From NCBI RefSeq assembly GCF_014873755.1, contig NZ_JADBEG010000001.1, positions 6,918,501 through 6,982,500 of the forward strand: a stretch of DNA of 64,000 bases, read 5' to 3'. The position numbers and the translations under genes are program-made. The notes below the pieces were generated by a model. It had not been told where the DNA came from. It searched no databases and saw only the letters and a program-made list of their open reading frames with translations. This stretch comes from Amycolatopsis lexingtonensis (GTDB lineage Bacteria > Actinomycetota > Actinomycetes > Mycobacteriales > Pseudonocardiaceae). Shown here one piece after another: positions 1 to 64,000 of this stretch. Within the stretch, counting starts at the first letter, position 1, and every line of letters starts with the position of its first letter.

Positions 1-1133
1 TCAACGACTCGCTCGGGCACTCGGTCGGCGACCAGGTGCTGCGGATCGTCGGCGAGCGCCTGCGCCGCAGCTCCGGGCGCGAGGACCTGGTCGGCAGGCT
101 CGGCGGCGACGAGTTCGTCGTCGTCACCGGCGAAGTCACCGAGCCCGCCGAAGTCCGGGCGCTGGCCGAGCACCTCCGGGCCGCGCTGGCCGAGCCGATC
201 GGCGTGCTCGGCAGGCAGCTGCACCTCGACGCCAGCATCGGCGTCGTCCTCGTCGACGGCGCCGACGACCGCAGCGCGGAGGACCTGCTGCGCGACGCGG
301 ACGTCGCGATGTACCAGGCGAAGACGCTCGGCCGGGGCCGCCACCACTTCTTCGACGTCGGCCTGCGCGAGCGCATGCAGCGGCGGCTGCGGATGGAACA
401 GGACCTGCGCGACGCGGTCCACGACGGCCAGCTGTGGCCCGCGTACCAGCCGGTCGTCGACCTGCGGACCGGCGAAATGGTCGCGGTCGAGGCGCTGCTG
501 CGCTGGACGCACCCGCGGCAGGGCGCGATCTCGCCGTCGGAGTTCATCCCGCTCGCCGAGGAGAGCGACCTGATCAACGTGATCGGCAAGGCGATGCTGC
601 GCGCGACGACCCGCGAACTCGCCGCGCGGCGCACCGGAGGTCTGGACCTGACGCTGAAGGTCAACCTGTCGGCCCGCCAGCTCGACGACCCGCACCTGGT
701 GCCCGCGGTCCAGGACGCGCTGGCGAGCACCGGGCTCCCGGCCGCCGCGCTGTGCCTGGAGGTCACCGAAAGCGCGTTGATGCGCGACCAGGAAGCGGCC
801 GCGGAAGTGCTGGCGTCCCTGCGATCCCTGGGCGTGCTGCTGGCGATCGACGACTTCGGCACCGGCTATTCGTCGCTCGCCCAGCTGCGCCGGCTGACGC
901 TGGACACGCTCAAGATCGACCGCTCGTTCATCACCGGCATCGCCGAATCCCGCGACGCGGCGGCGATCGTCACGAGCATCATCGCGATGGCCCACGCCGT
1001 GGACCTGACGGTGATCGCCGAGGGCGTCGAGTCCGCCGAGCAGGTGGACCTGCTCCGGTCGCTGGGGTGCGACCAGGCGCAGGGCTACCACCTCGGCCGC
1101 CCGGTCGCGGCGGCCGAATTGTTCGGTCAGTAA
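1..1133 (+). CDS. GGDEF-EAL cyclic-di-GMP protein, 5' end missing
   Basis: C-terminal part of a bifunctional cyclic-di-GMP signalling protein. The frame is open from base 3 and the gene begins upstream of the window; its first visible residues NDSLGHSVGDQVL are the substrate-binding stretch of a GGDEF domain. An intact GGDEF motif lies at 102-116, so diguanylate cyclase activity is possible. An EAL domain follows, with the EAL signature at 489-497 and the DDFGTGYSSL and GVESAEQ motifs further on, so phosphodiesterase activity is also possible. Sensor domains would lie upstream and cannot be seen. It converges with the arylamine N-acetyltransferase gene, the two ends overlapping by 7 bp. Confidence 0.95.
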   Translation, partial: NDSLGHSVGDQVLRIVGERLRRSSGREDLVGRLGGDEFVVVTGEVTEPAEVRALAEHLRAALAEPIGVLGRQLHLDASIGVVLVDGADDRSAEDLLRDADVAMYQAKTLGRGRHHFFDVGLRERMQRRLRMEQDLRDAVHDGQLWPAYQPVVDLRTGEMVAVEALLRWTHPRQGAISPSEFIPLAEESDLINVIGKAMLRATTRELAARRTGGLDLTLKVNLSARQLDDPHLVPAVQDALASTGLPAAALCLEVTESALMRDQEAAAEVLASLRSLGVLLAIDDFGTGYSSLAQLRRLTLDTLKIDRSFITGIAESRDAAAIVTSIIAMAHAVDLTVIAEGVESAEQVDLLRSLGCDQAQGYHLGRPVAAAELFGQ

Positions 1134-1912
1134 ACGGTTTTGAGCCGCTCGAGCTCGTCCGCGGTCAGCTCGATGCCGAGGTCTTTGAGGGTGGCGTCGA
1201 GTTCCCCGGGCGCGATGGTGGTGGTTTCGCTGTGCCCACCGGGTTTTTCGACGGTGAGCTCGCGGCCGAGGAGCCGCCGGCTGACGCCCGGTTCGAGCGT
1301 CATGACCACGAGCCGTCCGGTGAACGGCGACTTCGGGTGCGTCGACGTGTAGTGGTGGTAGACCTCGTAGTCGATGGGGTGCATCCCGTTGAGCCGGAAC
1401 TCGAGGATGTCCTCACCGTCCTTTTGCAACGTCCACCAGCCGTCTTGGTGCTTCAGCCGCTGCGGCCAGCCTGCCTGGTCGACCTCCGCGCCGTCCACGA
1501 GCGGCATGGGCTCGAGGATCCCGGCCCCGTACCCGACGTCGGCGAGAAAGCTGCGGCCGTCCACGTCGACGACGAGGGTCATGTGCGTGTACGGCCCCGG
1601 CCGCCGCGGCTGCACGCGCGCGGAAAGCCGGTGCACGGTGTAGCCGAGCCGCTCGAGGACGGCGGCGAAGAGGCCACTCTGTTCGTAGCAGTAGCCGCCC
1701 CGCCGCCGCCCGACGAGCTTGGCGTTCACGACGTCGAGCGAAATCCCTTGGTGCTGCCCGAGAACGACGTCGACGTTCTCGAACGGGATGGCCCCGACGT
1801 GCCCCCGCATGAGCTCCCGCAGCGCGGCTTCGGACGGCGGGCGGCGCTGTTGCCCGGTGCGCGCCAGGTAGGCGTCGAGATCGACGGCATCGATGCCCCA
1901 TTCATCGGTCAT
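1127..1912 (-). CDS. nat: arylamine N-acetyltransferase
   Basis: Cytosolic enzyme that transfers acetyl from acetyl-CoA to arylamines and hydrazines. The 261-residue product has the family catalytic triad Cys75 (RRGGYCYE), His110 (YTHMTL) and Asp125 (LADVGYG), plus the N-terminal IPFENVDV motif. The ATG at 1912 is preferred because GGTGGG sits just upstream; an in-frame GTG at 1927 would add five residues. In mycobacteria nat lies in a sterol-degradation operon. Here no such genes are nearby, so its physiological role is open. The next gene downstream is convergent. Confidence 0.93.
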   Translation of the reverse strand: MTDEWGIDAVDLDAYLARTGQQRRPPSEAALRELMRGHVGAIPFENVDVVLGQHQGISLDVVNAKLVGRRRGGYCYEQSGLFAAVLERLGYTVHRLSARVQPRRPGPYTHMTLVVDVDGRSFLADVGYGAGILEPMPLVDGAEVDQAGWPQRLKHQDGWWTLQKDGEDILEFRLNGMHPIDYEVYHHYTSTHPKSPFTGRLVVMTLEPGVSRRLLGRELTVEKPGGHSETTTIAPGELDATLKDLGIELTADELERLKTVY

Positions 1913-1945
1913 GGACCCACCCTGCACCCTCGACCTCGATCGAGG

Positions 1946-2296
1946 TCAACCCTCGTGCACGACCTTCCGCACCTCGACGGCGGTGTACTGGGCGTCGGGG
2001 ATCTTCGCGGCCAGCTCGACCGCGCGCGCCTCGCTCTCGACGTCGACGACGTAGTAGCCGCAGAGGAAGGCTTCGGCCTCGACGAACCCGCCGTCCCGGG
2101 TGTGCGCCACGCCGTCCTTGACGGTGATGGTCTTGGTCTCGGCGGGTTCGGCGAGGGCTTTGGTCTCGACCATCTCGCCGGAGCCGGTGATGAGCTTGAT
2201 GAACTCGCCGTGTCCTTCGTAGACGCCGTTCTTCTGGTCGTCGGTGAGGGTGGCCCAGATGGTCGGGTTCATGTGAAGGGTCAGGAGGTAGCGCAT
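1946..2296 (-). CDS. YCII/DGPF-domain small protein
   Basis: A 116-residue protein beginning MRYLLTLHM, with the beta-alpha-beta pattern of the YCII-related (DGPF) family and the segment CGYYVVDVESEARAVELAAKIP typical of it. Members are small cytosolic proteins of dimeric ferredoxin-like fold, often next to SigJ-type ECF sigma factors; no such sigma gene is adjacent here. The start at 2296 has GGGGAG six bases upstream; an open frame reaching 2377 lacks a good ribosome site. It lies 33 bp upstream of nat in the same direction and may be cotranscribed with it. Biochemical function unknown. Confidence 0.85.
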   Translation of the reverse strand: MRYLLTLHMNPTIWATLTDDQKNGVYEGHGEFIKLITGSGEMVETKALAEPAETKTITVKDGVAHTRDGGFVEAEAFLCGYYVVDVESEARAVELAAKIPDAQYTAVEVRKVVHEG

Positions 2297-2419
2297 GTCG
2301 TCTCCCCGGTTCGGGCGGCGGCCCCTGGTGGGCTGCCTTTCGCCGGTGGGTCGGTGCTGTTCCGGCGGTCCGGACATGCGGCTTGGCGGTTCGCTCGTTC
2401 GGCCTAACGCCTCGTCCGG

Positions 2420-3799
2420 TTACGCGAGCCCCAGCGCGGCCAGCACCTTCCGCACCGCCTCCACGACCGGAGCACCGACCTCACCCGCGAAGGTGGCCAC
2501 CCCGAGGATCTTCTTGGCCGCGCGCTTGAGGAGCCCCGGCTCGCTCTTCCCGTCGACGATCACCGCGTGCGCTTCGTCGACCTCCGCGACTTCGTCCGCG
2601 TCGAGCCGGGGTTTCATCAGCTCGATCGCCTCGGCGAGTTCGCGGAGTGCTTCTTCCTTCCCGCCGACCGTCCAGGTGTTGCCTTCGACCTTGTTGTCCC
2701 GGCCGATCACGCTGTTCGACACCGGGGCACTGATCTCGTACTTGTCGTTGCTGCTCATGTCGATGACCCTCTTGTCGACGTAGGTGATCCTGATGTGGTT
2801 CCTGGTCGTGCTTTCCGGCAGCCGCGCGGTTCGTTCGAGCAGCAGGTCCAGGCTTTTGAGGATGCCTTTGCTCTGCCCCAACAGTTCCGACCGCAGGCCG
2901 CGGAGAACAGCGGGCGAGGCCAGTTCTTCGCAGTTTTCGGCGAAGGCGAGTGCGGAAGACTGGTCGAACCCGCCCCGATCCTTCGGCACCAGGATTTTCA
3001 GCTGTGCGGCGAGGTAGCTCTTCAGCTTTTCTTCCGAGAAGACTTCCGGCGCGCTGTTCCAGGCGCGGATGACCCCGCGCAGGGATTCCCGTTCGGCGTG
3101 CAGCCGCCAGAGGTTCCCGCGGACCTGCCGGGCTCTCGCCCGGTCCGCGGCGACGTCGGTGACCACCGACCAGACGGGGATGATCTTCGCACCGAACTCC
3201 ACCTGGTACCCGTTGATGGACGTGCTGTCGAATCGGCTCGCCGGATCCCCGTGGAGGCGTGCCGAGGGTTCCACCAGCACCGCAGGGAGGCCACCGGCCA
3301 CCAGATCACCCGTAGCGGCCCCGAAGGATCTGGCCGTCGACACCTCGAGGAAGCGCCGGGCCAGGGGTTTCCCGCTGTCGCCCAGCGCCCGACCGGCCCC
3401 CGCGCGCACCTTCACCGAGAGGCAGTCCCGCGCGATGTCCCGCAGGGCTCCCACGGTCAGCGGGGCGCGACGGCGATCGTCGATTTGGAACCCGAAGTCG
3501 AGCCGAGCGGAGACACCGGACGAATAGAGCCGGCGGAACACCGGGGTGATCCGCGTGCCGTCCCGCAACGACGGCGGCTCCGCGTCGACGAACCGGACGA
3601 AGTTCTTCGCGTCGCAGAAGGCTCGTTCCCCGGACCAGTCGGAAATGCCCCCGCGCCGCCGATCCCGGATCGGGCCGGCGTCGCGCACGAACTCGTCGTC
3701 GCTGACCGGATCGGGCCAATGCGGAGAAGCCAGCCGCCCGGTGGGAAATGAAGCCAGCAACCGGAGATCGACCAGCGGCAGTTGCACGACGACGAGCAT
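2420..3799 (-). CDS. unrecognised 459-residue protein with beta-repeat motif
   Basis: I do not recognise this protein. Residues 1-330 are mixed alpha/beta with no signal peptide, membrane segment or catalytic motif I can name. Around residue 350 comes a short Asn/Gly/Val repeat, SNSVIGRDNKVEGNT, of the kind that forms a beta-arch or solenoid rung. It is followed by a helical C-terminal domain of about 90 residues rich in Glu, Ala and Lys. An internal ATG at 2758 (MSSNDKYE) would give just this C-terminal unit, but no convincing ribosome site precedes it. Similar Asn/Gly/Val motifs occur at the junction of sensor and effector parts in actinobacterial NTPase and caspase-linked conflict systems; that link is inference. 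It stands alone with a 120-bp gap to the YCII gene. Confidence 0.7.
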   Translation of the reverse strand: MLVVVQLPLVDLRLLASFPTGRLASPHWPDPVSDDEFVRDAGPIRDRRRGGISDWSGERAFCDAKNFVRFVDAEPPSLRDGTRITPVFRRLYSSGVSARLDFGFQIDDRRRAPLTVGALRDIARDCLSVKVRAGAGRALGDSGKPLARRFLEVSTARSFGAATGDLVAGGLPAVLVEPSARLHGDPASRFDSTSINGYQVEFGAKIIPVWSVVTDVAADRARARQVRGNLWRLHAERESLRGVIRAWNSAPEVFSEEKLKSYLAAQLKILVPKDRGGFDQSSALAFAENCEELASPAVLRGLRSELLGQSKGILKSLDLLLERTARLPESTTRNHIRITYVDKRVIDMSSNDKYEISAPVSNSVIGRDNKVEGNTWTVGGKEEALRELAEAIELMKPRLDADEVAEVDEAHAVIVDGKSEPGLLKRAAKKILGVATFAGEVGAPVVEAVRKVLAALGLA

Positions 3800-4120
3800 G
3801 AACCCGTTTCCCCGGCGGAAATTGTCCCCGACGGGCCGAGTTTAGGGCAGAACGATCCCCTCGTCGAACGTAATGGGGATCGCCGCCCAGGATCAGCCGA
3901 GAGGGCAGACCCCCGGGTTCCCCGGGCTCCGCCCTGCCACGCCTTCCACCGGCACCAACCGGCTCGGGCCACAGCCGATCCTGTGACCGACCCACGCATG
4001 AGGGCCCTCCGCCCCCACGCACACGGTCAGGTTCCTCGAGCAGCTCGCGGCCCCCGAGGATCTCGTCGCACGCAACGAGGCCACCCAGCCTAACCGGCCG
4101 TCGAGGGGTAGGAAAGCCAC
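3800..4120. other. intergenic region, divergent promoters
   Basis: A 321-bp divergent spacer between the unrecognised 459-residue gene (minus) and the 128-residue hypothetical (plus). It contains an inverted repeat CGATCCCC/GGGGATCG with arms at 3853-3860 and 3875-3882, a possible operator or leader hairpin for the minus-strand gene, and a GC-rich imperfect hairpin around 3908-3945. No coding frame with a ribosome site was found. Confidence 0.5.
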
Positions 4121-4507
4121 ATGGCCTACGTCAGGTTCCAAAGCGCCGAGCCCACCGCCGAAGGGCGCCACCCCGGGTTCTTCGGCTTGATCAACAACTT
4201 GAGCAGGGCGGGTCGGCTCACAGCGGAGCAGGAAGAGTTCCGCCGGACCAACCACGCGTGGTACGAGTCCCACTACACGAATCCGGCCACGATCGATCCG
4301 GCCGTCTACGACCACGCGGTCAACCCGGGCGCGACCGCCTGGTTCAAAGACTCGGCCGAGGAGCTCGTCGGCCGTGCCGCCGGCTACCTCGAAATCCTCG
4401 ACGCCCACGACGTCCGGTGGAACAAGCTGGTCTCCGACCAGGCGCCCGGGCGAATCATCTACGAGGACGACGACCAGATCGTCGTCGTCCCGTTCAGCTC
4501 CGGCTGA
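4121..4507 (+). CDS. conserved hypothetical protein
   Basis: A 128-residue soluble protein (MAYVRFQSAEP...) of a type I know as a conserved hypothetical in actinobacteria, with motifs such as NHAWYESHY, ATAWFKDSAEEL and GYLEILDAHDVRW. No signal peptide or membrane segment. The ATG at 4121 is preceded by GGGGTAGG, a suitable ribosome site. The high Trp and Tyr content suggests a compact fold, but no catalytic residues can be assigned. The 3' end overlaps the convergent methyltransferase gene by 14 bp. Function unknown. Confidence 0.85.
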   Translation: MAYVRFQSAEPTAEGRHPGFFGLINNLSRAGRLTAEQEEFRRTNHAWYESHYTNPATIDPAVYDHAVNPGATAWFKDSAEELVGRAAGYLEILDAHDVRWNKLVSDQAPGRIIYEDDDQIVVVPFSSG

Positions 4508-5075
4508 CGAGCAGGTACCGCTCGTCCTCGATCGGGCCGCCCCACAGCGCGGGGTCGTCGAGCCGGATCACCGTCGCGGTTTCGCGGTGCGCGAGGACCA
4601 GGCGTTCGCACTCGGCGGCCGTGATCCCCGCCCCGGTGGACCACCGGCCTTCGACGAGCACCAGCCGCCCGTCCGGCTTGAGCAACCGCACCCAGGCTTC
4701 CAGCGCGGCGGACGGGTCGGGCATGGCCCAGAGCACGTGCCGCACGAGGACGACGTCGTAGGCACCGGGCGCGCAGGGCGGATCGGCGGCGTCCCCGGCG
4801 CGGAAGTCCACGGACACGCGCGCGGTAAGCGTTTTCCGCCGGGCCACTTCGAGCATCCGCCGCGAGCGGTCGACGCCGAGCACGGCGTGGCCCGCCTGCG
4901 CCAGCAGGACGGCGAGACTGCCGGTCCCGCACCCGAGGTCGACGACATCGGCGGGAGCCGGCGGCAGCACCGGCAGGAGGAGGTCGGCCCACGCGGCCCG
5001 CACGGCGGGGTCCCGCAGTCCGTGGTCGGGCTGCTCGTCGAAGGTGTCGGCTTCGGCGTCCCAGATGTCCGTCAC
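4494..5075 (-). CDS. class I SAM-dependent methyltransferase
   Basis: A 193-residue Rossmann-fold methyltransferase. Motif I is VDLGCGTG at residues 45-52, with the acidic ribose-binding residue in LGVDRS (Asp69) and a later DVVLVRHVLW segment equivalent to motif IV. The N-terminus MTDIWDAEADTFDEQPDHGL is typical of small-molecule methyltransferases of this size; substrate unknown. I place the start at GTG 5075: the longer open frame to 5105 runs into the hairpin at 5080-5116, which ends the tRNA operon. No Shine-Dalgarno sequence is visible, so translation may be leaderless or depend on read-through from the tRNA operon. Confidence 0.85.
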   Translation of the reverse strand: MTDIWDAEADTFDEQPDHGLRDPAVRAAWADLLLPVLPPAPADVVDLGCGTGSLAVLLAQAGHAVLGVDRSRRMLEVARRKTLTARVSVDFRAGDAADPPCAPGAYDVVLVRHVLWAMPDPSAALEAWVRLLKPDGRLVLVEGRWSTGAGITAAECERLVLAHRETATVIRLDDPALWGGPIEDERYLLVSRS

Positions 5076-5079
5076 ACAC

Positions 5080-5116
5080 AAGAAAGCCGCCTTGACCGGA
5101 GTCAAGACGGCTTCTT
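5080..5116 (-). terminator. terminator of the tRNA operon
   Basis: Inverted repeat with arms AAGAAAGCCGCCTTGAC and GTCAAGACGGCTTCTT around a CGGA loop, with one mismatch and one bulge. On the minus strand it follows tRNA-Phe and runs into TTGTGTGTG. The methyltransferase start codon lies only 5 bp beyond it. Confidence 0.75.
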
Positions 5117-5123
5117 CGAACGG

Positions 5124-5197
5124 TGGCCAGGGCCGGGGTCGAACCGGCGACCTTCCGCTTTTCAGGCGGACGCTCGTACCAACTGAGCTACCTGGCC
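5124..5197 (-). tRNA. tRNA-Phe(GAA)
   Basis: A 74-nt cloverleaf read on the minus strand. Acceptor arms GGCCAGG/CCTGGCC pair perfectly with discriminator A; the anticodon stem is TCCGC/GCGGA with loop CTGAAAA, giving anticodon GAA; the T-arm loop is GTTCGAC. CCA is not encoded. Last gene of the Glu-Asp-Phe operon. Confidence 0.97.
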
Positions 5198-5228
5198 GGG
5201 AACGCCGGCAAGGAGCCGAACGATCTTG

Positions 5229-5302
5229 CGACCCTGACGGGACTCGAACCCGCGACCTTCGCCGTGACAGGGCGACGCGCTAACCAACTGCGCCACAGGG
5301 CC
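5229..5302 (-). tRNA. tRNA-Asp(GTC)
   Basis: A 74-nt tRNA on the minus strand. Acceptor GGCCCTG pairs with CAGGGTC (one G-U) with discriminator G; anticodon stem TCGCC/GGCGA with loop CTGTCAC gives GTC; T-loop GTTCGAG. CCA is not encoded. It lies 31 bp upstream of tRNA-Phe. Confidence 0.97.
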
Positions 5303-5323
5303 TTGCGTTACTACTGTACTGCG

Positions 5324-5396
5324 TACTCCCAACGGGATTCGAACCCGCGTTGCCGCCTTGAAAGGGCGGAGTCCTAGGCCGCTGAACGATGGGAGC
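5324..5396 (-). tRNA. tRNA-Glu(TTC)
   Basis: A 73-nt tRNA on the minus strand, first in the Glu-Asp-Phe operon. Acceptor GCTCCCA pairs with TGGGAGT; anticodon stem CCGCC/GGCGG with loop CTTTCAA gives TTC. CCA is not encoded. It is 21 bp upstream of tRNA-Asp. Confidence 0.96.
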
Positions 5397-5455
5397 CCGG
5401 CCGGTTTCGGGTGACCGACCGACCGCGCTCTCAGGTTCCCCTGGGAGCGATTACA

Positions 5456-5484
5456 AGCATAGGGCACGCTGCCACCGCTTTACA
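5456..5484 (-). promoter_or_regulatory. candidate promoter of the tRNA operon
   Basis: On the minus strand TGTAAA (-35, 5479-5484) and TATGCT (-10, 5456-5461) are separated by exactly 17 bp, placing a start point about 50 bp upstream of tRNA-Glu. The -10 is good and the -35 moderate. Confidence 0.55.
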
Positions 5485-5495
5485 CCGGGGGTTCC

Positions 5496-6269
5496 TTAAG
5501 CCCCCGACGGCGCCGGGACCTGCGCAAACGCCGCGAGTTCGGCCTGCCGCCGCTCGAGCTCGGCCAGCTCCCCTTCGGACAGCGCCGACGCCAGGAGTTC
5601 GTCGATCCGCGCGTCGGTGATCGACTCGGCCTCGCGCCAGCGCTCGCGGAGGTCCGGCTTGCGCTCCGCCGCGGCGACGAGCGCGTCGGCCGCGTCCTCC
5701 GGCCACGCGGTGCGCAGCAGCCGCTCGCGCCCGCCCTCGGGATCGGCGACCACCGCCTCGGGCACTGTGACGCCGAGCGCCCGCAGCGCGGCGAAGTGCA
5801 AGCCGCCGCGCAGCTCGCGGAAGACCATCAACGCGAAGCCGAGGCGTTCGGCGTCCCCTTCGGGCCGCTCGGCGTTCTTCCACCCGGCGAAGAGCGCCAG
5901 CCCGCTCGCGTCCGCGGCGCCCACCACGCGGAACAGCAGCTCGGCCAGGCGGCCGGGTTCCGGTACGGCCGAAAGGTTGACGCGCGACCACCGAGCCGAT
6001 GACTCCGAGTAGGCGCGCACGGCGGCGGGCGCGTCGATGGCCGCCGCCGCCGCCGGCAGGACGAAGTCGAACAGCCAGTGCGGGAAGATCCCGAACAGCT
6101 CCGCGGCCACCTTCGGCGACACGTCCCCGAGCACCGCCGACCGCCCCCGCAGGCACAGCGACCGCGGCGGCAGGCCCACCTCCGCCTCGACCTCGGCCAG
6201 CTCCGGCGAAGTCATGAACTTGCCTCCCAGCACCTGCACCACCGACCGGATCCGGTTCGCCGTCGTCAT
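5496..6269 (-). CDS. SCO6745-like conserved actinobacterial protein
   Basis: A 257-residue, Ala-rich, mainly helical protein resembling the SCO6745 family, in which a CLRGRSAVLGDVSPKVAAELFGIFP-type segment precedes several helices; family function is unknown to me. No signal peptide. The start at ATG 6269 has AAAGGGG upstream. A perfect 15-bp palindrome at 6296-6310, just upstream, suggests control by a TetR-type repressor that is not encoded nearby. It ends close to the tRNA operon promoter. Confidence 0.7.
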   Translation of the reverse strand: MTTANRIRSVVQVLGGKFMTSPELAEVEAEVGLPPRSLCLRGRSAVLGDVSPKVAAELFGIFPHWLFDFVLPAAAAAIDAPAAVRAYSESSARWSRVNLSAVPEPGRLAELLFRVVGAADASGLALFAGWKNAERPEGDAERLGFALMVFRELRGGLHFAALRALGVTVPEAVVADPEGGRERLLRTAWPEDAADALVAAAERKPDLRERWREAESITDARIDELLASALSEGELAELERRQAELAAFAQVPAPSGA

Positions 6270-6295
6270 GTCCGTTCCCCTTTCGACCCGACAAC

Positions 6296-6310
6296 CGTAA
6301 CACTGTTACG
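6296..6310. promoter_or_regulatory. perfect palindrome CGTAACACTGTTACG, candidate TetR-type operator
   Basis: Seven-base arms CGTAACA/TGTTACG around a central C, 26 bp upstream of the start at 6269. Size, symmetry and the TAACA/TGTTA half-sites are those of TetR-family operators. Confidence 0.55.
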
Positions 6311-6419
6311 AAACCCGCGCCAAAGAGCGGTGCGCGACCTGCCAATTACTCCCCAGAAAGACCTTCAACCTGCGAGAACATCACGGGAAGGGTCCGGCAC
6401 CGACACCGGACCCACCGGC

Positions 6420-6674
6420 TCACCGCTGAACCGGCGCCTGCCCGTCGTCATCCAGGTTCAGCCCCAGCATCTCCAGCAGCTGAACACAGTCCTCGACCCC
6501 CAACGCCCCGGCCGCGACCGCCAGCCGAGCCCGCCGAACCTGATCGTCGGACACCCGCTGCGCATCCCCGGCCCCACTGCGCTGCGCCGGCAACGCCCCG
6601 GCAAACGGAGCACTCCCCCCATCGGCACCTTCGTACCGAAGGAGGAACTGCCGCACTTCAACAGACCCGCTCAT
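6420..6674 (-). CDS. small hypothetical protein, 84 aa
   Basis: An 84-residue protein starting MSGSVEVRQFLLRYEG. The ATG at 6674 is preceded by a near-ideal GGAGGAGCT. The C-terminal half (VRRARLAVAAGALGVEDCVQ, then LEMLGLNLDDD) looks helical and acidic. No signal peptide, membrane segment or known motif. Good ribosome site and third-position G/C bias support it as real. It stands alone, with 150 bp before the SCO6745-like gene. Function unknown. Confidence 0.7.
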   Translation of the reverse strand: MSGSVEVRQFLLRYEGADGGSAPFAGALPAQRSGAGDAQRVSDDQVRRARLAVAAGALGVEDCVQLLEMLGLNLDDDGQAPVQR

Positions 6675-7470
6675 AGCTCCTCCACACGGCTCACAACAGC
6701 TTGGCCGCGAGGCTAACCAGCGCCGGCCGCCACACACAGCCCCCCGGAGAGTGAACCTGAGGCCACGCTCCGCTCAACGCAGCGCAATCAGCAGGGCAGG
6801 AGAAGAGCACCACCCGAACGAACGTCACCCACCGCGAAGTGACACCACACGCGGAAATTTCCCGCTCTCCACTCGCCCTGTCCAGCAACTCGTGCAACAA
6901 TCGAAGTGCTGACACACCCCCGGTCAGCGCCTGTGGAGATCCCCTCCGACCCCCGCGTTCCTCCCCCTGGCGCGGGGGTCCTCCATTTTCTGGGCCTGCT
7001 CGGGCTTCACCCTTCGCTTCGGCCCATTCATTCCGGCGTATTGCCCGAGGGCCGAGTCCCCGGAGCCCCCACGGTGCCTTCGGTTCGGCTTGGCGGGATG
7101 GGGCGCGCAACCGGCCGCTCAGTCCGGTCAGCCCGCTCGCCTCGCACCCGTCCGCCCACCTGCCCGGTCAGGTCGCCCCGTACCCCTTGCGGCCGCGCTC
7201 GGCCGCCGCCACCCGGCTGATCGATTCCGCGCCCGTCCGACTCCCCACCCTCACAGCCGCGTCCGGCCCGCAAGTCCGCTCCGGAAGCTGTCTCGGCGAC
7301 CTCGGCAATTCGGGGGGCGTTCTTGATCGATTCGCTCGGTTATTGAGGTGTTGCCCTCTGTTCAAAATCACCCCTACCCCATTGGGCTGATTGGGGGGTG
7401 GTTGCTCTGATTGGGGATATTCAAGGGCGTGTCGTGGCTCACAGTGGTTTGTGTGGTGAGACCTAACCGT
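6675..7470. other. long intergenic region with hairpin
   Basis: About 800 bp without a gene I can support; the open frames here lack ribosome sites and look like chance in GC-rich DNA. It holds a perfect 10-bp stem GACCCCCGCG/CGCGGGGGTC (6948-6980, 13-nt loop) followed by CTCCATTTTC, which could be a terminator of a plus-strand transcript or part of a small RNA. The right end (7380-7420) carries direct repeats upstream of the next gene. Confidence 0.5.
7387..7416 (+). repeat. direct repeat CTGATTGGGG x2
   Basis: Two identical 10-bp copies at 7387-7396 and 7407-7416, spaced 20 bp (two helical turns), with a further ATTGGG at 7381-7386. They lie 60-90 bp upstream of a ribbon-helix-helix-like gene, an arrangement that suits autoregulation. 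Confidence 0.5.
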
Positions 7471-7476
7471 TATCGT
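7449..7476 (+). promoter_or_regulatory. candidate leaderless promoter
   Basis: TTGTGT (7449-7454) and TATCGT (7471-7476) with a 16-bp spacer. The expected transcription start falls on or next to the GTG at 7484, so the following gene may be read from a leaderless mRNA. Confidence 0.4.
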
Positions 7477-7483
7477 GGCTGGC

Positions 7484-7918
7484 GTGCCTCTTCCCTCCCT
7501 TGGCCGCTTGAGCAGCCGCACGAACCTCAAAGCCGCGTCCTCCGGGCGCCATCGTGGTGCCGCGAAGCCTGCGGACGACGGTGTCGTCGAGGACAAGGAA
7601 CTCACCTCCTACCTCGCCGCGCTGGCGCCCGATGCCGACAACGAGAGCACCGGGACCGGCAAGCGCTTCGGCGAGGCGCAGGTCATCCAGCTCCGGATGA
7701 GCCTCATCGCCAACCAGCAGCTGAAGGACATCGCCGCCGAGCGGGACATCTCGCCCCAGGCGCTCGCCCAGGAATGGATCCTCGAGCGGCTCAACTGGGA
7801 AGGCCAGGCCTCCTCGCTGCAGGACCAGCGCCAGCAGACCGGTGACCTCACCGACCTCACCGACGAGTTCCACTTCCCCGCCGACGCCTTCGAAGCGCCG
7901 GCCCTCGGACGGCGCTGA
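7484..7918 (+). CDS. ribbon-helix-helix-like hypothetical protein
   Basis: A 144-residue protein (147 if GTG 7475 is used). Residues 60-105 (QVIQLRMSLIANQQLKDIAAE, then ISPQALAQEWILERL) show the strand-helix-helix spacing of a CopG/MetJ-type DNA-binding domain; the N-terminal 40 residues are basic and Ser-rich and the tail is acidic. I prefer GTG 7484 because a -10-like TATCGT ends 7 bp before it and no Shine-Dalgarno is present. The repeats at 7387-7416 would be natural binding sites. A strong bidirectional terminator follows. The RHH call is from pattern only. Confidence 0.65.
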   Translation: MPLPSLGRLSSRTNLKAASSGRHRGAAKPADDGVVEDKELTSYLAALAPDADNESTGTGKRFGEAQVIQLRMSLIANQQLKDIAAERDISPQALAQEWILERLNWEGQASSLQDQRQQTGDLTDLTDEFHFPADAFEAPALGRR

Positions 7919-7940
7919 ACACCCCGGAAACCACATGAGA

Positions 7941-7974
7941 AAGGGCCCCCGGCGACGAATCGCCGGGGGCCCTT
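7941..7974. terminator. bidirectional terminator
   Basis: Perfect 15-bp stem AAGGGCCCCCGGCGA/TCGCCGGGGGCCCTT with loop CGAA, between the convergent RHH-like gene and the first cold-shock gene. Confidence 0.85.
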
Positions 7975-8008
7975 CACTCAGGCCTTAAGAAACGCAGAGG
8001 GCCTGTTG

Positions 8009-8212
8009 TCAGATCGCGCGGACCTTCTGGGCCTGCGGGCCCTTCTGACCCTGGCCGACCTCGAACTCCACCCGCTGGTTCTCCTCGAGGGTGCGGAAGC
8101 CGCGGCCCTCGATCTCCGAGTAGTGAACGAACACGTCGCCTTCGCCGCCGTCCTGCGCGATGAAGCCGAAGCCCTTCTCCGCGTTGAACCACTTCACAGT
8201 GCCTTGCGCCAC
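8009..8212 (-). CDS. cold-shock protein (CspA family), copy 1
   Basis: A 67-residue single-domain cold-shock protein that binds single-stranded RNA/DNA and acts as an RNA chaperone. It has RNP1 KGFGFI and RNP2 DVFVHY and the canonical N-terminus [14 protein letters not shown]. The GTG at 8212 has GAGGAG upstream and gives the exact family length; a longer open frame to 8287 is spurious. The 5' leader of about 160 nt carries a block (8332-8367) also found upstream of the second cold-shock gene at 24923-25126, implying shared control. Confidence 0.97.
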
Positions 8213-8331
8213 CGCTGTACTCCTCGTTACACAGATCCGCTTCGAATGCCACCGAAGCGGCACCCCGACCGTCCCGGGCGGTTCCAACGAGACGAGTCAA
8301 GAGCGGTTCGGCTCCATGGCTCGCGTCAGAA

Positions 8332-8367
8332 GTTCCGCGAGTGTGAAGCCACGAACACGCAAAACGA
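8332..8367 (-). promoter_or_regulatory. conserved 5'-leader block of cold-shock genes, copy 1
   Basis: A 36-nt block matching 25230-25267: GTTC(C/T)GCGAG(T/C)GTGA, a short variable stretch, then ACGAACAC and an A-rich run (plus-strand reading). It begins about 6 nt downstream of the predicted transcription start and 120 nt upstream of the start codon. Confidence 0.65.
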
Positions 8368-8379
8368 CGGCCTGAGAGC

Positions 8380-8407
8380 AGACTACCGGGATCTGGCCAA
8401 AGTTGAA
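8380..8407 (-). promoter_or_regulatory. candidate promoter of cold-shock gene 1
   Basis: On the minus strand TTCAAC (-35, 8402-8407) and TAGTCT (-10, 8380-8385) with a 16-bp spacer, placing the transcript start near 8373, right before the conserved leader block. Confidence 0.5.
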
Positions 8408-8653
8408 CCCCGTGATCGAGGCGAAAACCGGCTCTGCGCACCAAGGTCACCGGAACGTCGTAGGGCTCCCGCCCGGTTCTGTCGGACCCACCGGCTAGTC
8501 TGGCGCAGCACAGCGACACCGTGATCACCGGATACGGCTCGGAGTCGCCCGTGCCCCCTCCGTGAAAGCCCGCCGCGATCATTGTGACCTTCGTCACGCG
8601 ACTCTTGCTCAACGTCGATGGTCCACGAGGCGTCTCGAAGGGGGAGGCACCAA
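8408..8653. other. intergenic region
   Basis: About 245 bp between the cold-shock promoter and the L,D-transpeptidase gene. It should hold the plus-strand promoter of the latter; I see no clear hexamer pair and no coding frame. Confidence 0.4.
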
Positions 8654-9880
8654 ATGGGGCAAAGGGGAATGGGTGTGACGGTGAGGACTTCCACGCGGCG
8701 CCGGGGCGCGGCAGTGGTACTGGGCTTGGTCGCGGTGCTCGCGCTGGGGGCGTGCAGCAGCGAACCGACGGTCTCGGCGAGCGGCTCTTCGGGCGGGGGC
8801 CCGACGGCTCCTCCGTCGCCCAGCGCGCAGCCCGCGAAGCTGACGGTGACGCCGGCCGGCGGCGCGCAGGACGTGGCGCCCGGCGAACCGGTGGGGGTCC
8901 AGGTCGCCGACGGCACGATCCTCTCGGTCACGCTGACGAACCCGGACGGCAAGCAGGTCCAGGGCCAGGCGTCGGCCGACAAGAAGAGCTGGAGCACCAC
9001 CGAGCAGCTCGGCTACGGCAAGACCTACACCTGGTCCGGCCAGGCGCAAGGTTCCGACGGCAAGAACGTCGCCATCGGGGGCGCGTTCACCACCGTCAAG
9101 CCGAAGCGCCAGATGTCGGCGAGCCTGAACGTCGGGGACGGCCAGACGTACGGCATCGCGATGCCGATCGCGCTGACCTTCCCGAGCCGCGTCACCGACA
9201 AGGCCTCCGTCGAGAAGGCGCTGTCGGTCGAGACGACGCCGAAGACCGAGGGCTCGTGGGCCTGGCTGAACGGCGACACGTCGGTGCACTGGCGGCCGAA
9301 GGAGTACTTCAAGCCCGGCACGCAGGTCAAGGTCAACGCCAAGATCTACGGCGTCAAGATCGGCGAAGGCACGTACGGCAAGCAGGACGTCTCGGCGACC
9401 TTCGCGATCGGCCGCTCGCAGATCGTCAAGGGCAACACCACGCAGCACACCATGCAGGTGATCCGCGACGGCCAGCAGATCGCCGACTACCCGGTGAGCT
9501 ACGGCCTCGACTCCGACCCGGGCCGCGTGACGCACAGCGGCGTGCACGTCGTGATGGGCAAGCAGGCCACGTACGCGATGAGCAACCCGAAGTACCACTA
9601 CGAGAACGTCGTGGTGCCGTGGGCGGTCCGGATCTCCAACAACGGCGAGTTCATCCACGGGCTGGCGGCGTCGGTCTGGGCGCAGGGCAAGAAGAACATC
9701 TCGCACGGCTGCCTGAACCTCTCGCCGGCGCGGGCGAAGGAGTACTACGACGGCGTCCTGACCGGTGACCCGGTCGAGATCACCGGCAGCACGCAGACGC
9801 TGACCGCCAAGGACGGCGACTACAGCGACTGGACCTACGACTGGGCGAGCTGGCAGAAGCTGTCGGCCCTCGCCGGCTGA
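8654..9880 (+). CDS. L,D-transpeptidase lipoprotein (YkuD domain)
   Basis: Exported enzyme that forms 3-3 (and lipoprotein) cross-links in peptidoglycan. Of 408 residues, 1-34 are a lipoprotein signal ending in lipobox LGAC (Cys34), then a Ser/Pro/Gly linker, two Ig-like beta domains (about 60-270) as in mycobacterial LdtMt2, and a YkuD domain with the HGCLNL signature; the catalytic Cys is near residue 353 with His 34-37 residues before it (FIHGL). The ATG at 8654 has GGGGGAGG 6 bp upstream. A strong intrinsic terminator follows. Single gene unit. Confidence 0.95.
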   Translation: MGQRGMGVTVRTSTRRRGAAVVLGLVAVLALGACSSEPTVSASGSSGGGPTAPPSPSAQPAKLTVTPAGGAQDVAPGEPVGVQVADGTILSVTLTNPDGKQVQGQASADKKSWSTTEQLGYGKTYTWSGQAQGSDGKNVAIGGAFTTVKPKRQMSASLNVGDGQTYGIAMPIALTFPSRVTDKASVEKALSVETTPKTEGSWAWLNGDTSVHWRPKEYFKPGTQVKVNAKIYGVKIGEGTYGKQDVSATFAIGRSQIVKGNTTQHTMQVIRDGQQIADYPVSYGLDSDPGRVTHSGVHVVMGKQATYAMSNPKYHYENVVVPWAVRISNNGEFIHGLAASVWAQGKKNISHGCLNLSPARAKEYYDGVLTGDPVEITGSTQTLTAKDGDYSDWTYDWASWQKLSALAG

Positions 9881-9900
9881 AGCCACTGAGGAGGACCGGG

Positions 9901-9933
9901 CGGCCGGGAAGTCCACCACGGACTTCCCGGCCG
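9901..9933 (+). terminator. intrinsic terminator of the L,D-transpeptidase gene
   Basis: Perfect 14-bp stem CGGCCGGGAAGTCC/GGACTTCCCGGCCG with a 5-nt loop, followed by TTCGTGTTTT. Confidence 0.9.
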
Positions 9934-10047
9934 TTCGTGTTTTCCCGGCGACTCGCGAAATCCGGTGCAACCCCGGCGAAGCCCCACCGCATGACTACGG
10001 GCAGAGGCGCGACGATCCCGGTCGCGCCCGCCAGAAGAGGAGCTGTC

Positions 10048-10344
10048 TTGCGTATCCGCATCGCCCTGACCCTCGGCGCGCTCGTGCTCGCCGGTGGCGC
10101 CCTGTCCGGTGGCGTCGCGCTGGCCGCCCAGGCGCAGCCGGCCCCGCCGACCAGCGTCCGGCCCACCCAGGCGCCGTCCGACGTCCCGACGGCCACCCGC
10201 GCTCCCCAGCCGCCGTCCGCCGTGCCCGCGCCGCGCGAGACGACCCGCGCCCCGCGCACGGGCCCGGCTCCGCGCGTTCCGCGTGCCGTGCCCGCCGGCC
10301 CGACCGGTGACCTGCACCTGCCGGCCGTCGAGGTCGCCCGGTAG
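10048..10344 (+). CDS. small secreted Pro/Thr-rich protein
   Basis: A 98-residue protein with a TTG start at 10048, supported by AAGAGGAG five bases upstream. Residues 1-28 form a signal peptide (RIRIALTLGALVLAGGALSGG...ALA). The rest is a disordered Pro/Thr/Arg/Ala tail containing ATRAPQPPSA, a ten-residue string repeated in the membrane protein encoded two genes downstream (10906-11376). It is followed 4 bp later by a SigE-type sigma gene, so it probably belongs to the same operon. Function unknown; a cell-wall or matrix-associated role is only a guess. Confidence 0.7.
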   Translation: MRIRIALTLGALVLAGGALSGGVALAAQAQPAPPTSVRPTQAPSDVPTATRAPQPPSAVPAPRETTRAPRTGPAPRVPRAVPAGPTGDLHLPAVEVAR

Positions 10345-10348
10345 CCAG

Positions 10349-10900
10349 GTGATCTCCCGCTCCCGTCCGTCGACCGGGCCGGGCTCGCCGTGGGACGGCG
10401 AGTTCGCCCGGTACTTCGGCGAGCGCGCGCACAGCCTGCGCTCGACCGCCTTCCTGCTCTGCGGGGACTGGCACCAGGCCGAGGACCTCACGCAGGCCGC
10501 GCTGCTCAAGCTGTACCTCGCCTGGCCGAGGCTGTCGCGCCACGACGCCTTGGACGCCTACGCCCGCAAGGTCGTGCTCCGCACGTTCCTCGCCGAGCAC
10601 CGGCGCAGCAGGTGGAAGCGGGAGCGGCTCACCGACACCCCGCCGGAGCTCCCGGCGGAACCGGCCGCGGGCGACCAGGACGGACTCGTCCGGCAGGCTC
10701 TGGCCGTACTGGCTCCGAAGCAGCGCGCCGTGCTGGTGCTGCGGTACTTCGAGGACCTGAGCGTCGAGGAGACGGCGAAGGCCCTCGGCTGCAGCACCGG
10801 CACGGTGAAGAGCCAGGCCTCCCGCGGCCTGGCGACGCTGCGCAACCGGCTCGGCCCGCACTACGCGCTGACCTTCAGCGCGACCACGGAGGGGAGGTGA
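10349..10900 (+). CDS. SigE-family ECF sigma factor
   Basis: A 183-residue extracytoplasmic-function sigma factor. Region 2 (FARYFGERAHSLRSTAFLLCGDWHQAEDLTQ) is followed after a short linker by region 4 (LAVLAPKQRAVLVLRYFEDLSVEETAKAL, then CSTGTVKSQASRGL), a helix-turn-helix for -35 recognition. It directs RNA polymerase to stress or envelope promoters; the target set is unknown. The GTG at 10349 lies 4 bp after the preceding stop and has no strong ribosome site, so translational coupling is likely. The downstream single-pass protein (6-bp gap) is the likely membrane partner or anti-sigma factor. Confidence 0.9.
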   Translation: MISRSRPSTGPGSPWDGEFARYFGERAHSLRSTAFLLCGDWHQAEDLTQAALLKLYLAWPRLSRHDALDAYARKVVLRTFLAEHRRSRWKRERLTDTPPELPAEPAAGDQDGLVRQALAVLAPKQRAVLVLRYFEDLSVEETAKALGCSTGTVKSQASRGLATLRNRLGPHYALTFSATTEGR

Positions 10901-10905
10901 CGAAC

Positions 10906-11376
10906 ATGGACCCCGAAGACGACGTCCGCGCGTACCTGACGAGCGCGGCGGGTGGCGCGCAGCCGCCGATGCGCCTCGAAGCCGCCGATGTGATCGAGCG
11001 CGGCGGCCGGGTCCGGCGGCGGCGCAAGCGGCTCGCCGTGGCCGGCACCTCGGCCGCGACGGCGGTCGTCCTGGCGGTGGCCGGTTTCCTGGCCGGTCAC
11101 CGTGCCGGGCCGCCGGAGCCGGTGCAACCCGCCGGCCCGGGGCTGTCCACGATTGGCACCAGCTCCCCCGCGCCGGCGCCGCAGGTCGCACCGCCGACGT
11201 CGATCGCGCCGCCGACCGCCCAGCCGGAACGCACGCCGACCGCGCGGGCCACGCGGGCTCCGCAGCCGCCGTCGGCCGGCCGCCCGACGCAGCGGGCGGA
11301 ACCGAGCACCACCCGCGCCACCACCGGCCCGACGGACAGCGTGCCGTCACCCCCGGTCTCGAGCACGACCCGCTAG
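10906..11376 (+). CDS. single-pass membrane protein, probable sigma-factor partner
   Basis: A 156-residue protein with a cytosolic N-terminus of about 45 residues, one membrane segment (LAVAGTSAATAVVLAVAGFLAG) and a long Pro/Thr/Ser-rich tail predicted outside the membrane. Position after the ECF sigma gene and topology fit an anti-sigma factor, but there is no zinc-binding HxxxCxxC motif. The tail repeats the string ATRAPQPPSA from the secreted protein at 10048-10344. The ATG at 10906 has GGGGAGG upstream, overlapping the sigma gene's end. Confidence 0.7.
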   Translation: MDPEDDVRAYLTSAAGGAQPPMRLEAADVIERGGRVRRRRKRLAVAGTSAATAVVLAVAGFLAGHRAGPPEPVQPAGPGLSTIGTSSPAPAPQVAPPTSIAPPTAQPERTPTARATRAPQPPSAGRPTQRAEPSTTRATTGPTDSVPSPPVSSTTR

Positions 11377-11545
11377 CGTTTCCGCAGCTCAGGACCTGTG
11401 CCGCAGATCACCGCCCACAGGTGGGTTTCCGACGAAATACCCGGCCCGCCCGTGGCGATATGCCGTGTGGTGTTCCGCTCGGACACCGGAGGAACTGCTC
11501 AGCCGGACGCTTCGCCGCCGGCCCGAGAAACCGAGGAGGAAGCAC

Positions 11546-11653
11546 ATGGTGTTCGCCGCACTCATCGTCGAAACCGGAATCGCTGTCGTCGTAGCGGGCG
11601 CGCTCGCCGCTTGGTCCCGCAAGCGCTTCACTCCTCGGAGCGAAGCGAACTGA
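11546..11653 (+). CDS. very small membrane protein, 35 aa
   Basis: A 35-residue open frame with a strong ribosome site (GAGGAGGAA, 5-7 bp before ATG 11546). One hydrophobic segment covers residues 3-22 (FAALIVETGIAVVVAGALAA) and is followed by a basic tail WSRKRFTPRSEAN, so an inner-membrane peptide with its basic C-terminus in the cytosol is likely. It ends 12 bp before a strong terminator, consistent with its own short transcript. Too short for routine calling; function unknown. Confidence 0.55.
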   Translation: MVFAALIVETGIAVVVAGALAAWSRKRFTPRSEAN

Positions 11654-11664
11654 CCCCAGCGCGC

Positions 11665-11702
11665 ACGTGTGCCCCGCCCGGTGATCCGGACGGGGCACAC
11701 GT
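11665..11702. terminator. bidirectional terminator
   Basis: 17-bp stem ACGTGTGCCCCGCCCGG/CCGGACGGGGCACACGT with one mismatch and loop TGAT, between the small membrane peptide gene and the convergent transporter gene. Confidence 0.85.
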
Positions 11703-11717
11703 CTATCCGGCGGTCGC

Positions 11718-13088
11718 TCAGCGCTGGGCGGCTGCGGAGGCCAGCTTGCCGCCGCTGTCCTCGGTGTCGATCTGTTCCATCGGCACCTGCGACGTCTCCG
11801 GGATCTTGATGATCGGCAGGATCGCGATCAGCGCCGCCGCCATCAGGTAGTACGCCGGCCAGTCCTCGTTGCCGGTGCTCTTGATCAGCGCCGTCACGAC
11901 GACACCGCAGGTACCACCGAACAGCGACGTCGAGATGTTGTAGCCGATCGCGAACGAGCCGTAGCGCACCCGCGTCGGGAACATCGCCGGGAACGTCGAG
12001 CCGATCACGGCGAGCATGAACACCAGCAGGATCGCCACGATCAGGAACCCGACGAACAGCCACAGGATGCTGCCGGACTGCATCAGCTTGAGGCAGGGCC
12101 AGCTCAGCACCAGGAACCCGATGGCCGCGGTGAGCAGCAGCGGTTTCCGGCCGATCCGGTCGGACAGCGCCCCGAGCGGGATGATGATCGCCATCTGGAT
12201 GACTTCGACGGCGATGATGATCAACGTCGACGTGTTGTCGTTGATCTTCAGCGTGTCCGTGAAGTACGTCGGCATCGTCGTCAGCAGCAGGTAGTCCGCG
12301 ACGTTCAGCAGCAGGACGATGCCGATCAGGTTGAGGATCATCCGCCAGTTGCGGACGAAGATCTCCTTGAGCGGCGCCTTCTTCGGTGCCTCGCCCGCGG
12401 CCTCCATCCGGCGGAACTCGGGGGTGTCCTCGAGTTTGTTCCGCAGGTAGAGACCGATCAGGCCGAGCGGCAGCGCGACGAAGAACGGGATCCGCCAGCC
12501 CCACGCGTCGACCTGCTCGGCCGACAGGGACAGCGTCACCGACAGCACCACGAGGTTGCCGAGGACGTAGCCGCCCAACGTGCCGAGTTCGAGGAAGCTG
12601 CCGAAGAAGCCACGGCGTTTCGTCGGCGAGTACTCGGCGATGAACGTCGCCGCTCCGCCGTACTCACCACCGGTCGAGAAGCCCTGGATGATCCGGAGCA
12701 GCAGGATCGCGATCGGCGCCGCGATGCCCATGCTGTAGCCGCCGGAGTACGTCGGCAGGACGCCGACCAGGAACGTGCAGCCGGACATCAGCAGGATCGT
12801 GATGGCGAGGACCCGCTTGCGGCCGAGCTTGTCGCCGAGCGGGCCGAAGAACGCCCCGCCGAACGGCCGCACGATGAACCCGACCGCGAGCAGCGCCAGC
12901 GACTTCAGGACCGCGTTGCCTTCTCCTGGGAAGAACAGCGTGCCGATGCTGGTCGCGATCGCGCCCGAGGTGAAGACGCCGTAGTCGTACCACTCGGTCG
13001 CGTTGCCCATGGCCGAAGCCCAGACAGCGCGTTTGACGGTTCTCTCGTCAGCTGCGGGTTTACCCGTGGTTGCTGCTGGTTCGCTCAT
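11718..13088 (-). CDS. MFS transporter, metabolite:H+ symporter (MHS) family
   Basis: A 456-residue, 12-helix major-facilitator protein of the MHS group (ProP, KgtP, ShiA relatives). The family signature between helices 2 and 3 reads GPLGDKLGRKRVL and the second-half equivalent GALSDRIGRKPLLL; the N-terminal WYDYGVF segment is also typical. It would import a small organic acid, betaine or proline by proton symport; the substrate cannot be told. The start at ATG 13088 has GGAGGTCG upstream. No enzyme genes share its operon. Confidence 0.93.
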   Translation of the reverse strand: MSEPAATTGKPAADERTVKRAVWASAMGNATEWYDYGVFTSGAIATSIGTLFFPGEGNAVLKSLALLAVGFIVRPFGGAFFGPLGDKLGRKRVLAITILLMSGCTFLVGVLPTYSGGYSMGIAAPIAILLLRIIQGFSTGGEYGGAATFIAEYSPTKRRGFFGSFLELGTLGGYVLGNLVVLSVTLSLSAEQVDAWGWRIPFFVALPLGLIGLYLRNKLEDTPEFRRMEAAGEAPKKAPLKEIFVRNWRMILNLIGIVLLLNVADYLLLTTMPTYFTDTLKINDNTSTLIIIAVEVIQMAIIIPLGALSDRIGRKPLLLTAAIGFLVLSWPCLKLMQSGSILWLFVGFLIVAILLVFMLAVIGSTFPAMFPTRVRYGSFAIGYNISTSLFGGTCGVVVTALIKSTGNEDWPAYYLMAAALIAILPIIKIPETSQVPMEQIDTEDSGGKLASAAAQR

Positions 13089-13289
13089 GCCGGCGACGAC
13101 CTCCTCCGCGCAGTGCCCATTGGGCCGTTCGAGCTCATCAACCCAGTCTTGACCGGTCGTCGCAGGTCGGCAGTCTGAGCCGCGAAACTTCTACGGTGGG
13201 GAACTTTCCGGCTACTGAGAGATGTAGCCCGCGGGTACCCGGCCCGGGCCGGACGCGGGCCCGGTTTACCCGCCGGTTAACGTCAGCGC

Positions 13290-13883
13290 ATGAGTCGTGT
13301 TTCTCAACCGTGGCCGCCGGTGGCGGTGGAGCCCGCGGTCCCGCACCCGAAGGCGCCGGCGCCGGGCACCGAGCTCGGCGTGCACTTCGCGGAGTGCTTC
13401 GGGTGCGGTGACGAGGCCGACGCCGGGCTGCACCTGCGCTCGACCGTCGGCGAGGGCCAGGTCGTGCGCTCGCGGTTCACCGTCACCGCGGCCCACCAGG
13501 GCGCACCCGGGCTCGCCCACGGCGGCCTGCTGGCCTGCGCGTTCGACGAGGCGCTCGGCTCGGCCGTCGGCAACCTGATGCGCCGCCCGGCGGTGACCGG
13601 CAAGCTCGAGACGGACTTCCGCCGTCCGGTGCCGGTCGGGACGACGCTGTTCATCGAGACCCGGCTGGACGGCGTCGCCGGCCGCAAGATCTACGTCAGC
13701 GCGGACGGCCGCCTCGACGCCGAGGACGGCCAGATCGCGGTCAGCGCCCGCGCGCTGTTCGTCGTCGTCGGCTTCGAGCACTTCAGCACGCACGGCGACC
13801 CGGAAGCGCTGGAGAAGCTGGCCGCGCAGCACGAGAAGAACCAGCGTGAGCGCGCGGAACGCGACTGGGAGATCAACCCCTGA
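13290..13883 (+). CDS. PaaI-family hotdog thioesterase
   Basis: A 197-residue protein with a hotdog thioesterase domain over residues 40-165. The HGG motif (His77-Gly79, GLAHGGLLACAFDEALG) and Asp86 are the usual active-site features. It probably hydrolyses an acyl-CoA; the substrate is unknown. A Cys pair (CFGCG, 36-40) sits just before the domain, common in this subgroup. The last 30 residues are charged. The stop codon forms one end of a 32-bp palindrome shared with pknG. Confidence 0.88.
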   Translation: MSRVSQPWPPVAVEPAVPHPKAPAPGTELGVHFAECFGCGDEADAGLHLRSTVGEGQVVRSRFTVTAAHQGAPGLAHGGLLACAFDEALGSAVGNLMRRPAVTGKLETDFRRPVPVGTTLFIETRLDGVAGRKIYVSADGRLDAEDGQIAVSARALFVVVGFEHFSTHGDPEALEKLAAQHEKNQRERAERDWEINP

Positions 13884-13912
13884 CCGTAGCTTTCACGTGA
13901 AAGCTACGGTCA
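13881..13912. terminator. perfect 32-bp palindrome spanning two convergent stop codons
   Basis: TGACCGTAGCTTTCAC and its exact reverse complement, with no loop bases. The first TGA is the stop of the thioesterase gene, and the last TCA is the stop of pknG on the other strand. It likely serves as a shared bidirectional terminator hairpin; there is no T-run. Confidence 0.75.
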
Positions 13913-16570
13913 GGTGAGGGTCCGCGGCCGGATGGCGTTGGCCCGGTCGACCAGCTCGACGCGCTGTTCGACCGTGCCCGCCAGTCGCGCCAGCGCCCGG
14001 TAGCACCGCTCGAGGCCGAACCGCAGCTCACGCTCCTCGAACGCGCACCCCAGCACCCGCGCGCCCGGCGTCGGCCGCCCCTGCTTGAGCCACTCGTGCG
14101 CGGCTTCGAGCACGTTCGCGGTGAGCCGGGTGCGGCGCTCGATGTCCAGGCGGAGCCGTTCGAGCCGGGCCGACGCGTCGAGCAGGTCGTGCTCGGTCAC
14201 CGGGGTCTCGCGGCCCTTGGCCTTGGTCACCGTGGTCTTGATCTTGATCGCCGCGACCTGTGCGTCGACGTAGTGGGTGGACGACGGCGGCACGGTCTCG
14301 AGCACCTCGACCGCGCTGGAGCGCGCCCCCTGCGCCAGGTACACGCGGGCGAGGCCGAAGGCGGCGCTGACGTAGGTGCGGTCGGTCCGCCAGACCAGCT
14401 CGTAGAACCGCGCGGCGGCGAAGTAGTCCCCGACGCCTTCGGCGCTGACGCCGAGCGCGAGCTTCGGCGCGACCTCGCCGGGCAGGTCGTCGTACACCGC
14501 TTCGAAGGCGACGTGCGCGACCCGCGACCGGCCGCCGGCCAGCTCGATCAGGCCGCGGTACCAGTCGATGCGCCAGTCGTGCGGGAACCCGTTCTTGATC
14601 GCCAGGTACTGCGCGGCCTGCAGCTGCCGCTGCGCCTCCGCCAGCTCGCCCAGCTCGATCCGGGCCCGCACGATCCGCAGCCGGACCTCGATCGACTCCC
14701 GCGGCGCGCCGGAGAGGGCCTCGATGGCGCCGCGCGGTTCGAGCGTGGTCGTCGTGGCGAGCACGCCGGCGGCCGGGTCGTCCGTGTCGACCTGCGGGAT
14801 CGGCAGGCCGGCGACGAACTCGTCGGCCCCGGGCAGCGGCACGCTGGCGCCGGCCTCCGGCACCACCAGCTGCACGCCGAACGTGCGGATCTCCGGGCCG
14901 AACACGGTGGACGCGCCGGGCCGCGGCTTGCCGGTGCCGAGCGCCATGATCTCGCGCAACACCCCGGTGAGCTGGTCGGCCATCTCCTCGGCGGAGAGGA
15001 ACCGCCGGTCCGGGTCGGCGTGCGTCGCGCGCCGCAGGAACCGGTAGTAGGAACCGAAGAGCGCGAACAGCGGGACCGCGTCGGGGCCGGGCAGCGTCGT
15101 CTTGAACTTGGTGGTGTAGCCGGTGAACTCGAAGCTCAGCACGGCGAGCGTGCGCCCGACGGTGAACAGGTCCGACGCGATCGACGCGCCCTGCGTCGGC
15201 AGTTCCGGTGCACTGTAACCGGTCGTGAAGAACAGCGGGCTTTCATAGTCGTCGGTGCGGCGGACCGCGCCCAGGTCGATCAGCTTCAGCTGCTCGTTGG
15301 TCTGGATGACGTTGTCCGGCTTGAGGTCGCAGTAGAGCAGGCCCTGGCTGTGCAGGTAACCCATGGCGGGCAGGATCTCCAGCCCGTACGCGATGACCTG
15401 ACCGATCGGCAGCGGCTCCGGGCGGCGGCTTTCCCGGTGGTGCGCCAGCGCGAGCTGCCGCAGCGACTGGCCGCCGACGTACTCCATGACGATGTAGCCG
15501 GTGGTCGTGCCGCTGTGCGCGTCCGGGTGCTGCACGAAGTTGTGGATCTTGACGATGTTCGGGTGCTCGACCTCGGCGAGGAACCGCTGCTCGTTGGCCG
15601 CGGCCGCCATCGCCGTCGCGTCACCGGTGTCGATCAGTCCTTTGAGGACGACCCAGCGGTCGCTGACGTTGTGGTCCTGCGCCAGGTAGATCCAGCCCAG
15701 CCCGCCGTAGGCGATCGCGCCGAGCACTTCGTACTGGCCGCCGACGAGCTCGTGCGGCTGCAGCTTCGGGAGGAACGAGAACGGCGTCGCGCAGTTCTCG
15801 CACTTCCCTTCCGGGGAACCGGGTTTGCCGTCCTTGCCGCGGCCGACCTTCGCGGCGCAGTTGCCGCAGAAGCGCTTTTCCTCCGACACCACCGGGTTCG
15901 TCAGCACCGCCGAAGCGGGGTCGCGCGCGGGCACCGGCGGGACTTCGACCAGCCCGGCGCCGAGCCGGCCGCGGCGCGAGCGCGACGTCCGCGAAGACGT
16001 CCGCCGCGAGGTACCGGGGAACGAGCCGGACCGGGAGTCCGAGCCGCTGCCGGTTCCCGTGCCCGTACCGGTGCCGGTGTGCCGTCCTTCGCTGGTGCGC
16101 TCGGGCAGCACGCTTTCGGTGCCCGGGTCCGGCAGCGGGGTGCCGGGGCCGGTGTCGGGCCGCGGCACCGGCGGCATGATGCTCTGGGTTTCCGGCGCCG
16201 GCGACGCGAGCACGCTCGTCAGCTGCGGTTCGTCGGGCTGCGGCGGGCGGACTGCCTGCGTCGGCACCGGCTGGACCGGCGGCAGCACGGGGTTCATGCT
16301 GCCCGGCGGCTTGGTCGGGTCGTCCGCGCCCGGGATCGGCGCGCCACGCGGCGGCGTCGGCGGGCGGCGCACGGGCGCGTGGAAGACGGTCTCCTCGCCG
16401 CGGGCGGGCTCACCGCGGGACGGCTCGCCGTCGTCGAGGCGGCCCGAGATCGACGGCTCCGGCGTCTCCCACCGCACCGGTGGTGGCGGCTGCCAGCTGC
16501 TGCCCGGCGTGGCCACCTGCTTCTCGTCGTCCGGCGCGGCGTGCCGAGGACGGCGCGGTTCCTCCGACAC
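13910..16570 (-). CDS. pknG: serine/threonine protein kinase PknG
   Basis: Soluble kinase that, in mycobacteria and corynebacteria, phosphorylates GarA/OdhI in response to amino acids and so controls 2-oxoglutarate dehydrogenase and glutamate metabolism. Of 886 residues, 1-230 are a Pro/Ser/Thr/Gly-rich disordered region; a rubredoxin-like metal site follows (Cys235, Cys238, Cys257, Cys260), then the kinase domain with Lys310, catalytic CDLKPDN (Asp415) and DLG (432-434), and a C-terminal TPR domain. The disordered N-terminus is well longer than in M. tuberculosis. It is last in glnX-glnH-pknG, 55 bp after glnH. Confidence 0.97.
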   Translation of the reverse strand: MSEEPRRPRHAAPDDEKQVATPGSSWQPPPPVRWETPEPSISGRLDDGEPSRGEPARGEETVFHAPVRRPPTPPRGAPIPGADDPTKPPGSMNPVLPPVQPVPTQAVRPPQPDEPQLTSVLASPAPETQSIMPPVPRPDTGPGTPLPDPGTESVLPERTSEGRHTGTGTGTGTGSGSDSRSGSFPGTSRRTSSRTSRSRRGRLGAGLVEVPPVPARDPASAVLTNPVVSEEKRFCGNCAAKVGRGKDGKPGSPEGKCENCATPFSFLPKLQPHELVGGQYEVLGAIAYGGLGWIYLAQDHNVSDRWVVLKGLIDTGDATAMAAAANEQRFLAEVEHPNIVKIHNFVQHPDAHSGTTTGYIVMEYVGGQSLRQLALAHHRESRRPEPLPIGQVIAYGLEILPAMGYLHSQGLLYCDLKPDNVIQTNEQLKLIDLGAVRRTDDYESPLFFTTGYSAPELPTQGASIASDLFTVGRTLAVLSFEFTGYTTKFKTTLPGPDAVPLFALFGSYYRFLRRATHADPDRRFLSAEEMADQLTGVLREIMALGTGKPRPGASTVFGPEIRTFGVQLVVPEAGASVPLPGADEFVAGLPIPQVDTDDPAAGVLATTTTLEPRGAIEALSGAPRESIEVRLRIVRARIELGELAEAQRQLQAAQYLAIKNGFPHDWRIDWYRGLIELAGGRSRVAHVAFEAVYDDLPGEVAPKLALGVSAEGVGDYFAAARFYELVWRTDRTYVSAAFGLARVYLAQGARSSAVEVLETVPPSSTHYVDAQVAAIKIKTTVTKAKGRETPVTEHDLLDASARLERLRLDIERRTRLTANVLEAAHEWLKQGRPTPGARVLGCAFEERELRFGLERCYRALARLAGTVEQRVELVDRANAIRPRTLT

Positions 16571-16625
16571 TGCTACCTCCCAGATCCCCGCCGACGTGCG
16601 GGAACCGATCCTAGTCGCGATCCGC

Positions 16626-17600
16626 TCACTGGTACTGCGCCTGCGGCGGCGAGGCCGGCCCCAGCGACGACTCGACCCAGTGGCGGTAGCTGTTCTGCCA
16701 GGCGCCGCTGTTGCGGATGTTCTCGAGCACGGCGTTGACGAACTTGACCATGTCCTCGTTGTCCTTCGGCACGCCGATGCCGTAGTTCTCCTGCGTGAAC
16801 TGGTCGCCGACGACCTGCAGCGTCGGGTCCTGCGCGGCCATCCCGGCGAGGATCGTGTCGTCGGTCGAAACCGCGTCGACCTGGCCCTGCTGGAGCATCA
16901 CCAGGCAGTCCGACCAGTTGTCGACCGAGATCGCCTGCGGCTTGGCCGGGTCCGTCGCGATCTTCGCCAGCGACGTCGACTTCTTCGCCGCGCACACCTT
17001 CTTGCCGCTCAGGTCGGCCAGCTTGGTCGCCTTCGACTCCTTCGTCACCAGCAGCCGCTGCCCGGCGACGTAGTACACGGAGGAGAACTGGACGTCCTTC
17101 TTGCGCGCGCAGGTGATGCTGTAGGTCCGCACGACGATGTCGACCTGGTGCTGCATCAGGACGTCCTGGCGCTGCGACGACGTGATCGCGCGGAACTGGA
17201 CGCGGCCTTCGGGCGCGCCGAAGATCGAGCGGGCGATCTCGTTGACGAGGTCGATGTCGAAGCCCTCGAGGTTGCCCGAGGTCGGGTTGCGGAAGCCGAA
17301 CAGGTAGGTGGTCTGGTCGACGCCGGCGATGAGCTTGCCGCGTTCCTTGATCTTCGCCATGGTCGAGCCGTCGGGGATCGCCGTGCCCTTGTCCGGCTGC
17401 AGGCTGGCCAGGGGGTTGCAGCTGGTGTCGCTGCCCCCGCCGGCGGCCGCGTCCGGCCCGCCCACGTGCGCGGGCTGGGGCCAGGCGGCGTTGCCGACCG
17501 GGGCCGGGTCGACCGGCTTCCCGGGACTGCCGCAGGACGCCACCAGCAGCGCGACGACCGCCAGCACGCCCGCCCGGACCGTGTTCCCCCGCCTGCTCAC
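16626..17600 (-). CDS. glnH: glutamate-binding lipoprotein GlnH
   Basis: Periplasmic-type amino-acid binding protein (SBP_bac_3 fold), 324 residues. Signal and lipobox VASC place the lipidated residue at Cys23; the domain starts near GTAIPDGSTMAKIKERGKLIAGVDQ. In mycobacteria GlnH binds Asp/Glu and passes the signal through GlnX to PknG rather than feeding an ABC permease. No permease or ATPase gene is present here, which agrees. The GTG start at 17600 overlaps the glnX stop by 4 bp (GTGA), so translation is coupled. Confidence 0.95.
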   Translation of the reverse strand: MSRRGNTVRAGVLAVVALLVASCGSPGKPVDPAPVGNAAWPQPAHVGGPDAAAGGGSDTSCNPLASLQPDKGTAIPDGSTMAKIKERGKLIAGVDQTTYLFGFRNPTSGNLEGFDIDLVNEIARSIFGAPEGRVQFRAITSSQRQDVLMQHQVDIVVRTYSITCARKKDVQFSSVYYVAGQRLLVTKESKATKLADLSGKKVCAAKKSTSLAKIATDPAKPQAISVDNWSDCLVMLQQGQVDAVSTDDTILAGMAAQDPTLQVVGDQFTQENYGIGVPKDNEDMVKFVNAVLENIRNSGAWQNSYRHWVESSLGPASPPQAQYQ

Positions 17601-19003
17601 CGGTACTCCCTCAGTCGCTCCCGGATCCCCATGGTGACACCCGCCGCGGCGACGACCGCGAGCACGGCCAGGCCGGGGGCCAGCAGCGTCAGCGCGCGGT
17701 CGCCGTTGTGGGTGTCGTCGAGGAATTCCTGCCTGCCGACATCGATGGCCGCCTGGAGGCTGTCGTCGAGCCGCCGGAACGCCGGGGCCGAGCCGTCGGT
17801 CTTGTCCTCCAGCACGGCGAAGTCGACGGCTTCCTGGTACTGGCCGGCGTCGTCCTGGGAACGGACTTCCTTGTGCGCCTTCAGCCAGTCGTTCGCGGCC
17901 TTCACCGCGTCGGCGACCTTCGTGGCGCCTTCGCCGTCCTGGATGAGGCCGCGGGCTTCGCCGAGCAGGCCGCCCTGTCCGTCCGGGCCGACCAGCTGGG
18001 CCGCGTTGGTGCCGAAGTCCTTCTCGTACGCGGCGCCGTCACCGCGCGCGACCAGCGTGAGCGTCTCGTCGGCGCGGGCCTGCAGCGCGGCGATGCGCGC
18101 GCGGACCAGCACGTCGACGCGGTGCGAGCCGTCGTCCTGGCCGCTGCCGACCAGGCTGCCCTGCACGATCAGCGCGACCGCGCCCCACAGCAGCGAGACC
18201 ACGACGGCGGCCGTCGCGACGACGAGCCCGACGTTGAGCAGCCGGTTGGTGCGCTTGGTCAGGTAGACCTGGGCGGCGATCAGCGCGGCCAGCAGCGCGA
18301 CGACCAGGATCGTGGCGAGCCACGGGAATCCGGTGGCACTGTCCTGCTCGTCGATCAGCCGCTCGGTGTCGACGCGGTAGAGGTCCTGTGCGGCGGGCAG
18401 GATCTTCGCCCGCATCAGCTCGGAGGCCTCGCGGAGGTAGGACGCGCCGACCGGGTAGCCGAGGCGGTTGTTCGCCCGGGCCGTCTCGACGAGCCCGGTG
18501 TAGACGGGCAGCGACTGGTTGAGGACGTCGACCGGGGCGGCCGCGTCGGCGACGTCGGAAGCGTCGGAGGCGGCCTTCGCGAGCGCGGCGCCGGCTTCGG
18601 CGATGTCGCGCTCGTAGCGCTGGCGGAGCTCCGGCGGCTCGGTGCCGATGGAGAGGAACGCGCTCGCGGCGGTCGCGTCGGCGTCCGAGAGCGAGCGGTA
18701 GACCTGCTGCGCGGCGGCGGCGAGCGGCTCGCGGTGGTCGATGACGCCGCTGATGGTGTCGTCGCGGTTCTGCACCGAGAGCGTCGCGACCAGCCCGGCG
18801 AGGAGGGACAGGAGCACCAGGCCGACGGCGATGACGGTGAGGCGGCCGGGGGTCGTCGCGGCGGACCGGATGATCGCGCGGACGCCCTGTCCCGGCAGGT
18901 CCAGCAGCCCCAGCAGACCGCTGCGACCCCCGCTTTCCGGTGGCGGCGGCGGGGGTCCCGGCGCGGGCGCCGTCGGACCCGGGGCCGTCGCAGTGCTGGT
19001 CAT
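17597..19003 (-). CDS. glnX: transmembrane sensor GlnX
   Basis: Membrane partner of the GlnH-PknG pathway, 468 residues. A Pro-rich cytosolic N-terminus is followed by a first membrane helix (LTVIAVGLVLLSLLAGLVATL), an extracytoplasmic helical domain of about 150 residues, two closely spaced helices, a second external helical domain and a last membrane helix near the C-terminus (LTLLAPGLAVLAVVAAAGV). Lengths and order match the actinobacterial GlnX family. Start chosen at ATG 19003, with GGGGAGGAA upstream; the open frame to 19072 has no such site. Confidence 0.93.
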   Translation of the reverse strand: MTSTATAPGPTAPAPGPPPPPPESGGRSGLLGLLDLPGQGVRAIIRSAATTPGRLTVIAVGLVLLSLLAGLVATLSVQNRDDTISGVIDHREPLAAAAQQVYRSLSDADATAASAFLSIGTEPPELRQRYERDIAEAGAALAKAASDASDVADAAAPVDVLNQSLPVYTGLVETARANNRLGYPVGASYLREASELMRAKILPAAQDLYRVDTERLIDEQDSATGFPWLATILVVALLAALIAAQVYLTKRTNRLLNVGLVVATAAVVVSLLWGAVALIVQGSLVGSGQDDGSHRVDVLVRARIAALQARADETLTLVARGDGAAYEKDFGTNAAQLVGPDGQGGLLGEARGLIQDGEGATKVADAVKAANDWLKAHKEVRSQDDAGQYQEAVDFAVLEDKTDGSAPAFRRLDDSLQAAIDVGRQEFLDDTHNGDRALTLLAPGLAVLAVVAAAGVTMGIRERLREYR

Positions 19004-19097
19004 CCCCGATTCCTCCCCAAAAGCGGTACCCGCAGAAGGTAGCCGGTCCGCCGTCCGAGCGGGCACCGGCACCGCCCGCTGTCATCAGCACGTGATC

Positions 19098-20219
19098 TCA
19101 CGCCCGCACCTCGGCCAGGACGCGCCACTGACCGCCGTCGGGACCGGCGTCCAGGGTGCCACCGGCCAGCGCGAGCCGCTCCCGCATCCCCGCCAACCCG
19201 AAACCTTCACCTGTTCGAGTGACACCGAGGGTATTGCGGACGTCGAGCCGGACGGTCTCGGGCGCGTAGCTCAGCCGCACCTCGACGTCCGCCCCCGGTG
19301 CGTGCTTGCCCGCGTTCGTCAGCGCTTCCCGCGCGGTGCCGGCGAGCGCGACGACCACCGCGGACGGCAGCGGCCGCGGCTCGCCACCGGCGTCGAAGGT
19401 GACGGACACGCCGTGGTCGCGGGCGTGCGCGGCGGCGGCCGCGGCGAGGACGTCGGCCAAGGGCGGGATGTCCCGCCGGAGCGCGGCGACGGCGTCACGC
19501 GCTTCGGCGAGCCCGTCGGCGGCAAGCCGGCGCGACCGCTTGACCGACCGCAGCGCACCGTCCACATCGGACTTTTCCGCGAGCAGCGCCTCGGCCAGTT
19601 CGAGCTGGACCCCCAGTGCCCCCAGCGAATGCGCCAGGACGTCGTGGAGTTCGCGGGCGATCCGGGTGCGTTCGTCGAGCGCGGCGGCGCGCGCGTGTTC
19701 GGCCTGCGCGAGCCGTGTCTGTTCGAGCAGCGCTTCGGCCTGTTTCGCCTGCACCTCGTACTGGCGGCGGTTGAGCCCGACGAGGACGAGCAGCAGCAGG
19801 ACCGCCGCGTCGACGACGCTCTGCCCACCGAGGAAGTGCGACGTCACCGCGAGGGCGATGTCCAGTAGGCCGATGCCGAGGATCACGCCGACGCCGACCG
19901 CGGTGAGCGTCGCGAGCCTGCCGAGCGCGATGGCGGACAGGATGATCGCCGAGGAGTCCCCGGCCTGGCCGACGAGCGCGGCCGGCAGCGCGCTCGCGAC
20001 GGCGAGCAGCGCGGCGGCCGTCTTCGGCAGCCGCGGCGAGAGGACGACGAAGCCGAGCCAGCAGGCGCTCGCGACGCCGTAGGCGGCCCAGACCCGCGGG
20101 TCCGGCTCGCGTGCGGTGAGCAGCGTCACGGCGAAGAAGAGCGTGCCGAGCAGCTGCACCACGAGCCAGCTCGGCGCGATGGTGTCCGGCAGCAGGGGAC
20201 GTTTCGGCACGCCCCTCAT
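19098..20219 (-). CDS. two-component sensor histidine kinase (HisKA_3 type)
   Basis: A 373-residue kinase of the NarL/DesK-linked class. About five membrane segments fill residues 18-150, a coiled linker follows, then the dimerisation motif ERTRIARELHDVLAHSLG (phospho-acceptor His192) and a HATPase_c domain (N-box REALTNAGKHA, G-box GEGFGLAGMRERL). No sensory domain is visible, so the membrane helices may sense directly. These kinases almost always sit beside a LuxR-type response regulator gene; none is present here. It starts 10 bp after the upstream GAF-regulator gene and probably shares its transcript. Confidence 0.92.
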   Translation of the reverse strand: MRGVPKRPLLPDTIAPSWLVVQLLGTLFFAVTLLTAREPDPRVWAAYGVASACWLGFVVLSPRLPKTAAALLAVASALPAALVGQAGDSSAIILSAIALGRLATLTAVGVGVILGIGLLDIALAVTSHFLGGQSVVDAAVLLLLVLVGLNRRQYEVQAKQAEALLEQTRLAQAEHARAAALDERTRIARELHDVLAHSLGALGVQLELAEALLAEKSDVDGALRSVKRSRRLAADGLAEARDAVAALRRDIPPLADVLAAAAAAHARDHGVSVTFDAGGEPRPLPSAVVVALAGTAREALTNAGKHAPGADVEVRLSYAPETVRLDVRNTLGVTRTGEGFGLAGMRERLALAGGTLDAGPDGGQWRVLAEVRA

Positions 20220-20229
20220 CTTTCCCGGA

Positions 20230-21492
20230 TCAGCCTCGGATCGCCGGAGCCAGGGAATGCGGGAGCACGGCTTCGGGGTCCGGCGGCCGCCGGACCAGCA
20301 CCTCGACGTCGTCGGCGAAGCGGTACGGCTTCGCGTCGAGGATGCCGCCGAAGTGGCGGCGCAGCCGGGACATCTCGGCGCGGACGGTGACCGTGCGGCC
20401 GGCGTCGCCGAACAGGTCGGCCGACAGCTCGGAGGCCGACCGGCCGTCGCGGTGGCTGGCCAGCACGTACAGCATTTCGGCGTGGCGCGGGCTGAGCCGG
20501 TGCGTCCAGGTGCCGGTGGCGCCGGCCACGGTCAGCTCGGGCTCGCGCGGCGACCGGACGTCGAGCACGACGCGGGTGGGCGGCGCGGCGTCGTCCTCGG
20601 CCGGCCGGATCAGCCAGCCGCCGGGAACGGGCTCGACGGCGCAGTTGCCGTACGCGGGCAGCCAGACGCGGCCGGGCTTGAGGCCGGTGGGCAGCGCGAT
20701 CCGGTCGACCGGCGCGAGGCCGGCGGCCGCGGCGACCCAGCCGTGCTCGTCGGCCACCACGGCCGGCCCGCCGACCTTGCCGAGCACGGGCGCGGCGAAG
20801 CCCCGCAGCCGCTCGAGCTCGGTGAGATGCGCGGTGCGCAGCTGCGCCTGCGCGAGCCGCGTCACGGCGTCGACCAGCGCCAACGTCGTCGCGTGGACGG
20901 TCGGGGCCGGACCGGAGAGGTCGACGACGCCGAGGAGCTTGCCGTCCCGCGGATCGTGCAGCGGCGCGGCGGCGCACGTCCAGGAGTGCTGGGCGCGGAC
21001 GTAGTGCTCGGCGGAGTAGACCTGGACCGGGCGGCGCGCGACCAGCGCGGTGCCGATCGCGTTGGTGCCGACGGACTCTTCCCGCCAGTCGACGCCTTCG
21101 ACGAACCCGAGCCCGTCGGCGCGGCGGCGGACCGCGGCGCTGCCGTCGCGCCAGAGCACCTGGCCGCCCGCGTCGACGATCACCATGATGTGCGCGGCCT
21201 GCTCGGCGAGGGTGAGCAGGCCACCGCGCAGCGTCGGCAGGGCTTCGGCCAGCCCGCTCGTGCGGCGGCGGCTCTCCAGCTCTTCGGCAGTCAGGATTGG
21301 CGCGGGCGCGCGGCCTTCGGGGTCCACGCCGAGCCGGCGCATCCGTTGCCAGGACGCGCCGATGACCGCCCGCGGGCGGCTGGGCAGGGCTTTCCCGGCC
21401 AGGGCCGCTTCGTGCACCTGCGCGAGGACACGGGCGTGCCGCCGGGGGTCCACCCCGGCCGGCAACGCTGCCTCGAGGTCTCGCTGACCCAA
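20230..21492 (-). CDS. acoR: GAF-domain transcriptional regulator (AcoR-like)
   Basis: A 420-residue regulator with an N-terminal helical region (RPRAVIGASWQRMRRLGVDP), a GAF ligand-binding domain (about 90-215, with EESVGTNAIGTAL and APLHDPRDGKLLGVVDLSG) and a C-terminal DNA-binding region (RLSPRHAEMLYVLASHRDGRSA, then LFGDAGRTVTVRAEMSRLRRHFG). This is the AcoR plan without the AAA+ module, common in actinobacteria. Position directly after acoXAB suggests it controls them, perhaps sensing acetoin or a related metabolite. TTG start at 21492 with AAGGAG six bases upstream. Confidence 0.88.
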   Translation of the reverse strand: MGQRDLEAALPAGVDPRRHARVLAQVHEAALAGKALPSRPRAVIGASWQRMRRLGVDPEGRAPAPILTAEELESRRRTSGLAEALPTLRGGLLTLAEQAAHIMVIVDAGGQVLWRDGSAAVRRRADGLGFVEGVDWREESVGTNAIGTALVARRPVQVYSAEHYVRAQHSWTCAAAPLHDPRDGKLLGVVDLSGPAPTVHATTLALVDAVTRLAQAQLRTAHLTELERLRGFAAPVLGKVGGPAVVADEHGWVAAAAGLAPVDRIALPTGLKPGRVWLPAYGNCAVEPVPGGWLIRPAEDDAAPPTRVVLDVRSPREPELTVAGATGTWTHRLSPRHAEMLYVLASHRDGRSASELSADLFGDAGRTVTVRAEMSRLRRHFGGILDAKPYRFADDVEVLVRRPPDPEAVLPHSLAPAIRG

Positions 21493-21571
21493 CCGCCACT
21501 CCTTGCGCTCTGCCGCCTCAGTCTGCCTTTTCGATCCGGTGATCGGAAGGTGGCGACAATCTCGCTGAGCG

Positions 21572-22513
21572 TCAGCGCCGGTACGCCACGACCGCCTTCG
21601 CGGCGTTGAGGACCTTCTGCGCGTCCGGGATGTAGAGGTCTTCGAGCGCGTCGGAGAACGGCACCGGCGTGTGCGGCGGCGTCACCATCTCGATCGGCGC
21701 CCGCAGCGAGCCGAACGCCGCCTTCGCGACGAGCGCCGAGATGTCCGTGGCCAGGTTGCATCGCGGCGGCGCTTCGTCGACGACGACCAGCCGTCCGGTC
21801 TTCCGGACGCTCTCCAGGATCGTCCCGGTGTCGAGCGGGCTGGTGGTGCGCGGGTCGATGATCTCGGCTTCGACGCCGGCGGCCTCGAGTTCGGTCGCGG
21901 CTCCTTCGGCCATGGCGACCATGCGGCCGATCGCGACGATGGTGACGTCGCCGCCGTCGCGGACGACGTTCGCCTGGCCGAACGGGATCGTGTAGCTCTC
22001 CTGCGGGACGTCGCCGCTGGTGTCGTACAACGCCTTGTGCTCGCAGAAGATCACCGGGTCGTCGTCCCGGATCGACTGGACGAGCAGGCCTTTCGCCTCG
22101 TACGGGCTCGACGGGACGACGACCTTCAGCCCCGGGATGTGCGTGAAGATCGGGTACAGGCACTGCGAATGCTGCGCGGCGGCCCGCAACCCGGCGCCGT
22201 ACACCGTGCGGATGACGACCGGTGTGCGGGCGTTGCCGCCGAACACGTACCGGAACTTGGCGGCCTGGTTGAAGATCTGGTCGAAGCCGACGCCCATGGA
22301 GCCGAGTTCCGCGACCGGCCGCTGCCCGCGCGTCGCGGCGCCGATCGCCGCGCCCACGAACGCCGATTCGGAGCTCGGCGTGTCGAGCACCCGGCCGGGG
22401 AACCGGTGGGAGAGGCCCTGGGTGACGCCGAGCACCAGCACCGATTCGTCCCGGGCCAGCTCCTGCGCGAGCGCCTCGTCGATCGCCTCGCGGTAGCTGA
22501 TCGTCCTGGCCAC
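21572..22513 (-). CDS. acoB: acetoin dehydrogenase-type E1 beta subunit
   Basis: A 313-residue E1-beta subunit (transketolase-like pyrimidine-binding and C-terminal domains) of a TPP-dependent 2-oxoacid/acetoin dehydrogenase. Motifs include MGVGFDQIFNQAAKFRY, IFTHIPGLKVVVPSSPYEAKGLL and the C-terminal VVVDEAPPRCN. With AcoA it would cleave acetoin to acetaldehyde and a hydroxyethyl-TPP intermediate; pyruvate or a branched-chain 2-oxoacid remains possible. GTG start at 22513 with GAGGAG upstream, 12 bp after acoA. No E2 or E3 gene follows. Confidence 0.92.
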   Translation of the reverse strand: MARTISYREAIDEALAQELARDESVLVLGVTQGLSHRFPGRVLDTPSSESAFVGAAIGAATRGQRPVAELGSMGVGFDQIFNQAAKFRYVFGGNARTPVVIRTVYGAGLRAAAQHSQCLYPIFTHIPGLKVVVPSSPYEAKGLLVQSIRDDDPVIFCEHKALYDTSGDVPQESYTIPFGQANVVRDGGDVTIVAIGRMVAMAEGAATELEAAGVEAEIIDPRTTSPLDTGTILESVRKTGRLVVVDEAPPRCNLATDISALVAKAAFGSLRAPIEMVTPPHTPVPFSDALEDLYIPDAQKVLNAAKAVVAYRR

Positions 22514-22525
22514 GGCGTGCGCTCC

Positions 22526-23425
22526 TCAGTACGTCACGTAGACGTCGGTCTCGAGGTCTTCCCTCGTGGGTTTCGGCGCGGCCTTCGCCGCCGAGACGGC
22601 GTCCTCGATCAGCTTCGCGACTTCGGCGTCGATGTCGTCCAGGACCGGTTCGCCCAGCTCACCGCGGTCGGTGACGCGGGCCCGGAACCGTTCGAGGCAG
22701 TCGAGGCCCGCGAAGCAGCGGGTGAACTTGACCTCGATCAGCGTCGGCCCGCCGCCTTCGCGGGCGCGTTCGACGGCCTCACCGGCGGCTTCGTGGACGG
22801 CGAAGAAGTCGAACCCGTCGACGATCACGCCCGGCACGCCGAACCCGGCGGCCCGGTCGGCGATGTTGTCCGACGCGACGCACCAGGCACTCGACGTCGC
22901 TTCCGCGTAGCCGTTGTTCTCGGCGACGAAGATCGCGGGAAGGTTCCAGGCGGCCGCGAGGTTCAGCGCCTCCAGCGTCGCACCCTGGTTGCCGGCGCCG
23001 TCGCCGAAGAACGCGACGCCGACACCGCCAGTGTTCTGCTGTTTCGCGGCGAGCGCGGTGCCGCAGATGAGCGGCGGGCCACCGCCGACGATGCCGTTCA
23101 CCCCGAACATGCCCTTGGCGAGGTCGGCGATGTGCGTCGAGCCGCCCTTGCCGTGGCAGGCCCCGGTCTTGCGGCCGTAGATCTCGGCCATCATGGCGTG
23201 GACGTCGACGCCCTTGGCGATGCAGTGGCCGAGACCCCGGTGGGTGCCGGCGATCGCGTCACGGTCGTCGAGGTGGAGGCACACCCCGGTGGCCGAGGCC
23301 TCCTCACCGGCGTAGACGTGCACGAACCCGGGGATTTCGCCGCTCACGCACTCCTGGCGCACCCGCTCTTCGAAGGCCCGGATGGTGCGCATCACGCGGT
23401 ACGCCTCCCGCAGGGTGTCCGTCAT
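22526..23425 (-). CDS. acoA: acetoin dehydrogenase-type E1 alpha subunit
   Basis: A 299-residue E1-alpha subunit. The TPP-Mg motif is GDGAGNQG (141-148) ending with ENNGY (Asn170-Asn171), and the phosphorylation-loop region THRGLGHCIAKG and the HGKGGSTH motif are conserved. It forms a heterotetramer with AcoB. The ATG at 23425 overlaps the acoX stop by 4 bp (ATGA), which fixes the start; an open frame to 23515 runs inside acoX and is spurious. The acetoin assignment rests mainly on linkage to acoX. Confidence 0.93.
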   Translation of the reverse strand: MTDTLREAYRVMRTIRAFEERVRQECVSGEIPGFVHVYAGEEASATGVCLHLDDRDAIAGTHRGLGHCIAKGVDVHAMMAEIYGRKTGACHGKGGSTHIADLAKGMFGVNGIVGGGPPLICGTALAAKQQNTGGVGVAFFGDGAGNQGATLEALNLAAAWNLPAIFVAENNGYAEATSSAWCVASDNIADRAAGFGVPGVIVDGFDFFAVHEAAGEAVERAREGGGPTLIEVKFTRCFAGLDCLERFRARVTDRGELGEPVLDDIDAEVAKLIEDAVSAAKAAPKPTREDLETDVYVTY

Positions 23426-24456
23426 CTGCGACGTTCCTTCCTGTGCTCGGTTTCCGCGCGCAACAGCCCTTTCCGCGCCGCTTCCGCCATCGCCGCCCGG
23501 ACGTCGACGCACCACGGCCCGTCCGGTTTGAGCTCGACGAACGCGCTCTCGCCCGGCTTCAGCTCGAGTTCGCGCTCACCGTCGAGCGCGATGACCCCGC
23601 CGGCCGCGGCCAGGTCGACGCGCACGCCGGGCCGCAGGACGCCCCACCCCCGCACCCCGACGGGCCGCACGAGCCCGGGCGCGATCGGCGCCTGCACGAC
23701 GTACGGCGTCTCCCCGACCGGCCCGAGCTGCAGCGCGACGCCGTCCGGGCTGGATCGCGGGCTGGGACAGAGCTGGCCTGGAACGCTCGAGAGGCCGATG
23801 CCGTCCGGCTCGGCGAAGGTGCAGTACAGCTCGGTGAGCGTCGCCGGGTCCCACAGCGCCCGCGCTCCGATGTGCTTGCTCAGCGACACGCAGACGTCGA
23901 CGAGCGCGATCTCGCGACGTGCTTTCGTGACGACTTCCAGCACGCTGACCCGGTGCGTGACGAGGTCGGGGTCGATCTGCCCGGTCGCGATCAGCCCGGC
24001 GGCCAGGCCGGCGACGGTCGCCTCCCGCATCTGCGGGAACGCGTTGTTGGTCCCGGTCGAAAGCGCGATGATCGGCACGTCTTCGCAGGCCGCGGCGGCG
24101 ACGCGGGCAGTCCCGTCCCCGCCGAGGACGACGATGACCCCGGCCCCGGCTTCGACCATCCGCCGCACGGCGTTGGTCGTGTCGGCCGCGGTGCCGGTGA
24201 GCGGGTCGTCCTCGCAGAAGTCGACGACGGGCCAGGTCCCGCCCCGGCCGAGCGCCCGCAGGACCGCGGCGGAGATCCCGCCGAGGTCGGTCGAGACGAG
24301 GGCCCGGTCGAGCCCGGTGACGGCGAACGCCGCCAGCAGCCGCTGGACCATGTTCGCCTTCTCCGCGGTGGGGAACACCGAAGCTTGCGCGACCAGCCGG
24401 CGGATGTCCCGTCCCGAAGCCGGATTCGCGACGATCCCCGCCACCGTTTCACCCAC
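23422..24456 (-). CDS. acoX: AcoX-like ATP-NAD kinase family protein
   Basis: A 344-residue protein of the ATP-NAD/AcoX kinase superfamily. The N-terminus reads VGETVAGIVANPASGRDIRRL; the superfamily motif is VVLGGDGTARVAA, and ALSTGTNNAFPQ follows. AcoX proteins occur in acetoin operons but their activity is not settled. GTG 24456 is chosen because AGGAGG precedes it and the protein then begins at the conserved VAGIVANPASG strand; the upstream frame to 24609 has no family match. First gene of acoX-acoA-acoB-acoR. Confidence 0.88.
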   Translation of the reverse strand: MGETVAGIVANPASGRDIRRLVAQASVFPTAEKANMVQRLLAAFAVTGLDRALVSTDLGGISAAVLRALGRGGTWPVVDFCEDDPLTGTAADTTNAVRRMVEAGAGVIVVLGGDGTARVAAAACEDVPIIALSTGTNNAFPQMREATVAGLAAGLIATGQIDPDLVTHRVSVLEVVTKARREIALVDVCVSLSKHIGARALWDPATLTELYCTFAEPDGIGLSSVPGQLCPSPRSSPDGVALQLGPVGETPYVVQAPIAPGLVRPVGVRGWGVLRPGVRVDLAAAGGVIALDGERELELKPGESAFVELKPDGPWCVDVRAAMAEAARKGLLRAETEHRKERRR

Positions 24457-24633
24457 CTGACCTCCTGATACTTCACCGGAGAACAGGAGACTCCGCGGGC
24501 GGCGCGGAAGGAAGGGTTGCAGGCCGTTGCAGTGCCGAGCGGTGCTCACGAAGCGTCGAACGTCACCCGGGTGATCTCCAGTGGACAGTCCAACCTGGAG
24601 AAAAACCAACCGGGCGCAGCCTGCGGCGGAAAG

Positions 24634-24858
24634 CTACGGGACGAGGCTGACGGCACCCTGGTAGGTGTAACCGGCCTCTTCGACCGCGCTCCGGACGTCG
24701 TCTTCGGCCAGCGCGGCCCCGGCGCGCACGACAACCCGGCCGGTCGGGACGTCGACGTCCACTTCGGTCACTCCGGGCAGCGCCGTGAGTTCTTCGGTGA
24801 CCGACTGCGCGCAGTGGCCGCAGCTCATCCCGGAGACGGTGTAGCCGTGCTCGATCAT
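24634..24858 (-). CDS. copZ: copper chaperone (CopZ-like HMA domain)
   Basis: A 74-residue heavy-metal-associated domain protein with the copper-binding GMSCGHC motif (Cys13, Cys16) and the ferredoxin-like pattern of CopZ/Atx1. It would carry Cu(I) in the cytosol to a P-type ATPase; neither copA nor csoR is in the window. A TATGCT box at 24867-24872 ends 8 bp before the ATG and there is no Shine-Dalgarno, so the mRNA may be leaderless. Its promoter overlaps the terminator of the cold-shock gene behind it. Confidence 0.92.
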   Translation of the reverse strand: MIEHGYTVSGMSCGHCAQSVTEELTALPGVTEVDVDVPTGRVVVRAGAALAEDDVRSAVEEAGYTYQGAVSLVP

Positions 24859-24877
24859 GGTGCGCAGCATACGAAAA

Positions 24878-24910
24878 GGGCCGCCACCCCGAACGGGTGA
24901 CGGCCCTTCC
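24878..24910 (-). terminator. terminator of cold-shock gene 2
   Basis: Stem AAGGGCCGCCACCC/GGGTGACGGCCCTT with one mismatch and loop CGAAC; read on the minus strand it runs into CCCTTTTCG. It lies 12 bp after the cold-shock stop codon. Confidence 0.8.
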
Positions 24911-24922
24911 CCAAGATCAAAG

Positions 24923-25126
24923 TCAGATCACGGTGACCGACGTGGCCTGCGGGCCCTTCTGGCCCTGGCCGATCTCGAACTCGACGCGAGCGTTCTCCTC
25001 GAGGCTCTTGAAGCCGCTACCCTGGATCTCGCTGTAGTGAACGAAGACGTCGCCGCCACCGTTGTCGGGGGTGATGAAGCCGAACCCCTTCTCGGAGTTG
25101 AACCACTTCACAGTGCCCTGAGTCAT
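24923..25126 (-). CDS. cold-shock protein (CspA family), copy 2
   Basis: A 67-residue cold-shock protein, RNA chaperone, with RNP1 KGFGFI and RNP2 DVFVHY, clearly paralogous to the product of 8009-8212 in this window. ATG 25126 has GGAGAT upstream. Its leader of about 145 nt contains the block at 25230-25267 shared with the first copy, while the coding regions differ at many positions. A terminator follows immediately. Confidence 0.97.
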
Positions 25127-25229
25127 TAAAAATCTCCATGTGTAACACCAAAACAGGAAGCCACTTCGGCGACCCGGGTCAGCACCCGGACGGTTTGCTT
25201 CCTCGGCGAGGAGACACTACGCCCGCTGA

Positions 25230-25267
25230 GTTCTGCGAGCGTGACTCAACACGAACACAAAAATCGA
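25230..25267 (-). promoter_or_regulatory. conserved 5'-leader block of cold-shock genes, copy 2
   Basis: A 38-nt block matching 8332-8367, with identical sub-blocks GTTC.GCGAG.GTGA and ACGAACAC plus an A-run. It starts about 4 nt downstream of the predicted transcript start and 104 nt upstream of the ATG. Confidence 0.65.
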
Positions 25268-25277
25268 GACCTTCAGC

Positions 25278-25307
25278 AGTAAAGCACACCTTGACCAGGC
25301 CGGACAA
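25278..25307 (-). promoter_or_regulatory. candidate promoter of cold-shock gene 2
   Basis: On the minus strand TTGTCC (-35, 25302-25307) and TTTACT (-10, 25278-25283), spacer 18 bp. The predicted start, near 25271, lies just before the conserved leader block, as in copy 1. Confidence 0.45.
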
Positions 25308-25332
25308 GCGCTCTTCACCCGTGCGGGGTGAG

Positions 25333-25506
25333 CTATTCGCCACTCGCCGGGCGCAGCCCCTCCGCGGAGAACGGCGAACGCCAGGCCGTGTCGTGCTCGG
25401 CGGCGACCACGGCGTCGTCGTGCGCCTCGGCGGAGGCGCTGAACAGCACCGGTACGACGCCGGAGGACTTCCGCGCTGGTTCGGATGCGTGCTGGTGATC
25501 GGTCAC
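25333..25506 (-). CDS. small hypothetical protein, 57 aa
   Basis: A 57-residue gene read from GTG 25506 (MTDHQHASEPARKSSG...) to TAG 25333. GAGGGGAG lies eight bases upstream of the start. About 86% of its codons end in G or C, as expected for a translated gene in this genome. The product is hydrophilic, Ala/Glu/His/Ser-rich, with no membrane segment and a C-terminal AWRSPFSAEGLRPASGE. It sits directly upstream of the cold-shock promoter in the same direction. Function unknown. Confidence 0.6.
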   Translation of the reverse strand: MTDHQHASEPARKSSGVVPVLFSASAEAHDDAVVAAEHDTAWRSPFSAEGLRPASGE

Positions 25507-25720
25507 GTCGAAACTCCCCTCGTTCCCTGCCCGCTTCGGCGCGGGTCATGACCGTGATGGTGCCATGCGGCACCGACAGAAACCGGTTGTCTCCCGCCGG
25601 GACCCGGCCGGGAAGGTTCAGCGGCGAACCACCACCGGAACACCGTCAGGCTACCTGAGCCTTCGTCGTGCTACCACACAACTTTCCCGGCGTTTCCCGT
25701 TTTGAAACCGAGTGAAATCG

Positions 25721-27352
25721 TTACTGGGCGGGAGGTTGCGGACGTGCCTGCCCGAGCAGCGCCGAAAGCCGGACGTCCGGGGTCACCACATCGGGGTCCG
25801 TCCGCACGTCGATGACGCACGGCCGCTGCCGCACCAGCGCACTGGCGATGATCGGCTCCAGCTCTTCCCGATCGTCCACGGTGTATCCGGCCGCGCCCAG
25901 CCCACGCGCCCACGAAGCGAAGTCGGTCAGCGGGATGGACACCCCGGACAGCCGCCCGTGCGTCCGCGCCTGGTGCATGGCGAGCGCGCCGTGCACGCCG
26001 TTCTGGAAGACGACGACCATCACCGGCGCCCGGTACCGCACGGCGGTTTCGATCTCCTGCCCCGTCATCAGCGTCCCGGCGTCCCCCACCATGGCCACGA
26101 CCGTCCGCCGCGGCTCGGTGAGCTTCGCCGCGACGGCGGCCGGCACGGCGTACCCCATCGCGGCGTTGCTCGGACCGAGCTGGCTGCGCGGCGCGGTGAA
26201 GCACCAGTAGCGGTGCATGAACTGCGCGAAGTTGCCGGCGTCGCTGGTCACGATGGTGTCTTCGGGCGCCAGCTTCCGCAACGCCCGGACGACGTCCACC
26301 GGGTGCACCCGCGTGTTCCCGCTCGTGTCGGGCGGGGTCATGAACGTGTGCACGGCCGCGTTCGCCGCCGAAGCGCGCCTGGTCCGCGGCGACGCCACCG
26401 CGCGCAGTTCCCGCAGGAACGGCTCGACCTCGGAGTCGACGCGGAACGTGAGTCCCCGCCGTTTGGGGCTGACGTCGATCCCGGTCCCGACCATCACCAG
26501 CGTCTGCTGCGGCGTCGGGTAGCGGTACGCCTGCGTGGTCACCTCGTCGAGCTGGGTGCCGAGCGCGACCACGAGGTCGGCCCGCTCGAGCGCGTCGAGC
26601 TGCCGGGCCGGGATGCCGAGCCCGAGGTGCCCGGCGTAGCGAGCGTGGTTCTCGGGGAAGGCGTCCTGCCGCCGGAAGGCGTTGTAGACGGGCAGCGCGA
26701 GCTCGTCGGCCACGGCGATCAGCTCGTCCCGCGCCGATCGCGCCCGCCCGCCGACGATCACCACGGGGTATTTCGCCTCGTCCACCAGCTGCGCGACGGC
26801 ATCCGCCGAACGGCCCAGCGTCCCAGAGGCCGGTGGTCGCACCCGCGCCATCGGCTTCGCCGCGTCGTAGGGCATGCCCCAGACGTCGCAGGGCACACCC
26901 AGTACGACCGGTCCCGGCCGCCCCTCCTGCGACGTGGTCAGCGCGTGCGCCAGCAGCCCGGGCAGGCTGTCCGGGTCCGTCACCCGCAACGTCGACTTGG
27001 CGATCGACTCGAACATCGCCGTCAGGTCCGACGTCGGCAGCTCCCCGGACGACGAGGGCACCGGTTCGGTCGCCGGCGTCTCCAGCAGCACGACCATCGG
27101 GGTCTCGTCCTGGTACGCCGTCTGGACGCCGATCGCCAGGCTCGCCGCGCTCGGCCCCCGGCTGGCGAGCAGCACGGCGGGACGCTCGGTGAGCTTGCCC
27201 TCCGCCTCCGCCATGAACGCCGCACCCGCGTCGTGGCGCGCCGAGACCAGCGTGATCTCCCGCTCGCGTTGCAGTGCGTCGAGCAGTTCCAGGAAGGACT
27301 CACCGACCACCGCGTAAACGCGGCGGACACGCGCCTCGGTCAGGATCCGCAC
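25721..27352 (-). CDS. TPP-dependent enzyme, acetolactate synthase-like
   Basis: A 543-residue three-domain enzyme of the acetolactate synthase/benzoylformate decarboxylase superfamily: pyrimidine domain (1-165), central domain (about 185-310) and PP domain with MVGDAGTLMTGQEIETA ending at VVVFQNG. It decarboxylates or ligates 2-oxoacids; the true substrate is unknown, and it lacks an adjacent ilvN regulatory subunit. The residue normally Glu in the RHE motif is Asp here (SARHDAGAAFMAEAEGK). The 5' end is uncertain: GTG 27352 has no ribosome site, and similar proteins begin about eight residues earlier (TVAQTAV...). Confidence 0.85.
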   Translation of the reverse strand: MRILTEARVRRVYAVVGESFLELLDALQREREITLVSARHDAGAAFMAEAEGKLTERPAVLLASRGPSAASLAIGVQTAYQDETPMVVLLETPATEPVPSSSGELPTSDLTAMFESIAKSTLRVTDPDSLPGLLAHALTTSQEGRPGPVVLGVPCDVWGMPYDAAKPMARVRPPASGTLGRSADAVAQLVDEAKYPVVIVGGRARSARDELIAVADELALPVYNAFRRQDAFPENHARYAGHLGLGIPARQLDALERADLVVALGTQLDEVTTQAYRYPTPQQTLVMVGTGIDVSPKRRGLTFRVDSEVEPFLRELRAVASPRTRRASAANAAVHTFMTPPDTSGNTRVHPVDVVRALRKLAPEDTIVTSDAGNFAQFMHRYWCFTAPRSQLGPSNAAMGYAVPAAVAAKLTEPRRTVVAMVGDAGTLMTGQEIETAVRYRAPVMVVVFQNGVHGALAMHQARTHGRLSGVSIPLTDFASWARGLGAAGYTVDDREELEPIIASALVRQRPCVIDVRTDPDVVTPDVRLSALLGQARPQPPAQ

Positions 27353-27397
27353 GGCCGTCTGGGCGACGGTCGCTCCCAGTTGGTATCTAATGAGGAG

Positions 27398-27428
27398 AGC
27401 TTAGGCGGGCACCGTTCAGTGCAGTCAA
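27398..27428 (-). promoter_or_regulatory. candidate promoter of the TPP-enzyme gene
   Basis: Minus-strand TTGACT (27423-27428, five of six consensus -35 bases) and TAAGCT (27398-27403) with a rather long 19-bp spacer, about 45 bp upstream of the annotated start. Confidence 0.45.
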
Positions 27429-27514
27429 GTGATCTTCGCCGAAACCCGGCAAGGATAGGCCGAATGTCCGCTTTGACCGACTGTTAGCCGATCAAGGGAG
27501 CGAGGACCGCAGTC

Positions 27515-28795
27515 TTGGCCGCAACCGAACATGAAACCGTTTTTACTTATGGCGCACCGGCGTTGAAGTACGGAACCGGCGCCAGCGACGAGATCGGCTA
27601 CGACCTGACGCAGTACGGCGCCCACCGAGTGCTCGTTCTGACCGACCCGCAAGTGGCCGCGACCGGCTGGCCGCGCCGCATCGCCGACGGCATCACCGGC
27701 TACGGCATCGAGACCGAGATCTTCGACGGCGTACACGTCGAGCCCACCGATGTCAGCATGCAGAAGGCGGTTGACTTCGCCCGCGGAACCGGCCCGTACG
27801 ACGCCTTCGTCGCCGTCGGCGGTGGCTCCGCCATCGACACCGCCAAGGCGGCGAACCTCCTCACCAGCAACGACGGCGACCTGATGGACTACGTCAACGC
27901 CCCCGTCGGCGGCGGCCGCGCACCGGACCGCCCGCTGAGGCCGCTGGTCGCGGTACCGACCACGACCGGCACGGGCTCCGAGAGCACGACGGTCTGCGTC
28001 CTCGACGTGTTGTCCCTGCGCGTCAAGAGCGGCATCAGCCACCTGCGCCTGCGCCCGACCCTCGCCGTCGTCGACCCGCGGCTGACGGTCAGCCAGCCTC
28101 CCGGCGTGACCGCCGCCAGCGGCATGGACATCCTCTGCCACGCCGCGGAGAGCTACACCGCGAAGCCGTACACCGAGTTCGAGCGCAAACGCCCGGAACA
28201 GCGGGTTCCGTACTGCGGCTCCAACCCCCTGGCCGACATGTTCGCCGAGCAATCCCTCCGGCTGCTGTCCTGGGCCCTGCCCGCGGCCGTACGCGACGGT
28301 TCCGACCTCAAGGCCCGCGAAGCCATGGCCTTGGCCGCGACGTTCGCCGGACTCGGGTTCGGCAACGCCGGCGTCCACATCCCGCACGCGAACGCGTACC
28401 CGATCGCCGGCCAGGTCAGGAACTTCCACCCGGACGGTTACCCGGGCGAAGAACCCATGGTGCCGCACGGCATGGCCGTGTCGTTGACCGCGCCCGCCGC
28501 GTTCCGCTTCACCTTCGACGCGGCCCCGGACCGCCACCTCCGTGTCGCGCGCCTGCTGGCGCCCGACTTCGAGTGGCCCGGCGACTTCGCCGACCACCTG
28601 CCCGCGGTGCTGATCGACCTGATGCGCCGCATCGGCATCCCGGACGGCATCGGCGCCGTCGGCTACACGGAGTCCGATGTGGACTCCCTCGTCGAGGGAA
28701 CGCTGAAGCAGCAACGCCTGCTGGCCACCGCTCCTCGCGAGGCTTCCGAGGAAGACCTGTCGGACATCCTGCGCGAGTCGGTGTCGCTGTGGTGA
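27515..28795 (+). CDS. hydroxyacid-oxoacid transhydrogenase (iron-type ADH family)
   Basis: A 426-residue group III (iron-containing) dehydrogenase. It has the NAD-binding GGGSAIDTAKAANL, then DYVNAPVGGG, PTTTGTGSES and the metal-site region NAGVHIPHANAYPIAG. The YVNAPVG string and the overall length point to the ADHFE1-like transhydrogenase branch, which oxidises 4-hydroxybutyrate or similar acids while reducing 2-oxoglutarate. TTG start at 27515 with AAGGGAGCGAGGA upstream. It is divergent from the TPP-enzyme gene and translationally coupled (GTGA) to the thioesterase that follows. Confidence 0.87.
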   Translation: MAATEHETVFTYGAPALKYGTGASDEIGYDLTQYGAHRVLVLTDPQVAATGWPRRIADGITGYGIETEIFDGVHVEPTDVSMQKAVDFARGTGPYDAFVAVGGGSAIDTAKAANLLTSNDGDLMDYVNAPVGGGRAPDRPLRPLVAVPTTTGTGSESTTVCVLDVLSLRVKSGISHLRLRPTLAVVDPRLTVSQPPGVTAASGMDILCHAAESYTAKPYTEFERKRPEQRVPYCGSNPLADMFAEQSLRLLSWALPAAVRDGSDLKAREAMALAATFAGLGFGNAGVHIPHANAYPIAGQVRNFHPDGYPGEEPMVPHGMAVSLTAPAAFRFTFDAAPDRHLRVARLLAPDFEWPGDFADHLPAVLIDLMRRIGIPDGIGAVGYTESDVDSLVEGTLKQQRLLATAPREASEEDLSDILRESVSLW

Positions 28796-29202
28796 ACGGG
28801 TACCCCCACTGGCAGACGGTTCCGCTGCGCTGGAAGGACAACGACGTCTACGGACACGTCAACAACGTCGTCCACTACTCGCTGATGGACACCGTGATCA
28901 ACACCTGGCTGATCGAGCAGGGTGGTCTCGACATCGAGACCGGGGAGGTGATCGGGCTGTGCGTCGAGTCGCACTGCGGTTATCACTCATCGGTTTCCTT
29001 TCCTGGTTCGCTGCGGGTCGGTTTGCGGGTGGCGCACCTCGGGAAGTCCAGCGTGCGCTACGAGATCGGGATGTACGCCGCCGACGAGACCCTGGTCGCG
29101 GAAGGGCACTTCGTGCACGTCTTCGTGGACCGTGAGTCACGTCGGCCGACACCGCTCTCGGGCAAGCTGCGTGAGGCACTGGAAGCACTGCAACCCGGCT
29201 GA
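28792..29202 (+). CDS. acyl-CoA thioesterase (4HBT hotdog family)
   Basis: A 136-residue single hotdog domain. The motif LRWKDNDVYGHVNNVVHY carries the catalytic Asp of 4-hydroxybenzoyl-CoA thioesterase/YbgC proteins. It hydrolyses an acyl-CoA, probably a product of the neighbouring transhydrogenase pathway, but the substrate is inference. The GTG at 28792 overlaps the preceding stop by 4 bp, which decides the start over the much longer open frame. Confidence 0.9.
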   Translation: MNGYPHWQTVPLRWKDNDVYGHVNNVVHYSLMDTVINTWLIEQGGLDIETGEVIGLCVESHCGYHSSVSFPGSLRVGLRVAHLGKSSVRYEIGMYAADETLVAEGHFVHVFVDRESRRPTPLSGKLREALEALQPG

Positions 29203-29276
29203 CGCGCACCGCCTTGTTCTTCTGGTACCTCCGATCATGCCCGAAGGCACCGACAGAACCGGCGATTCGACTCGAG

Positions 29277-29285
29277 TTGTCCACA
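29277..29285 (+). other. DnaA box TTGTCCACA, first
   Basis: Exact match to the preferred actinobacterial DnaA box, within a 15-bp repeat TCGAGTTGTCCACAG, between two convergent genes (29202 and 29434). Confidence 0.6.
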
Positions 29286-29306
29286 GGCCCCCCGAAAACC
29301 GTCGAG

Positions 29307-29315
29307 TTGTCCACA
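29307..29315 (+). other. DnaA box TTGTCCACA, second
   Basis: Second exact copy, same orientation, 30 bp after the first and in the same 15-bp context. A weaker relative, AAGTCCACA, lies at 29376-29384. Confidence 0.6.
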
Positions 29316-29433
29316 GATTGAAATCAAGGGCTTCCCCGGCCTCCCGACGGAGATAAGCTCAAGGAGCACAGAGATAAGTCCACAGTGGACGAGCTCTCGG
29401 CTGACACGTGCGGCTCGCGACACGGATGGCGAC

Positions 29434-31389
29434 CTAGGCGTCGATCCGGTGGCACCGGGAATCGTGTCCGGCTGACAGCCCCACGGTGGCCGCAGAACCG
29501 CCGCCGGCAGGCGCCCCGCCGGTGGTCGCGGCTCCATCGTCCACGGAGGGACTCAGTGTGGTGTGGCCGTTGCCGGAAGGCGCCCCGCCAACGGCCGCAC
29601 CACCGCCCACGGGCGAACCGGTCGAGGTACCCGCCGGTTCACCACCTGCGTCAGCAGTCGGGCGGGCACCGGTGGCCGCATGGTCGGGCACCGGTGTCGC
29701 CCAAGCCTGCATGAGCTGCGCGTACCGCGCCGACCTGGCCACCAGTTCGGCATGGCTGCCCACCGCGGTTTCGCGCCCGTCCACGACGAGCACGCGATCC
29801 GCGCGCAACGCCGAAGAAAGCCGGTGCGCGATCACCACCAGAACACCACCCCGCGCGGCGAAGGCCCGCTCCGCGCGGGCTTCCGCCACCGGGTCGAGAT
29901 GGGAGGTCGCTTCATCGAGGATCACCACTTGCGCCGCACTGGCGTACACCCTGGCCAACGCGAGCAGCTGCGCTTCGCCCGCGGAGACACCTTCGCCGCC
30001 GTGACCGATTTCGGCGTCGAGGCCGCCCAAGCGCCGCAGTAGCGCGCCCGCGCCCACCGCGTCGGCCGCGGACGACAGGTCGTCGTCCGAAGCTGACGGG
30101 GCGAACAGGCTCACGTTGTCCCGCACCGTTCCCGCGAAGACATACGCCTCCTGCGGGATCAGCGCCACCAGTTCGTGGCGCAAAGCGGCAGGCACGTCCC
30201 GCACCGGGACGCCGCCCAGCAGCACGCGGCCCTCCTGCGGCGCGAGCATCCCGGTGAGCAAGCCGGCCAATGTCGACTTGCCGATGCCACTCGGCCCGAC
30301 GACGGCGAGGTGCTCCCCCGGCCGCAGTCCCAGGTCCAGACCACGGACCACGGGTTCAGCCGACGCACCCCAGCTGAACGTCAGGCCATGCACCCGGACG
30401 TCGATGCCGCGCGGAATCGCCGTGCCGTCGACGACATCGGGCAGTTCGGCCGTCTCCGCCAACCGGCGAAGGGCGACGAGCAGGCGCAGGACGACGGTGC
30501 CGGCTGTGGCCGCCAGGCCGCGAAGGGCCGGCTGCATCGTCGTGGCCAGGTAGACGAGCGCGCCCAGGGCCGCGCCGGCGGTCAGCTCTCCGCTAACTAC
30601 CAACCCCGGTGCCAGGGCGAGCGCGAGAAGCAGCGGAACGAACCCACCGAGCGAGATCACCAGTGCCCGGAGCGCGCTCGAGCGAGCCACGCGGATTGCC
30701 GCGTCAGCCTGAGCGTCGACCGCGTCGTACATCGCCAGTGCGGCGACCGGTTGCGCACCGCAGGCCACGATGTCGCGCATGCCGGACAGCGACGCGCCCG
30801 CCGTCGCTGCCGTGTGCTCGTCGGCCAGCGCCAGCGCGCGCTGGCGGCGAGCCAGCGACGGCAGGAGGCAGACGAAGGCAGCCAACGCAACGATCACCGG
30901 CAGCGCGACCGGCGCCACGAGCGCGCCAGCGACGGTCATGAGGCCGGCGAGCGCGGACGTCGTCGTCACCAGCATGCCGCGGGCCTGTACGAGCAGACCG
31001 GCGGTCGCGTCGCGCACGACCTCGACGTGCTGGGTGATCCGGGCGACGCCGCTGGAGTCCGGTCGGTTGCGCGGTGGGGAGTCGTCGTGCAGCACGCCGC
31101 GGACGACGGCCGTCACGAGAGCGTCGCGCAGGGGTTCGACGACCTTGCCGAGCTGGTGCCAGACCATCCGCGCACCGAACGCGCCGAGCAAGGCGGCCAA
31201 GCCGAACAACGTCAGCCAGCCGAGGCCTGCCGCCGGGTCGCCGACCGCGAAGCCGCGGTCGACGGACAGCTCGACCAGTCGTCCCGAAAAGAAAGCCGGT
31301 ACGCCTTCGAGCAGCGAACAAACCAGCAGCACGACACCGCCGCGCCATTGCCCGGCGAGGGCGGCCCAGTACAGCCTGCGCAGGCTCAC
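29434..31389 (-). CDS. lanT2: class III lanthipeptide ABC exporter subunit 2 (RamB-like)
   Basis: A 651-residue half-transporter: six-helix membrane domain (1-300) fused to an ATPase with Walker A GPSGIGKST, signature VSAGEAQLLALARVY (Ser-Ala-Gly instead of Ser-Gly-Gly) and Walker B VVILDEATSHLD. It probably pairs with the product of 31386-33053 to export the modified peptide. The GTG at 31389 overlaps the upstream stop by 4 bp (GTGA), fixing the start. The last 85 residues form a Gly/Ala/Pro/Thr-rich tail not expected in ABC proteins. Confidence 0.88.
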   Translation of the reverse strand: MSLRRLYWAALAGQWRGGVVLLVCSLLEGVPAFFSGRLVELSVDRGFAVGDPAAGLGWLTLFGLAALLGAFGARMVWHQLGKVVEPLRDALVTAVVRGVLHDDSPPRNRPDSSGVARITQHVEVVRDATAGLLVQARGMLVTTTSALAGLMTVAGALVAPVALPVIVALAAFVCLLPSLARRQRALALADEHTAATAGASLSGMRDIVACGAQPVAALAMYDAVDAQADAAIRVARSSALRALVISLGGFVPLLLALALAPGLVVSGELTAGAALGALVYLATTMQPALRGLAATAGTVVLRLLVALRRLAETAELPDVVDGTAIPRGIDVRVHGLTFSWGASAEPVVRGLDLGLRPGEHLAVVGPSGIGKSTLAGLLTGMLAPQEGRVLLGGVPVRDVPAALRHELVALIPQEAYVFAGTVRDNVSLFAPSASDDDLSSAADAVGAGALLRRLGGLDAEIGHGGEGVSAGEAQLLALARVYASAAQVVILDEATSHLDPVAEARAERAFAARGGVLVVIAHRLSSALRADRVLVVDGRETAVGSHAELVARSARYAQLMQAWATPVPDHAATGARPTADAGGEPAGTSTGSPVGGGAAVGGAPSGNGHTTLSPSVDDGAATTGGAPAGGGSAATVGLSAGHDSRCHRIDA

Positions 31390-33053
31390 TCGTCGTCCTC
31401 CGTGAAGACACCCCGGTAGCCCGGCTCTCCCCAAAGGACGGCGTGCGGGGCGACCGCGCGGATCCGACCTTCCTCGAGCCAGACCACCAGGTCTGCGCGG
31501 GCAGCAGTGGCGGCCCGATGGGTCACGACGACGCGTGTGCGTCCGGGGAGCACCTCAGCCAACGCGCGCTCGACCGCCGCCTCGGTGACCGTGTCGAGGC
31601 TGGCCGTGGCGTCGTCGAAGATCAAGACGCGCGGGTTGTGCACGATCGCCCGGGCCAGCCCGAGCCGCTGGGCCTCGCCGCCGGAGAGGGGCGTTTCGGT
31701 CAGCGGCGTTCGGTAGCCCGAGGGCAGGCGGACGACCACTTCGTCGACCTGCGCAGTCCGGCAGGCGGCCCGGATAGCGGACTCGCCGGCCCACGAGCCG
31801 TAGCCGACCGCGTCGGCGACCGTGGTGCCGAGCAGGACGGGCCGCTCGAACGCGTAGCCCACGACCGCGCGCAGTTCCTCGGGACGGATGCGCTCGAGCG
31901 GGCGGCCGTCGAGGACGACCTGGCCCTCGTTGGGCGCGATCAGCCCACCGACCACCCCGGCCAGCACCGACTTGCCCGAGCCCGAGCGGCCGACGAACGC
32001 GACGTAGGTGCCGCCGTCGATGCGCAGGTCGATCTCGGCGAGCGCGGCCGTGACGCCGACCTGACAGAGCTCCACCGTGCCGTCGCCGGGCAGGAGCGGG
32101 AGCTTGCCGGGCACGGGTTCGGGCTCGTCGAGGACCTCGACGAGCCGTTCGGCGCAGCCGCGCGCCCGCGACAACGTCGTGAGCAGCGGGATCTGGGTGA
32201 TCAGGCCGAGAGCGAGGGCGACGTAGCCGAGCGTGGCCACGACGTCGCCGACGCTGAGCCGGCCGTCGAGCACGCCGAAGCCGGCGGCGGCCAGCACGGA
32301 CAACTCGACCGCCGGGGTCAGCAGGCCGGCGCGCCAGACCATCCGGGCCTGGGTGCGCCACAGGCCCTGTCCGGCGAGCGTCAGCTTCGGGAGCGGGCGT
32401 AGGACGCGCTCCGCCTCACGATCGGCTGTGCCGGACGCGGCGATGGTGCGGAGGCCGGCGACAGCGTCGACCATGCGGGCCGCGAGTTCGCCGGACACCT
32501 GCTGATAGGTGAGAACGTCGTCGGCGGTGCGGCGCAAATGACTCCGCGCGAGCAGCAAAGCGAACGGGATGCTGCCCAGGAAGACCAGCGCCAGCCGCCA
32601 GTCCAGCAGGGCGAGCAGGACGACCGCGCCGGACGAGATGATCAGCGTCGAGCCGCACTGGACGACGATCCTCACGATGCCGCCCGCGCCCGTGCAGTCG
32701 CCGGTGAGGCGGCTGATCGCGTCGCCCTCCGCGAAGCGGGAACGGGCGCCCAGCGCGAACAGCTTGTCCGACAAAGTTCGCCGGAGCCAGGCGGACGCCG
32801 TCGCGGTCAGGCGGGTCGTCAGGATTCCGCCGACGACGTCGGCCGTGATCTCCGCTCCGCCGACCAGCAGCAGCCACGAGACTTCGCGCCCGCTCGGGCG
32901 GCCCGCGACCACCGCGTCCACTGCGGCCGCGAGCGCGCCGGGCAGGAGGAGGCCGGCCGCGGTGGCGACCAGCGCGGTGACCACGACGGCGGCCAAGCGG
33001 AAGCGGTCGAGGCCGGCCACCTTGACCAGCAGCCGATCGGCGGGGCCGCGCAT
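31386..33053 (-). CDS. lanT1: class III lanthipeptide ABC exporter subunit 1 (RamA-like)
   Basis: A 555-residue ABC half-transporter with a membrane domain (about 1-300), Walker A GRSGSGKS, signature LSGGEAQRLGLARAI and Walker B VLIFDDATASLD. There is no N-terminal C39 peptidase domain, as in ramA/amfB, so leader removal must be done by another protease. ATG 33053 has AAGGAG five bases upstream. It lies downstream of lanA behind a hairpin and is coupled to lanT2. Order and sizes match ramA of the ramCSAB operon. Confidence 0.88.
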   Translation of the reverse strand: MRGPADRLLVKVAGLDRFRLAAVVVTALVATAAGLLLPGALAAAVDAVVAGRPSGREVSWLLLVGGAEITADVVGGILTTRLTATASAWLRRTLSDKLFALGARSRFAEGDAISRLTGDCTGAGGIVRIVVQCGSTLIISSGAVVLLALLDWRLALVFLGSIPFALLLARSHLRRTADDVLTYQQVSGELAARMVDAVAGLRTIAASGTADREAERVLRPLPKLTLAGQGLWRTQARMVWRAGLLTPAVELSVLAAAGFGVLDGRLSVGDVVATLGYVALALGLITQIPLLTTLSRARGCAERLVEVLDEPEPVPGKLPLLPGDGTVELCQVGVTAALAEIDLRIDGGTYVAFVGRSGSGKSVLAGVVGGLIAPNEGQVVLDGRPLERIRPEELRAVVGYAFERPVLLGTTVADAVGYGSWAGESAIRAACRTAQVDEVVVRLPSGYRTPLTETPLSGGEAQRLGLARAIVHNPRVLIFDDATASLDTVTEAAVERALAEVLPGRTRVVVTHRAATAARADLVVWLEEGRIRAVAPHAVLWGEPGYRGVFTEDDE

Positions 33054-33100
33054 CTCACTCCTTCGGACAGGTACCGCCGGGGCGGTGCCGGAGCGCAGAA

Positions 33101-33150
33101 TGAACGTGCGGGAGCGGCGCACTTGGCCTGTGCCGCTCCCGCACCGTTCA
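33101..33150 (-). terminator. hairpin between lanA and the transporter genes (attenuator)
   Basis: Perfect 13-bp stem GTGCGGGAGCGGC/GCCGCTCCCGCAC extended by TGAAC/GTTCA across one bulged base, about 18 bp in all with a 13-nt loop, 32 bp after the lanA stop. No T-run. Such a stem can protect the lanA mRNA end or partly end transcription, giving more precursor than exporter. Confidence 0.7.
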
Positions 33151-33181
33151 CCTCGGCACTACTCGCCGGCGGACCGCCAGG

Positions 33182-33328
33182 TCAGTGGTAGCAGGTCAGC
33201 AGGCTGATGGAGCTGTGGGCGCAGGCGGCGAGCAAGCTCAGGTTCGACGCGCCGCCGTGACCGCCACCGTGGCCGCCGTCGAGCACCTCGGGGGTCTCCA
33301 TTGCCTGCAGCTCCAGAACGAGTTCCAT
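33182..33328 (-). CDS. lanA: class III lanthipeptide precursor (RamS/AmfS-like)
   Basis: A 48-residue precursor with ATG at 33328 after GGAAGGAA. The leader (1-26) begins MELVLELQAMETPE, matching the LQxM(E/D)TP motif of RamS and AmfS that LanKC recognises, then a GGHGGGHGG stretch (18-26). The core from about residue 28 holds Ser28-x2-Ser31-x4-Cys36 and Ser39-x2-Ser42-x3-Cys46, two labionin/lanthionine-forming motifs as in SapB. The expected product is a small amphipathic, morphogen-like peptide; spore-coat or aerial-growth surfactant function is inference. It is 36 bp after lanKC. Confidence 0.9.
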   Translation of the reverse strand: MELVLELQAMETPEVLDGGHGGGHGGASNLSLLAACAHSSISLLTCYH

Positions 33329-33364
33329 CGGTGTTCCTTCCTTCGGTTTCCTCGGCTCCGCCGG

Positions 33365-35920
33365 TCAGCGACCGGAGGTCTGGGGGGACGGCGTGCCGCC
33401 CAGGAGGGGCAGCACCTCCTTGCCGTCCAGGAGGGCGGCAAGTGCCAGGAGGATTCCCGCGCCGCCGGTCTTGACGTCCATCGACAGGCGCAGCAGCTGG
33501 TTGCCGGGGAACGCGAGGCCGCCCTTGAACGGGACCGCGTACCAGGACAGCCGCGCCAGGTGCAGGTCGATCGCCGCGCGGATCGGCGGCGACGGGTTCG
33601 GGTCCATGCCCAGCGCGACCGCCAGTCCGCACCGGCCGAGGAGGAGGCCCGGGTGGATCACGAACTCGCCGCGGCACGATTCGCGCAGTGCGGGGAGGCT
33701 CTCGCAGGCGTTGGCGTCCGGGCAGTGCCGCGCCAGCTGCTCGGCGACCAGGAGGATGCCGGCGCTGCCGACACCGGCGTAAGGCAGCGTGCGAGCCGCG
33801 CCGTCGCGAACCTGCAGTGAGCCGTCGTCGGTCTCGACGCACTCCTCGAGGTCGCGGGTCAACGCTTGGTCGGCGAAGGACAGCCAGGCGGGCTCGCCGG
33901 TCCGCTCGAAGAGCCGGGTGAACAGCAGAGCGGGCCCGGACCAGCCGGACAGCAGGCCGGCGCGGGCGAAGTTGCCGGGCGGCGGCGCCGTCTCCAGCGC
34001 CTCGGCCAGCCGGACCGCCGTGGCCAGCGCCTGGCGGCCGAACTCGTTGTCCTGGCGGACCGTCGCGAAGTGCAGCATCGCGAGCCCGATACCGGCGAGA
34101 CCGCCTTCGAGGCCGTGGTCGGTCGTCTGCTCGACCAGCCGCGCGGACGACGCCAGCAGCCGGGTGGCCTCGCCGTGGTGACCGAAGTTCTCCAGCACGT
34201 AGGCGATGCCGTAGCTGCCGTCGTAGAAACCGGGCCGCGTCGGCGGGTCGCGGCGGATCGAATCGATCAGCCAGCGCTCGTGCTCGGGGAACCGGCCGGC
34301 GCCGCTGACGTCGAGGGCGTGCAGCACGCCCGCGGCACCGACGCCGAAGCAGGCGCCGCCGACGCTGAACTGCTCGATGTCGCCGGGGAACAGCCGGTCC
34401 TCACGCTCGGGGGTCGCACTCGCCAGGATCGCCTCGGCGATCTGCTTGCGGACCAGCGGCCAGTCCGGTTTCTCCTGGTCGAGCTCGGTGTGGACCGGCA
34501 CCGACCGCGCAGGAGCCGTACGCGAGGCCAGCACCGCGACCGCGGCGTCGGCGTAGCCCGCGGGGAGCGCGAACCGGCGTTCGACGAACTCCGCGATGCC
34601 GGGCAGCTTGGCCGGGGCGAGCTCCATCAGCTGGGACAGCGGCAGGAACAGCCACAGCCGCAACGCCGCGAGCGCGTGCTCGTCGATCTCGAAGCCGGTG
34701 CGGTCGGCCGGGGCGCGGAACCCGGGCGCGCCCAGCGCCGGGCGGTCGCCGGACTCGACGTCGAAGGCCATTTCGAAGTCGATCAGGGAGATCCGGCCGT
34801 CGTCGTCGATCAGGATGTTCAGCGGGTGCAGGTCGCCGAAGACGACACCGCGGGCGTGGATGGCCTCGATCGTCTTCTCGACGCCGTCGATGACGTCGAG
34901 CGCGCGCCGGGCGTAGTCGGCGAGGTCGGCGGCCGTCGTCCCGCGCCTGGTCAGCGGGTAGTTGTAGGCCAGCCAGCTGCCCAGCGAGCGGCCGGGCAGG
35001 TACTCCATCGCCAGGTAGTGGTGCTCCCAGACCGTGAACCGCTCGAGGACCTTCGGCACCCCGGGGACGCCGGCCAGCCGGTCGAGGACGTCGTGCTCGC
35101 GGCGGAGCCGTTCGACGGCGTCGACCCCTGCCTTGTCGAGGCCGGCGTGCGGGCGGGCCTCCTTGAGGACGACCTCGTCGCCGCCCTCCTTGGGCTCCGC
35201 GACGTAGACGCCGCCCCCGTTCGAGAAATGCAGGGACCTCATCACCCGGTAGCGGAATTGACTCGGGTCGCCCGCTTTACGCGCGGCGACACTACTCCGC
35301 AAACATGCCGGAATTTTCACCCAATCGGGGACGGAGAACGTCGGCTCCCGCTTGTCGGGGACGAGCCGGCCGTCCGGCTTGCGGATCGCGAGGACGCGGT
35401 TGCCGTCGTGTTCGACCCACTGCTCGGTGAATCCTCCGTAACGCACGTAGAGGGGTCCGTCACCGTATCGGAGGTCGCTCAGGATATAGGCGCCGTGCTC
35501 ACCCTCGAGCCGAGTCGAGAGGTCTTCGAGAACCCGCTCGAGCTGCCGGTCGTCCGGCGGGTAAATCGTCACCAGCTTGGCGCTGCCGTCCCGCGGCGCG
35601 TATTTCGAATTCCGGGCGAGCAGGGTCAGCATCGAGCGGAGGTGCTTGTACGGGATGCGGTGCTCGAGGCAGTACTCGTGGACCTGCTCGAGTACGCGCC
35701 GAGCGTTGTCCAGACCGGCGGAAACGTGGATCTTCCAGCCCTGACCGGGGAGAACCTGACCGCGGGGGTGCAGCATGCGCCAGACTCCGCGGTCGGCGGT
35801 GACCCAGCCGGACGGCGCCGGCAGCGCCGAAGCGAATTCGTCGACCGGCGTGCCGATTTCCGCTTGTTCGTCGTAGAACAACGGGTCGGCGAAGCAATAT
35901 GCTTCGTAGCGCAGGTCCAT
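33365..35920 (-). CDS. lanKC: class III lanthionine synthetase LanKC (RamC-like)
   Basis: An 851-residue three-domain synthetase. Residues 1-200 are the phosphoSer/Thr lyase region (YKHLRSMLTLLARNSKYAPR), 210-480 the kinase (Lys253, catalytic GDLHPLN with Asp363, metal-binding Asp381 in DFE), and 500-851 a LanC-like cyclase. It phosphorylates Ser/Thr of LanA, eliminates phosphate and closes labionin/lanthionine rings. I see no clear WCYG or CHG zinc motif in the cyclase domain, as is usual for class III. ATG 35920 follows GGAGGGG; the frame to 36013 has no ribosome site. First gene of the operon. Confidence 0.95.
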   Translation of the reverse strand: MDLRYEAYCFADPLFYDEQAEIGTPVDEFASALPAPSGWVTADRGVWRMLHPRGQVLPGQGWKIHVSAGLDNARRVLEQVHEYCLEHRIPYKHLRSMLTLLARNSKYAPRDGSAKLVTIYPPDDRQLERVLEDLSTRLEGEHGAYILSDLRYGDGPLYVRYGGFTEQWVEHDGNRVLAIRKPDGRLVPDKREPTFSVPDWVKIPACLRSSVAARKAGDPSQFRYRVMRSLHFSNGGGVYVAEPKEGGDEVVLKEARPHAGLDKAGVDAVERLRREHDVLDRLAGVPGVPKVLERFTVWEHHYLAMEYLPGRSLGSWLAYNYPLTRRGTTAADLADYARRALDVIDGVEKTIEAIHARGVVFGDLHPLNILIDDDGRISLIDFEMAFDVESGDRPALGAPGFRAPADRTGFEIDEHALAALRLWLFLPLSQLMELAPAKLPGIAEFVERRFALPAGYADAAVAVLASRTAPARSVPVHTELDQEKPDWPLVRKQIAEAILASATPEREDRLFPGDIEQFSVGGACFGVGAAGVLHALDVSGAGRFPEHERWLIDSIRRDPPTRPGFYDGSYGIAYVLENFGHHGEATRLLASSARLVEQTTDHGLEGGLAGIGLAMLHFATVRQDNEFGRQALATAVRLAEALETAPPPGNFARAGLLSGWSGPALLFTRLFERTGEPAWLSFADQALTRDLEECVETDDGSLQVRDGAARTLPYAGVGSAGILLVAEQLARHCPDANACESLPALRESCRGEFVIHPGLLLGRCGLAVALGMDPNPSPPIRAAIDLHLARLSWYAVPFKGGLAFPGNQLLRLSMDVKTGGAGILLALAALLDGKEVLPLLGGTPSPQTSGR

Positions 35921-36366
35921 CCGGGATACCCCTCCGTGCGATCCCCCCGGGCACCGCGACCCCGGGACAAGGAATATTCCCCCATGCCGAACAGCCCTGG
36001 GCCAATCCGCCAACCCGGGGGTTCAACTGGGCTATCCGAGGTAGGCAAAAAGGTCAGTTGTCCGTCGACAGCTGAACCGAGGGTGATTTTTACCGGACAG
36101 CCCACCACTCCATAGTGGTGTAACACGAAGATTTTTACGCCATTCCCGCAGGTCCACACAAGGGCCGAACGGAATAACCCGCCGAATTGGCAGAATGCCA
36201 TCAAGGCGGCACGGTGATCATTTCACCCGGTAGCCGCCGGTCACGTGATCCCGGAATCGTCCACAGTGGAGCATGACGTGGCCCGCGCCACGCCGCGGCA
36301 CCTCGGCGGACGGCCCCGCCGGTACCACGGAGTAAGTTGGCGCCCGGCGAGCGGAAGGAGGAACGG
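35921..36366. other. lan operon upstream region
   Basis: A 446-bp divergent region between lanKC (minus) and a membrane-protein gene (plus), noticeably less GC-rich between 36040 and 36200. It holds two GATTTTTAC repeats and a 7-bp inverted repeat (separate entry) and a GGAATATTCC palindrome at 35971-35980. No gene for a RamR-type LuxR regulator is present. No coding frame is convincing. Confidence 0.5.
36085..36138 (-). promoter_or_regulatory. candidate regulator-binding repeats of the lan operon
   Basis: Direct repeats GATTTTTAC at 36085-36093 and 36130-36138 (45 bp apart) flank the inverted repeat CACCACT-CCAT-AGTGGTG at 36103-36120, 165-220 bp upstream of lanKC. In streptomycetes the ramCSAB promoter is bound by the LuxR-type protein RamR at repeated sites; a similar role here is inference. 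Confidence 0.45.
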
Positions 36367-36732
36367 GTGATCTTCGGATTCGCCGTGACGGTCGCTGTGG
36401 CCGCCGCGCTCGTCGCGCTGTGGAGCTTCATCCAGTCGGCGCGCAACCGGCTGCCGGACAACCCCCTCCTGATCGCGCTCGCGGTCCTGGAACTGCTGCT
36501 GGTCGCGCAGCTGGTGATCGGCATCGTGCTGCTCGCCGGCGGTGCACACCCCGGCAGCCTGGCGACCTATCTGGCCTACCTGATCGGCAGCCTCGTCGTG
36601 CTGCCGGTCGGCGCCGCCTGGGCGCTGGCCGAGCGGAGCCGCTCGAGCACGGCGGTGCTGGGCATCGCGTGCCTGGCCATCCCGGTGATGGTGCTGCGAC
36701 TGAACGAGGTGTGGAGTGGAGCAACAGCGTAG
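36367..36732 (+). CDS. integral membrane protein, 121 aa
   Basis: A 121-residue protein with four predicted membrane helices (VIFGFAVTVAVAAALVAL; LLIALAVLELLLVAQLVIGIVLL; TYLAYLIGSLVVLPVGAAWAL; TAVLGIACLAIPVMVL). GTG 36367 is preceded by AAGGAGGAA. The gene overlaps the next membrane-protein gene by 17 bp, so the two are cotranslated and may form one complex. No known domain. Its promoter region is shared with the lan operon on the other strand. Confidence 0.82.
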   Translation: MIFGFAVTVAVAAALVALWSFIQSARNRLPDNPLLIALAVLELLLVAQLVIGIVLLAGGAHPGSLATYLAYLIGSLVVLPVGAAWALAERSRSSTAVLGIACLAIPVMVLRLNEVWSGATA

Positions 36733-37126
36733 GACGGCCTCCGGCCCCGGACGCGTGCTCGTCGCCGTGTACGCGATCTTCGCGCTGGCCGCGACGTCGC
36801 GGGCCGGCGTCCAGATCGGCACGAAGTTCCACGAAGCCCCGCTGGCCTACCTGCTCTCGGCGTTCGCCGCGGTCGTCTACATCGTCGCGACGATCGCGCT
36901 GGCCCGCCGCGGTGACGGCTGGTGGCGCGTGGCCCTCGTGGCCTGCTCGATCGAGCTGCTGGGCGTGCTGACCATCGGCACGCTGAGCCTGGTCGACGCG
37001 GCCGCCTTCCGCCACCCGACCGTCTGGTCGGTCTACGGCGAGGGCTACCTGTTCATCCCGCTCGTCCTGCCCGTCATCGGGCTGTACTGGCTGCGCAAGT
37101 CCTCGCCGGCCAAGATCGCGGCCTAA
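36716..37126 (+). CDS. integral membrane protein, 136 aa
   Basis: A 136-residue protein with about four membrane helices and a polar N-terminus (MEQQRRTASGPGR). GTG 36716 lies inside the end of the previous gene (17-bp overlap); AACGAGG upstream serves as the ribosome site. Loop sequences such as VYGEGYLFIPLVLPVIGLYWLR are conserved-looking, but I do not recognise the family. Probably the second subunit of a two-protein membrane unit with the preceding product. Confidence 0.82.
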   Translation: MEQQRRTASGPGRVLVAVYAIFALAATSRAGVQIGTKFHEAPLAYLLSAFAAVVYIVATIALARRGDGWWRVALVACSIELLGVLTIGTLSLVDAAAFRHPTVWSVYGEGYLFIPLVLPVIGLYWLRKSSPAKIAA

Positions 37127-37288
37127 CAGTACGGGAACTGCACGTAGGCCCCGCGAGGACAATAAATACGGATTCGACCGGCGACTTTCGTCGGTTCCGG
37201 ACATTCCCCCAAAACTCGGACACTCTTGTCGTTCGGTCCCCACCGGCTTTCCCCCCACGCGGTTCTCCCCCGCGTGAAAGGAGTGAGC

Positions 37289-38005
37289 GTGAAATTCGGC
37301 AAGTTCGTCCTGCTGGCCGCGAGCACCGCACTGGCCGTCGTCGGCCTCGGCGGCCCCGCGTCCGCCGACAGCACCCCGCAGGCCCAGCCGTCGATCATCG
37401 GCGGCAGTACCGCAACGAGCGGCCCCTGGGCGGCCCGGCTGTTCGTGAACGGCCAGCAGAACTGCACCGCGACGATCATCGCGCCGCAGTACATCCTCAC
37501 CGCCAAGCACTGCGTCAGCAGCTCCGGCACCTACACGTTCCGGATCGGCAGCCTGGACCAGACCAGCGGCGGCACGATGGCCACCGGCTCCACCATCACG
37601 CGCTACCCGGGCGCCGCCGACCTGGCGATCGTCAAGCTCACGACCTCGGTCAGCGCGACGTACTCGCCGCTCGGCAGCGTCGGTGACGTCGCGGTCGGGC
37701 AGAACGTCTCGGTCTACGGCTGGGGCGCGACCAGCCAGTGCGGCTCCGAGATCAACTGCCAGTCGCGGTACCTGAAGGTCGCGACGGTCCGGGTCAACTC
37801 GATCGGCTGCAGCGACTACACCGGCGGGGTCGCGGTCTGCGCGAACCGCGTCGACGGCATCACCGCCGGCGGCGACTCGGGCGGTCCGATGTTCGCCTCC
37901 GGGCGCCAGGTCGGCGTCGCGTCGACCAGCGACCGGGTGAACAACACCGCATACACGAACATCACGCGCTATCGCAGCTGGATTTCGCAGGTGGCCGGAG
38001 TCTGA
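37289..38005 (+). CDS. secreted trypsin-like serine protease (S1 family)
   Basis: A 238-residue secreted protease. The signal peptide covers 1-26 (cleavage after GGPASA), a short propeptide ends before IIGG (37-40, the mature N-terminus), and the catalytic triad is His74 (TAKHC), Asp111 (ADLAIVKL) and Ser197 (GDSGGP). Cys pairs fit the chymotrypsin fold. GTG 37289 has AAAGGAG upstream. Its terminator has been split by the IS element inserted 30 bp past the stop codon. Confidence 0.94.
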   Translation: MKFGKFVLLAASTALAVVGLGGPASADSTPQAQPSIIGGSTATSGPWAARLFVNGQQNCTATIIAPQYILTAKHCVSSSGTYTFRIGSLDQTSGGTMATGSTITRYPGAADLAIVKLTTSVSATYSPLGSVGDVAVGQNVSVYGWGATSQCGSEINCQSRYLKVATVRVNSIGCSDYTGGVAVCANRVDGITAGGDSGGPMFASGRQVGVASTSDRVNNTAYTNITRYRSWISQVAGV

Positions 38006-38016
38006 TTCCTGACGGC

Positions 38017-38036
38017 AAAAGGGGCCCGGTCGCGTG
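38017..38036. terminator. left half of a terminator split by the IS element
   Basis: Stem arm AAAAGGGGCCCGGTC (38017-38031), then loop GCGT with the target duplication CGTG at 38033-38036. The matching arm is at 39474-39488. Rejoined, they form a perfect 15-bp stem with a tetraloop and a T-run on both sides, the shared terminator of the protease gene and sixA. Confidence 0.85.
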
Positions 38037-38073
38037 TGAACTGACCCCTGGAAGTTGGACTGGCTAGGTAAAG

Positions 38074-38928
38074 CTAGGGCTTGAGGGCCTGGGCTCGGTA
38101 TTCGGCCGGGCTCAGGCCTTCAAGCGTGGTCGAGATGCGGATCGTGTTGTACCAGTCGATGTACTCGTCCAGCTCGGCGGTGAACTCCTCGACGGTGTCG
38201 AAGCTGTTGTGGTGGAACAGTTCTTCCTTCAAATGACCGAAGAAGTTCTCGGCCATGGAGTTGTCCAGGCAGTTCGCTCGCCGGGACATCGACTGGGCCA
38301 GGCCCGCGTCCTCGATCAACCTCCGCCAGGAGACGTGCTGGTACTGGAACCCCTGGTCGGAGTGCACCAACGGCCTGGCGGCGCCGTCGAGGGTCGCGAT
38401 CGCCGCGCGCAGCGACGAGTTCGTCAGTTCCAAACTCGGGGACGGGCCATGGCTGTAGGCGATCACGGATCGGTCGAACAAGTCGATCACCGGGGACAGG
38501 TAGACCTTGCGGTCGCCGATACGGAACTCGGTCACGTCGGTGACCCATTTCGTGTCCGGAGCCGCCGCGGTGAACTGGCGATCCAGCACGTTGGCCGCGA
38601 CCGTGCCGATCTGCCCGAGCCAGGACCGATAGCGGCGCGGCCGCCGGACCTGGCAGAACAGGCCCAGCATGTTCATCAGCTTCAACACCGTCTTCTTAGC
38701 TACCCGCCAGCCCCCGCGGCGCAGCATCGCGTGCACACGCCGATGCCCGTAGCGGCCGCGGGCGGCCTCGAACTGCTCGGTGACCGCCGCCTTCAGCTCG
38801 ACCTGCGGGTCGGGCCGGGTCAGCCGGGCCTGGTGGTAGAAGAACGTCGAGCGTGCCAGCCCGGCGGCCGCCAGCAGCACCGCCAGCGGATACTCGGCCT
38901 TGAGGGTGGCGATGACCTGGGTTTTCAC
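38074..38928 (-). CDS. IS3-family transposase OrfB (DDE integrase core)
   Basis: A 284-residue catalytic subunit. An N-terminal helical region with HTH_21-type motif (GRYGHRRVHAMLRRGG) precedes the rve core with the DDE triad: Asp in WVTDVTEF, Asp in VHSDQGFQY and Glu in NSMAENFFGHLKEEL. The C-terminal YNTIRISTTLEGLSPAEYR is the usual IS3 ending. The GTG start overlaps the orfA stop by 4 bp (GTGA). Most IS3 elements make OrfAB by a -1 frameshift; no slippery run is obvious here, so restart at the overlap seems possible. Confidence 0.94.
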   Translation of the reverse strand: MKTQVIATLKAEYPLAVLLAAAGLARSTFFYHQARLTRPDPQVELKAAVTEQFEAARGRYGHRRVHAMLRRGGWRVAKKTVLKLMNMLGLFCQVRRPRRYRSWLGQIGTVAANVLDRQFTAAAPDTKWVTDVTEFRIGDRKVYLSPVIDLFDRSVIAYSHGPSPSLELTNSSLRAAIATLDGAARPLVHSDQGFQYQHVSWRRLIEDAGLAQSMSRRANCLDNSMAENFFGHLKEELFHHNSFDTVEEFTAELDEYIDWYNTIRISTTLEGLSPAEYRAQALKP

Positions 38929-39452
38929 CCTCGCCCCTGCTCCTTCAAGGCCCGCAATTTTTCCAGCAACGCCACCTTCGCCGACAACTCCAGGTTCTCC
39001 TGCCGCAGGCGATCCAGCTCGCTGAGCCCGGCTGGGTCAACCGGCTTGCCCGGCCGGCCTTTCGGCTTGGGCCGCAACGCGTCCTCGCCCTCACGCCGGT
39101 ACACCCTGACCCAGTTTTCCACCAGCTTCGGCGACGACAGATCATGCTCACGCGCCAGCTCCATCGCCGACGCCTCACCATCGACGAACCGGCGCACGAC
39201 CTCACGCTTGAACTCGAAGGTGAACGACCGCTTACCCGGCTCCCTCATCAGCGCTCCCGCGCTCCGCAACCTCCAACGATCACGCAAGCGTCGCACCGCC
39301 ATCGGCGACACGCCCAACCGGGTCGCGACCACCTTCGCGCCATACCCGGCCTCGAACAACGCAACAGCGGACTCCCGCTGCTGCTCAGACAACGAACTTC
39401 CTGGATACACCAAACCGCTCCCCGGAAAGTCGGAACTGGATTCCCAGTCCAA
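38925..39452 (-). CDS. IS3-family transposase OrfA (helix-turn-helix)
   Basis: Up to 175 residues with two helix-turn-helix units (AVALFEAGYGAKVVATRLGV and VVRRFVDGEASAMELAREH) and a C-terminal Leu-zipper-like coil (LDRLRQENLELSAKVALLEKL), as in the IS150-type branch of IS3. It binds the element ends. The start is uncertain: the frame opens at 39452, inside the right inverted repeat, while TTG 39413 or GTG 39410 follow a GGGGAG and are more likely. Confidence 0.9.
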   Translation of the reverse strand: MDWESSSDFPGSGLVYPGSSLSEQQRESAVALFEAGYGAKVVATRLGVSPMAVRRLRDRWRLRSAGALMREPGKRSFTFEFKREVVRRFVDGEASAMELAREHDLSSPKLVENWVRVYRREGEDALRPKPKGRPGKPVDPAGLSELDRLRQENLELSAKVALLEKLRALKEQGRG

Positions 39453-39473
39453 CTTCCGGGGAGCGGTTCACGT

Positions 39474-39488
39474 GACCGGGCCCCTTTT
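39474..39488. terminator. right half of the split terminator
   Basis: GACCGGGCCCCTTTT, exact complement of 38017-38031. It still gives the minus-strand sixA transcript one arm only, 12 bp after the sixA stop codon. Confidence 0.8.
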
Positions 39489-39499
39489 CTCCGGGATGT

Positions 39500-40003
39500 T
39501 CAGGCGTCGCGAGGCCGGAAGAAAGCGACGAGTTCGGCAGTGGCGAGTGCGTCCCAGGGATCGGTGGTCTCGAGCACGGCGGCGGCACCGGTCGGGAACT
39601 TGACCTGGACGTCGCGGGTGTCGTCGCCGTGCCCGGCCAGGTGCAGGGTCAGGTCACTGACCCCGGGCTCGTGCCCGACGAGGGCGACGGTGGTGACTTC
39701 GGGTGGCGTCTGGCTCGCGGCGTTCAGCAGTTCGGGGACGTCGGCGCCGTAGAGGTCTTCGTCGAACGTCACAGGCGGTGCGGCGGGGAGTTCTCCGGCG
39801 ACGTGCTGCCAGGTCTCGCGCGTACGGCGAGCGGTGGAGCAGAAGACGAGCTCGGGGACGTAGCCGGCGTCGACGAGCCAGCGGCCGAGCTTCGGCGCAG
39901 CCCGGAGCCCGCGGGGCGCCAGGGGACGATCGTGGTCGGGGAGGCCGTCCGACCAGTCCGACTTGGCGTGGCGGACGACGATGAGCCGTCGGGGCGCGTC
40001 CAT
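39500..40003 (-). CDS. sixA: SixA-type phosphohistidine phosphatase
   Basis: A 167-residue histidine-phosphatase (branch 1). The catalytic motif is VVRHAKSDW (Arg11, His12), with a second His in LVGHEPGVSDL and Arg in STARRTRET; short length and context are those of SixA, which removes phosphate from phosphohistidine. ATG 40003. Downstream, its terminator has lost one arm to the IS insertion, so read-through into the IS is possible. Confidence 0.88.
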   Translation of the reverse strand: MDAPRRLIVVRHAKSDWSDGLPDHDRPLAPRGLRAAPKLGRWLVDAGYVPELVFCSTARRTRETWQHVAGELPAAPPVTFDEDLYGADVPELLNAASQTPPEVTTVALVGHEPGVSDLTLHLAGHGDDTRDVQVKFPTGAAAVLETTDPWDALATAELVAFFRPRDA

Positions 40004-40018
40004 CAGCTGAGCCTAACG

Positions 40019-40045
40019 AGCCCGTGGCCGAGACGACCACGGGCT
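40019..40045 (-). terminator. hairpin terminator after the 68-residue hypothetical gene
   Basis: Stem AGCCCGTGG/CCACGGGCT with a 9-nt loop, 7 bp after the stop codon at 40052 on the minus strand and just before sixA. Confidence 0.65.
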
Positions 40046-40051
40046 TGCGGG

Positions 40052-40258
40052 TCACCAGTTGGTGCGGCGCCCGGACGGGTCGTGTCCCCGCGTGCCGGAC
40101 CGGCGTTGCGGCCCGGGTTCGATCGCCTCTTCGGAACGCGGTTCCGGGGCGTACACCGGCTGGCGGAACAGACCTCCGTACCGCTCACCCTGGGGTGCGG
40201 TGACCGCTCCGGGCCGGGGCTCCTCGGTGACGGGGTGGCTGAACAGCGAACTGTCCAT
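40052..40258 (-). CDS. small hydrophilic hypothetical protein
   Basis: A 68-residue protein from ATG 40258 (MDSSLFSHPVTEEPRPG...) to TGA 40052, rich in Pro, Arg, Glu and Gly and probably disordered. Codon third positions are strongly G/C. No good ribosome site precedes this ATG; an in-frame GTG at 40297 would add 13 residues. The hairpin just after the stop supports a real transcript. It lies 54 bp downstream of the DUF5994-like gene in the same direction. Function unknown. Confidence 0.55.
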   Translation of the reverse strand: MDSSLFSHPVTEEPRPGAVTAPQGERYGGLFRQPVYAPEPRSEEAIEPGPQRRSGTRGHDPSGRRTNW

Positions 40259-40311
40259 TGTGGAGTGAGTGATCGTGGATCCTTTCGTGGACGCCACGGG
40301 AGTGGCGTGTG

Positions 40312-40746
40312 TCAGGCGGGCAGCGGTACGCCACCCTCGGTCGGCTCCGCGGCGCGCGTGAGAACGCTCTGCGCGGCGTCGGGGCCGGTTTCCGGCGGGA
40401 TGACCTGCACCGTCAGCCGATGCCGGTCCCAGCCGATCACCGTCAGGCTTCCGGGCTCCTGTGACCGGAATCCTTCGAGCCGGACGACGTTGCCGCCGAC
40501 GACGATCCGCCGCTGCGAGGCCGGCCAGTCCGCGAGGTGGTAGGTCACGCGGTCGATCCGACCCAGCCGATCGGCCACCGCTGCGAGCAGCGCGGGCAGT
40601 TCGGCGGCCAGGTCACGGCTGCGGGGCCACCACGCGCCGTCGACGTGTCCGGTGGCCGGCGCCGCCGGCTTCAGCGACAGGCGTGAAGTGGATGGATTGT
40701 TCGAGCCCGACGGCATGTCGGCGCTCCCGTCTCCGGCTGTCGACAT
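40312..40746 (-). CDS. DUF5994-like protein
   Basis: A 144-residue protein (114 if the later ATG 40716 is used) resembling actinobacterial DUF5994 proteins: RLSLKPAAPATGHVDGAWW, SRDLAAELPALLAAVADRLG and a C-terminal RLTVQVIPPE. No signal peptide or membrane helix. Family function is unknown. The upstream frame continues past the chosen start but runs over the promoter region of the divergent dehydrogenase gene. It may form a two-gene unit with the small gene at 40052-40258. Confidence 0.72.
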   Translation of the reverse strand: MSTAGDGSADMPSGSNNPSTSRLSLKPAAPATGHVDGAWWPRSRDLAAELPALLAAVADRLGRIDRVTYHLADWPASQRRIVVGGNVVRLEGFRSQEPGSLTVIGWDRHRLTVQVIPPETGPDAAQSVLTRAAEPTEGGVPLPA

Positions 40747-40873
40747 CGACCGGATTGGGGCCGAGGACGGCGCAGGCTCGACCGCTCGCGCACGAAATGC
40801 TCTCGGACACCACTCAGCGTACACGACGATCTCGCGGAGTGTGTTAAGACTGGGTTCTAGCAAAGGGGCCACC

Positions 40874-42043
40874 GTGCACCAGCTCAGTCTCGGCGTCATC
40901 GCGCGTTCACGGAAAGAGAACGAACGGCGACGGCCGATCCACCCACGCCACTTCGAACGGATCGACGCCGGTCTCCGGGAGAGCATCTACCTCGAACTCG
41001 GCTACGGCGAACCCTTCGGCGTGCCCGACGAGCACCTGGCGGGCCTCGTCGCGGGCCTGCGCACCCGCGAGCAGCTCATCGCCGAGTGCGACGTCGTGCT
41101 GCTGGCCAAGCCGCTTCGCGAGGACGTCGCCGAGCTGCGGCCCGGCCAGGTGCTGTGGGGCTGGCCGCACTGCGTGCAGGACGTCGAGCTGACCCAGCTG
41201 GCCATCGACCGGAAGCTGACGGTGATCGCCTTCGAGGCGATGAACCACTGGCGGCGCGACGGTTCGTTCGGCCTGCACGTCTTCCACAAGAACAACGAGC
41301 TGGCCGGCTACTGCTCGGTGCTGCACGCGCTGCAGCTGATCGGCTCGACCGGCGACTACGGCCGCCGCCTGCGAGCCGTGGTGATCGGCTTCGGCGCGAC
41401 CGCGCGCGGCTCGGTGACAGCGCTGAACGCCCACGGGATCCACGACGTCGACGTCCTCACCGCCCGCGGCCTCAGCGCGGTCGGCTCACCGATTCATTCC
41501 GCGACGATGGTGCACATCGACCACGACGCGACCAACCCGGGCGATCTCCGCCGCAGCCACGCGATCACCGCCCGCGGCCGGGTGCCGCTGGCCGGGTTCC
41601 TCGCCGAGCACGACATCGTGGTCAACTGCGTGCTGCAGGACACCGCGGCACCGCTGACTTTTCTCATCGAGGAGGATCTCGCCGAGTTCGGCTCGGGAAG
41701 CCTCATCATCGATGTCTCGTGCGATGAAGGCATGGGTTTCAGTTGGGCTCGGCCCACGACGTTCACCCAGCCGACGTTCCCGGTCGGTGACGGGGTGATT
41801 TACTACGCCGTGGACCACAGCCCGTCCTACTTATGGGACTCGGCTACCTGGGAGATCAGCGAGGCCTTGCTGCCGCATTTGCCGGCGGTCTTGGCCGGGC
41901 ACACCGCTTGGGACGAGCACGAAACCGTTCGGCGGGCTGTGGAAATCCGGGATGGGATGGTTCGCAACCCGGCGATCTTGTCGTTTCAGCAGCGCTCAGG
42001 GGACTACCCGCATCAGCGCGATGCCGCTGAGCAGGGAGTTTGA
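40874..42043 (+). CDS. N5-(carboxyethyl)ornithine synthase-like dehydrogenase
   Basis: A 389-residue protein of the alanine dehydrogenase/CEO synthase family: N-terminal substrate lobe (LGVIARSRKENERRRPIHP, LLAKPLREDVAEL) and NAD(P)-binding lobe (RRLRAVVIGFGATARGSVTALNAHG). The run WGWPHCVQD...AMNHW...HVFHKNNELAGYCSVLHALQ is characteristic of proteins annotated as carboxyethylornithine synthase, which reductively joins pyruvate to ornithine. Other opine or alanine dehydrogenase activity is possible. GTG 40874 has AAAGGGG upstream. It ends 1 bp before tRNA-Lys on the other strand. Confidence 0.78.
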   Translation: MHQLSLGVIARSRKENERRRPIHPRHFERIDAGLRESIYLELGYGEPFGVPDEHLAGLVAGLRTREQLIAECDVVLLAKPLREDVAELRPGQVLWGWPHCVQDVELTQLAIDRKLTVIAFEAMNHWRRDGSFGLHVFHKNNELAGYCSVLHALQLIGSTGDYGRRLRAVVIGFGATARGSVTALNAHGIHDVDVLTARGLSAVGSPIHSATMVHIDHDATNPGDLRRSHAITARGRVPLAGFLAEHDIVVNCVLQDTAAPLTFLIEEDLAEFGSGSLIIDVSCDEGMGFSWARPTTFTQPTFPVGDGVIYYAVDHSPSYLWDSATWEISEALLPHLPAVLAGHTAWDEHETVRRAVEIRDGMVRNPAILSFQQRSGDYPHQRDAAEQGV

Positions 42044-42044
42044 G

Positions 42045-42117
42045 TGGGCCGCCTGGGGCTCGAACCCAGAACCTACGGATTAAAAGTCCGCAGCTCTACC
42101 AATTGAGCTAACGGCCC
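42045..42117 (-). tRNA. tRNA-Lys(TTT)
   Basis: A 73-nt tRNA on the minus strand. Acceptor GGGCCGT pairs with GCGGCCC (one wobble) with discriminator A; anticodon stem GCGGA/TCCGT with loop CTTTTAA gives TTT. CCA is not encoded. A TAAACT -10 box at 42126-42131 lies just upstream. Confidence 0.96.
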
Positions 42118-42229
42118 GCGCCCCCAGTTTAGCCAGGCCCTGGTCCGGCACCTCCACACCGGGGTGCGGCTGAGGCCCCTCGTAAGGTCAAGACTGGTTC
42201 TCGGCCGGTGGACCGCCCATGATGCGGGG

Positions 42230-42766
42230 ATGCTTGGTTCCCTGCTGATCCTCACCGGGCCGCCCGGTGCCGGGAAGTCGACCGTGGCCCGTCTTGTCAC
42301 CGAGGATGCGCCGCGGGCCACCGTGCACCTGCACACCGACAGCTTCTACGTCTGGATCCGGACCGGGTTCGTGGCGCCGTACCTGCCCGAGGCCGCCCGG
42401 CAGAACGAGGTCGTGCTCGGGGTGATCGCCGAGGCCGCCTGTGGGTACGCGCGCGGTGGTTACGACGTGGTTCTCGACGGTGTGGTCGGGCCGTGGGCGC
42501 TGGAGCCGTTCCGCGCTGCCGCGAAGCGGGGCGGTTTGGACCTCTTCTACGTCGTCCTGCGGCCGGACCTCGAGGTCACCCTCGCGCGCGGGACCGCGCG
42601 CAGTGCCCCGGAGCTGACCGACGTCGAGCCTCTCAAGGCCATGCACGCCGCGTTCTCCGCGCTGGGTGAGCTCGAACGGAACGTCATGGACACGACCGAC
42701 CAGACAATTGAAGAGACCGCCGAAGCGGTGCGGCAACGCGCCCGCTCGGCGGCCTTCAGGTTGTGA
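42230..42766 (+). CDS. P-loop kinase/ATPase, 178 aa
   Basis: A 178-residue small P-loop protein with Walker A GPPGAGKST (10-18), a HTDSFYVWI motif, YDVVLDGVVGPWAL as the Walker B/DxD region and a lid-like Arg segment (LARGTARSAPEL). It belongs with the gluconate-kinase/chloramphenicol-phosphotransferase group (AAA_33/zeta-like) that phosphorylates small molecules. Substrate unknown. ATG 42230 with GCGGGG directly upstream; the frame back to 42164 lacks a site. Monocistronic. Confidence 0.82.
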   Translation: MLGSLLILTGPPGAGKSTVARLVTEDAPRATVHLHTDSFYVWIRTGFVAPYLPEAARQNEVVLGVIAEAACGYARGGYDVVLDGVVGPWALEPFRAAAKRGGLDLFYVVLRPDLEVTLARGTARSAPELTDVEPLKAMHAAFSALGELERNVMDTTDQTIEETAEAVRQRARSAAFRL

Positions 42767-42786
42767 CGCTCCTCAGTGGACGAACG

Positions 42787-43632
42787 TCAGCACTGCACGA
42801 ACAGACCGGTGTAGGCCGTGCACTTCTTCGACGCCTTGTCGTTGGCCGCGGCCGGGTCGGCCGGGGCGCTCGCCGCTCGCTCGGCCGTGGCCGTGAACGC
42901 GCCCCAGGCGAAGAAGCCGCCCTCGGAGCTGAACTTCGCCGTAGCCGTCGCGCCCGGGGCGACGTTGCCGATCGCGCAGGTCAGGGCCGTGCCCGAGCGG
43001 GTGCAGCCGGTCAGTGACGTGACCGTGCGGCCTGAACCCGCGTTGGCCGTCACGCGGACGCCGGTCGCGGTCGCCGGGCCGGTGTTCGACACCGTGATCA
43101 CGTAGTCGACGCGGGCGACCAGGCCGGGGCGCGCGGTGCCGGTCAGCGCGACCTTGACGTCGGCCTCGTCCGGCGCGGCGATCGTGAGGGCCGGGCCGTC
43201 CTCGACGCCGAACGCGTAGTTGTCGCCGGCGAACTGGTGCTGCAGCGTGAACTGGCCGGGCTCGGCGTCCTCCTTCACCCGGAAGGTGAACGTCACCGTC
43301 TTGCTTTCGCCGGCACCCAGGTCGCCGACGCCGCCGCGGAAGCTGCTGAGGTACGGCGAGCACGCGATCGCGCCGGTGCAGGAGACCAGGTTCAGCAGGT
43401 CGACGACCGGCTTCTCCTTGGCGTAGAGCGCGGCCTTCGCGCCGGTGACCGTGAAGTCCGTCGGGTTGTACAGCTGCTCGGTGACCGTGAGCGTGTCGCC
43501 CGCGTGCACGGTGGTCGCGCTGACGTCGATCGAGCTGGGCGAGGGCGCCGCGGACGCGACGGCGGGGGCCGCGATCAGGGCCGCGGTCGTCAGCGCGGCC
43601 AGCACTGCGGTTCTTCGTCCGGTTCGCTGCAT
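42787..43632 (-). CDS. secreted DUF11-domain protein
   Basis: A 281-residue exported protein: signal peptide 1-29 (cleaved after AVASA), an Ig-like beta domain (about 30-150), then a DUF11 domain with the diagnostic VDYVITVSNTGPATATGVRV and CTRSGTALTCAIGNVAPG. The C-terminus CTAYTGLFVQC has paired Cys. DUF11 repeats occur in actinobacterial wall and surface proteins and are thought to be structural. No sortase or membrane anchor is visible, so it is probably released. ATG 43632. Confidence 0.85.
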   Translation of the reverse strand: MQRTGRRTAVLAALTTAALIAAPAVASAAPSPSSIDVSATTVHAGDTLTVTEQLYNPTDFTVTGAKAALYAKEKPVVDLLNLVSCTGAIACSPYLSSFRGGVGDLGAGESKTVTFTFRVKEDAEPGQFTLQHQFAGDNYAFGVEDGPALTIAAPDEADVKVALTGTARPGLVARVDYVITVSNTGPATATGVRVTANAGSGRTVTSLTGCTRSGTALTCAIGNVAPGATATAKFSSEGGFFAWGAFTATAERAASAPADPAAANDKASKKCTAYTGLFVQC

Positions 43633-43846
43633 GTCTTGATCTCCTGGTTCCGAACCGAGGGGTACCGCTGGAGACCGTGGGGAACCGGTGTGCGCAGCGG
43701 GGGTGACGAAGATCAGATCGGCCGCCCCCGAAATTCGTTACCTGGTTCTCGAAACCGTGTCTGAACTGGGGTTTCCGGGGCGTTGCCCGATCACCGGACA
43801 CCCCGGCGCCCCGAAAATTGTCGGACCCCCGTGGCACGCTCCGCAC

Positions 43847-44389
43847 ATGACCGAACACAGCACCCCGGTCGCGGCGCCGGCCCGCTTGACCGGCCCCCGC
43901 GAAGACCCGACACCGCTCGCCGACGAGCGGCAGGCCCTCACCGAGAGCCTCGACTACTACCGGCGCACTTTCGAGCTCAAGTGCGCCGGTCTGGACCCCG
44001 GACAGCTGGCCGAACGCTCGGTTCCACCGTCGACGCTGACCCTGCACGGGCTGCTGCGGCACCTCACCGGCGTCGAACGCTGGTGGTTCCGGATCCAGTT
44101 CGCCGGCGAGGACCTCCCGAACCTGTACTACTCCGACGACGACCCGGGGCAGGACTTCACCTCGCTCGACGGCGACGTGGACGAGGCCTTCTCCCTGTGG
44201 CAGGCCGAGTGCGCGCGCTCACGGGAGATCGTCGCGGCGAGCTCGCTGGACCAGACCGGCATCCGCCGCAGCACGGGCCAACCGTTCGCCCTGCGCTGGC
44301 TGATGCTGCGCATGATCGGCGAATACGCGCGGCACTGCGGTCAGGCCGACCTGGTCCGCGAGCGGATCGACGGCGTGACGGGCGAATAG
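43847..44389 (+). CDS. DinB-family protein (DUF664)
   Basis: A 180-residue four-helix-bundle protein of the DinB/DUF664 group, related to mycothiol-dependent enzymes. Candidate metal ligands are the His in LHGLLRHLTGVERWW and in EYARHCGQADLVRERIDG. The last segment (GEYARHCGQADLVRE) is the family signature. It may act on a mycothiol conjugate; the actual reaction is unknown. ATG 43847; the open frame back to 43688 covers the promoter region. Single gene. Confidence 0.85.
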   Translation: MTEHSTPVAAPARLTGPREDPTPLADERQALTESLDYYRRTFELKCAGLDPGQLAERSVPPSTLTLHGLLRHLTGVERWWFRIQFAGEDLPNLYYSDDDPGQDFTSLDGDVDEAFSLWQAECARSREIVAASSLDQTGIRRSTGQPFALRWLMLRMIGEYARHCGQADLVRERIDGVTGE

Positions 44390-44393
44390 CGGC

Positions 44394-45053
44394 TCAGGCG
44401 GCGGCCGCGCGGCGGCGGAGCCGGACGAGGAGGTTGACCACGAGCGGAACGACGATCCAGCACGCGTAGGCCCAGTGCGTGAAGAAGGCGACCGGGATCG
44501 AGACGGCGAAGGCGGCGGCCATCGTGCCGACCCCGCGGTACACCTTGCCGAAGAGCTCAGGTGGGGTGTCCGCGCGGTAGTGGTGGTTCCGCTGGATGCG
44601 CCGGGCCATGAAGAGGAACAGCGTCAGCGCGACCACCTGCACGAGCGCGTAGAAGACGAAGCGGAACTCGAACCCGGCGTCTTCGGCGATCACCTTGGTC
44701 GCGAACGGCATGACCACCTGCGTCAGCAGCCAGCCGAAGCTGAGGCGGATGAGCAGGCTGTCGAGGGTGGTGACGTGGTCGAACAGCCGGTGGTGGGCGC
44801 GCCAGTGGCCGCCGATCACGACGAAACTGATCAGGAAGGAGACGTATTCGGACTGGTGATGGCCGAGTGAACGCAGCAGTTCGGCGCTGGTGGCGCCCTC
44901 CGGCAGCGGCAGCTCGAGCGCGAGCAGCGTGATCGCGATGGCGACGACGGCGTCCGAGAAGAAGGTCAGCCGTTCGGCGGCGAAGCCCCGGGGTTCGGCG
45001 TCGGCGGTGCCTGCGGTGTCCTCGGTGTCCTTGGTGGACGGAGCACTGCTCAT
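44394..45053 (-). CDS. TMEM175-family potassium channel-like protein
   Basis: A 219-residue membrane protein with six predicted helices and the TMEM175/DUF1211 signature in the first helix, RLTFFSDAVVAIAITLLALEL (R..xFSDAVxAIxxTLL). Bacterial TMEM175 proteins form tetrameric K+ leak channels. The N-terminal 22 residues are acidic and cytosolic. The start at 45053 lies 68 bp from the divergent lyase gene. It converges with the DinB gene, 4 bp between the stops. Confidence 0.9.
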   Translation of the reverse strand: MSSAPSTKDTEDTAGTADAEPRGFAAERLTFFSDAVVAIAITLLALELPLPEGATSAELLRSLGHHQSEYVSFLISFVVIGGHWRAHHRLFDHVTTLDSLLIRLSFGWLLTQVVMPFATKVIAEDAGFEFRFVFYALVQVVALTLFLFMARRIQRNHHYRADTPPELFGKVYRGVGTMAAAFAVSIPVAFFTHWAYACWIVVPLVVNLLVRLRRRAAAA

Positions 45054-45121
45054 GGGCGATGAGCGTGCCAGACGCGGCCGCGTGACATTCGCCGAGGCCG
45101 GGCGCGTGCGATGCTGACGCC

Positions 45122-46615
45122 ATGAGCGGCGACCCCGATTCCGGACTTCTGTCCCCGGTACGGGCCGGTACGCCGGCCGAAGCGTCGACCGGCGACGAGG
45201 CTTGGCTGCGCGCGATGCTCGACGCCGAGGCGGCGCTGGCGAGGGCGCAGGCGCGGCTCGGGACGGTACCGCCCGAGGCCGCGGACGCGATCACGGCGGC
45301 GGCGGGCAGCGCGCGGATCGACGTCGTCGAGCTGGCGCGGGGGTCGCGGGCGACCGCGAACCCGGTCGTCGGCCTGGTGAAGGCGCTGACGTCGGCGGTC
45401 GGCGGGAGCGCGGCGGAGTACGTGCACCGCGGCTCGACGAGCCAGGACATCTTCGACACCGCGATGATGCTGGTCGCCGACCGGACGCTGCGGCCGCTCG
45501 CCGCCGACCTCGACGCCACCGCCGAGGCGCTGGCCGAGCTGGCGCGCACGCACCGGGACACGATCATGGCCGGGCGCACGCTGACGGCGCACGCGGTGCC
45601 GACGACGTTCGGGCTGAAGGCGGCGGGCTGGCGGCAGCTGGTGCTGGACGCGGCCGTCCGGATCCGCCGGCTGCTCGACGGCGGCCTGCCGGTCTCGCTC
45701 GGCGGGGCAGCGGGGACGCTGGCGGCGTACGTGGAGTACGCCCGCCTGGCCGAGGGCGCGGGGATGGGGCAAGCGGGGCGGGGTGGGGCGGGGGGCGGGG
45801 GCCTGGAAGTCGGCACCGTCGACCAGCCTCACGCTGCGCCGTCACCCGCCGCACCCGCCGGAGACTATGCCGAACGGCTCGTCGACGCGTTCGCCGAGGA
45901 GACCGGGCTGGCCGTGCCCGTCCTGCCGTGGCACTCGCTGCGGACGCCGGTCGCCGACCTCGCCGGTGCGCTCGCCTTCACCGCCGGGGCGCTGGGGAAG
46001 CTGGCCGTCGACGTCGCGACACTTACGCGGACCGAGCTGGGTGAGGTCGTCGAACCGGCCGCTGATGGGCGGGGTGGGTCGTCGGCGATGCCGCACAAGC
46101 GGAATCCCGTGCTCGCGACACTCATCCGTTCCGCCGCGTTACAGGTGCCGGTGCTGGCCGCGGGGGTCACGCAGTCGATGCTGACCGAGGACGAACGGTC
46201 GGCCGGGGTGTGGCACGCCGAGTGGCAGCTGGTCCGGGAGTGCCTGCGGCTGACCGGTGGGGCCGCGCACACCGCCGTCGAGCTGGCGCGTGGGCTCAGC
46301 GCTCAGCCGGAACGAATGGCGGCGAACCTGGCGTCGACGCACGGGCTGATCGTCTCGGAGCGGCTCTCCGCCGTGCTCGCGCCGCTGCTCGGAAAAACCA
46401 AGGCCAAGGAGCTGCTGGGGGCGGCGTCGCAGCGGGCGGTGCGGGAAGACCGGCCGCTGCGGGAGGTGCTGGACGAGCTGCCCGCCGTCACCGCTGTGCT
46501 GACTCCGGCCGCGCTGGACGCGCTGCTCGATCCCGCCGGGTACACCGGGGCCGCCGGTGAGCTGGTCGACCGCGCGCTGGAGGGGGCGTGGGAACCGGGG
46601 TCGAAAAAACTTTGA
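45122..46615 (+). CDS. PcaB-like lyase (fumarase/aspartase superfamily)
   Basis: A 497-residue lyase with the superfamily signature GSSAMPHKRNP and the conserved GSTSQDIFDTA and AGRTLTAHAVPTTFG regions, closest to 3-carboxy-cis,cis-muconate cycloisomerase (PcaB). It is about 40 residues longer than usual because residues 210-250 form a Gly/Ala/Pro-rich insertion encoded by a G-run tract (45760-45801). No other protocatechuate genes are adjacent, so the pathway role is unproven and another lyase activity is possible. ATG 45122 is weakly served by a ribosome site. Confidence 0.85.
   Translation: MSGDPDSGLLSPVRAGTPAEASTGDEAWLRAMLDAEAALARAQARLGTVPPEAADAITAAAGSARIDVVELARGSRATANPVVGLVKALTSAVGGSAAEYVHRGSTSQDIFDTAMMLVADRTLRPLAADLDATAEALAELARTHRDTIMAGRTLTAHAVPTTFGLKAAGWRQLVLDAAVRIRRLLDGGLPVSLGGAAGTLAAYVEYARLAEGAGMGQAGRGGAGGGGLEVGTVDQPHAAPSPAAPAGDYAERLVDAFAEETGLAVPVLPWHSLRTPVADLAGALAFTAGALGKLAVDVATLTRTELGEVVEPAADGRGGSSAMPHKRNPVLATLIRSAALQVPVLAAGVTQSMLTEDERSAGVWHAEWQLVRECLRLTGGAAHTAVELARGLSAQPERMAANLASTHGLIVSERLSAVLAPLLGKTKAKELLGAASQRAVREDRPLREVLDELPAVTAVLTPAALDALLDPAGYTGAAGELVDRALEGAWEPGSKKL
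45760..45801 (+). other. G-quadruplex-forming tract within a gene
   Basis: Seven runs of four to six G in 42 nt, separated by 1-5 bases (GGGG AT GGGG CAAGC GGGG C GGGG T GGGG C GGGGGG C GGGGG). It is on the coding strand, so both DNA and mRNA could fold. It encodes part of the Gly-rich insertion of the PcaB-like lyase. Confidence 0.75.
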
Positions 46616-46698
46616 ACCGCCTCCGACGGGTGTCCGTGTAGTGGGTATCAGGCCGCACCGAGCGGCGGGAAAACCCAACGGACACAAGGAGAACTTCC

Positions 46699-47688
46699 AT
46701 GCTTCGCACGCGCATCGCCGTCTCCGTCGCCGCGGCGGCAGCCGGGCTGGCAGTGCTCACCGCTTGCTCGGGTGCCGAAACTGCTCAGCCGGTCATCGCC
46801 CCCGCAGCGGCCGGGGGCACCGGTGGCGGTCAGCTCGCCAACGGCCAGGTCGGCAACGCCGCTCCGGCGTCGAACGAGTCGAAACTCGTCGTCGCGGACG
46901 TCGCCAACGTCGGACAGGTGCTCACCGACCAGAACGGGATGACGCTCTACCGGTTCGACAAGGACACGGCGAAGCCGCCGAAGTCCAATTGCGACGGTGA
47001 CTGCGCCAAGGCCTGGCCGCCGTTGCTGTCGACCGGGGACGTCGAAGTGCAGGGCGTCGACAAGAGCCTCGTCGGCAAGGTGACGCGGTCCGACGGCACC
47101 GAGCAGATCACCGTCGGCGGGTGGGCGCTCTACCGCTACGCCAAGGACACCAAGGCCGGGGAGGCGACCGGGCAGGGCGTCGGTGGCGCCTGGTACGCCG
47201 CGAACGCCAAGGGCGGGAAGGCCGGGCAGGCCGCGGCCGAAGCCGGCGCCGTCAAGCTGAGCGCGAGCAAGATCGACGGGCTCGGGGACGCGATCGTCGA
47301 CCAGAACGGGATGACGCTCTACCTGTTCACGAAGGACACCAAGAAGGCCAAGACGTCCGCCTGCAACGGCGACTGCGCCAAGACGTGGCCCGCGGTCCTG
47401 TCGAACAACGGCAAGGTCGAACTGCAGGGCATCGACTCGAAGCTGCTCGGCAGCATCAAGCGCGCGGACGGCACCGAGCAGGTCACCATCGGCGGCTGGC
47501 CCGTCTACACCTTCTCGAAGGACCTGAAGCCGGGCGACGCGAACGGCATGGGCGTCAACGGCACCTGGTTCGTCATCGAGCCCAACGGGTGCAAGGTCGG
47601 GACCACTCCCAGCTCCGCCACCAACCAGGCTCCGGCTGACAGCGGCGCTGGGAGCAGCAACTCCGGCGCCGGTGGCACCACCTACTGA
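46699..47688 (+). CDS. lipoprotein with duplicated COG4315 repeats
   Basis: A 329-residue lipoprotein (lipobox LTAC, Cys23) with four copies of the secreted repeat of COG4315/Lipoprotein_15, arranged as two similar halves: DQNGMTLYRFDKDT...CDGDCAKAWPP / GGWALYRYAKDT and DQNGMTLYLFTKDT...CNGDCAKTWPA / GGWPVYTFSKDL. Each half has a CxGDC Cys pair that may bind heme or metal or form a disulfide. It ends in a Ser/Gly-rich tail. Related to SCO0930-type proteins; function unproven. ATG 46699 with AAGGAG upstream. Confidence 0.9.
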   Translation: MLRTRIAVSVAAAAAGLAVLTACSGAETAQPVIAPAAAGGTGGGQLANGQVGNAAPASNESKLVVADVANVGQVLTDQNGMTLYRFDKDTAKPPKSNCDGDCAKAWPPLLSTGDVEVQGVDKSLVGKVTRSDGTEQITVGGWALYRYAKDTKAGEATGQGVGGAWYAANAKGGKAGQAAAEAGAVKLSASKIDGLGDAIVDQNGMTLYLFTKDTKKAKTSACNGDCAKTWPAVLSNNGKVELQGIDSKLLGSIKRADGTEQVTIGGWPVYTFSKDLKPGDANGMGVNGTWFVIEPNGCKVGTTPSSATNQAPADSGAGSSNSGAGGTTY

Positions 47689-47703
47689 GCCACCCCGAAA
47701 CTG

Positions 47704-48336
47704 CTAGTGGGCGAGGCCCGGCGGACGCTCTTCACGAGCGGCCTCCGGGCCTCGCTCGTCGTGGTGGCGGCGCAGGAACGACCGGCGGCGCGGGGTGGCG
47801 TCGTCGGTGCGCTCGACGCGGTCGCGGTCGATGACCTCGGTGTGCTGCTCGGCGACCGCGGGCTCGCCGACCGTCTCGTCCTCGGGCAGCAGGATGGTGC
47901 GGCGGGCCGGCAGGACCGCGATCAGCAGGCCGAGCGCGGCGACGCCGAGGTGCAGCCACGTGTCGGCGGGACCCATGTCCAGCGGGTTGCCGGCGGTGGC
48001 GAAGGGGTTGTTCGAGATGAGGCCGTCGATCATCAGGCCCCACACGAACAGCAGGCCGTAACCGATGAACAGCAGCCAGCCGAACGTCCGGGCGCGGCCC
48101 GAACCGAACGCCAGCAGCAGGCCGATGACGCCGGTGCCGATGCGGACGAGGCTCATGAGCGGGTTGGCGGAGAACCGCCAGAAGCCCGCGTCGTGGTGGC
48201 CGGCGAAGTTGCCGAAGCCCGTCCTGGTCAATCCGATGATGCCGACGACGAGGAACGCGATCCCGGCCAGTCCGGCCAGCACCTGCGCCGGCTGCAGGCC
48301 GCGAACCCGGATGCGTGCGCCTTTCGCGTGAGTCAT
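47704..48336 (-). CDS. DUF4383 membrane protein
   Basis: A 210-residue membrane protein with four helices in residues 18-150 (AQVLAGLAGIAFLVVGIIGL; LMSLVRIGTGVIGLLLAFG; TFGWLLFIGYGLLFVWGLMI; DTWLHLGVAALGLLIAVL), the DUF4383 pattern, and a charged cytosolic tail of 55 residues rich in Arg, Glu and His. ATG 48336 follows AAGGACTGGAG; the longer frame to 48594 overlaps the next gene's promoter. Function unknown. It converges with the lipoprotein gene. Confidence 0.87.
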   Translation of the reverse strand: MTHAKGARIRVRGLQPAQVLAGLAGIAFLVVGIIGLTRTGFGNFAGHHDAGFWRFSANPLMSLVRIGTGVIGLLLAFGSGRARTFGWLLFIGYGLLFVWGLMIDGLISNNPFATAGNPLDMGPADTWLHLGVAALGLLIAVLPARRTILLPEDETVGEPAVAEQHTEVIDRDRVERTDDATPRRRSFLRRHHDERGPEAAREERPPGLAH

Positions 48337-48526
48337 GACTCCAGTCCTTCCCAGCGGGTGGTGACGACCGTCACCGCCCTCAGGTACCCCGCGAACACGG
48401 TGAGCGAAACGACGGTGCTTGCCCGCGGGCCACCTGCGCGTTCCCGGTTTCGGCCCCTGGCGAGAGCTATCCCACAAATTCACCCCAATCAGCGAACAGC
48501 GCGCCGCGCTCCCGGCAATCCGGAGC

Positions 48527-49408
48527 ATGCGCAAGCTGAGCGGGATCTTCCTGGTGGGACTGTGCCTGGGGGCGGTCGGCGCGGTGGTGGTCACCGCGCG
48601 TCACGGCGTCCCCGCGGCACCCGCGCCCCTCGCGGTGGCGGAATCGCTGACAACGATGTCGGAAACGCCGGTGAGCACGCCGACGACCCCCACTCCGACG
48701 CCAACGCCGTCGCCGAGCAAGAGCGCCACGCCCAAGAGCGCGCCGAAGGTGGACGCCGCCGAGCTGGACCGGCTGATGCCGAGCGGGACCGCCAGCGCCG
48801 TGGTGTTCGACCGGCAGAGCGGAGCCACGACCGTCTCCGTGCGGGCGGACCGCGGGTACACGTCGGCTTCGCTGGTGAAGCTGCTGATCGCGCTCACCGT
48901 GCTCGAGCGGGGTGGGCCGACGGCATCCGTGCAGAAGATGTTGTCCCGCAGCGACGACGAGCTCGCGAGCCAGTTCTGGTCGGCCTACGGCGGGCCGGCG
49001 ATCGTCACGCGCTGGGCCACGAAGCTCGGGCTCACCGGGACGCGGGCGCCGCAGGATCCCGGGCGCTGGGGCGACACGCGGATCACGGCGCGGGACGTCG
49101 TGCGGATCCACCAGTACGTGCTGGAGCACGCGCCGGGCGCGATCATGGCCGCGTTGCGGGGTGCGACCGAGCGGGGGTCCGACGGCTTCCGGCAGTACTT
49201 CGGCATCCCGGACGCGGCCGACGGGCGACCGTGGGCCGTCAAGCAGGGCTGGTCGTGCTGCGGGCCGACGCGGATGCTGCACACCTCGGGCGTCGTCGGC
49301 GACGGGGACCGCTACATCGTGGTGGTGCTGAGCGAGCACCCCGCTTCGGTCGACTACGCGACCGGTTCGAAGCGGGTGACGGCGATCGTCTCCGCGCTGC
49401 TCGGCTGA
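48527..49408 (+). CDS. membrane-anchored serine hydrolase (beta-lactamase-like)
   Basis: A 293-residue exported protein: a signal anchor (GIFLVGLCLGAVGAVVV), a Thr/Pro/Ser-rich spacer (about 50-85, with a run of PTPTPTP), then a serine-hydrolase domain with SxxK motif SLVK in YTSASLVKLLIAL, SDDELASQFW in the SxN position and the late VKQGWSCCG region where KTG would lie. It resembles actinobacterial class A beta-lactamase-like hydrolases of unknown substrate; resistance is not implied. ATG 48527. Confidence 0.8.
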   Translation: MRKLSGIFLVGLCLGAVGAVVVTARHGVPAAPAPLAVAESLTTMSETPVSTPTTPTPTPTPSPSKSATPKSAPKVDAAELDRLMPSGTASAVVFDRQSGATTVSVRADRGYTSASLVKLLIALTVLERGGPTASVQKMLSRSDDELASQFWSAYGGPAIVTRWATKLGLTGTRAPQDPGRWGDTRITARDVVRIHQYVLEHAPGAIMAALRGATERGSDGFRQYFGIPDAADGRPWAVKQGWSCCGPTRMLHTSGVVGDGDRYIVVVLSEHPASVDYATGSKRVTAIVSALLG

Positions 49409-49411
49409 GGA

Positions 49412-50620
49412 CTACTGGTCGGTGTCCGCCAGCGCCCCGTGCGCGCCGGACTTCGGCAGCGGCCACGGCAGGACGCCGCCCGTCGTCTCCGCCTGGCGGC
49501 CGGGCGGGGCCGGACTCGTTGTGTGCGAACCGATCCACGCCAGGACGTCGGGGATCTGGGACTTGAAGGTGTTCATGTTGTGGCCCGCGTCCCGGATGCG
49601 CCACGACGTGAACTGCACCGGCGGCCTCGCCGCGGCGCGGATCTGGTCGATCGCGTAGCTCTCGTAGTTCTCCTTCTCGCCGGAGATGGCGAGGATCTGG
49701 ACCGGGGACGGGTGGAGGCGGACGTTGACCCGGACGTTGTTGGCGTCGTTGATGTCCTGGCGGCCGTGGAACAGGTCCTCGGTCTCGGCGTCGACCTGTG
49801 CCTTGTCGTAGCCGCTGACGCTGACCGCCTGGCCGTACCACTGCGGGTGGCGGGTCACCAGGTTCATCGCGCAGTACCCGCCGGACGACCAGCCCGCGAT
49901 CGTCCACGCCTGGCGGTTCGGGGCGACGCCCAGTTTCTGCAGGGCCCAGTCGCGCAGGTCGGCCGTCAGATACGTGTCGTTCGCCGTTCCGTTGACCTCG
50001 TCGACGCATTCGGTGTCGTGGCCGACCTTCGGCACGCCCGTCGGGTCCGGGACGATCACGACCGTCGGCGGCAGGACCTTCTTCGCGATCGCGGCGTCGA
50101 GCTGCTCCGGCATGTGGTAGCCGCTCGTGAAGACCTCGGGGCCGGACGGGTAGTTCGGGATCCACTCGATCGCCGGGAAGCGGAGTTCCTTGTACGCCGC
50201 GTCGAAGTACTGCGGGGGCAGGTACACCGTGACGTCGCGGGTCAGCTTGGTGCGGCGGCCGGTCACCTTCATGTGGACGACCGTGCCCTTGCCCTCGCGG
50301 GCGTGCGCGACGCCCGTGTCGCGCAGCTTCTCGAGGTCCTCGCCGTTCTGCGATGCCTCGGCGTCGGTGCCCTGGCCGGCGTACCCGCCGGTGCCGAACA
50401 ACGAGCCGACCGTCGGGAAGAATCCGCCGATCATGTTGCCCGCCATGCCGGTGGTCAGGACCAGCAGGACGACCGCGAGCAGGATCGTGGCGCTGCGCCA
50501 CAGGCGCTTGCGCTTCCAGCGGTCCCAGAACCACGGGACCGCGATGATCGCGAGCAGCGTCAGCACGACCACCACGATCATGTTGACCGGCGAATCCAGC
50601 CGGATGCTGCTCAAGTTCAT
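49412..50620 (-). CDS. membrane-anchored alpha/beta esterase (antigen 85/EstA-like)
   Basis: A 402-residue protein with two N-terminal membrane helices (MIVVVVLTLLAIIAVPWF; TILLAVVLLVLTTGMAGNMIGG) and an extracytoplasmic alpha/beta hydrolase of the esterase/D-type, with nucleophile motif GWSSGGYCA, a later acid and His in RDAGHNMNTF. Such proteins are distantly related to mycolyltransferases and fucose/enterochelin esterases. Start at ATG 50620 with AAGGACC upstream. It converges with the hydrolase gene 4 bp away. Substrate unknown. Confidence 0.83.
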   Translation of the reverse strand: MNLSSIRLDSPVNMIVVVVLTLLAIIAVPWFWDRWKRKRLWRSATILLAVVLLVLTTGMAGNMIGGFFPTVGSLFGTGGYAGQGTDAEASQNGEDLEKLRDTGVAHAREGKGTVVHMKVTGRRTKLTRDVTVYLPPQYFDAAYKELRFPAIEWIPNYPSGPEVFTSGYHMPEQLDAAIAKKVLPPTVVIVPDPTGVPKVGHDTECVDEVNGTANDTYLTADLRDWALQKLGVAPNRQAWTIAGWSSGGYCAMNLVTRHPQWYGQAVSVSGYDKAQVDAETEDLFHGRQDINDANNVRVNVRLHPSPVQILAISGEKENYESYAIDQIRAAARPPVQFTSWRIRDAGHNMNTFKSQIPDVLAWIGSHTTSPAPPGRQAETTGGVLPWPLPKSGAHGALADTDQ

Positions 50621-50766
50621 GGGTCGGTCCTTCCGGGCGGGCAGTGAATGCGCACCCGGACCCCCCGGGACTCGCGTATATATCACGTTTGAGCCCACGG
50701 ACAAGTTGCGGCCCTGTGACTTCTGTCATAGGGCCGCAACGCGCGCCGAACTCAGCGTTTTCTCAG

Positions 50767-51729
50767 TTATTTCCCCAAAGCGCGGGTCAGCACGGTGATG
50801 GCCTGGGTGATCGCGGCCTCGGCGGCGTGGGTCTCGCGGAGCGCGTTGACCATCACGAAGTCGTGGATGATCCCCTGGTATCGGACCGCCGTGACGGGCA
50901 CGCCGGCCTGACGCAGCTTCGCCGCGTACGCCTCGCCTTCGTCGCGCAGGACGTCGGCCTCGCCGGTGATCACGAGGGCCGGGGGCAGGCCGGCGAGCTC
51001 CTCGAGCGACGCGCGCAGCGGGGACGCGGTGATCTCCGCGCGCTGGGCGGGGTCGGTCGTGTACTGGTCCCAGAACCACTTCATGCCTTCGCGGCCGAGG
51101 AAGTAGCCCTCGGCGAACTTCAGGTACGACTCGGTGTCGAAGTTCGCGTCGGTGACCGGGTAGAAGAGCACCTGCTGCTTGAAGGTCACGTCGCCGCGCT
51201 GCTTCGCGAGCAGGGTCAGCGCCGCGGTCATGTTCCCGCCGACGGAGTCGCCCGCGATCGCGATGCGCGAAGTATCGAGGCCGTGCTCGGAACCGTGCGA
51301 AGCAACCCACTTCGCCACGGCGTAGCTCTGCTCGATGGCGACCGGGTAGCGCGCCTCCGGCGAGCGGTCGTACTCCGGGAAGACGACGGCGGCACCGACA
51401 CCGGCCGCGAGTTCGCGCACCAGCCGCTGGTGGGTGTGGAAGTCGCCGAACACCCAGCCGGCGCCGTGGATGTAGACGATCACCGGCAGCGGGCCCTCGA
51501 CGCCCTCGGGGCGGACGATCCGGGTCTCGACCTCGCCGGTCGGGCCGCCGGGCACCTGGACGACCTCGATCGACGCGGGGGCCATGGCGACGTCGCCGTC
51601 CTGGACGCCGTCGACGGCCTTGCGTCCCTCCGCGGGCGGCAGCTGGAACAGGTACGGCGGCTGGTCGGTGGCCTCGGCGAACGCCTGCGCGGCCGGTTCG
51701 AGGGCCAGGTTGTGCGGGTTGGCGGTCAT
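50767..51729 (-). CDS. alpha/beta hydrolase, HSL family
   Basis: A 320-residue cytosolic esterase of the hormone-sensitive-lipase group: oxyanion motif YIHGAGWVFGD (HGGGW variant with Ala), nucleophile GDSVGG, acid in VITGEADVLRDEG and His in GIIHDFVMVN. It hydrolyses short or medium acyl esters. ATG 51729 has GAGGAGGACG upstream. It is divergent from the OhrR-like regulator gene, and two overlapping palindromes (51777-51796) lie between them, so it is the likely regulated target. Confidence 0.92.
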   Translation of the reverse strand: MTANPHNLALEPAAQAFAEATDQPPYLFQLPPAEGRKAVDGVQDGDVAMAPASIEVVQVPGGPTGEVETRIVRPEGVEGPLPVIVYIHGAGWVFGDFHTHQRLVRELAAGVGAAVVFPEYDRSPEARYPVAIEQSYAVAKWVASHGSEHGLDTSRIAIAGDSVGGNMTAALTLLAKQRGDVTFKQQVLFYPVTDANFDTESYLKFAEGYFLGREGMKWFWDQYTTDPAQRAEITASPLRASLEELAGLPPALVITGEADVLRDEGEAYAAKLRQAGVPVTAVRYQGIIHDFVMVNALRETHAAEAAITQAITVLTRALGK

Positions 51730-51776
51730 GTCGTCCTCCTCGAAGTGAAGCAAGCTGATGTCATCAAGGTAGCTCT

Positions 51777-51796
51777 CAACTGAGTTGTGCACAACT
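51777..51796. promoter_or_regulatory. overlapping palindromes, candidate MarR/OhrR operator
   Basis: CAACTGAGTTG (51777-51787) overlaps the perfect 14-bp AGTTGTGCACAACT (51783-51796) in the divergent promoter region of the HSL esterase and MarR genes, 90 bp from the MarR start. Confidence 0.65.
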
Positions 51797-51884
51797 AAAT
51801 GACGTCCAATGAGATGCAGGGCACTTAAGTTGCCGCGCAGTCCGAAGTCGGGGAGCATGGAGAGTTACGAGAGAGGAGGACGCC

Positions 51885-52334
51885 ATGGCATCGCTGCGGC
51901 TGGACGACCAGCTCTGCTTCGGGCTGTACTCGGCGTCGCGCGCGGTGACGTCGCTGTACCGGGTCGTCCTGGACGACCTCGACCTGACCTACCCCCAGTA
52001 CCTGGTCATGCTGGCGCTCTGGGAACAGGACCACCGCCTGGTGAAGGAACTCGGCGCCGAGCTGAACCTCGACTCGGGCACGCTCTCGCCGCTGCTCAAG
52101 CGGCTGCAGACGGCGGGGCTGGTGGTCCGGAACCGGCAGGCCGACGACGAGCGGTCGGTCCGCGTCAGCCTGAGCGAGACCGGGAAAGCGTTGCGCGAGA
52201 AGGCTCAGGGCATCCCCGACGTGATCGGCACGGCGATGAGCCTGGACGACGCCGGGGTGGCCCGGCTGCGCGCCGAGCTGGACCGCCTGACAGAGTCGGT
52301 GAACGCCTATCGGGAGGCTCTGGCACCGGCATGA
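51885..52334 (+). CDS. OhrR-like MarR-family regulator
   Basis: A 149-residue winged-helix regulator. The N-terminus LDDQLCFGLYSASRA contains the conserved redox Cys (Cys11) of OhrR organic-peroxide sensors; the DNA-binding domain runs LTYPQYLVMLALWEQD through LDSGTLSPLLKRLQTAGLV, with the wing ADDERSVRVSL. No ohr peroxidase gene is adjacent; the divergent partner is an esterase. Its stop overlaps the start of the following methyltransferase (ATGA). It probably represses both directions and is released when Cys11 is oxidised. Confidence 0.88.
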   Translation: MASLRLDDQLCFGLYSASRAVTSLYRVVLDDLDLTYPQYLVMLALWEQDHRLVKELGAELNLDSGTLSPLLKRLQTAGLVVRNRQADDERSVRVSLSETGKALREKAQGIPDVIGTAMSLDDAGVARLRAELDRLTESVNAYREALAPA

Positions 52335-53173
52335 TCAACCACGATGACGCGCTGAAGGCCGTCGAGAGCAGCCTGGACCGCCCCTCGGCGGCCCGGATCT
52401 ACGACTACTTCATCGGCGGGCACACGCACTACGCGATCGACCGCGACTTCGCGGAGAAGGTCCGCGCCCGGCTGCCGCTCATGGGCGAGTACTGCCTGAC
52501 GAGCCGGCAGTTCCTCGGCCGCGCGGTCCGCCAGTGCGTCCGCAAGGGCATCCGGCAGTTCGTCGACATCGGCTCGGGCCTGCCGACCGCGGGCAACGTC
52601 CACGAGGTCGCCGACGAAGAACGCGAAGAACTCGACACGCGCGTGCTCTACATCGACAACGAGCCGATCGCGCTCGCGCACTCGACGTTGCTGCTCGCCG
52701 ACACCGCCGACCCGGAGCGCCACCACGCCATCGCCGCGGACTTCCTGCAGCCGGAGGACCTCTGGGACCGGGTGACCGCGTCCGACGTCATCGACGTGCG
52801 GGAGCCGATGGCCCTGGTGATCAACGCCGTCATGCACTTCGTCAAGGACGAGCAGAACCCGGACTACCTGCTCAAGTTCTACCGGGAGCGGCTGCCGTCC
52901 GGCTCGCTGCTGGTGCTGTCGCAGATGACCAACGAGAACCCGGTCAACGAGGACGAGCGCCAGGCGCTGCTCGACCTGCTCGAGTACTACGAGACCACGA
53001 CGAACCCCGGTTTCCTGCGGCCGATGGCCGAGTTCGAACGCTTCTTCGGCGGCTGGCCGATGCTGGCGCCCGGGCTCGTCTACGCGCCGGCGTGGCACCC
53101 CGACGAGCGGACCGTGTTCGCCGGGTCGCCGTCGGAGTCGCGGGTGATCGGCGGCGTCGCCCGCAAGCCTTAG
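52331..53173 (+). CDS. SAM-dependent methyltransferase (DUF574 family)
   Basis: A 280-residue protein of the actinobacterial S-adenosyl methyltransferase family PF04672. The signature region is RPSAARIYDYFIGGHTHYAIDR; the SAM site reads QFVDIGSGLPTAGNVHEV and DTRVLYIDNEPIALAH. The substrate is unknown for the family. ATG 52331 overlaps the regulator's stop by 4 bp, so the two are coexpressed and translation is coupled. It converges with the patatin gene, overlapping its end by 4 bp. Confidence 0.9.
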   Translation: MINHDDALKAVESSLDRPSAARIYDYFIGGHTHYAIDRDFAEKVRARLPLMGEYCLTSRQFLGRAVRQCVRKGIRQFVDIGSGLPTAGNVHEVADEEREELDTRVLYIDNEPIALAHSTLLLADTADPERHHAIAADFLQPEDLWDRVTASDVIDVREPMALVINAVMHFVKDEQNPDYLLKFYRERLPSGSLLVLSQMTNENPVNEDERQALLDLLEYYETTTNPGFLRPMAEFERFFGGWPMLAPGLVYAPAWHPDERTVFAGSPSESRVIGGVARKP

Positions 53174-54108
53174 GACGCTTCCCGGAGTCCTTCGAGGAGG
53201 TCGAGGACGGCGCTCTTACCCAGCTCCACGGCCTTGCGCAGCACTTCGGGGTCGCGCTCGACCACGCCGACGTCCGGCGATCCCGCCGGCGGCCTGATGC
53301 TCAGGATCCGCGGGTCCGACGCCAGGACCTCCTCGTCCTCGACGTCGCGGCGGTAGGTGTCACGCCACGCGGGGATCGTGCCCGGGGCCTGGCGGCGCAG
53401 GAACCGCGGCACCACGACGTCGTAGGCGCGTGGTGGCGGCACCGGGAGCTCATCGGCGCGGCGGGTGCGCAGCACGAGGACGTCGGTCGCGTCCTGGGCC
53501 AGCGCCGTCCGGTACGGGATCGGCTCGGCGACGCCCGCGTCCACGAACCGGCGGCCCGCCATCGGGATCGGCGGCCCGGCCAGCACCGGCATGCAGGAGG
53601 ACGCCGCGAGCGCGACCTTGATCGCGTCGACGTCGTCGAGAAAGGGGTGCAGGTCGGTCGACTCCCCCGTGTCGGCGTCGGTGGCCAGCGGGTGGAACGT
53701 CACCGGGTTGGCCAGGATCGCCGGGAAGTCCATCGGCTCGAGCACCGAATAAACCTGGTGGACGAGGTATTCGAGGTCGATCACCGCGCGGCCGCGCAGG
53801 GTGTGCAGCGGGTTGATGATCCGGCGCATGACGACCGGGTTCCACCAGGTCCGCACGCCCGTCGACGACCGGCCGCTGAGCAGCCAGGCGCCGTTGAGCG
53901 CGCCGGCCGACGAGCCGTAGACGGCGTCGAAGACCGGGACGGCGCCGAGTTCGTCGAGCGCCAGTGCCATGCCGCTGGAGTACGTGCCGCGGCTGCTGCC
54001 GCCTTCGACGGCGAGCGCGAGGCGCCTGCCGTCGGTGCGCTCGCCCGGGACGCTGCCCGTCGCCAGCCGTTCGGAGATCAGTTCGAGTACCGGGTGCACT
54101 CCTCCCAT
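53170..54108 (-). CDS. patatin-like phospholipase
   Basis: A 312-residue patatin-fold lipid acyl hydrolase with a Ser-Asp dyad: GSSAGALNG (GxSxG nucleophile) and DAGVAEPIP (DG/A Asp). The oxyanion loop is EGGSSRGTYSSG, with Ser replacing the third Gly of the usual GGGxRG. No signal peptide, so it is cytosolic or peripheral. Start at ATG 54108; an open frame to 54219 overlaps the divergent PadR promoter. It would hydrolyse phospholipid or acyl esters. Confidence 0.9.
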   Translation of the reverse strand: MGGVHPVLELISERLATGSVPGERTDGRRLALAVEGGSSRGTYSSGMALALDELGAVPVFDAVYGSSAGALNGAWLLSGRSSTGVRTWWNPVVMRRIINPLHTLRGRAVIDLEYLVHQVYSVLEPMDFPAILANPVTFHPLATDADTGESTDLHPFLDDVDAIKVALAASSCMPVLAGPPIPMAGRRFVDAGVAEPIPYRTALAQDATDVLVLRTRRADELPVPPPRAYDVVVPRFLRRQAPGTIPAWRDTYRRDVEDEEVLASDPRILSIRPPAGSPDVGVVERDPEVLRKAVELGKSAVLDLLEGLREAS

Positions 54109-54166
54109 CCTGGTCTTTTCTTCCCGTTCGTCGACCCGATTTGCCTCACTCAGGGGGGTGAAGTGA

Positions 54167-56767
<2,601 letters not shown>

Positions 56768-56802
56768 CCCCAGATGCGTCCGGCACTGGCAGGATGGGGC
56801 CC

Positions 56803-57771
56803 GTGCGAGACGTATGCGTGATCGGGCTCGGGCTGATCGGCGGTTCGCTGCTGCGCGCGGCGGCCGCCAGCGGCCGCACGGCGTTCGGCGCCGCGGTTTC
56901 CGAAGGGGACGCCGACGCGGCCAGCAGAGCGGGTTACGACGTCACGACGGACGTCGAAGCCGCGCTGCACCGGGCCGCCGCCGACGACGCGCTGGTCGTG
57001 CTCGCGGTGCCGCTCCCGGCCGTCGAAGACCTGCTGCGGCTGGTCAACCAGCACGCGTCGCATTGCCTGCTCACCGACGTGACCAGCGTGAAAGCGCCGG
57101 TCTTGGACGCGGTCCGCCGCCGCGTGCCGTACACGCGGTACGTCGGCGGGCACCCGATGGCGGGGACGTCGAACTCGGGCTGGCTGGCCGGGGACGCGAC
57201 CCTGTTCCAGGGCGCGGCCTGGGTCGTCGCCGTCGAAGAGGACACCGACCTCGAGGCCTGGGCCGAAGTGGCCGCGCTCGTGCTCGACGTCGGCGCGCAC
57301 GTCGTCCCGCTGCCGGCGGAGTCGCACGACGAGGCCGTGGCCCGGATTTCGCACCTGCCGCACCTGTTCGCGGCCATCCTGGCCACGATCGGCGCCGAGG
57401 GCGGCCCGCTCGCGATGTCGCTGGCGGCCGGGTCCTACCGGGACGGCACGCGGGTCGCGGGCTCGAACCCGCACCTCGTGCGCGCGATGACCGAGGGCAA
57501 CCGGGACGCGCTGCTGCCGATCGTCGACGAAGCACTCGGGCGGCTCGGTGCCGCGCGCGGTTCGCTCGCGTCGACCGGTGGGCTGGCGGCCACGATCAAC
57601 GCGGGTTACGAAGGCGCGCAAGCACTCGCCGCCAACCTGGACGCCGAGCGCGCGGGCGTCCGGATCAGCCTGGCGGCGCCGGACGCCCGGCAGGGCCTGA
57701 TCGCGCTCGGCGAGCGCGGCGGCCGGATCACCGGGCTGTCCGACGGGATCGCGACCGGCGAGGTCCAGTAG
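56803..57771 (+). CDS. tyrA: prephenate dehydrogenase
   Basis: Tyrosine biosynthesis enzyme converting prephenate to 4-hydroxyphenylpyruvate with NAD+. The 322 residues start with the Rossmann motif CVIGLGLIGGSLL; conserved TDVTSVKAP and GGHPMAGTSNSGWLAGD, and SHLPHLFA of the helical dimer domain. There is no fused chorismate mutase or ACT domain. GTG 56803 is chosen with AGGATGGGG upstream; ATG 56794 would add three residues. It follows fadH by 35 bp but is functionally unrelated. Confidence 0.94.
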   Translation: MRDVCVIGLGLIGGSLLRAAAASGRTAFGAAVSEGDADAASRAGYDVTTDVEAALHRAAADDALVVLAVPLPAVEDLLRLVNQHASHCLLTDVTSVKAPVLDAVRRRVPYTRYVGGHPMAGTSNSGWLAGDATLFQGAAWVVAVEEDTDLEAWAEVAALVLDVGAHVVPLPAESHDEAVARISHLPHLFAAILATIGAEGGPLAMSLAAGSYRDGTRVAGSNPHLVRAMTEGNRDALLPIVDEALGRLGAARGSLASTGGLAATINAGYEGAQALAANLDAERAGVRISLAAPDARQGLIALGERGGRITGLSDGIATGEVQ

Positions 57772-57981
57772 TCACCGCGCCGGCGGGGTGTCCGGGGTGT
57801 CGTCGAACTTGTTGAGGAAGTCCTTGGCCTTCTCGACGCCGCCGTCGATCTGCGAGTCGTGGCCCGCGAACTTGGACTTCGCGAAGTCCGCCGCCTTGTC
57901 CAGGCCCTCCTCGATCTTGTCGTTGTGCTCGCGCAGGGCCTCTTCGGCCTTGCCCTTCAACGCTTCGAAGTCGATTCCCAT
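57772..57981 (-). CDS. small antitoxin-like protein (Rv0909/MT0933 family)
   Basis: A 69-residue helical, highly charged protein (MGIDFEALKGKAEEALREHN...) like the actinobacterial antitoxin family represented by Rv0909, rich in Lys, Asp and Ala with KAADFAKSKFAGH and KAKDFLNKFDD segments. In mycobacteria the partner is an SRPBCC-fold toxin, Rv0910. An SRPBCC gene occurs here at 60041, but on the other strand and beyond the FUSC gene. No Shine-Dalgarno is visible before ATG 57981. Its stop abuts the end of tyrA. Confidence 0.62.
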   Translation of the reverse strand: MGIDFEALKGKAEEALREHNDKIEEGLDKAADFAKSKFAGHDSQIDGGVEKAKDFLNKFDDTPDTPPAR

Positions 57982-58004
57982 GGCGCAATTGAACAGCACC
58001 GGCG

Positions 58005-59972
58005 TCACGTGCGCCTGTGGTAGGGCAGGAACCGCCGGACGAGCCGCAGCGGGGTGCGTTCCACCAGGTCGGGGCCGCGGACGGCGTCGAACGCCGACTC
58101 CAGCTGGTCGACGACGCCGGCGAGCTGCTCGCGGTCCGGCAGCGGTACCGACCGCGGTTCGCGCTGCTCGCGGATGGCGGTCGCCAGTTCGTCCAGCGCG
58201 GCCGTGAGCAGCTCGACGTCGGCCGGGTCCGGTGGCGGCACTCCGCGCCCGATCGTCACGCCGACTTCGGTGACCGCGTCCGCGACGCGTTCCTGCGCGG
58301 CGATCACCGGCCACCACGCCACCGCCTGGCGGCCGTTCGCCGACGGCTCGACGACGACCTGCTGGAACGCCGTCCGCAGGTCCGCCAGTGCCCGGTAGGC
58401 GCCGCGCCGGGCCCGCGACCGCGCCAGCCTCGCCTCCCCCGAAGACGCCTCGACCAGCGCGCACGAGACGTACTTCGCGACGGCGTCCAGCCCGTCGGCC
58501 AGCCGGCCGCCGACCTGGGGACGGCGGCTGCCCGGCCACAGCAGGTAGCCGAAGACCAGCACGATCACGCAGCCGAGCGCGGTGTCGACCAGCCGCGCCA
58601 CCACGACGTTCCAGCTGCCGGTGTTGGCCAGGTCCATCTGCAGGATGATCAGCGGCGTCACGAACGCGCTGAGGATGCCGTAGTTGCGCACCTTCCCGAC
58701 CGCGACGCCGCCGGCGAAGATCGCGATCAGGGCAACCAGGATCCAGCCGCGGCCGCCGGCGGCGAGCACCACGGCCCCGATCCCGACGCCCACGAGCGTG
58801 CCGATCCCGCGCAGCACCGCGCGGCCGAAGACCGAACCGAAGTCGGGCTTGAGCACGATGCCGACGGTCAGCGTGATCCAGTAGGACCGCTCGAACGGCA
58901 CCAGCAGGCCGACGACCTCGGCGATCGCGACGCAGAGGGTCAGCCGCAGCGCGGCGATCCAGGTCAGCGGGCCGGACGCGAGCGAGCCGGCCCACGCGCG
59001 CAGGCGCCGGTACCAGGGCGTCGGCTCGCGGCGCTTGCGGTCGTCGCCCTTGCCGATCCGGACCAGGCCCGCGTATAGGGCGGCGAGCCGCGGGTCGGTT
59101 TCGTCCACCGGCGCCGGCGGCGGTTCCGGGAGCGGCTGGCTGGCCAGCACCGACGCCGAGAGCGCGACGAAGTGGTCGATGACCTCCCGCGGCGGACGGC
59201 GGCCGGCGTGGACCAGCGCCACCGACGCCTCGACCGCCGGGGTCGTCGCCGACAGGAGGTTGAGCAGCTGGCGGTAGGCGGCGTCGCGGCCGGACAACCA
59301 CGAGCGCGCGGTGAGCAGCTGGTCGTAGGCGGTGTTCATCGCCGTGGTCAGCCGGTGGCGGGCCACCCGCGAGACGGCTTCGTCGGTCGCGGACAGCATC
59401 GCGGCCAGCTCGACGTAGACGTGCGCGACGGCGGTGCGCTCGGGGCTGGTCGCCCGGAAGGTCCAGCTGACCAGCGCGACCAGGAAGCTCCAGGCGGCGC
59501 CGAGGCAGAAGAAGCCGAAGAGGAGTTCGACGCGCACGCCGGTCGCGTGCTGGCCGGTGCCGAGCACGCAGAACACGAACATCTGCAAACCGGCGACGGA
59601 GGCGTTGCTGCCGGCCGCGCTGATCAGCGCGGACACCGCGGCGACCAGGATCACCGCGGGCACCGACAGCGCCGGGACGCCGCCGGTGAGCAGCCCGACG
59701 AGGTACCCGGCGGTCGCGGCGAGCGTCGCGCCGCCCAGGCGTCGCGCGCGGTAGCGGTAGGGCCCGGCCGATTCCGACAGCACGGCGGGCAGCGCGCCGG
59801 TCGAGATGAGCGCGCCGACGGCGATGTCGCCCGCCGCGTACGCCACCGCGAGCGGGATGGCCAGCGCGACGACGGCGCGGGCGACCATGTTCCACGGCAC
59901 CGGGACCGGCTTGCTGCGCAGGAGCTGGGTCAGCCAGTGCGGCGCGGCGAGATCGGGACGCGGCGTGCTCAC
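58005..59972 (-). CDS. FUSC-family membrane protein (aromatic acid exporter type)
   Basis: A 655-residue protein with two six-helix FUSC membrane blocks (about 28-185 and 345-505), each followed by a cytosolic helical region. FUSC proteins include AaeB, an aromatic-acid efflux pump; the motif in the second block reads GIVLKPDFGSVFGRAVLRGIGTLVG. No AaeA-type partner is seen, so actinobacterial members probably act alone. GTG 59972 has GATGGGGG upstream. Divergent from the SRPBCC gene. Confidence 0.9.
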   Translation of the reverse strand: MSTPRPDLAAPHWLTQLLRSKPVPVPWNMVARAVVALAIPLAVAYAAGDIAVGALISTGALPAVLSESAGPYRYRARRLGGATLAATAGYLVGLLTGGVPALSVPAVILVAAVSALISAAGSNASVAGLQMFVFCVLGTGQHATGVRVELLFGFFCLGAAWSFLVALVSWTFRATSPERTAVAHVYVELAAMLSATDEAVSRVARHRLTTAMNTAYDQLLTARSWLSGRDAAYRQLLNLLSATTPAVEASVALVHAGRRPPREVIDHFVALSASVLASQPLPEPPPAPVDETDPRLAALYAGLVRIGKGDDRKRREPTPWYRRLRAWAGSLASGPLTWIAALRLTLCVAIAEVVGLLVPFERSYWITLTVGIVLKPDFGSVFGRAVLRGIGTLVGVGIGAVVLAAGGRGWILVALIAIFAGGVAVGKVRNYGILSAFVTPLIILQMDLANTGSWNVVVARLVDTALGCVIVLVFGYLLWPGSRRPQVGGRLADGLDAVAKYVSCALVEASSGEARLARSRARRGAYRALADLRTAFQQVVVEPSANGRQAVAWWPVIAAQERVADAVTEVGVTIGRGVPPPDPADVELLTAALDELATAIREQREPRSVPLPDREQLAGVVDQLESAFDAVRGPDLVERTPLRLVRRFLPYHRRT

Positions 59973-60040
59973 GCCCCCATCTTGACCTACGCTCCCCGGG
60001 ACGCTTAATTATCAATCTGTCAACAACGCGGGAGGTTCCG

Positions 60041-60478
60041 GTGGGCCGCAAGTTCTCCTTCGAGGTCAACCGCACGAGCACGGCTCCGCCGGAGGCGCTG
60101 TTCGCGCGTGAGGCCGAGGGCCCGCGCTGGGCGGAGTGGGGAAAGCCACTCATCGTGCAGGCCCGCTGGAAGCGGCCGGGTCCCGGCGTCGGCGCCGTCC
60201 GCGAGGTCGGGCTGTGGCCGGTGCTCATCCGCGAAGAAACGGTCGAGTACGAGCCCGGCCGCAAGCACGTCTACACGTTCTTCGGCGCCAACCCGATCAA
60301 GGACTACCGCGCCGAGGTGCTGCTCACCCCCACCGCCGACGGCGGCACGCACCTGCGGTGGACCGGGTCGTTCACCGAGCCGGTCAAGGGCAGCGGCCCG
60401 GCACTGGCCGCCGGCTTGCGCGCGGTGATCCGGCTGTTCTCGGGCAAGCTCGTCAAGGCGGCCGAAACCGGGCGCTGA
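60041..60478 (+). CDS. SRPBCC-family protein
   Basis: A 145-residue START/Bet v1-like domain: FSFEVNRTSTAPPEALFARE, KHVYTFFGANPIKDYRAEVLL, then GGTHLRWTGSF and a long C-terminal helix. It forms a hydrophobic ligand pocket. It may bind polyketide or lipid intermediates, or act as in the Rv0910 toxin group; neither is proven. GTG 60041 has GGGAGG upstream. About 70 bp separate it from the divergent FUSC gene. Confidence 0.85.
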   Translation: MGRKFSFEVNRTSTAPPEALFAREAEGPRWAEWGKPLIVQARWKRPGPGVGAVREVGLWPVLIREETVEYEPGRKHVYTFFGANPIKDYRAEVLLTPTADGGTHLRWTGSFTEPVKGSGPALAAGLRAVIRLFSGKLVKAAETGR

Positions 60479-60583
60479 CCCGGGTGCGCCAGGCCACACC
60501 AAGATCGCCCGGCGCAACGTTCCGCGGCTCTCCCACGTCACTCTTTCGGGTGGTCTTTTCGGCCACCGGGGAGGGGACGCGGG

Positions 60584-61348
60584 ATGAAGCGAATGGCGGC
60601 GATCGTCGTCGCGGCGGCACTGGCGCTGACGGCGTGCTCGGCGGACGAGCCGGACCAGCGGGAGTTCGGCACCAGCCAGCCGAACCCGGCGCCGGGTGGC
60701 GGCCCGGGCGCGACGACACCGGGCCCGTACCCGTTCGGCACGGTCCAGCAGAAGGCACCCGCGGTCGAGAACGGCCAGGTGCCGGTCGTCCGGCGGATCA
60801 CCACCGACAAGCCGTACGTCTTCCTCACCATGGACGACGGCGCCGTGAAGGACCCGGCCGCGCTGAAGCTGATGCAGCAGAACGGCACCCACCCGGTGCT
60901 GTTCCTGAACCAGAAGTACGTGAAGGGCCACGAGGCCTACTTCAAGCAGATCCTCGACGCCACCGGCGCGACGCTCGGCGACCACACGGTCGACCACCCG
61001 AACCTCAAGGGCAAGCCGTACGAGTTCCAGCGCAAGGAGATCTGCGACGACGCCGACGACTTCCAGGCGTCGCTCGGCGTCCGGCCGTCGCTGTTCCGGC
61101 CGCCGTTCGGTAACTACGACCAGAACACGCTGCGCGCGGCGGCCGCGTGCGGGATGCGCGCCGCCGTGCTGTGGACGGCCGCGGTCAACGACGGGCACGT
61201 CCAGTTCCAGGCCGGCGACAAGCTCAAGCCGGGCGACATCGTGCTGATGCACTTCCGGAAGACGTTCACCGAGGACTACACGGCGTTCGTCGAGCAGGCG
61301 AAGAAGGACGGGCTGACCCCCGTCCCCCTGGCCGACTTCCTCGGTTAG
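60584..61348 (+). CDS. polysaccharide deacetylase lipoprotein (NodB domain)
   Basis: A 254-residue lipoprotein (lipobox LTAC) with a NodB-homology domain over residues 80-250. Motif 1 is LTMDDG (Met for the usual Phe), motif 2 GDHTVDHPNL carries the metal His pair, motif 3 is RPPFGNYD and motif 5 LMHF. It would de-N-acetylate peptidoglycan or another wall glycan with Zn or Co. A Pro/Gly/Thr linker follows the lipobox. ATG 60584 has GGGACGCGGG upstream. The end overlaps the convergent gene by 4 bp. Confidence 0.92.
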   Translation: MKRMAAIVVAAALALTACSADEPDQREFGTSQPNPAPGGGPGATTPGPYPFGTVQQKAPAVENGQVPVVRRITTDKPYVFLTMDDGAVKDPAALKLMQQNGTHPVLFLNQKYVKGHEAYFKQILDATGATLGDHTVDHPNLKGKPYEFQRKEICDDADDFQASLGVRPSLFRPPFGNYDQNTLRAAAACGMRAAVLWTAAVNDGHVQFQAGDKLKPGDIVLMHFRKTFTEDYTAFVEQAKKDGLTPVPLADFLG

Positions 61349-61818
61349 AGCACCACGGTCGGCGTCACGACCGTCCGGCGGCACGAGACGTCCCCGAGGT
61401 GCACGAGGATCTGCGTCGTCCCGCGCGGCACGTTGTCGAGCACGAACCGCCCGCCTTCGTCGGCGGTCGTCGACGACGTGCCGTGCTCGGCGACGCGCAC
61501 CTCGACCCCGTACTGCCCGGCCGGTACCAGCCAGCCGTCGATGCGGTGCAGCTTGCCGATCTTCGTCAGGTTGATCATCACCGTCAGGTCGCTGACGGTG
61601 AACGTGATCGTGCCCGTGCCGCCGCCGCGCACGCCGGCGAGGTCGTCGAGCCGCTCCCACCGGGCGACCTCGACGTCGAGGTCTTCGAGCGCGAGCGCGA
61701 ATTGGACCCGCTGCACCAGGTCTCCCGGTGGCGGGTCGAACTCGTCGAGGAAGCTGCCGATCCCGGCCAGGATCAGGTCATCGGAAAAGGCCTCACCCGG
61801 CGCCCCGAGGTCGTTCAT
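61345..61818 (-). CDS. carboxypeptidase-regulatory-like domain protein, sigma-factor partner
   Basis: A 157-residue soluble protein. Residues 70-157 form a beta-sandwich of the carboxypeptidase regulatory/CNA-B type (GTITFTVSDLTVMINL, then GWLVPAGQYGVEVRV, RFVLDNVPRGTTQILVHLGD). It overlaps the ECF sigma gene by 4 bp (ATGA), so both are made together. Proteins of this layout follow such sigma genes in actinobacteria and could be regulators, but there is no membrane segment or zinc motif of a classical anti-sigma factor. Confidence 0.72.
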   Translation of the reverse strand: MNDLGAPGEAFSDDLILAGIGSFLDEFDPPPGDLVQRVQFALALEDLDVEVARWERLDDLAGVRGGGTGTITFTVSDLTVMINLTKIGKLHRIDGWLVPAGQYGVEVRVAEHGTSSTTADEGGRFVLDNVPRGTTQILVHLGDVSCRRTVVTPTVVL

Positions 61819-62420
61819 CGGCTTCCCCCTTCACTGGCGAGGAGATCGCGCATCTGGTCGAGGCAGCGTCCTCGGGTCGGTCCGACGCTGCCACGTGGCA
61901 TGCGCAGCGCCTCGGCGACGAGCTGGTACTCCGCGCGACCCGCGAGCACGGTCAGCCGGAGCAGTTCCTGACAGCGGTGGGGCAGCCGGACGAAGGCGCG
62001 CCAGACCCGGCGGTCGCGGTCGGCGCGGACGGCTTCGTCTTCGGGTGCCGGTTGGGTGCTCGGCATGGCCTCGGCGACTTCGTCGCTCAGGGGCACGGGC
62101 TGGATGCGGCGGCCGAACGGGTGGGTGGCCTCGCGGCGGGTGGTGGTGATCAACCAGGCGGCGAGCGCCTTGGGATCGCGGAGCTTCCCGAGCTGGCTGA
62201 AGAGGGCGAGCCAGACGGTTTGGACCACGTCTTCGGCGACCGAGCGGTCGAGGCCGTTGGCGCGGGCGACGTGCCACACGAGCGGGGTGAGCTCGGCGAC
62301 CAGGCGATCCATCGCCCGGCGGTCACCGTCCCGCGCGGCCTGCATGCACGCGGCGTGCAGCTCGGCGCCGGTCAGACCCTCCCAAGGCGGGTCCACCTCT
62401 GTGGTTTGCACGTCGGTCAC
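61815..62420 (-). CDS. ECF-type RNA polymerase sigma factor
   Basis: A 201-residue sigma-70 family factor: region 2 (MDRLVAELTPLVWHVARANGLDRSVAEDVVQTVW) and region 4 (FVRLPHRCQELLRLTVLAG, LVAEALRMPRGSVGPTRGRCLDQMRDLL). The helix-turn-helix serves -35 recognition. GTG 62420 has GAGGGG nine bases upstream; the frame to 62546 crosses the divergent promoter region. It is coupled to the beta-sandwich protein gene. A CTCTTC/GAAGAG palindrome at 62432-62444 sits just before the start and could be its own control site. Confidence 0.88.
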   Translation of the reverse strand: MTDVQTTEVDPPWEGLTGAELHAACMQAARDGDRRAMDRLVAELTPLVWHVARANGLDRSVAEDVVQTVWLALFSQLGKLRDPKALAAWLITTTRREATHPFGRRIQPVPLSDEVAEAMPSTQPAPEDEAVRADRDRRVWRAFVRLPHRCQELLRLTVLAGRAEYQLVAEALRMPRGSVGPTRGRCLDQMRDLLASEGGSR

Positions 62421-62431
62421 GGTATCTGCCC

Positions 62432-62444
62432 CTCTTCGGAAGAG
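62432..62444. promoter_or_regulatory. palindrome CTCTTC-G-GAAGAG
   Basis: Perfect 13-bp palindrome in the sigma-gene leader, 12 bp upstream of its start and overlapping the probable ribosome site region on the minus strand. It could block the ribosome site as a hairpin or bind a repressor. Confidence 0.4.
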
Positions 62445-62499
62445 TCTTCGAGTCGGCAATGGCAGTATCGCGGGTCCTTCGGGGGGAAGGAGCGTGCAG

Positions 62500-62853
62500 G
62501 TGGATCTCGGATACATCAAGTCACTTACTTCTGCGGTGGCGGGCAATGGTCGGCTGCGGGAGGCACCGGCCGGCGCGGATGCGCCCGCACCGGCCGGTGC
62601 TCCCCTCCCTCAAGGACCCGCTCCCCAACGGGCCCCGCCAGGTGTCCCCTCCCCCGAAGAGCACCCGGCCGAACGGTGTCCGGAAGCCCCCTCGGCTCCC
62701 GGGCACCGCGTTTTCCGTCGAACGCGACACCCCCTGTCGTGTTCTTCCGTCCTCGGCTGCTCCACAGGACGCAGTGGCGGGGCGGCCAGATACACGAACC
62801 GCCGAAGTTTTTTCGAGATCGACGTTCCGGCGCCAGGAGATCACCGAATGTGA
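62500..62853 (+). pseudogene. possible truncated gene remnant divergent from the sigma gene
   Basis: GTG 62500 has an ideal AAGGAG seven bases upstream, and its first 22 codons (VDLGYIKSLTSAVAGNGRLREA) read like a real helical N-terminus. Coding character is then lost: residues become Pro/Ala/Gly-rich and the frame crosses an 11-bp inverted repeat GCACCGGCCGG/CCGGCCGGTGC (about 62561-62598) before ending at 62853 inside the convergent SGNH gene. I read it as the start of a gene that has lost its body, but a short real peptide or chance is possible. Confidence 0.3.
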
Positions 62854-63503
62854 TCAGCAAGCGTTTGCGCCCACCGCGCGTAGCCCGCCGGCCCGGGGTG
62901 GAAGCGGTCCGAAGCGAAGGCCGCGGGGTCGAGCAGCGCGGGATCCATCGGGAGGTGGGTGACGCCGGGGACGCGGGCGAGGGCGGCGGCCGACGCGTCG
63001 AGCGCCGTCGACCGCGCCGACAGGACGTCACGCAGGGGCCGCGGCAGCGCCGGGAAGCGGGACATCGGCGGCACGCCGGCCAGGACGACGCGGACCGGGC
63101 CGAGCCGCCGCCGGACCTCGACGACGAGGGCCAGGAGGTCGCGACGGTAGGCCGGGGCCGTCCGGAGCTCGATGGTGTCGTTGACGCCGAGCGCGACCAC
63201 GACCAGGTCGGCCGGGCGCAGGAGCGGGACGAGTTCGGCGCGGACGGTCCGGGCATTGGCGCCCGTCCGGCCGACCGCCTGCCAGCGCACCGCCCGGCCG
63301 TCGCGGGCCAGCTCGCGGGCGAGGCAGCCGGTGAGCGCTTCCTCGTGGTCCGCCGCGCCGACGCCGTCCACTGTGGATTCGCCGAGGACGGCGAGGCGGA
63401 ACGGTTCACCTTCGCCGGGGACGAGCCCTTCGGTGGGCCCCGCGGCGCCGGGGAGCCGCGGGGTCGTCCGCTTGACGTAAACGGCTTGAGCGATGAGCAC
63501 CAT
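62841..63503 (-). CDS. SGNH/GDSL hydrolase
   Basis: A 220-residue SGNH-fold esterase. Block I is LAVLGESTVDGVGA (Ser nucleophile in GEST rather than GDS), block III GVND (Asn oxyanion) and block V SDRFHPGPAGYA (Asp and catalytic His). It has a short hydrophobic N-terminus (MVLIAQAVYV) but no clear cleavage site. It deacylates a lipid or glycan ester; substrate unknown. ATG 63503. The next gene upstream, an NAD(P)H-binding protein, ends 10 bp before it in the same direction. Confidence 0.88.
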   Translation of the reverse strand: MVLIAQAVYVKRTTPRLPGAAGPTEGLVPGEGEPFRLAVLGESTVDGVGAADHEEALTGCLARELARDGRAVRWQAVGRTGANARTVRAELVPLLRPADLVVVALGVNDTIELRTAPAYRRDLLALVVEVRRRLGPVRVVLAGVPPMSRFPALPRPLRDVLSARSTALDASAAALARVPGVTHLPMDPALLDPAAFASDRFHPGPAGYARWAQTLADHIR

Positions 63504-63513
63504 GCCGCCGACG

Positions 63514-64000
63514 CTAGCCGTGGGCGATCGAAACCTTGCGCCTGATCAGCGTGGGGTCCGCCACGGCGTCGAGCAGGTACGCGGCGACGTCGGCGCGGCG
63601 GATCGTGTAGCTGCCGCGCACGTTGCCGTCGAGGCGGCTCTTCACGACGCCGGTACGCGGGCCGTTCAGCAGCATCGGCGGGCGGACCACCGTCCAGTCC
63701 GCGTCGCTGGCCATGACCAGGTCCTCCATCGCGCGCATGTCCGCGTAGCCGTGCTTGAGGACCGCGTTGAGCAGCGGCTTCACGAGCGTGCGGGTGAAGA
63801 CGCCGTCGCCGTCGGCGTCCAGGCCGCTGGCGCTGACCACGAGCAGCCGCTTGGCCCCGGCCGCGAGCGCCGCGCGGGCGCCGTCGGTGCAGACGGTCGT
63901 CGGCTGACGGTCGCGTGAACCCAGCGCGGAGAGAACGGCATCGCAGCCTTCGATCGCGGCGGTGAGCTTCTCGTGCTCGTGCAGGCCGGCGACGACGACC
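63514..64000 (-). CDS. NAD(P)H-binding (NmrA-like) protein, 5' end missing
   Basis: C-terminal 162 residues of an SDR-like protein; the frame is open to the right edge of the window, so the N-terminal GxxGxxG lies outside. Visible motifs are CDAVLSALGS, AGAKRLLVVSASGLDADGD, DWTVVRPPMLLNGPRTG and the C-terminal RRADVAAYLLDAVADP, typical of PF13460 flavin-reductase/NmrA-like NAD(P)H-binding proteins. Function not known in detail; a quinone reductase or redox sensor is possible. It lies 10 bp upstream of the SGNH gene. Confidence 0.9.
   Translation of the reverse strand, partial: VVVAGLHEHEKLTAAIEGCDAVLSALGSRDRQPTTVCTDGARAALAAGAKRLLVVSASGLDADGDGVFTRTLVKPLLNAVLKHGYADMRAMEDLVMASDADWTVVRPPMLLNGPRTGVVKSRLDGNVRGSYTIRRADVAAYLLDAVADPTLIRRKVSIAHG

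Follow-up and report, generated by a model that had tools for sequence, protein, structure and literature searches.

The stretch of DNA analysed here, called the window below, is 64,000 nucleotides long and lies at 6.92-6.98 Mb in the genome of Amycolatopsis lexingtonensis, which consists of a single contig of 10.74 Mb. Read as ORFs, the minus strand of the window carries four genes in the order lanKC-lanA-lanT1-lanT2, which is also the order of ramCSAB, together with a hairpin between lanA and lanT1 and a conserved motif upstream of lanKC (Table 1). A previous sequence-only reading had claimed a class III lanthipeptide operon in this ramCSAB-like order, and had considered a host outside Streptomyces. 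Our analysis agrees on both points, as all four ORFs are present on the minus strand with family models matched above their cut-offs, and the host is an Amycolatopsis.

Table 1. Genes and other features of the lanthipeptide operon, in positions of the window
Feature	Position	Strand	Description	Evidence
lanKC	33365..35920	-	class III lanthionine synthetase, 851 aa	RamC_N, kinase and LanC-like parts; NF038151, PF25816, PF00069, PF05147
lanA	33182..33328	-	SapB/AmfS-type precursor, 48 aa, MELVLELQAMETPEVLDGGHGGGHGGASNLSLLAACAHSSISLLTCYH	PF19402, NF033212, sequence
Hairpin	33106..33144	-	conserved, about 15-16 pairs, loop of 7, 31-nt core at 33110-33140	fold, conservation, covariation
lanT1	31386..33053	-	ABC half-transporter	PF00005, PF00664; start moved from GTG 33122 to ATG 33053
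lanT2	29434..31389	-	ABC half-transporter	PF00005, PF00664; start moved from TTG 31434 to GTG 31389
Upstream motif	36001..36024	-	conserved, 24 nt, GAACCCCCGGGTTGGCGGATTGGC, 80 nt ahead of the lanKC start	strongest block in 64 aligned upstream regions

The synthetase gene starts with ATG, having GGAGGGG eight bases upstream, and its product scores 1044.5 bits against the class III model NF038151 (cut-off 575) and 356.1 bits against the class IV model (cut-off 650). LanKC is alignable with solved LanKC chains such as 8sao, and is the sole protein of its own genome above the class III cut-off. Its 15 best named relatives all come from Amycolatopsis, and no CHG is seen by eye in its LanC part. 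Elsewhere in the same genome, a class II synthetase LanM is encoded at C1:1484059-1484964 (L001; TIGR03897, 575.1 bits, cut-off 304). The precursor LanA belongs to the SapB/AmfS family, with 58.7 bits against the RamS model PF19402 (cut-off 24.3) and 58.3 bits against the SapB_AmfS model NF033212 (cut-off 25). These scores are far above chance. The LQxMETP leader motif and the two core motifs reported earlier are also confirmed: the leader contains LELQAMETP, with LELQ as the LxLQ motif, and the core holds SNLSLLAAC (x4, that is, four residues before the Cys) followed by SSISLLTC (x3), both of which fit SxxSx(2-5)C. LanA is the only RamS match in its own genome, even at E 1. For the two half-transporters the starts given in Table 1 are the most likely ones, that of lanT1 having AAGGAG four bases upstream and that of lanT2 overlapping the LanT1 stop as GTGA, and the mechanical ORF starts would be too long. 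None of the 15 proteins predicted from 25721 to 42766 is a response regulator; lacking such a neighbour of the ramR type, the operon is expected to be controlled differently from one under ramR, a point against the explanation preferred below. The response regulators of the genome that come nearest to a streptomycete regulator reach 46, 44, 41 and 39%, the best of them (46%) lying at 1.86 Mb with the runners-up close behind.

On the genus scale, a RamS match is present in 65 of 80 Amycolatopsis genomes (74 rows, of which two, from G010, are the same place). All listed places were taken, which gives 72 loci and, with the window, 73 loci. Among them, 65 are orthologues of the window operon, with LanKC 63-93% identical to that of the window, while the other eight differ, four having a LanKC at 44-46% and four having no LanKC match within the stretch. 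These second RamS-type loci occur in some Amycolatopsis (L070, L074, L080 and L081; L084, L090, L096 and L097), and the hairpin of Table 1 is absent from them. Both LanT1 and LanT2 are found in 63 of the 65 orthologous loci, the exceptions being L069, without LanT1, and L085, which ends at a contig end. Two small divergent genes upstream (36337-36732 and 36716-37126), for which profile searches give no family match, are present in 51 of the 65, and a 4HBT thioesterase lies downstream in 40. The operon thus appears to keep a fixed chromosomal place, and inheritance is more likely than mobility. Also near the operon are an IS3-family insertion element at 38074-39452 (-), made of a transposase and an HTH ORF, and a gene for a trypsin-like protease of secreted type at 37226-38005 (+). 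None of the other 64 orthologous stretches has a match to the transposase, and the protease is found in 16 of the 65. As for the upstream motif, no second copy of GAACCCCCGGGTTGGCGGATTGGC occurs in its own genome with up to 3 mismatches, and it is a candidate for an operon-specific promoter or operator. A second conserved stretch, at 36080-36130 toward the divergent gene at 36337, contains the palindrome CACCACT-ATGG-AGTGGTG.

The search with LanA brings 34 hits, most of the precursors being 71-98% identical, and those bearing an organism name all belong to Amycolatopsis. Compared with the other SapB/AmfS family lanthipeptides of Amycolatopsis, which are annotated by NCBI and uncharacterised, the operon is orthologous and only details of the core differ: the second motif SSISLLTC is unique to the window among the 65 loci, and the precursor of the window ends with YH. 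The peptide is a further SapB/AmfS-type lanthipeptide, whose relatives are already so named by NCBI. The view of the sequence-only reading that the precursor is easily missed therefore does not hold, Pfam and NCBIfam both detecting LanA as well, although several orthologues are labelled 'hypothetical protein' by JGI. The same reading was right in remarking that the first motif has x4 rather than the x3 of SapB, so that ring sizes may differ, but this spacing is a habit of the genus Amycolatopsis. The x4-x3 arrangement is observed in 52 of the 65 orthologous loci and x2-x3 in 10, while the motif of L094 would be x2 but for an additional Cys; for L069 and L098 the scan gave no two-motif precursor, the leader of L098 running into another frame. 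Outside the genus, 29 loci with LanKC divide into 21 with x4-x3, 5 with x3-x3 and 3 with none. The x4 spacing is within the published range of the core motif, SxxSx(2-5)C, as given in PMC11251773. On the LanKC tree the 11 rows of x2 type (L094 included) form one branch, and the x2 label takes one change with L094 as x2 and two changes with L094 scored 'single'. The x3-x3 rows join near the base, but as long branches, and x3 as the older state is only suggested.

The most unusual feature of the operon is the hairpin between lanA and lanT1, on which the sequence-only reading is silent. It begins 37 nt past the lanA stop and ends 52 nt ahead of the likely lanT1 start, and the whole 128-nt gap folds at -76 kcal/mol, compared with a shuffled mean of -56.4 (sd 4.1), none of 200 shuffles being as low. 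The 31-nt core, GGGAGCGGCACAGGCCAAGTGCGCCGCTCCC, is found in every one of the 65 orthologous loci at 0-4 substitutions, and in none of the 8 other RamS loci with 5 substitutions allowed. At the level of whole genomes, a degenerate pattern of the hairpin is matched in 65 of 80 Amycolatopsis genomes, each time perfectly although up to 3 mismatches were permitted, and the pattern reversed as a control matches none of the 80. The 15 genomes without the pattern are the same 15 without a RamS match. Two other origins were considered and ruled out for the hairpin: a protein-coding one, given that the pairs covary and the flanking lengths vary, and a mobile repeat, given one pattern copy per genome except in G035. 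The two copies of G035 both lie at contig ends, and by the RNA model G008 has a further site, of the second type.

Exact words also separate the hairpin from the rest of the region. The hairpin 31-mer of the window occurs unchanged in 48 of the 64 other loci, and no other 31-mer within the 11 kb region reaches more than 23; with LanKC below 80% (51 loci) the numbers are 35 against 13, and with LanKC below 70% (22 loci) 10 against 6. For 17-mers the hairpin is ahead in the 64 loci (53 vs 49) and in the 51 loci (40 vs 37), but in the 22 most distant loci a coding 17-mer is ahead of it, 14 vs 12, which we count against the explanation preferred below. Covariation was studied in a genus set of 58 distinct hairpin sequences and a family set of 36 chosen sequences. 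In the genus set ten of 15 pairs are invariant and the other five vary on both sides, with 99.7% of cells paired, while 8 of 16 pairs change on both sides in the family set, with 97.0% of cells paired. For the family set, none of 500 shuffles reaches these pair numbers, and slid controls have at most 3 pairs changing on both sides. The fifth of the five pair measures, further pair types, is reached by 348 of 500 shuffles for the genus and 27 of 500 for the family, and is likewise counted against. Within Amycolatopsis the loop GGCCAAG is nearly invariant; outside the genus the loop is variable, the inner stem AGCGGC-R-CA...TG-Y-GCCGCT is nearly always kept, and the outer pairs swap freely. The tail after the stem, GTTCATTCTG, is only weakly T-rich, worse in some relatives, and the tails vary, which leaves plain intrinsic termination uncertain and is also counted against the preferred explanation; it passes a simple terminator scan, though there are 7 such sites in the region against 2.2 expected. 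Up to E 1, Rfam gives four matches, none of them on the hairpin's own strand and none at the gathering score, and a plasmid collection searched with the hairpin stretch gives 23 records, the best 20 all short and with E 0.5 or worse. We found no report of a lanA-lanT1 hairpin in the open-access literature, and an earlier description of a ramS-ramA stem-loop in Streptomyces may exist.

Within the family, the RNA model of the hairpin matches 149 of 390 Pseudonocardiaceae genomes and 21 of 46 genera at E 0.001, with 68 genomes from Amycolatopsis and 81 from other genera. We opened 34 of these places, chosen mostly by score, 31 from other genera and 3 from Amycolatopsis, with 50 matching genomes of other genera outside the sample. 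A LanKC homologue followed by the hairpin is seen in 29 of the 31 places from other genera; L182, a contig of 4.2 kb, shows only a LanA, and L188 is without the operon. Inside Amycolatopsis, L192, L201 and L203 are second-type matches of 38-41 bits without LanKC, and in L203 a hairpin with the inner-stem letters sits between convergent genes. The RNA search at the class level finds 14 of 394 genomes at E 0.001 including the host; the other 13 reach at most 36.1 bits and are treated as background, at loci of about 3 kb or less from which a more distant operon would escape. One short locus of this search, L210, has a LanKC-like match of 29.7% over 202 residues. Among the Pseudonocardiaceae precursors, the LanA core of L180 (SRASLLLCGDSSLSLTTCN) is one residue from the Streptomyces SapB-type core of L226 (SRASLLLCGDSSLSITTCN), and the hairpin of L180 is of the Pseudonocardiaceae type despite this Streptomyces-like core.

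The genomes missing the hairpin show which genes it accompanies. Of the 15 Amycolatopsis genomes that have neither RamS nor hairpin, seven were searched for LanKC, and five of them (G028, G054, G064, G065 and G075; L220-L224) have an intact LanKC, 74-79% identical, at the same place (L008 apparently shares its genome with L220). LanT1 and LanT2 are missing there, and 634-853 nt lie between LanKC and the thioesterase, in which no LxLQ precursor is seen; the RNA model finds nothing at that place and only weak matches elsewhere in L221. Since these five genomes are without lanA, the transporters and the hairpin but have LanKC, the hairpin goes with lanA and the transporters and not with LanKC. 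Of the remaining two, G021 has a more distant LanKC (50%; pieces 47-67%), and G005 has one only at 33%. In G170, the genome of L188, LanKC is absent (the best match, of 38.8 bits, covers the kinase part alone; the assembly has 200 contigs and 7% contamination), and an intact hairpin stands in a 147-nt gap between conserved neighbours (5027-5173 of L188), which counts against the preferred explanation. Apart from the hairpin this gap has no similarity to relatives; the hairpin may be a relic there, or may now act for the adjacent thioesterase gene, which has its 3' end toward the hairpin.

For comparison with known systems we took eight ram-like records, six from Streptomyces, one from Embleya and one from Nonomuraea, and sought a hairpin within 130 nt of lanA. 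A strong hairpin of -30 to -37 kcal/mol follows lanA in all six records where the filter found lanA, with sequences unrelated to that of the window, and the gap of L129, folded separately, is strongly structured (L227 was left out). The RNA model recognises none of the eight records, and gives a weak match of 27.4 bits just past the L024 precursors. Probably, then, lanA is generally followed by a hairpin, and what distinguishes the Pseudonocardiaceae is its frozen sequence. The window operon shares with SapB (ramCSAB, S. coelicolor) and AmfS (amf, S. griseus) the KC-A-T-T order, a RamS-family precursor, a class III LanKC and, going by the streptomycete-type records examined, a strong hairpin after lanA. 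It differs from them in the first motif, theirs being x3 (the SapB-type core of L226 is x3-x3), and in hairpin letters that are frozen family-wide and unrelated to the streptomycete ones. It also differs in that no response regulator adjoins the operon, whereas one does in L129 and L225, the two records whose annotated stretch extends past LanT2; ramR adjoins ramB in Streptomyces according to PMC5650626. Durhapeptin of S. durhamensis, as described in PMC13380574, is like the window product a hydrophobic two-motif class III peptide of the same family, but has SxxSxxxC in both motifs and a response regulator gene flanking its cluster.

A further difference from the streptomycetes concerns the chaplins, for which the host genome has no match. 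A chaplin match at E 0.001 is present in 31 of the 80 Amycolatopsis genomes, but only that of G011 is strong (66.6 bits, in a frame of 119 aa), the others having at most 32.4 bits in frames of at least 994 aa. The control, by contrast, gives 3 to 11 matches, up to 103.5 bits, in each of six Streptomyces genomes.

Upon the observed gene content, gene order, conservation and hairpin covariation we build the following reading, to which as a whole we give a probability of roughly 70%: a SapB/AmfS-type operon at a fixed place, with the hairpin as attenuator or protective 3' end, and with a product of morphogen type. Judging from family membership, LanKC would act by phosphorylation, elimination and cyclisation to form lanthionine or labionin rings from both S-x2-S-x3/4-C motifs of LanA, the peptide would be exported by LanT1 and LanT2, and the leader would be removed by a protease encoded elsewhere. 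For a core that starts at ASNLS the calculated monoisotopic mass is 2274.11, or 2202.07 less four waters, and other starts or a loss of 5-6 waters may occur. Like SapB, the peptide most likely assists the emergence of hyphae into the air. For the hairpin, position and conservation suggest a function most likely as partial terminator and/or as protective mRNA 3' end, which would leave much lanKC-lanA message and little lanT message. Operon-internal terminators of cellulolytic clostridia, which are reported to set ABC transporter stoichiometry (PMC9045158), are similar in being stem-loops within an operon that are proposed to lower the downstream transporter message; the stem of the window, unlike them, is conserved in letters and not in pairing alone. 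A sequence-specific partner is suspected because the inner stem, and in Amycolatopsis the loop, are fixed in letters and not just in pairing, and a protein or an RNA may read the hairpin sequence.

As an alternative, an ordinary terminator or mRNA-stabilising stem, having no sequence-specific partner and owing its constancy to common descent together with the constraints of GC-rich pairing, has in our estimate somewhat less than an even chance. Hairpin formation alone seems to be enough in the Streptomyces, Embleya and Nonomuraea records, where the hairpins after lanA are strong and unrelated in sequence, and the hairpin of L203 has a terminator-like position. Pairing constraints, however, leave the letters free, yet the exact 31-mer is retained in three quarters of the loci across LanKC identities of 63-93%, and a plain terminator would hardly be expected to have a loop nearly fixed in the genus and an inner stem nearly fixed in the family while the outer pairs swap freely. 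Tentative, and on balance doubtful, is the proposal that Pseudonocardiaceae have in the hairpin a dedicated regulatory RNA element of sequence-specific action. The inner stem AGCGGC(R)CA / TG(Y)GCCGCT would then be bound by a protein (an RNase, a terminator or an anti-terminator factor), or be released as a 3'-derived small RNA, and the element would couple peptide dose to export and could outlive the operon as in G170. It is improbable that the site works instead as DNA, a palindromic operator to which a dimeric regulator of lanT1 binds, and not as an RNA structure. Its symmetric arms, its place upstream of lanT1 and the base changes mirrored on both arms would suit an operator, but the letter-variable outer pairs stay complementary with G-U pairs included (columns 9-12 with 44-47), which an operator does not need, and many sequences of the genus have an A-C mismatch at columns 22/34.

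The nature of the product allows another explanation, namely that the peptide is mainly antimicrobial or a signal, and not a surfactant of aerial growth, which we regard as possible but rather unlikely. Class III products show several activities, and durhapeptin, according to PMC13380574, induced aerial hyphae in some species only and not in its producer; moreover, the partnership of SapB with chaplins cannot simply carry over from streptomycetes to a host that lacks a chaplin match. Against this, LanA matches the RamS model itself, and the presence of the operon in 65 of 80 Amycolatopsis species would fit physiology better than a weapon.

The peptide operon, of a kind ordinary for actinomycetes, lies here in a genus nearly without convincing chaplin genes, and Amycolatopsis is thus a setting in which to ask whether a SapB-like peptide serves aerial growth without chaplins. 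The x3, x4 and x2 first motifs of the related operons form a natural series on the tolerance of LanKC for ring size. As for the hairpin, it makes a concrete candidate for control by a conserved RNA element within a peptide operon, for which 65 genomes of one genus and those of other genera offer natural material, with variants, with loss together with lanA, and with retention in one genome that has no longer the genes.
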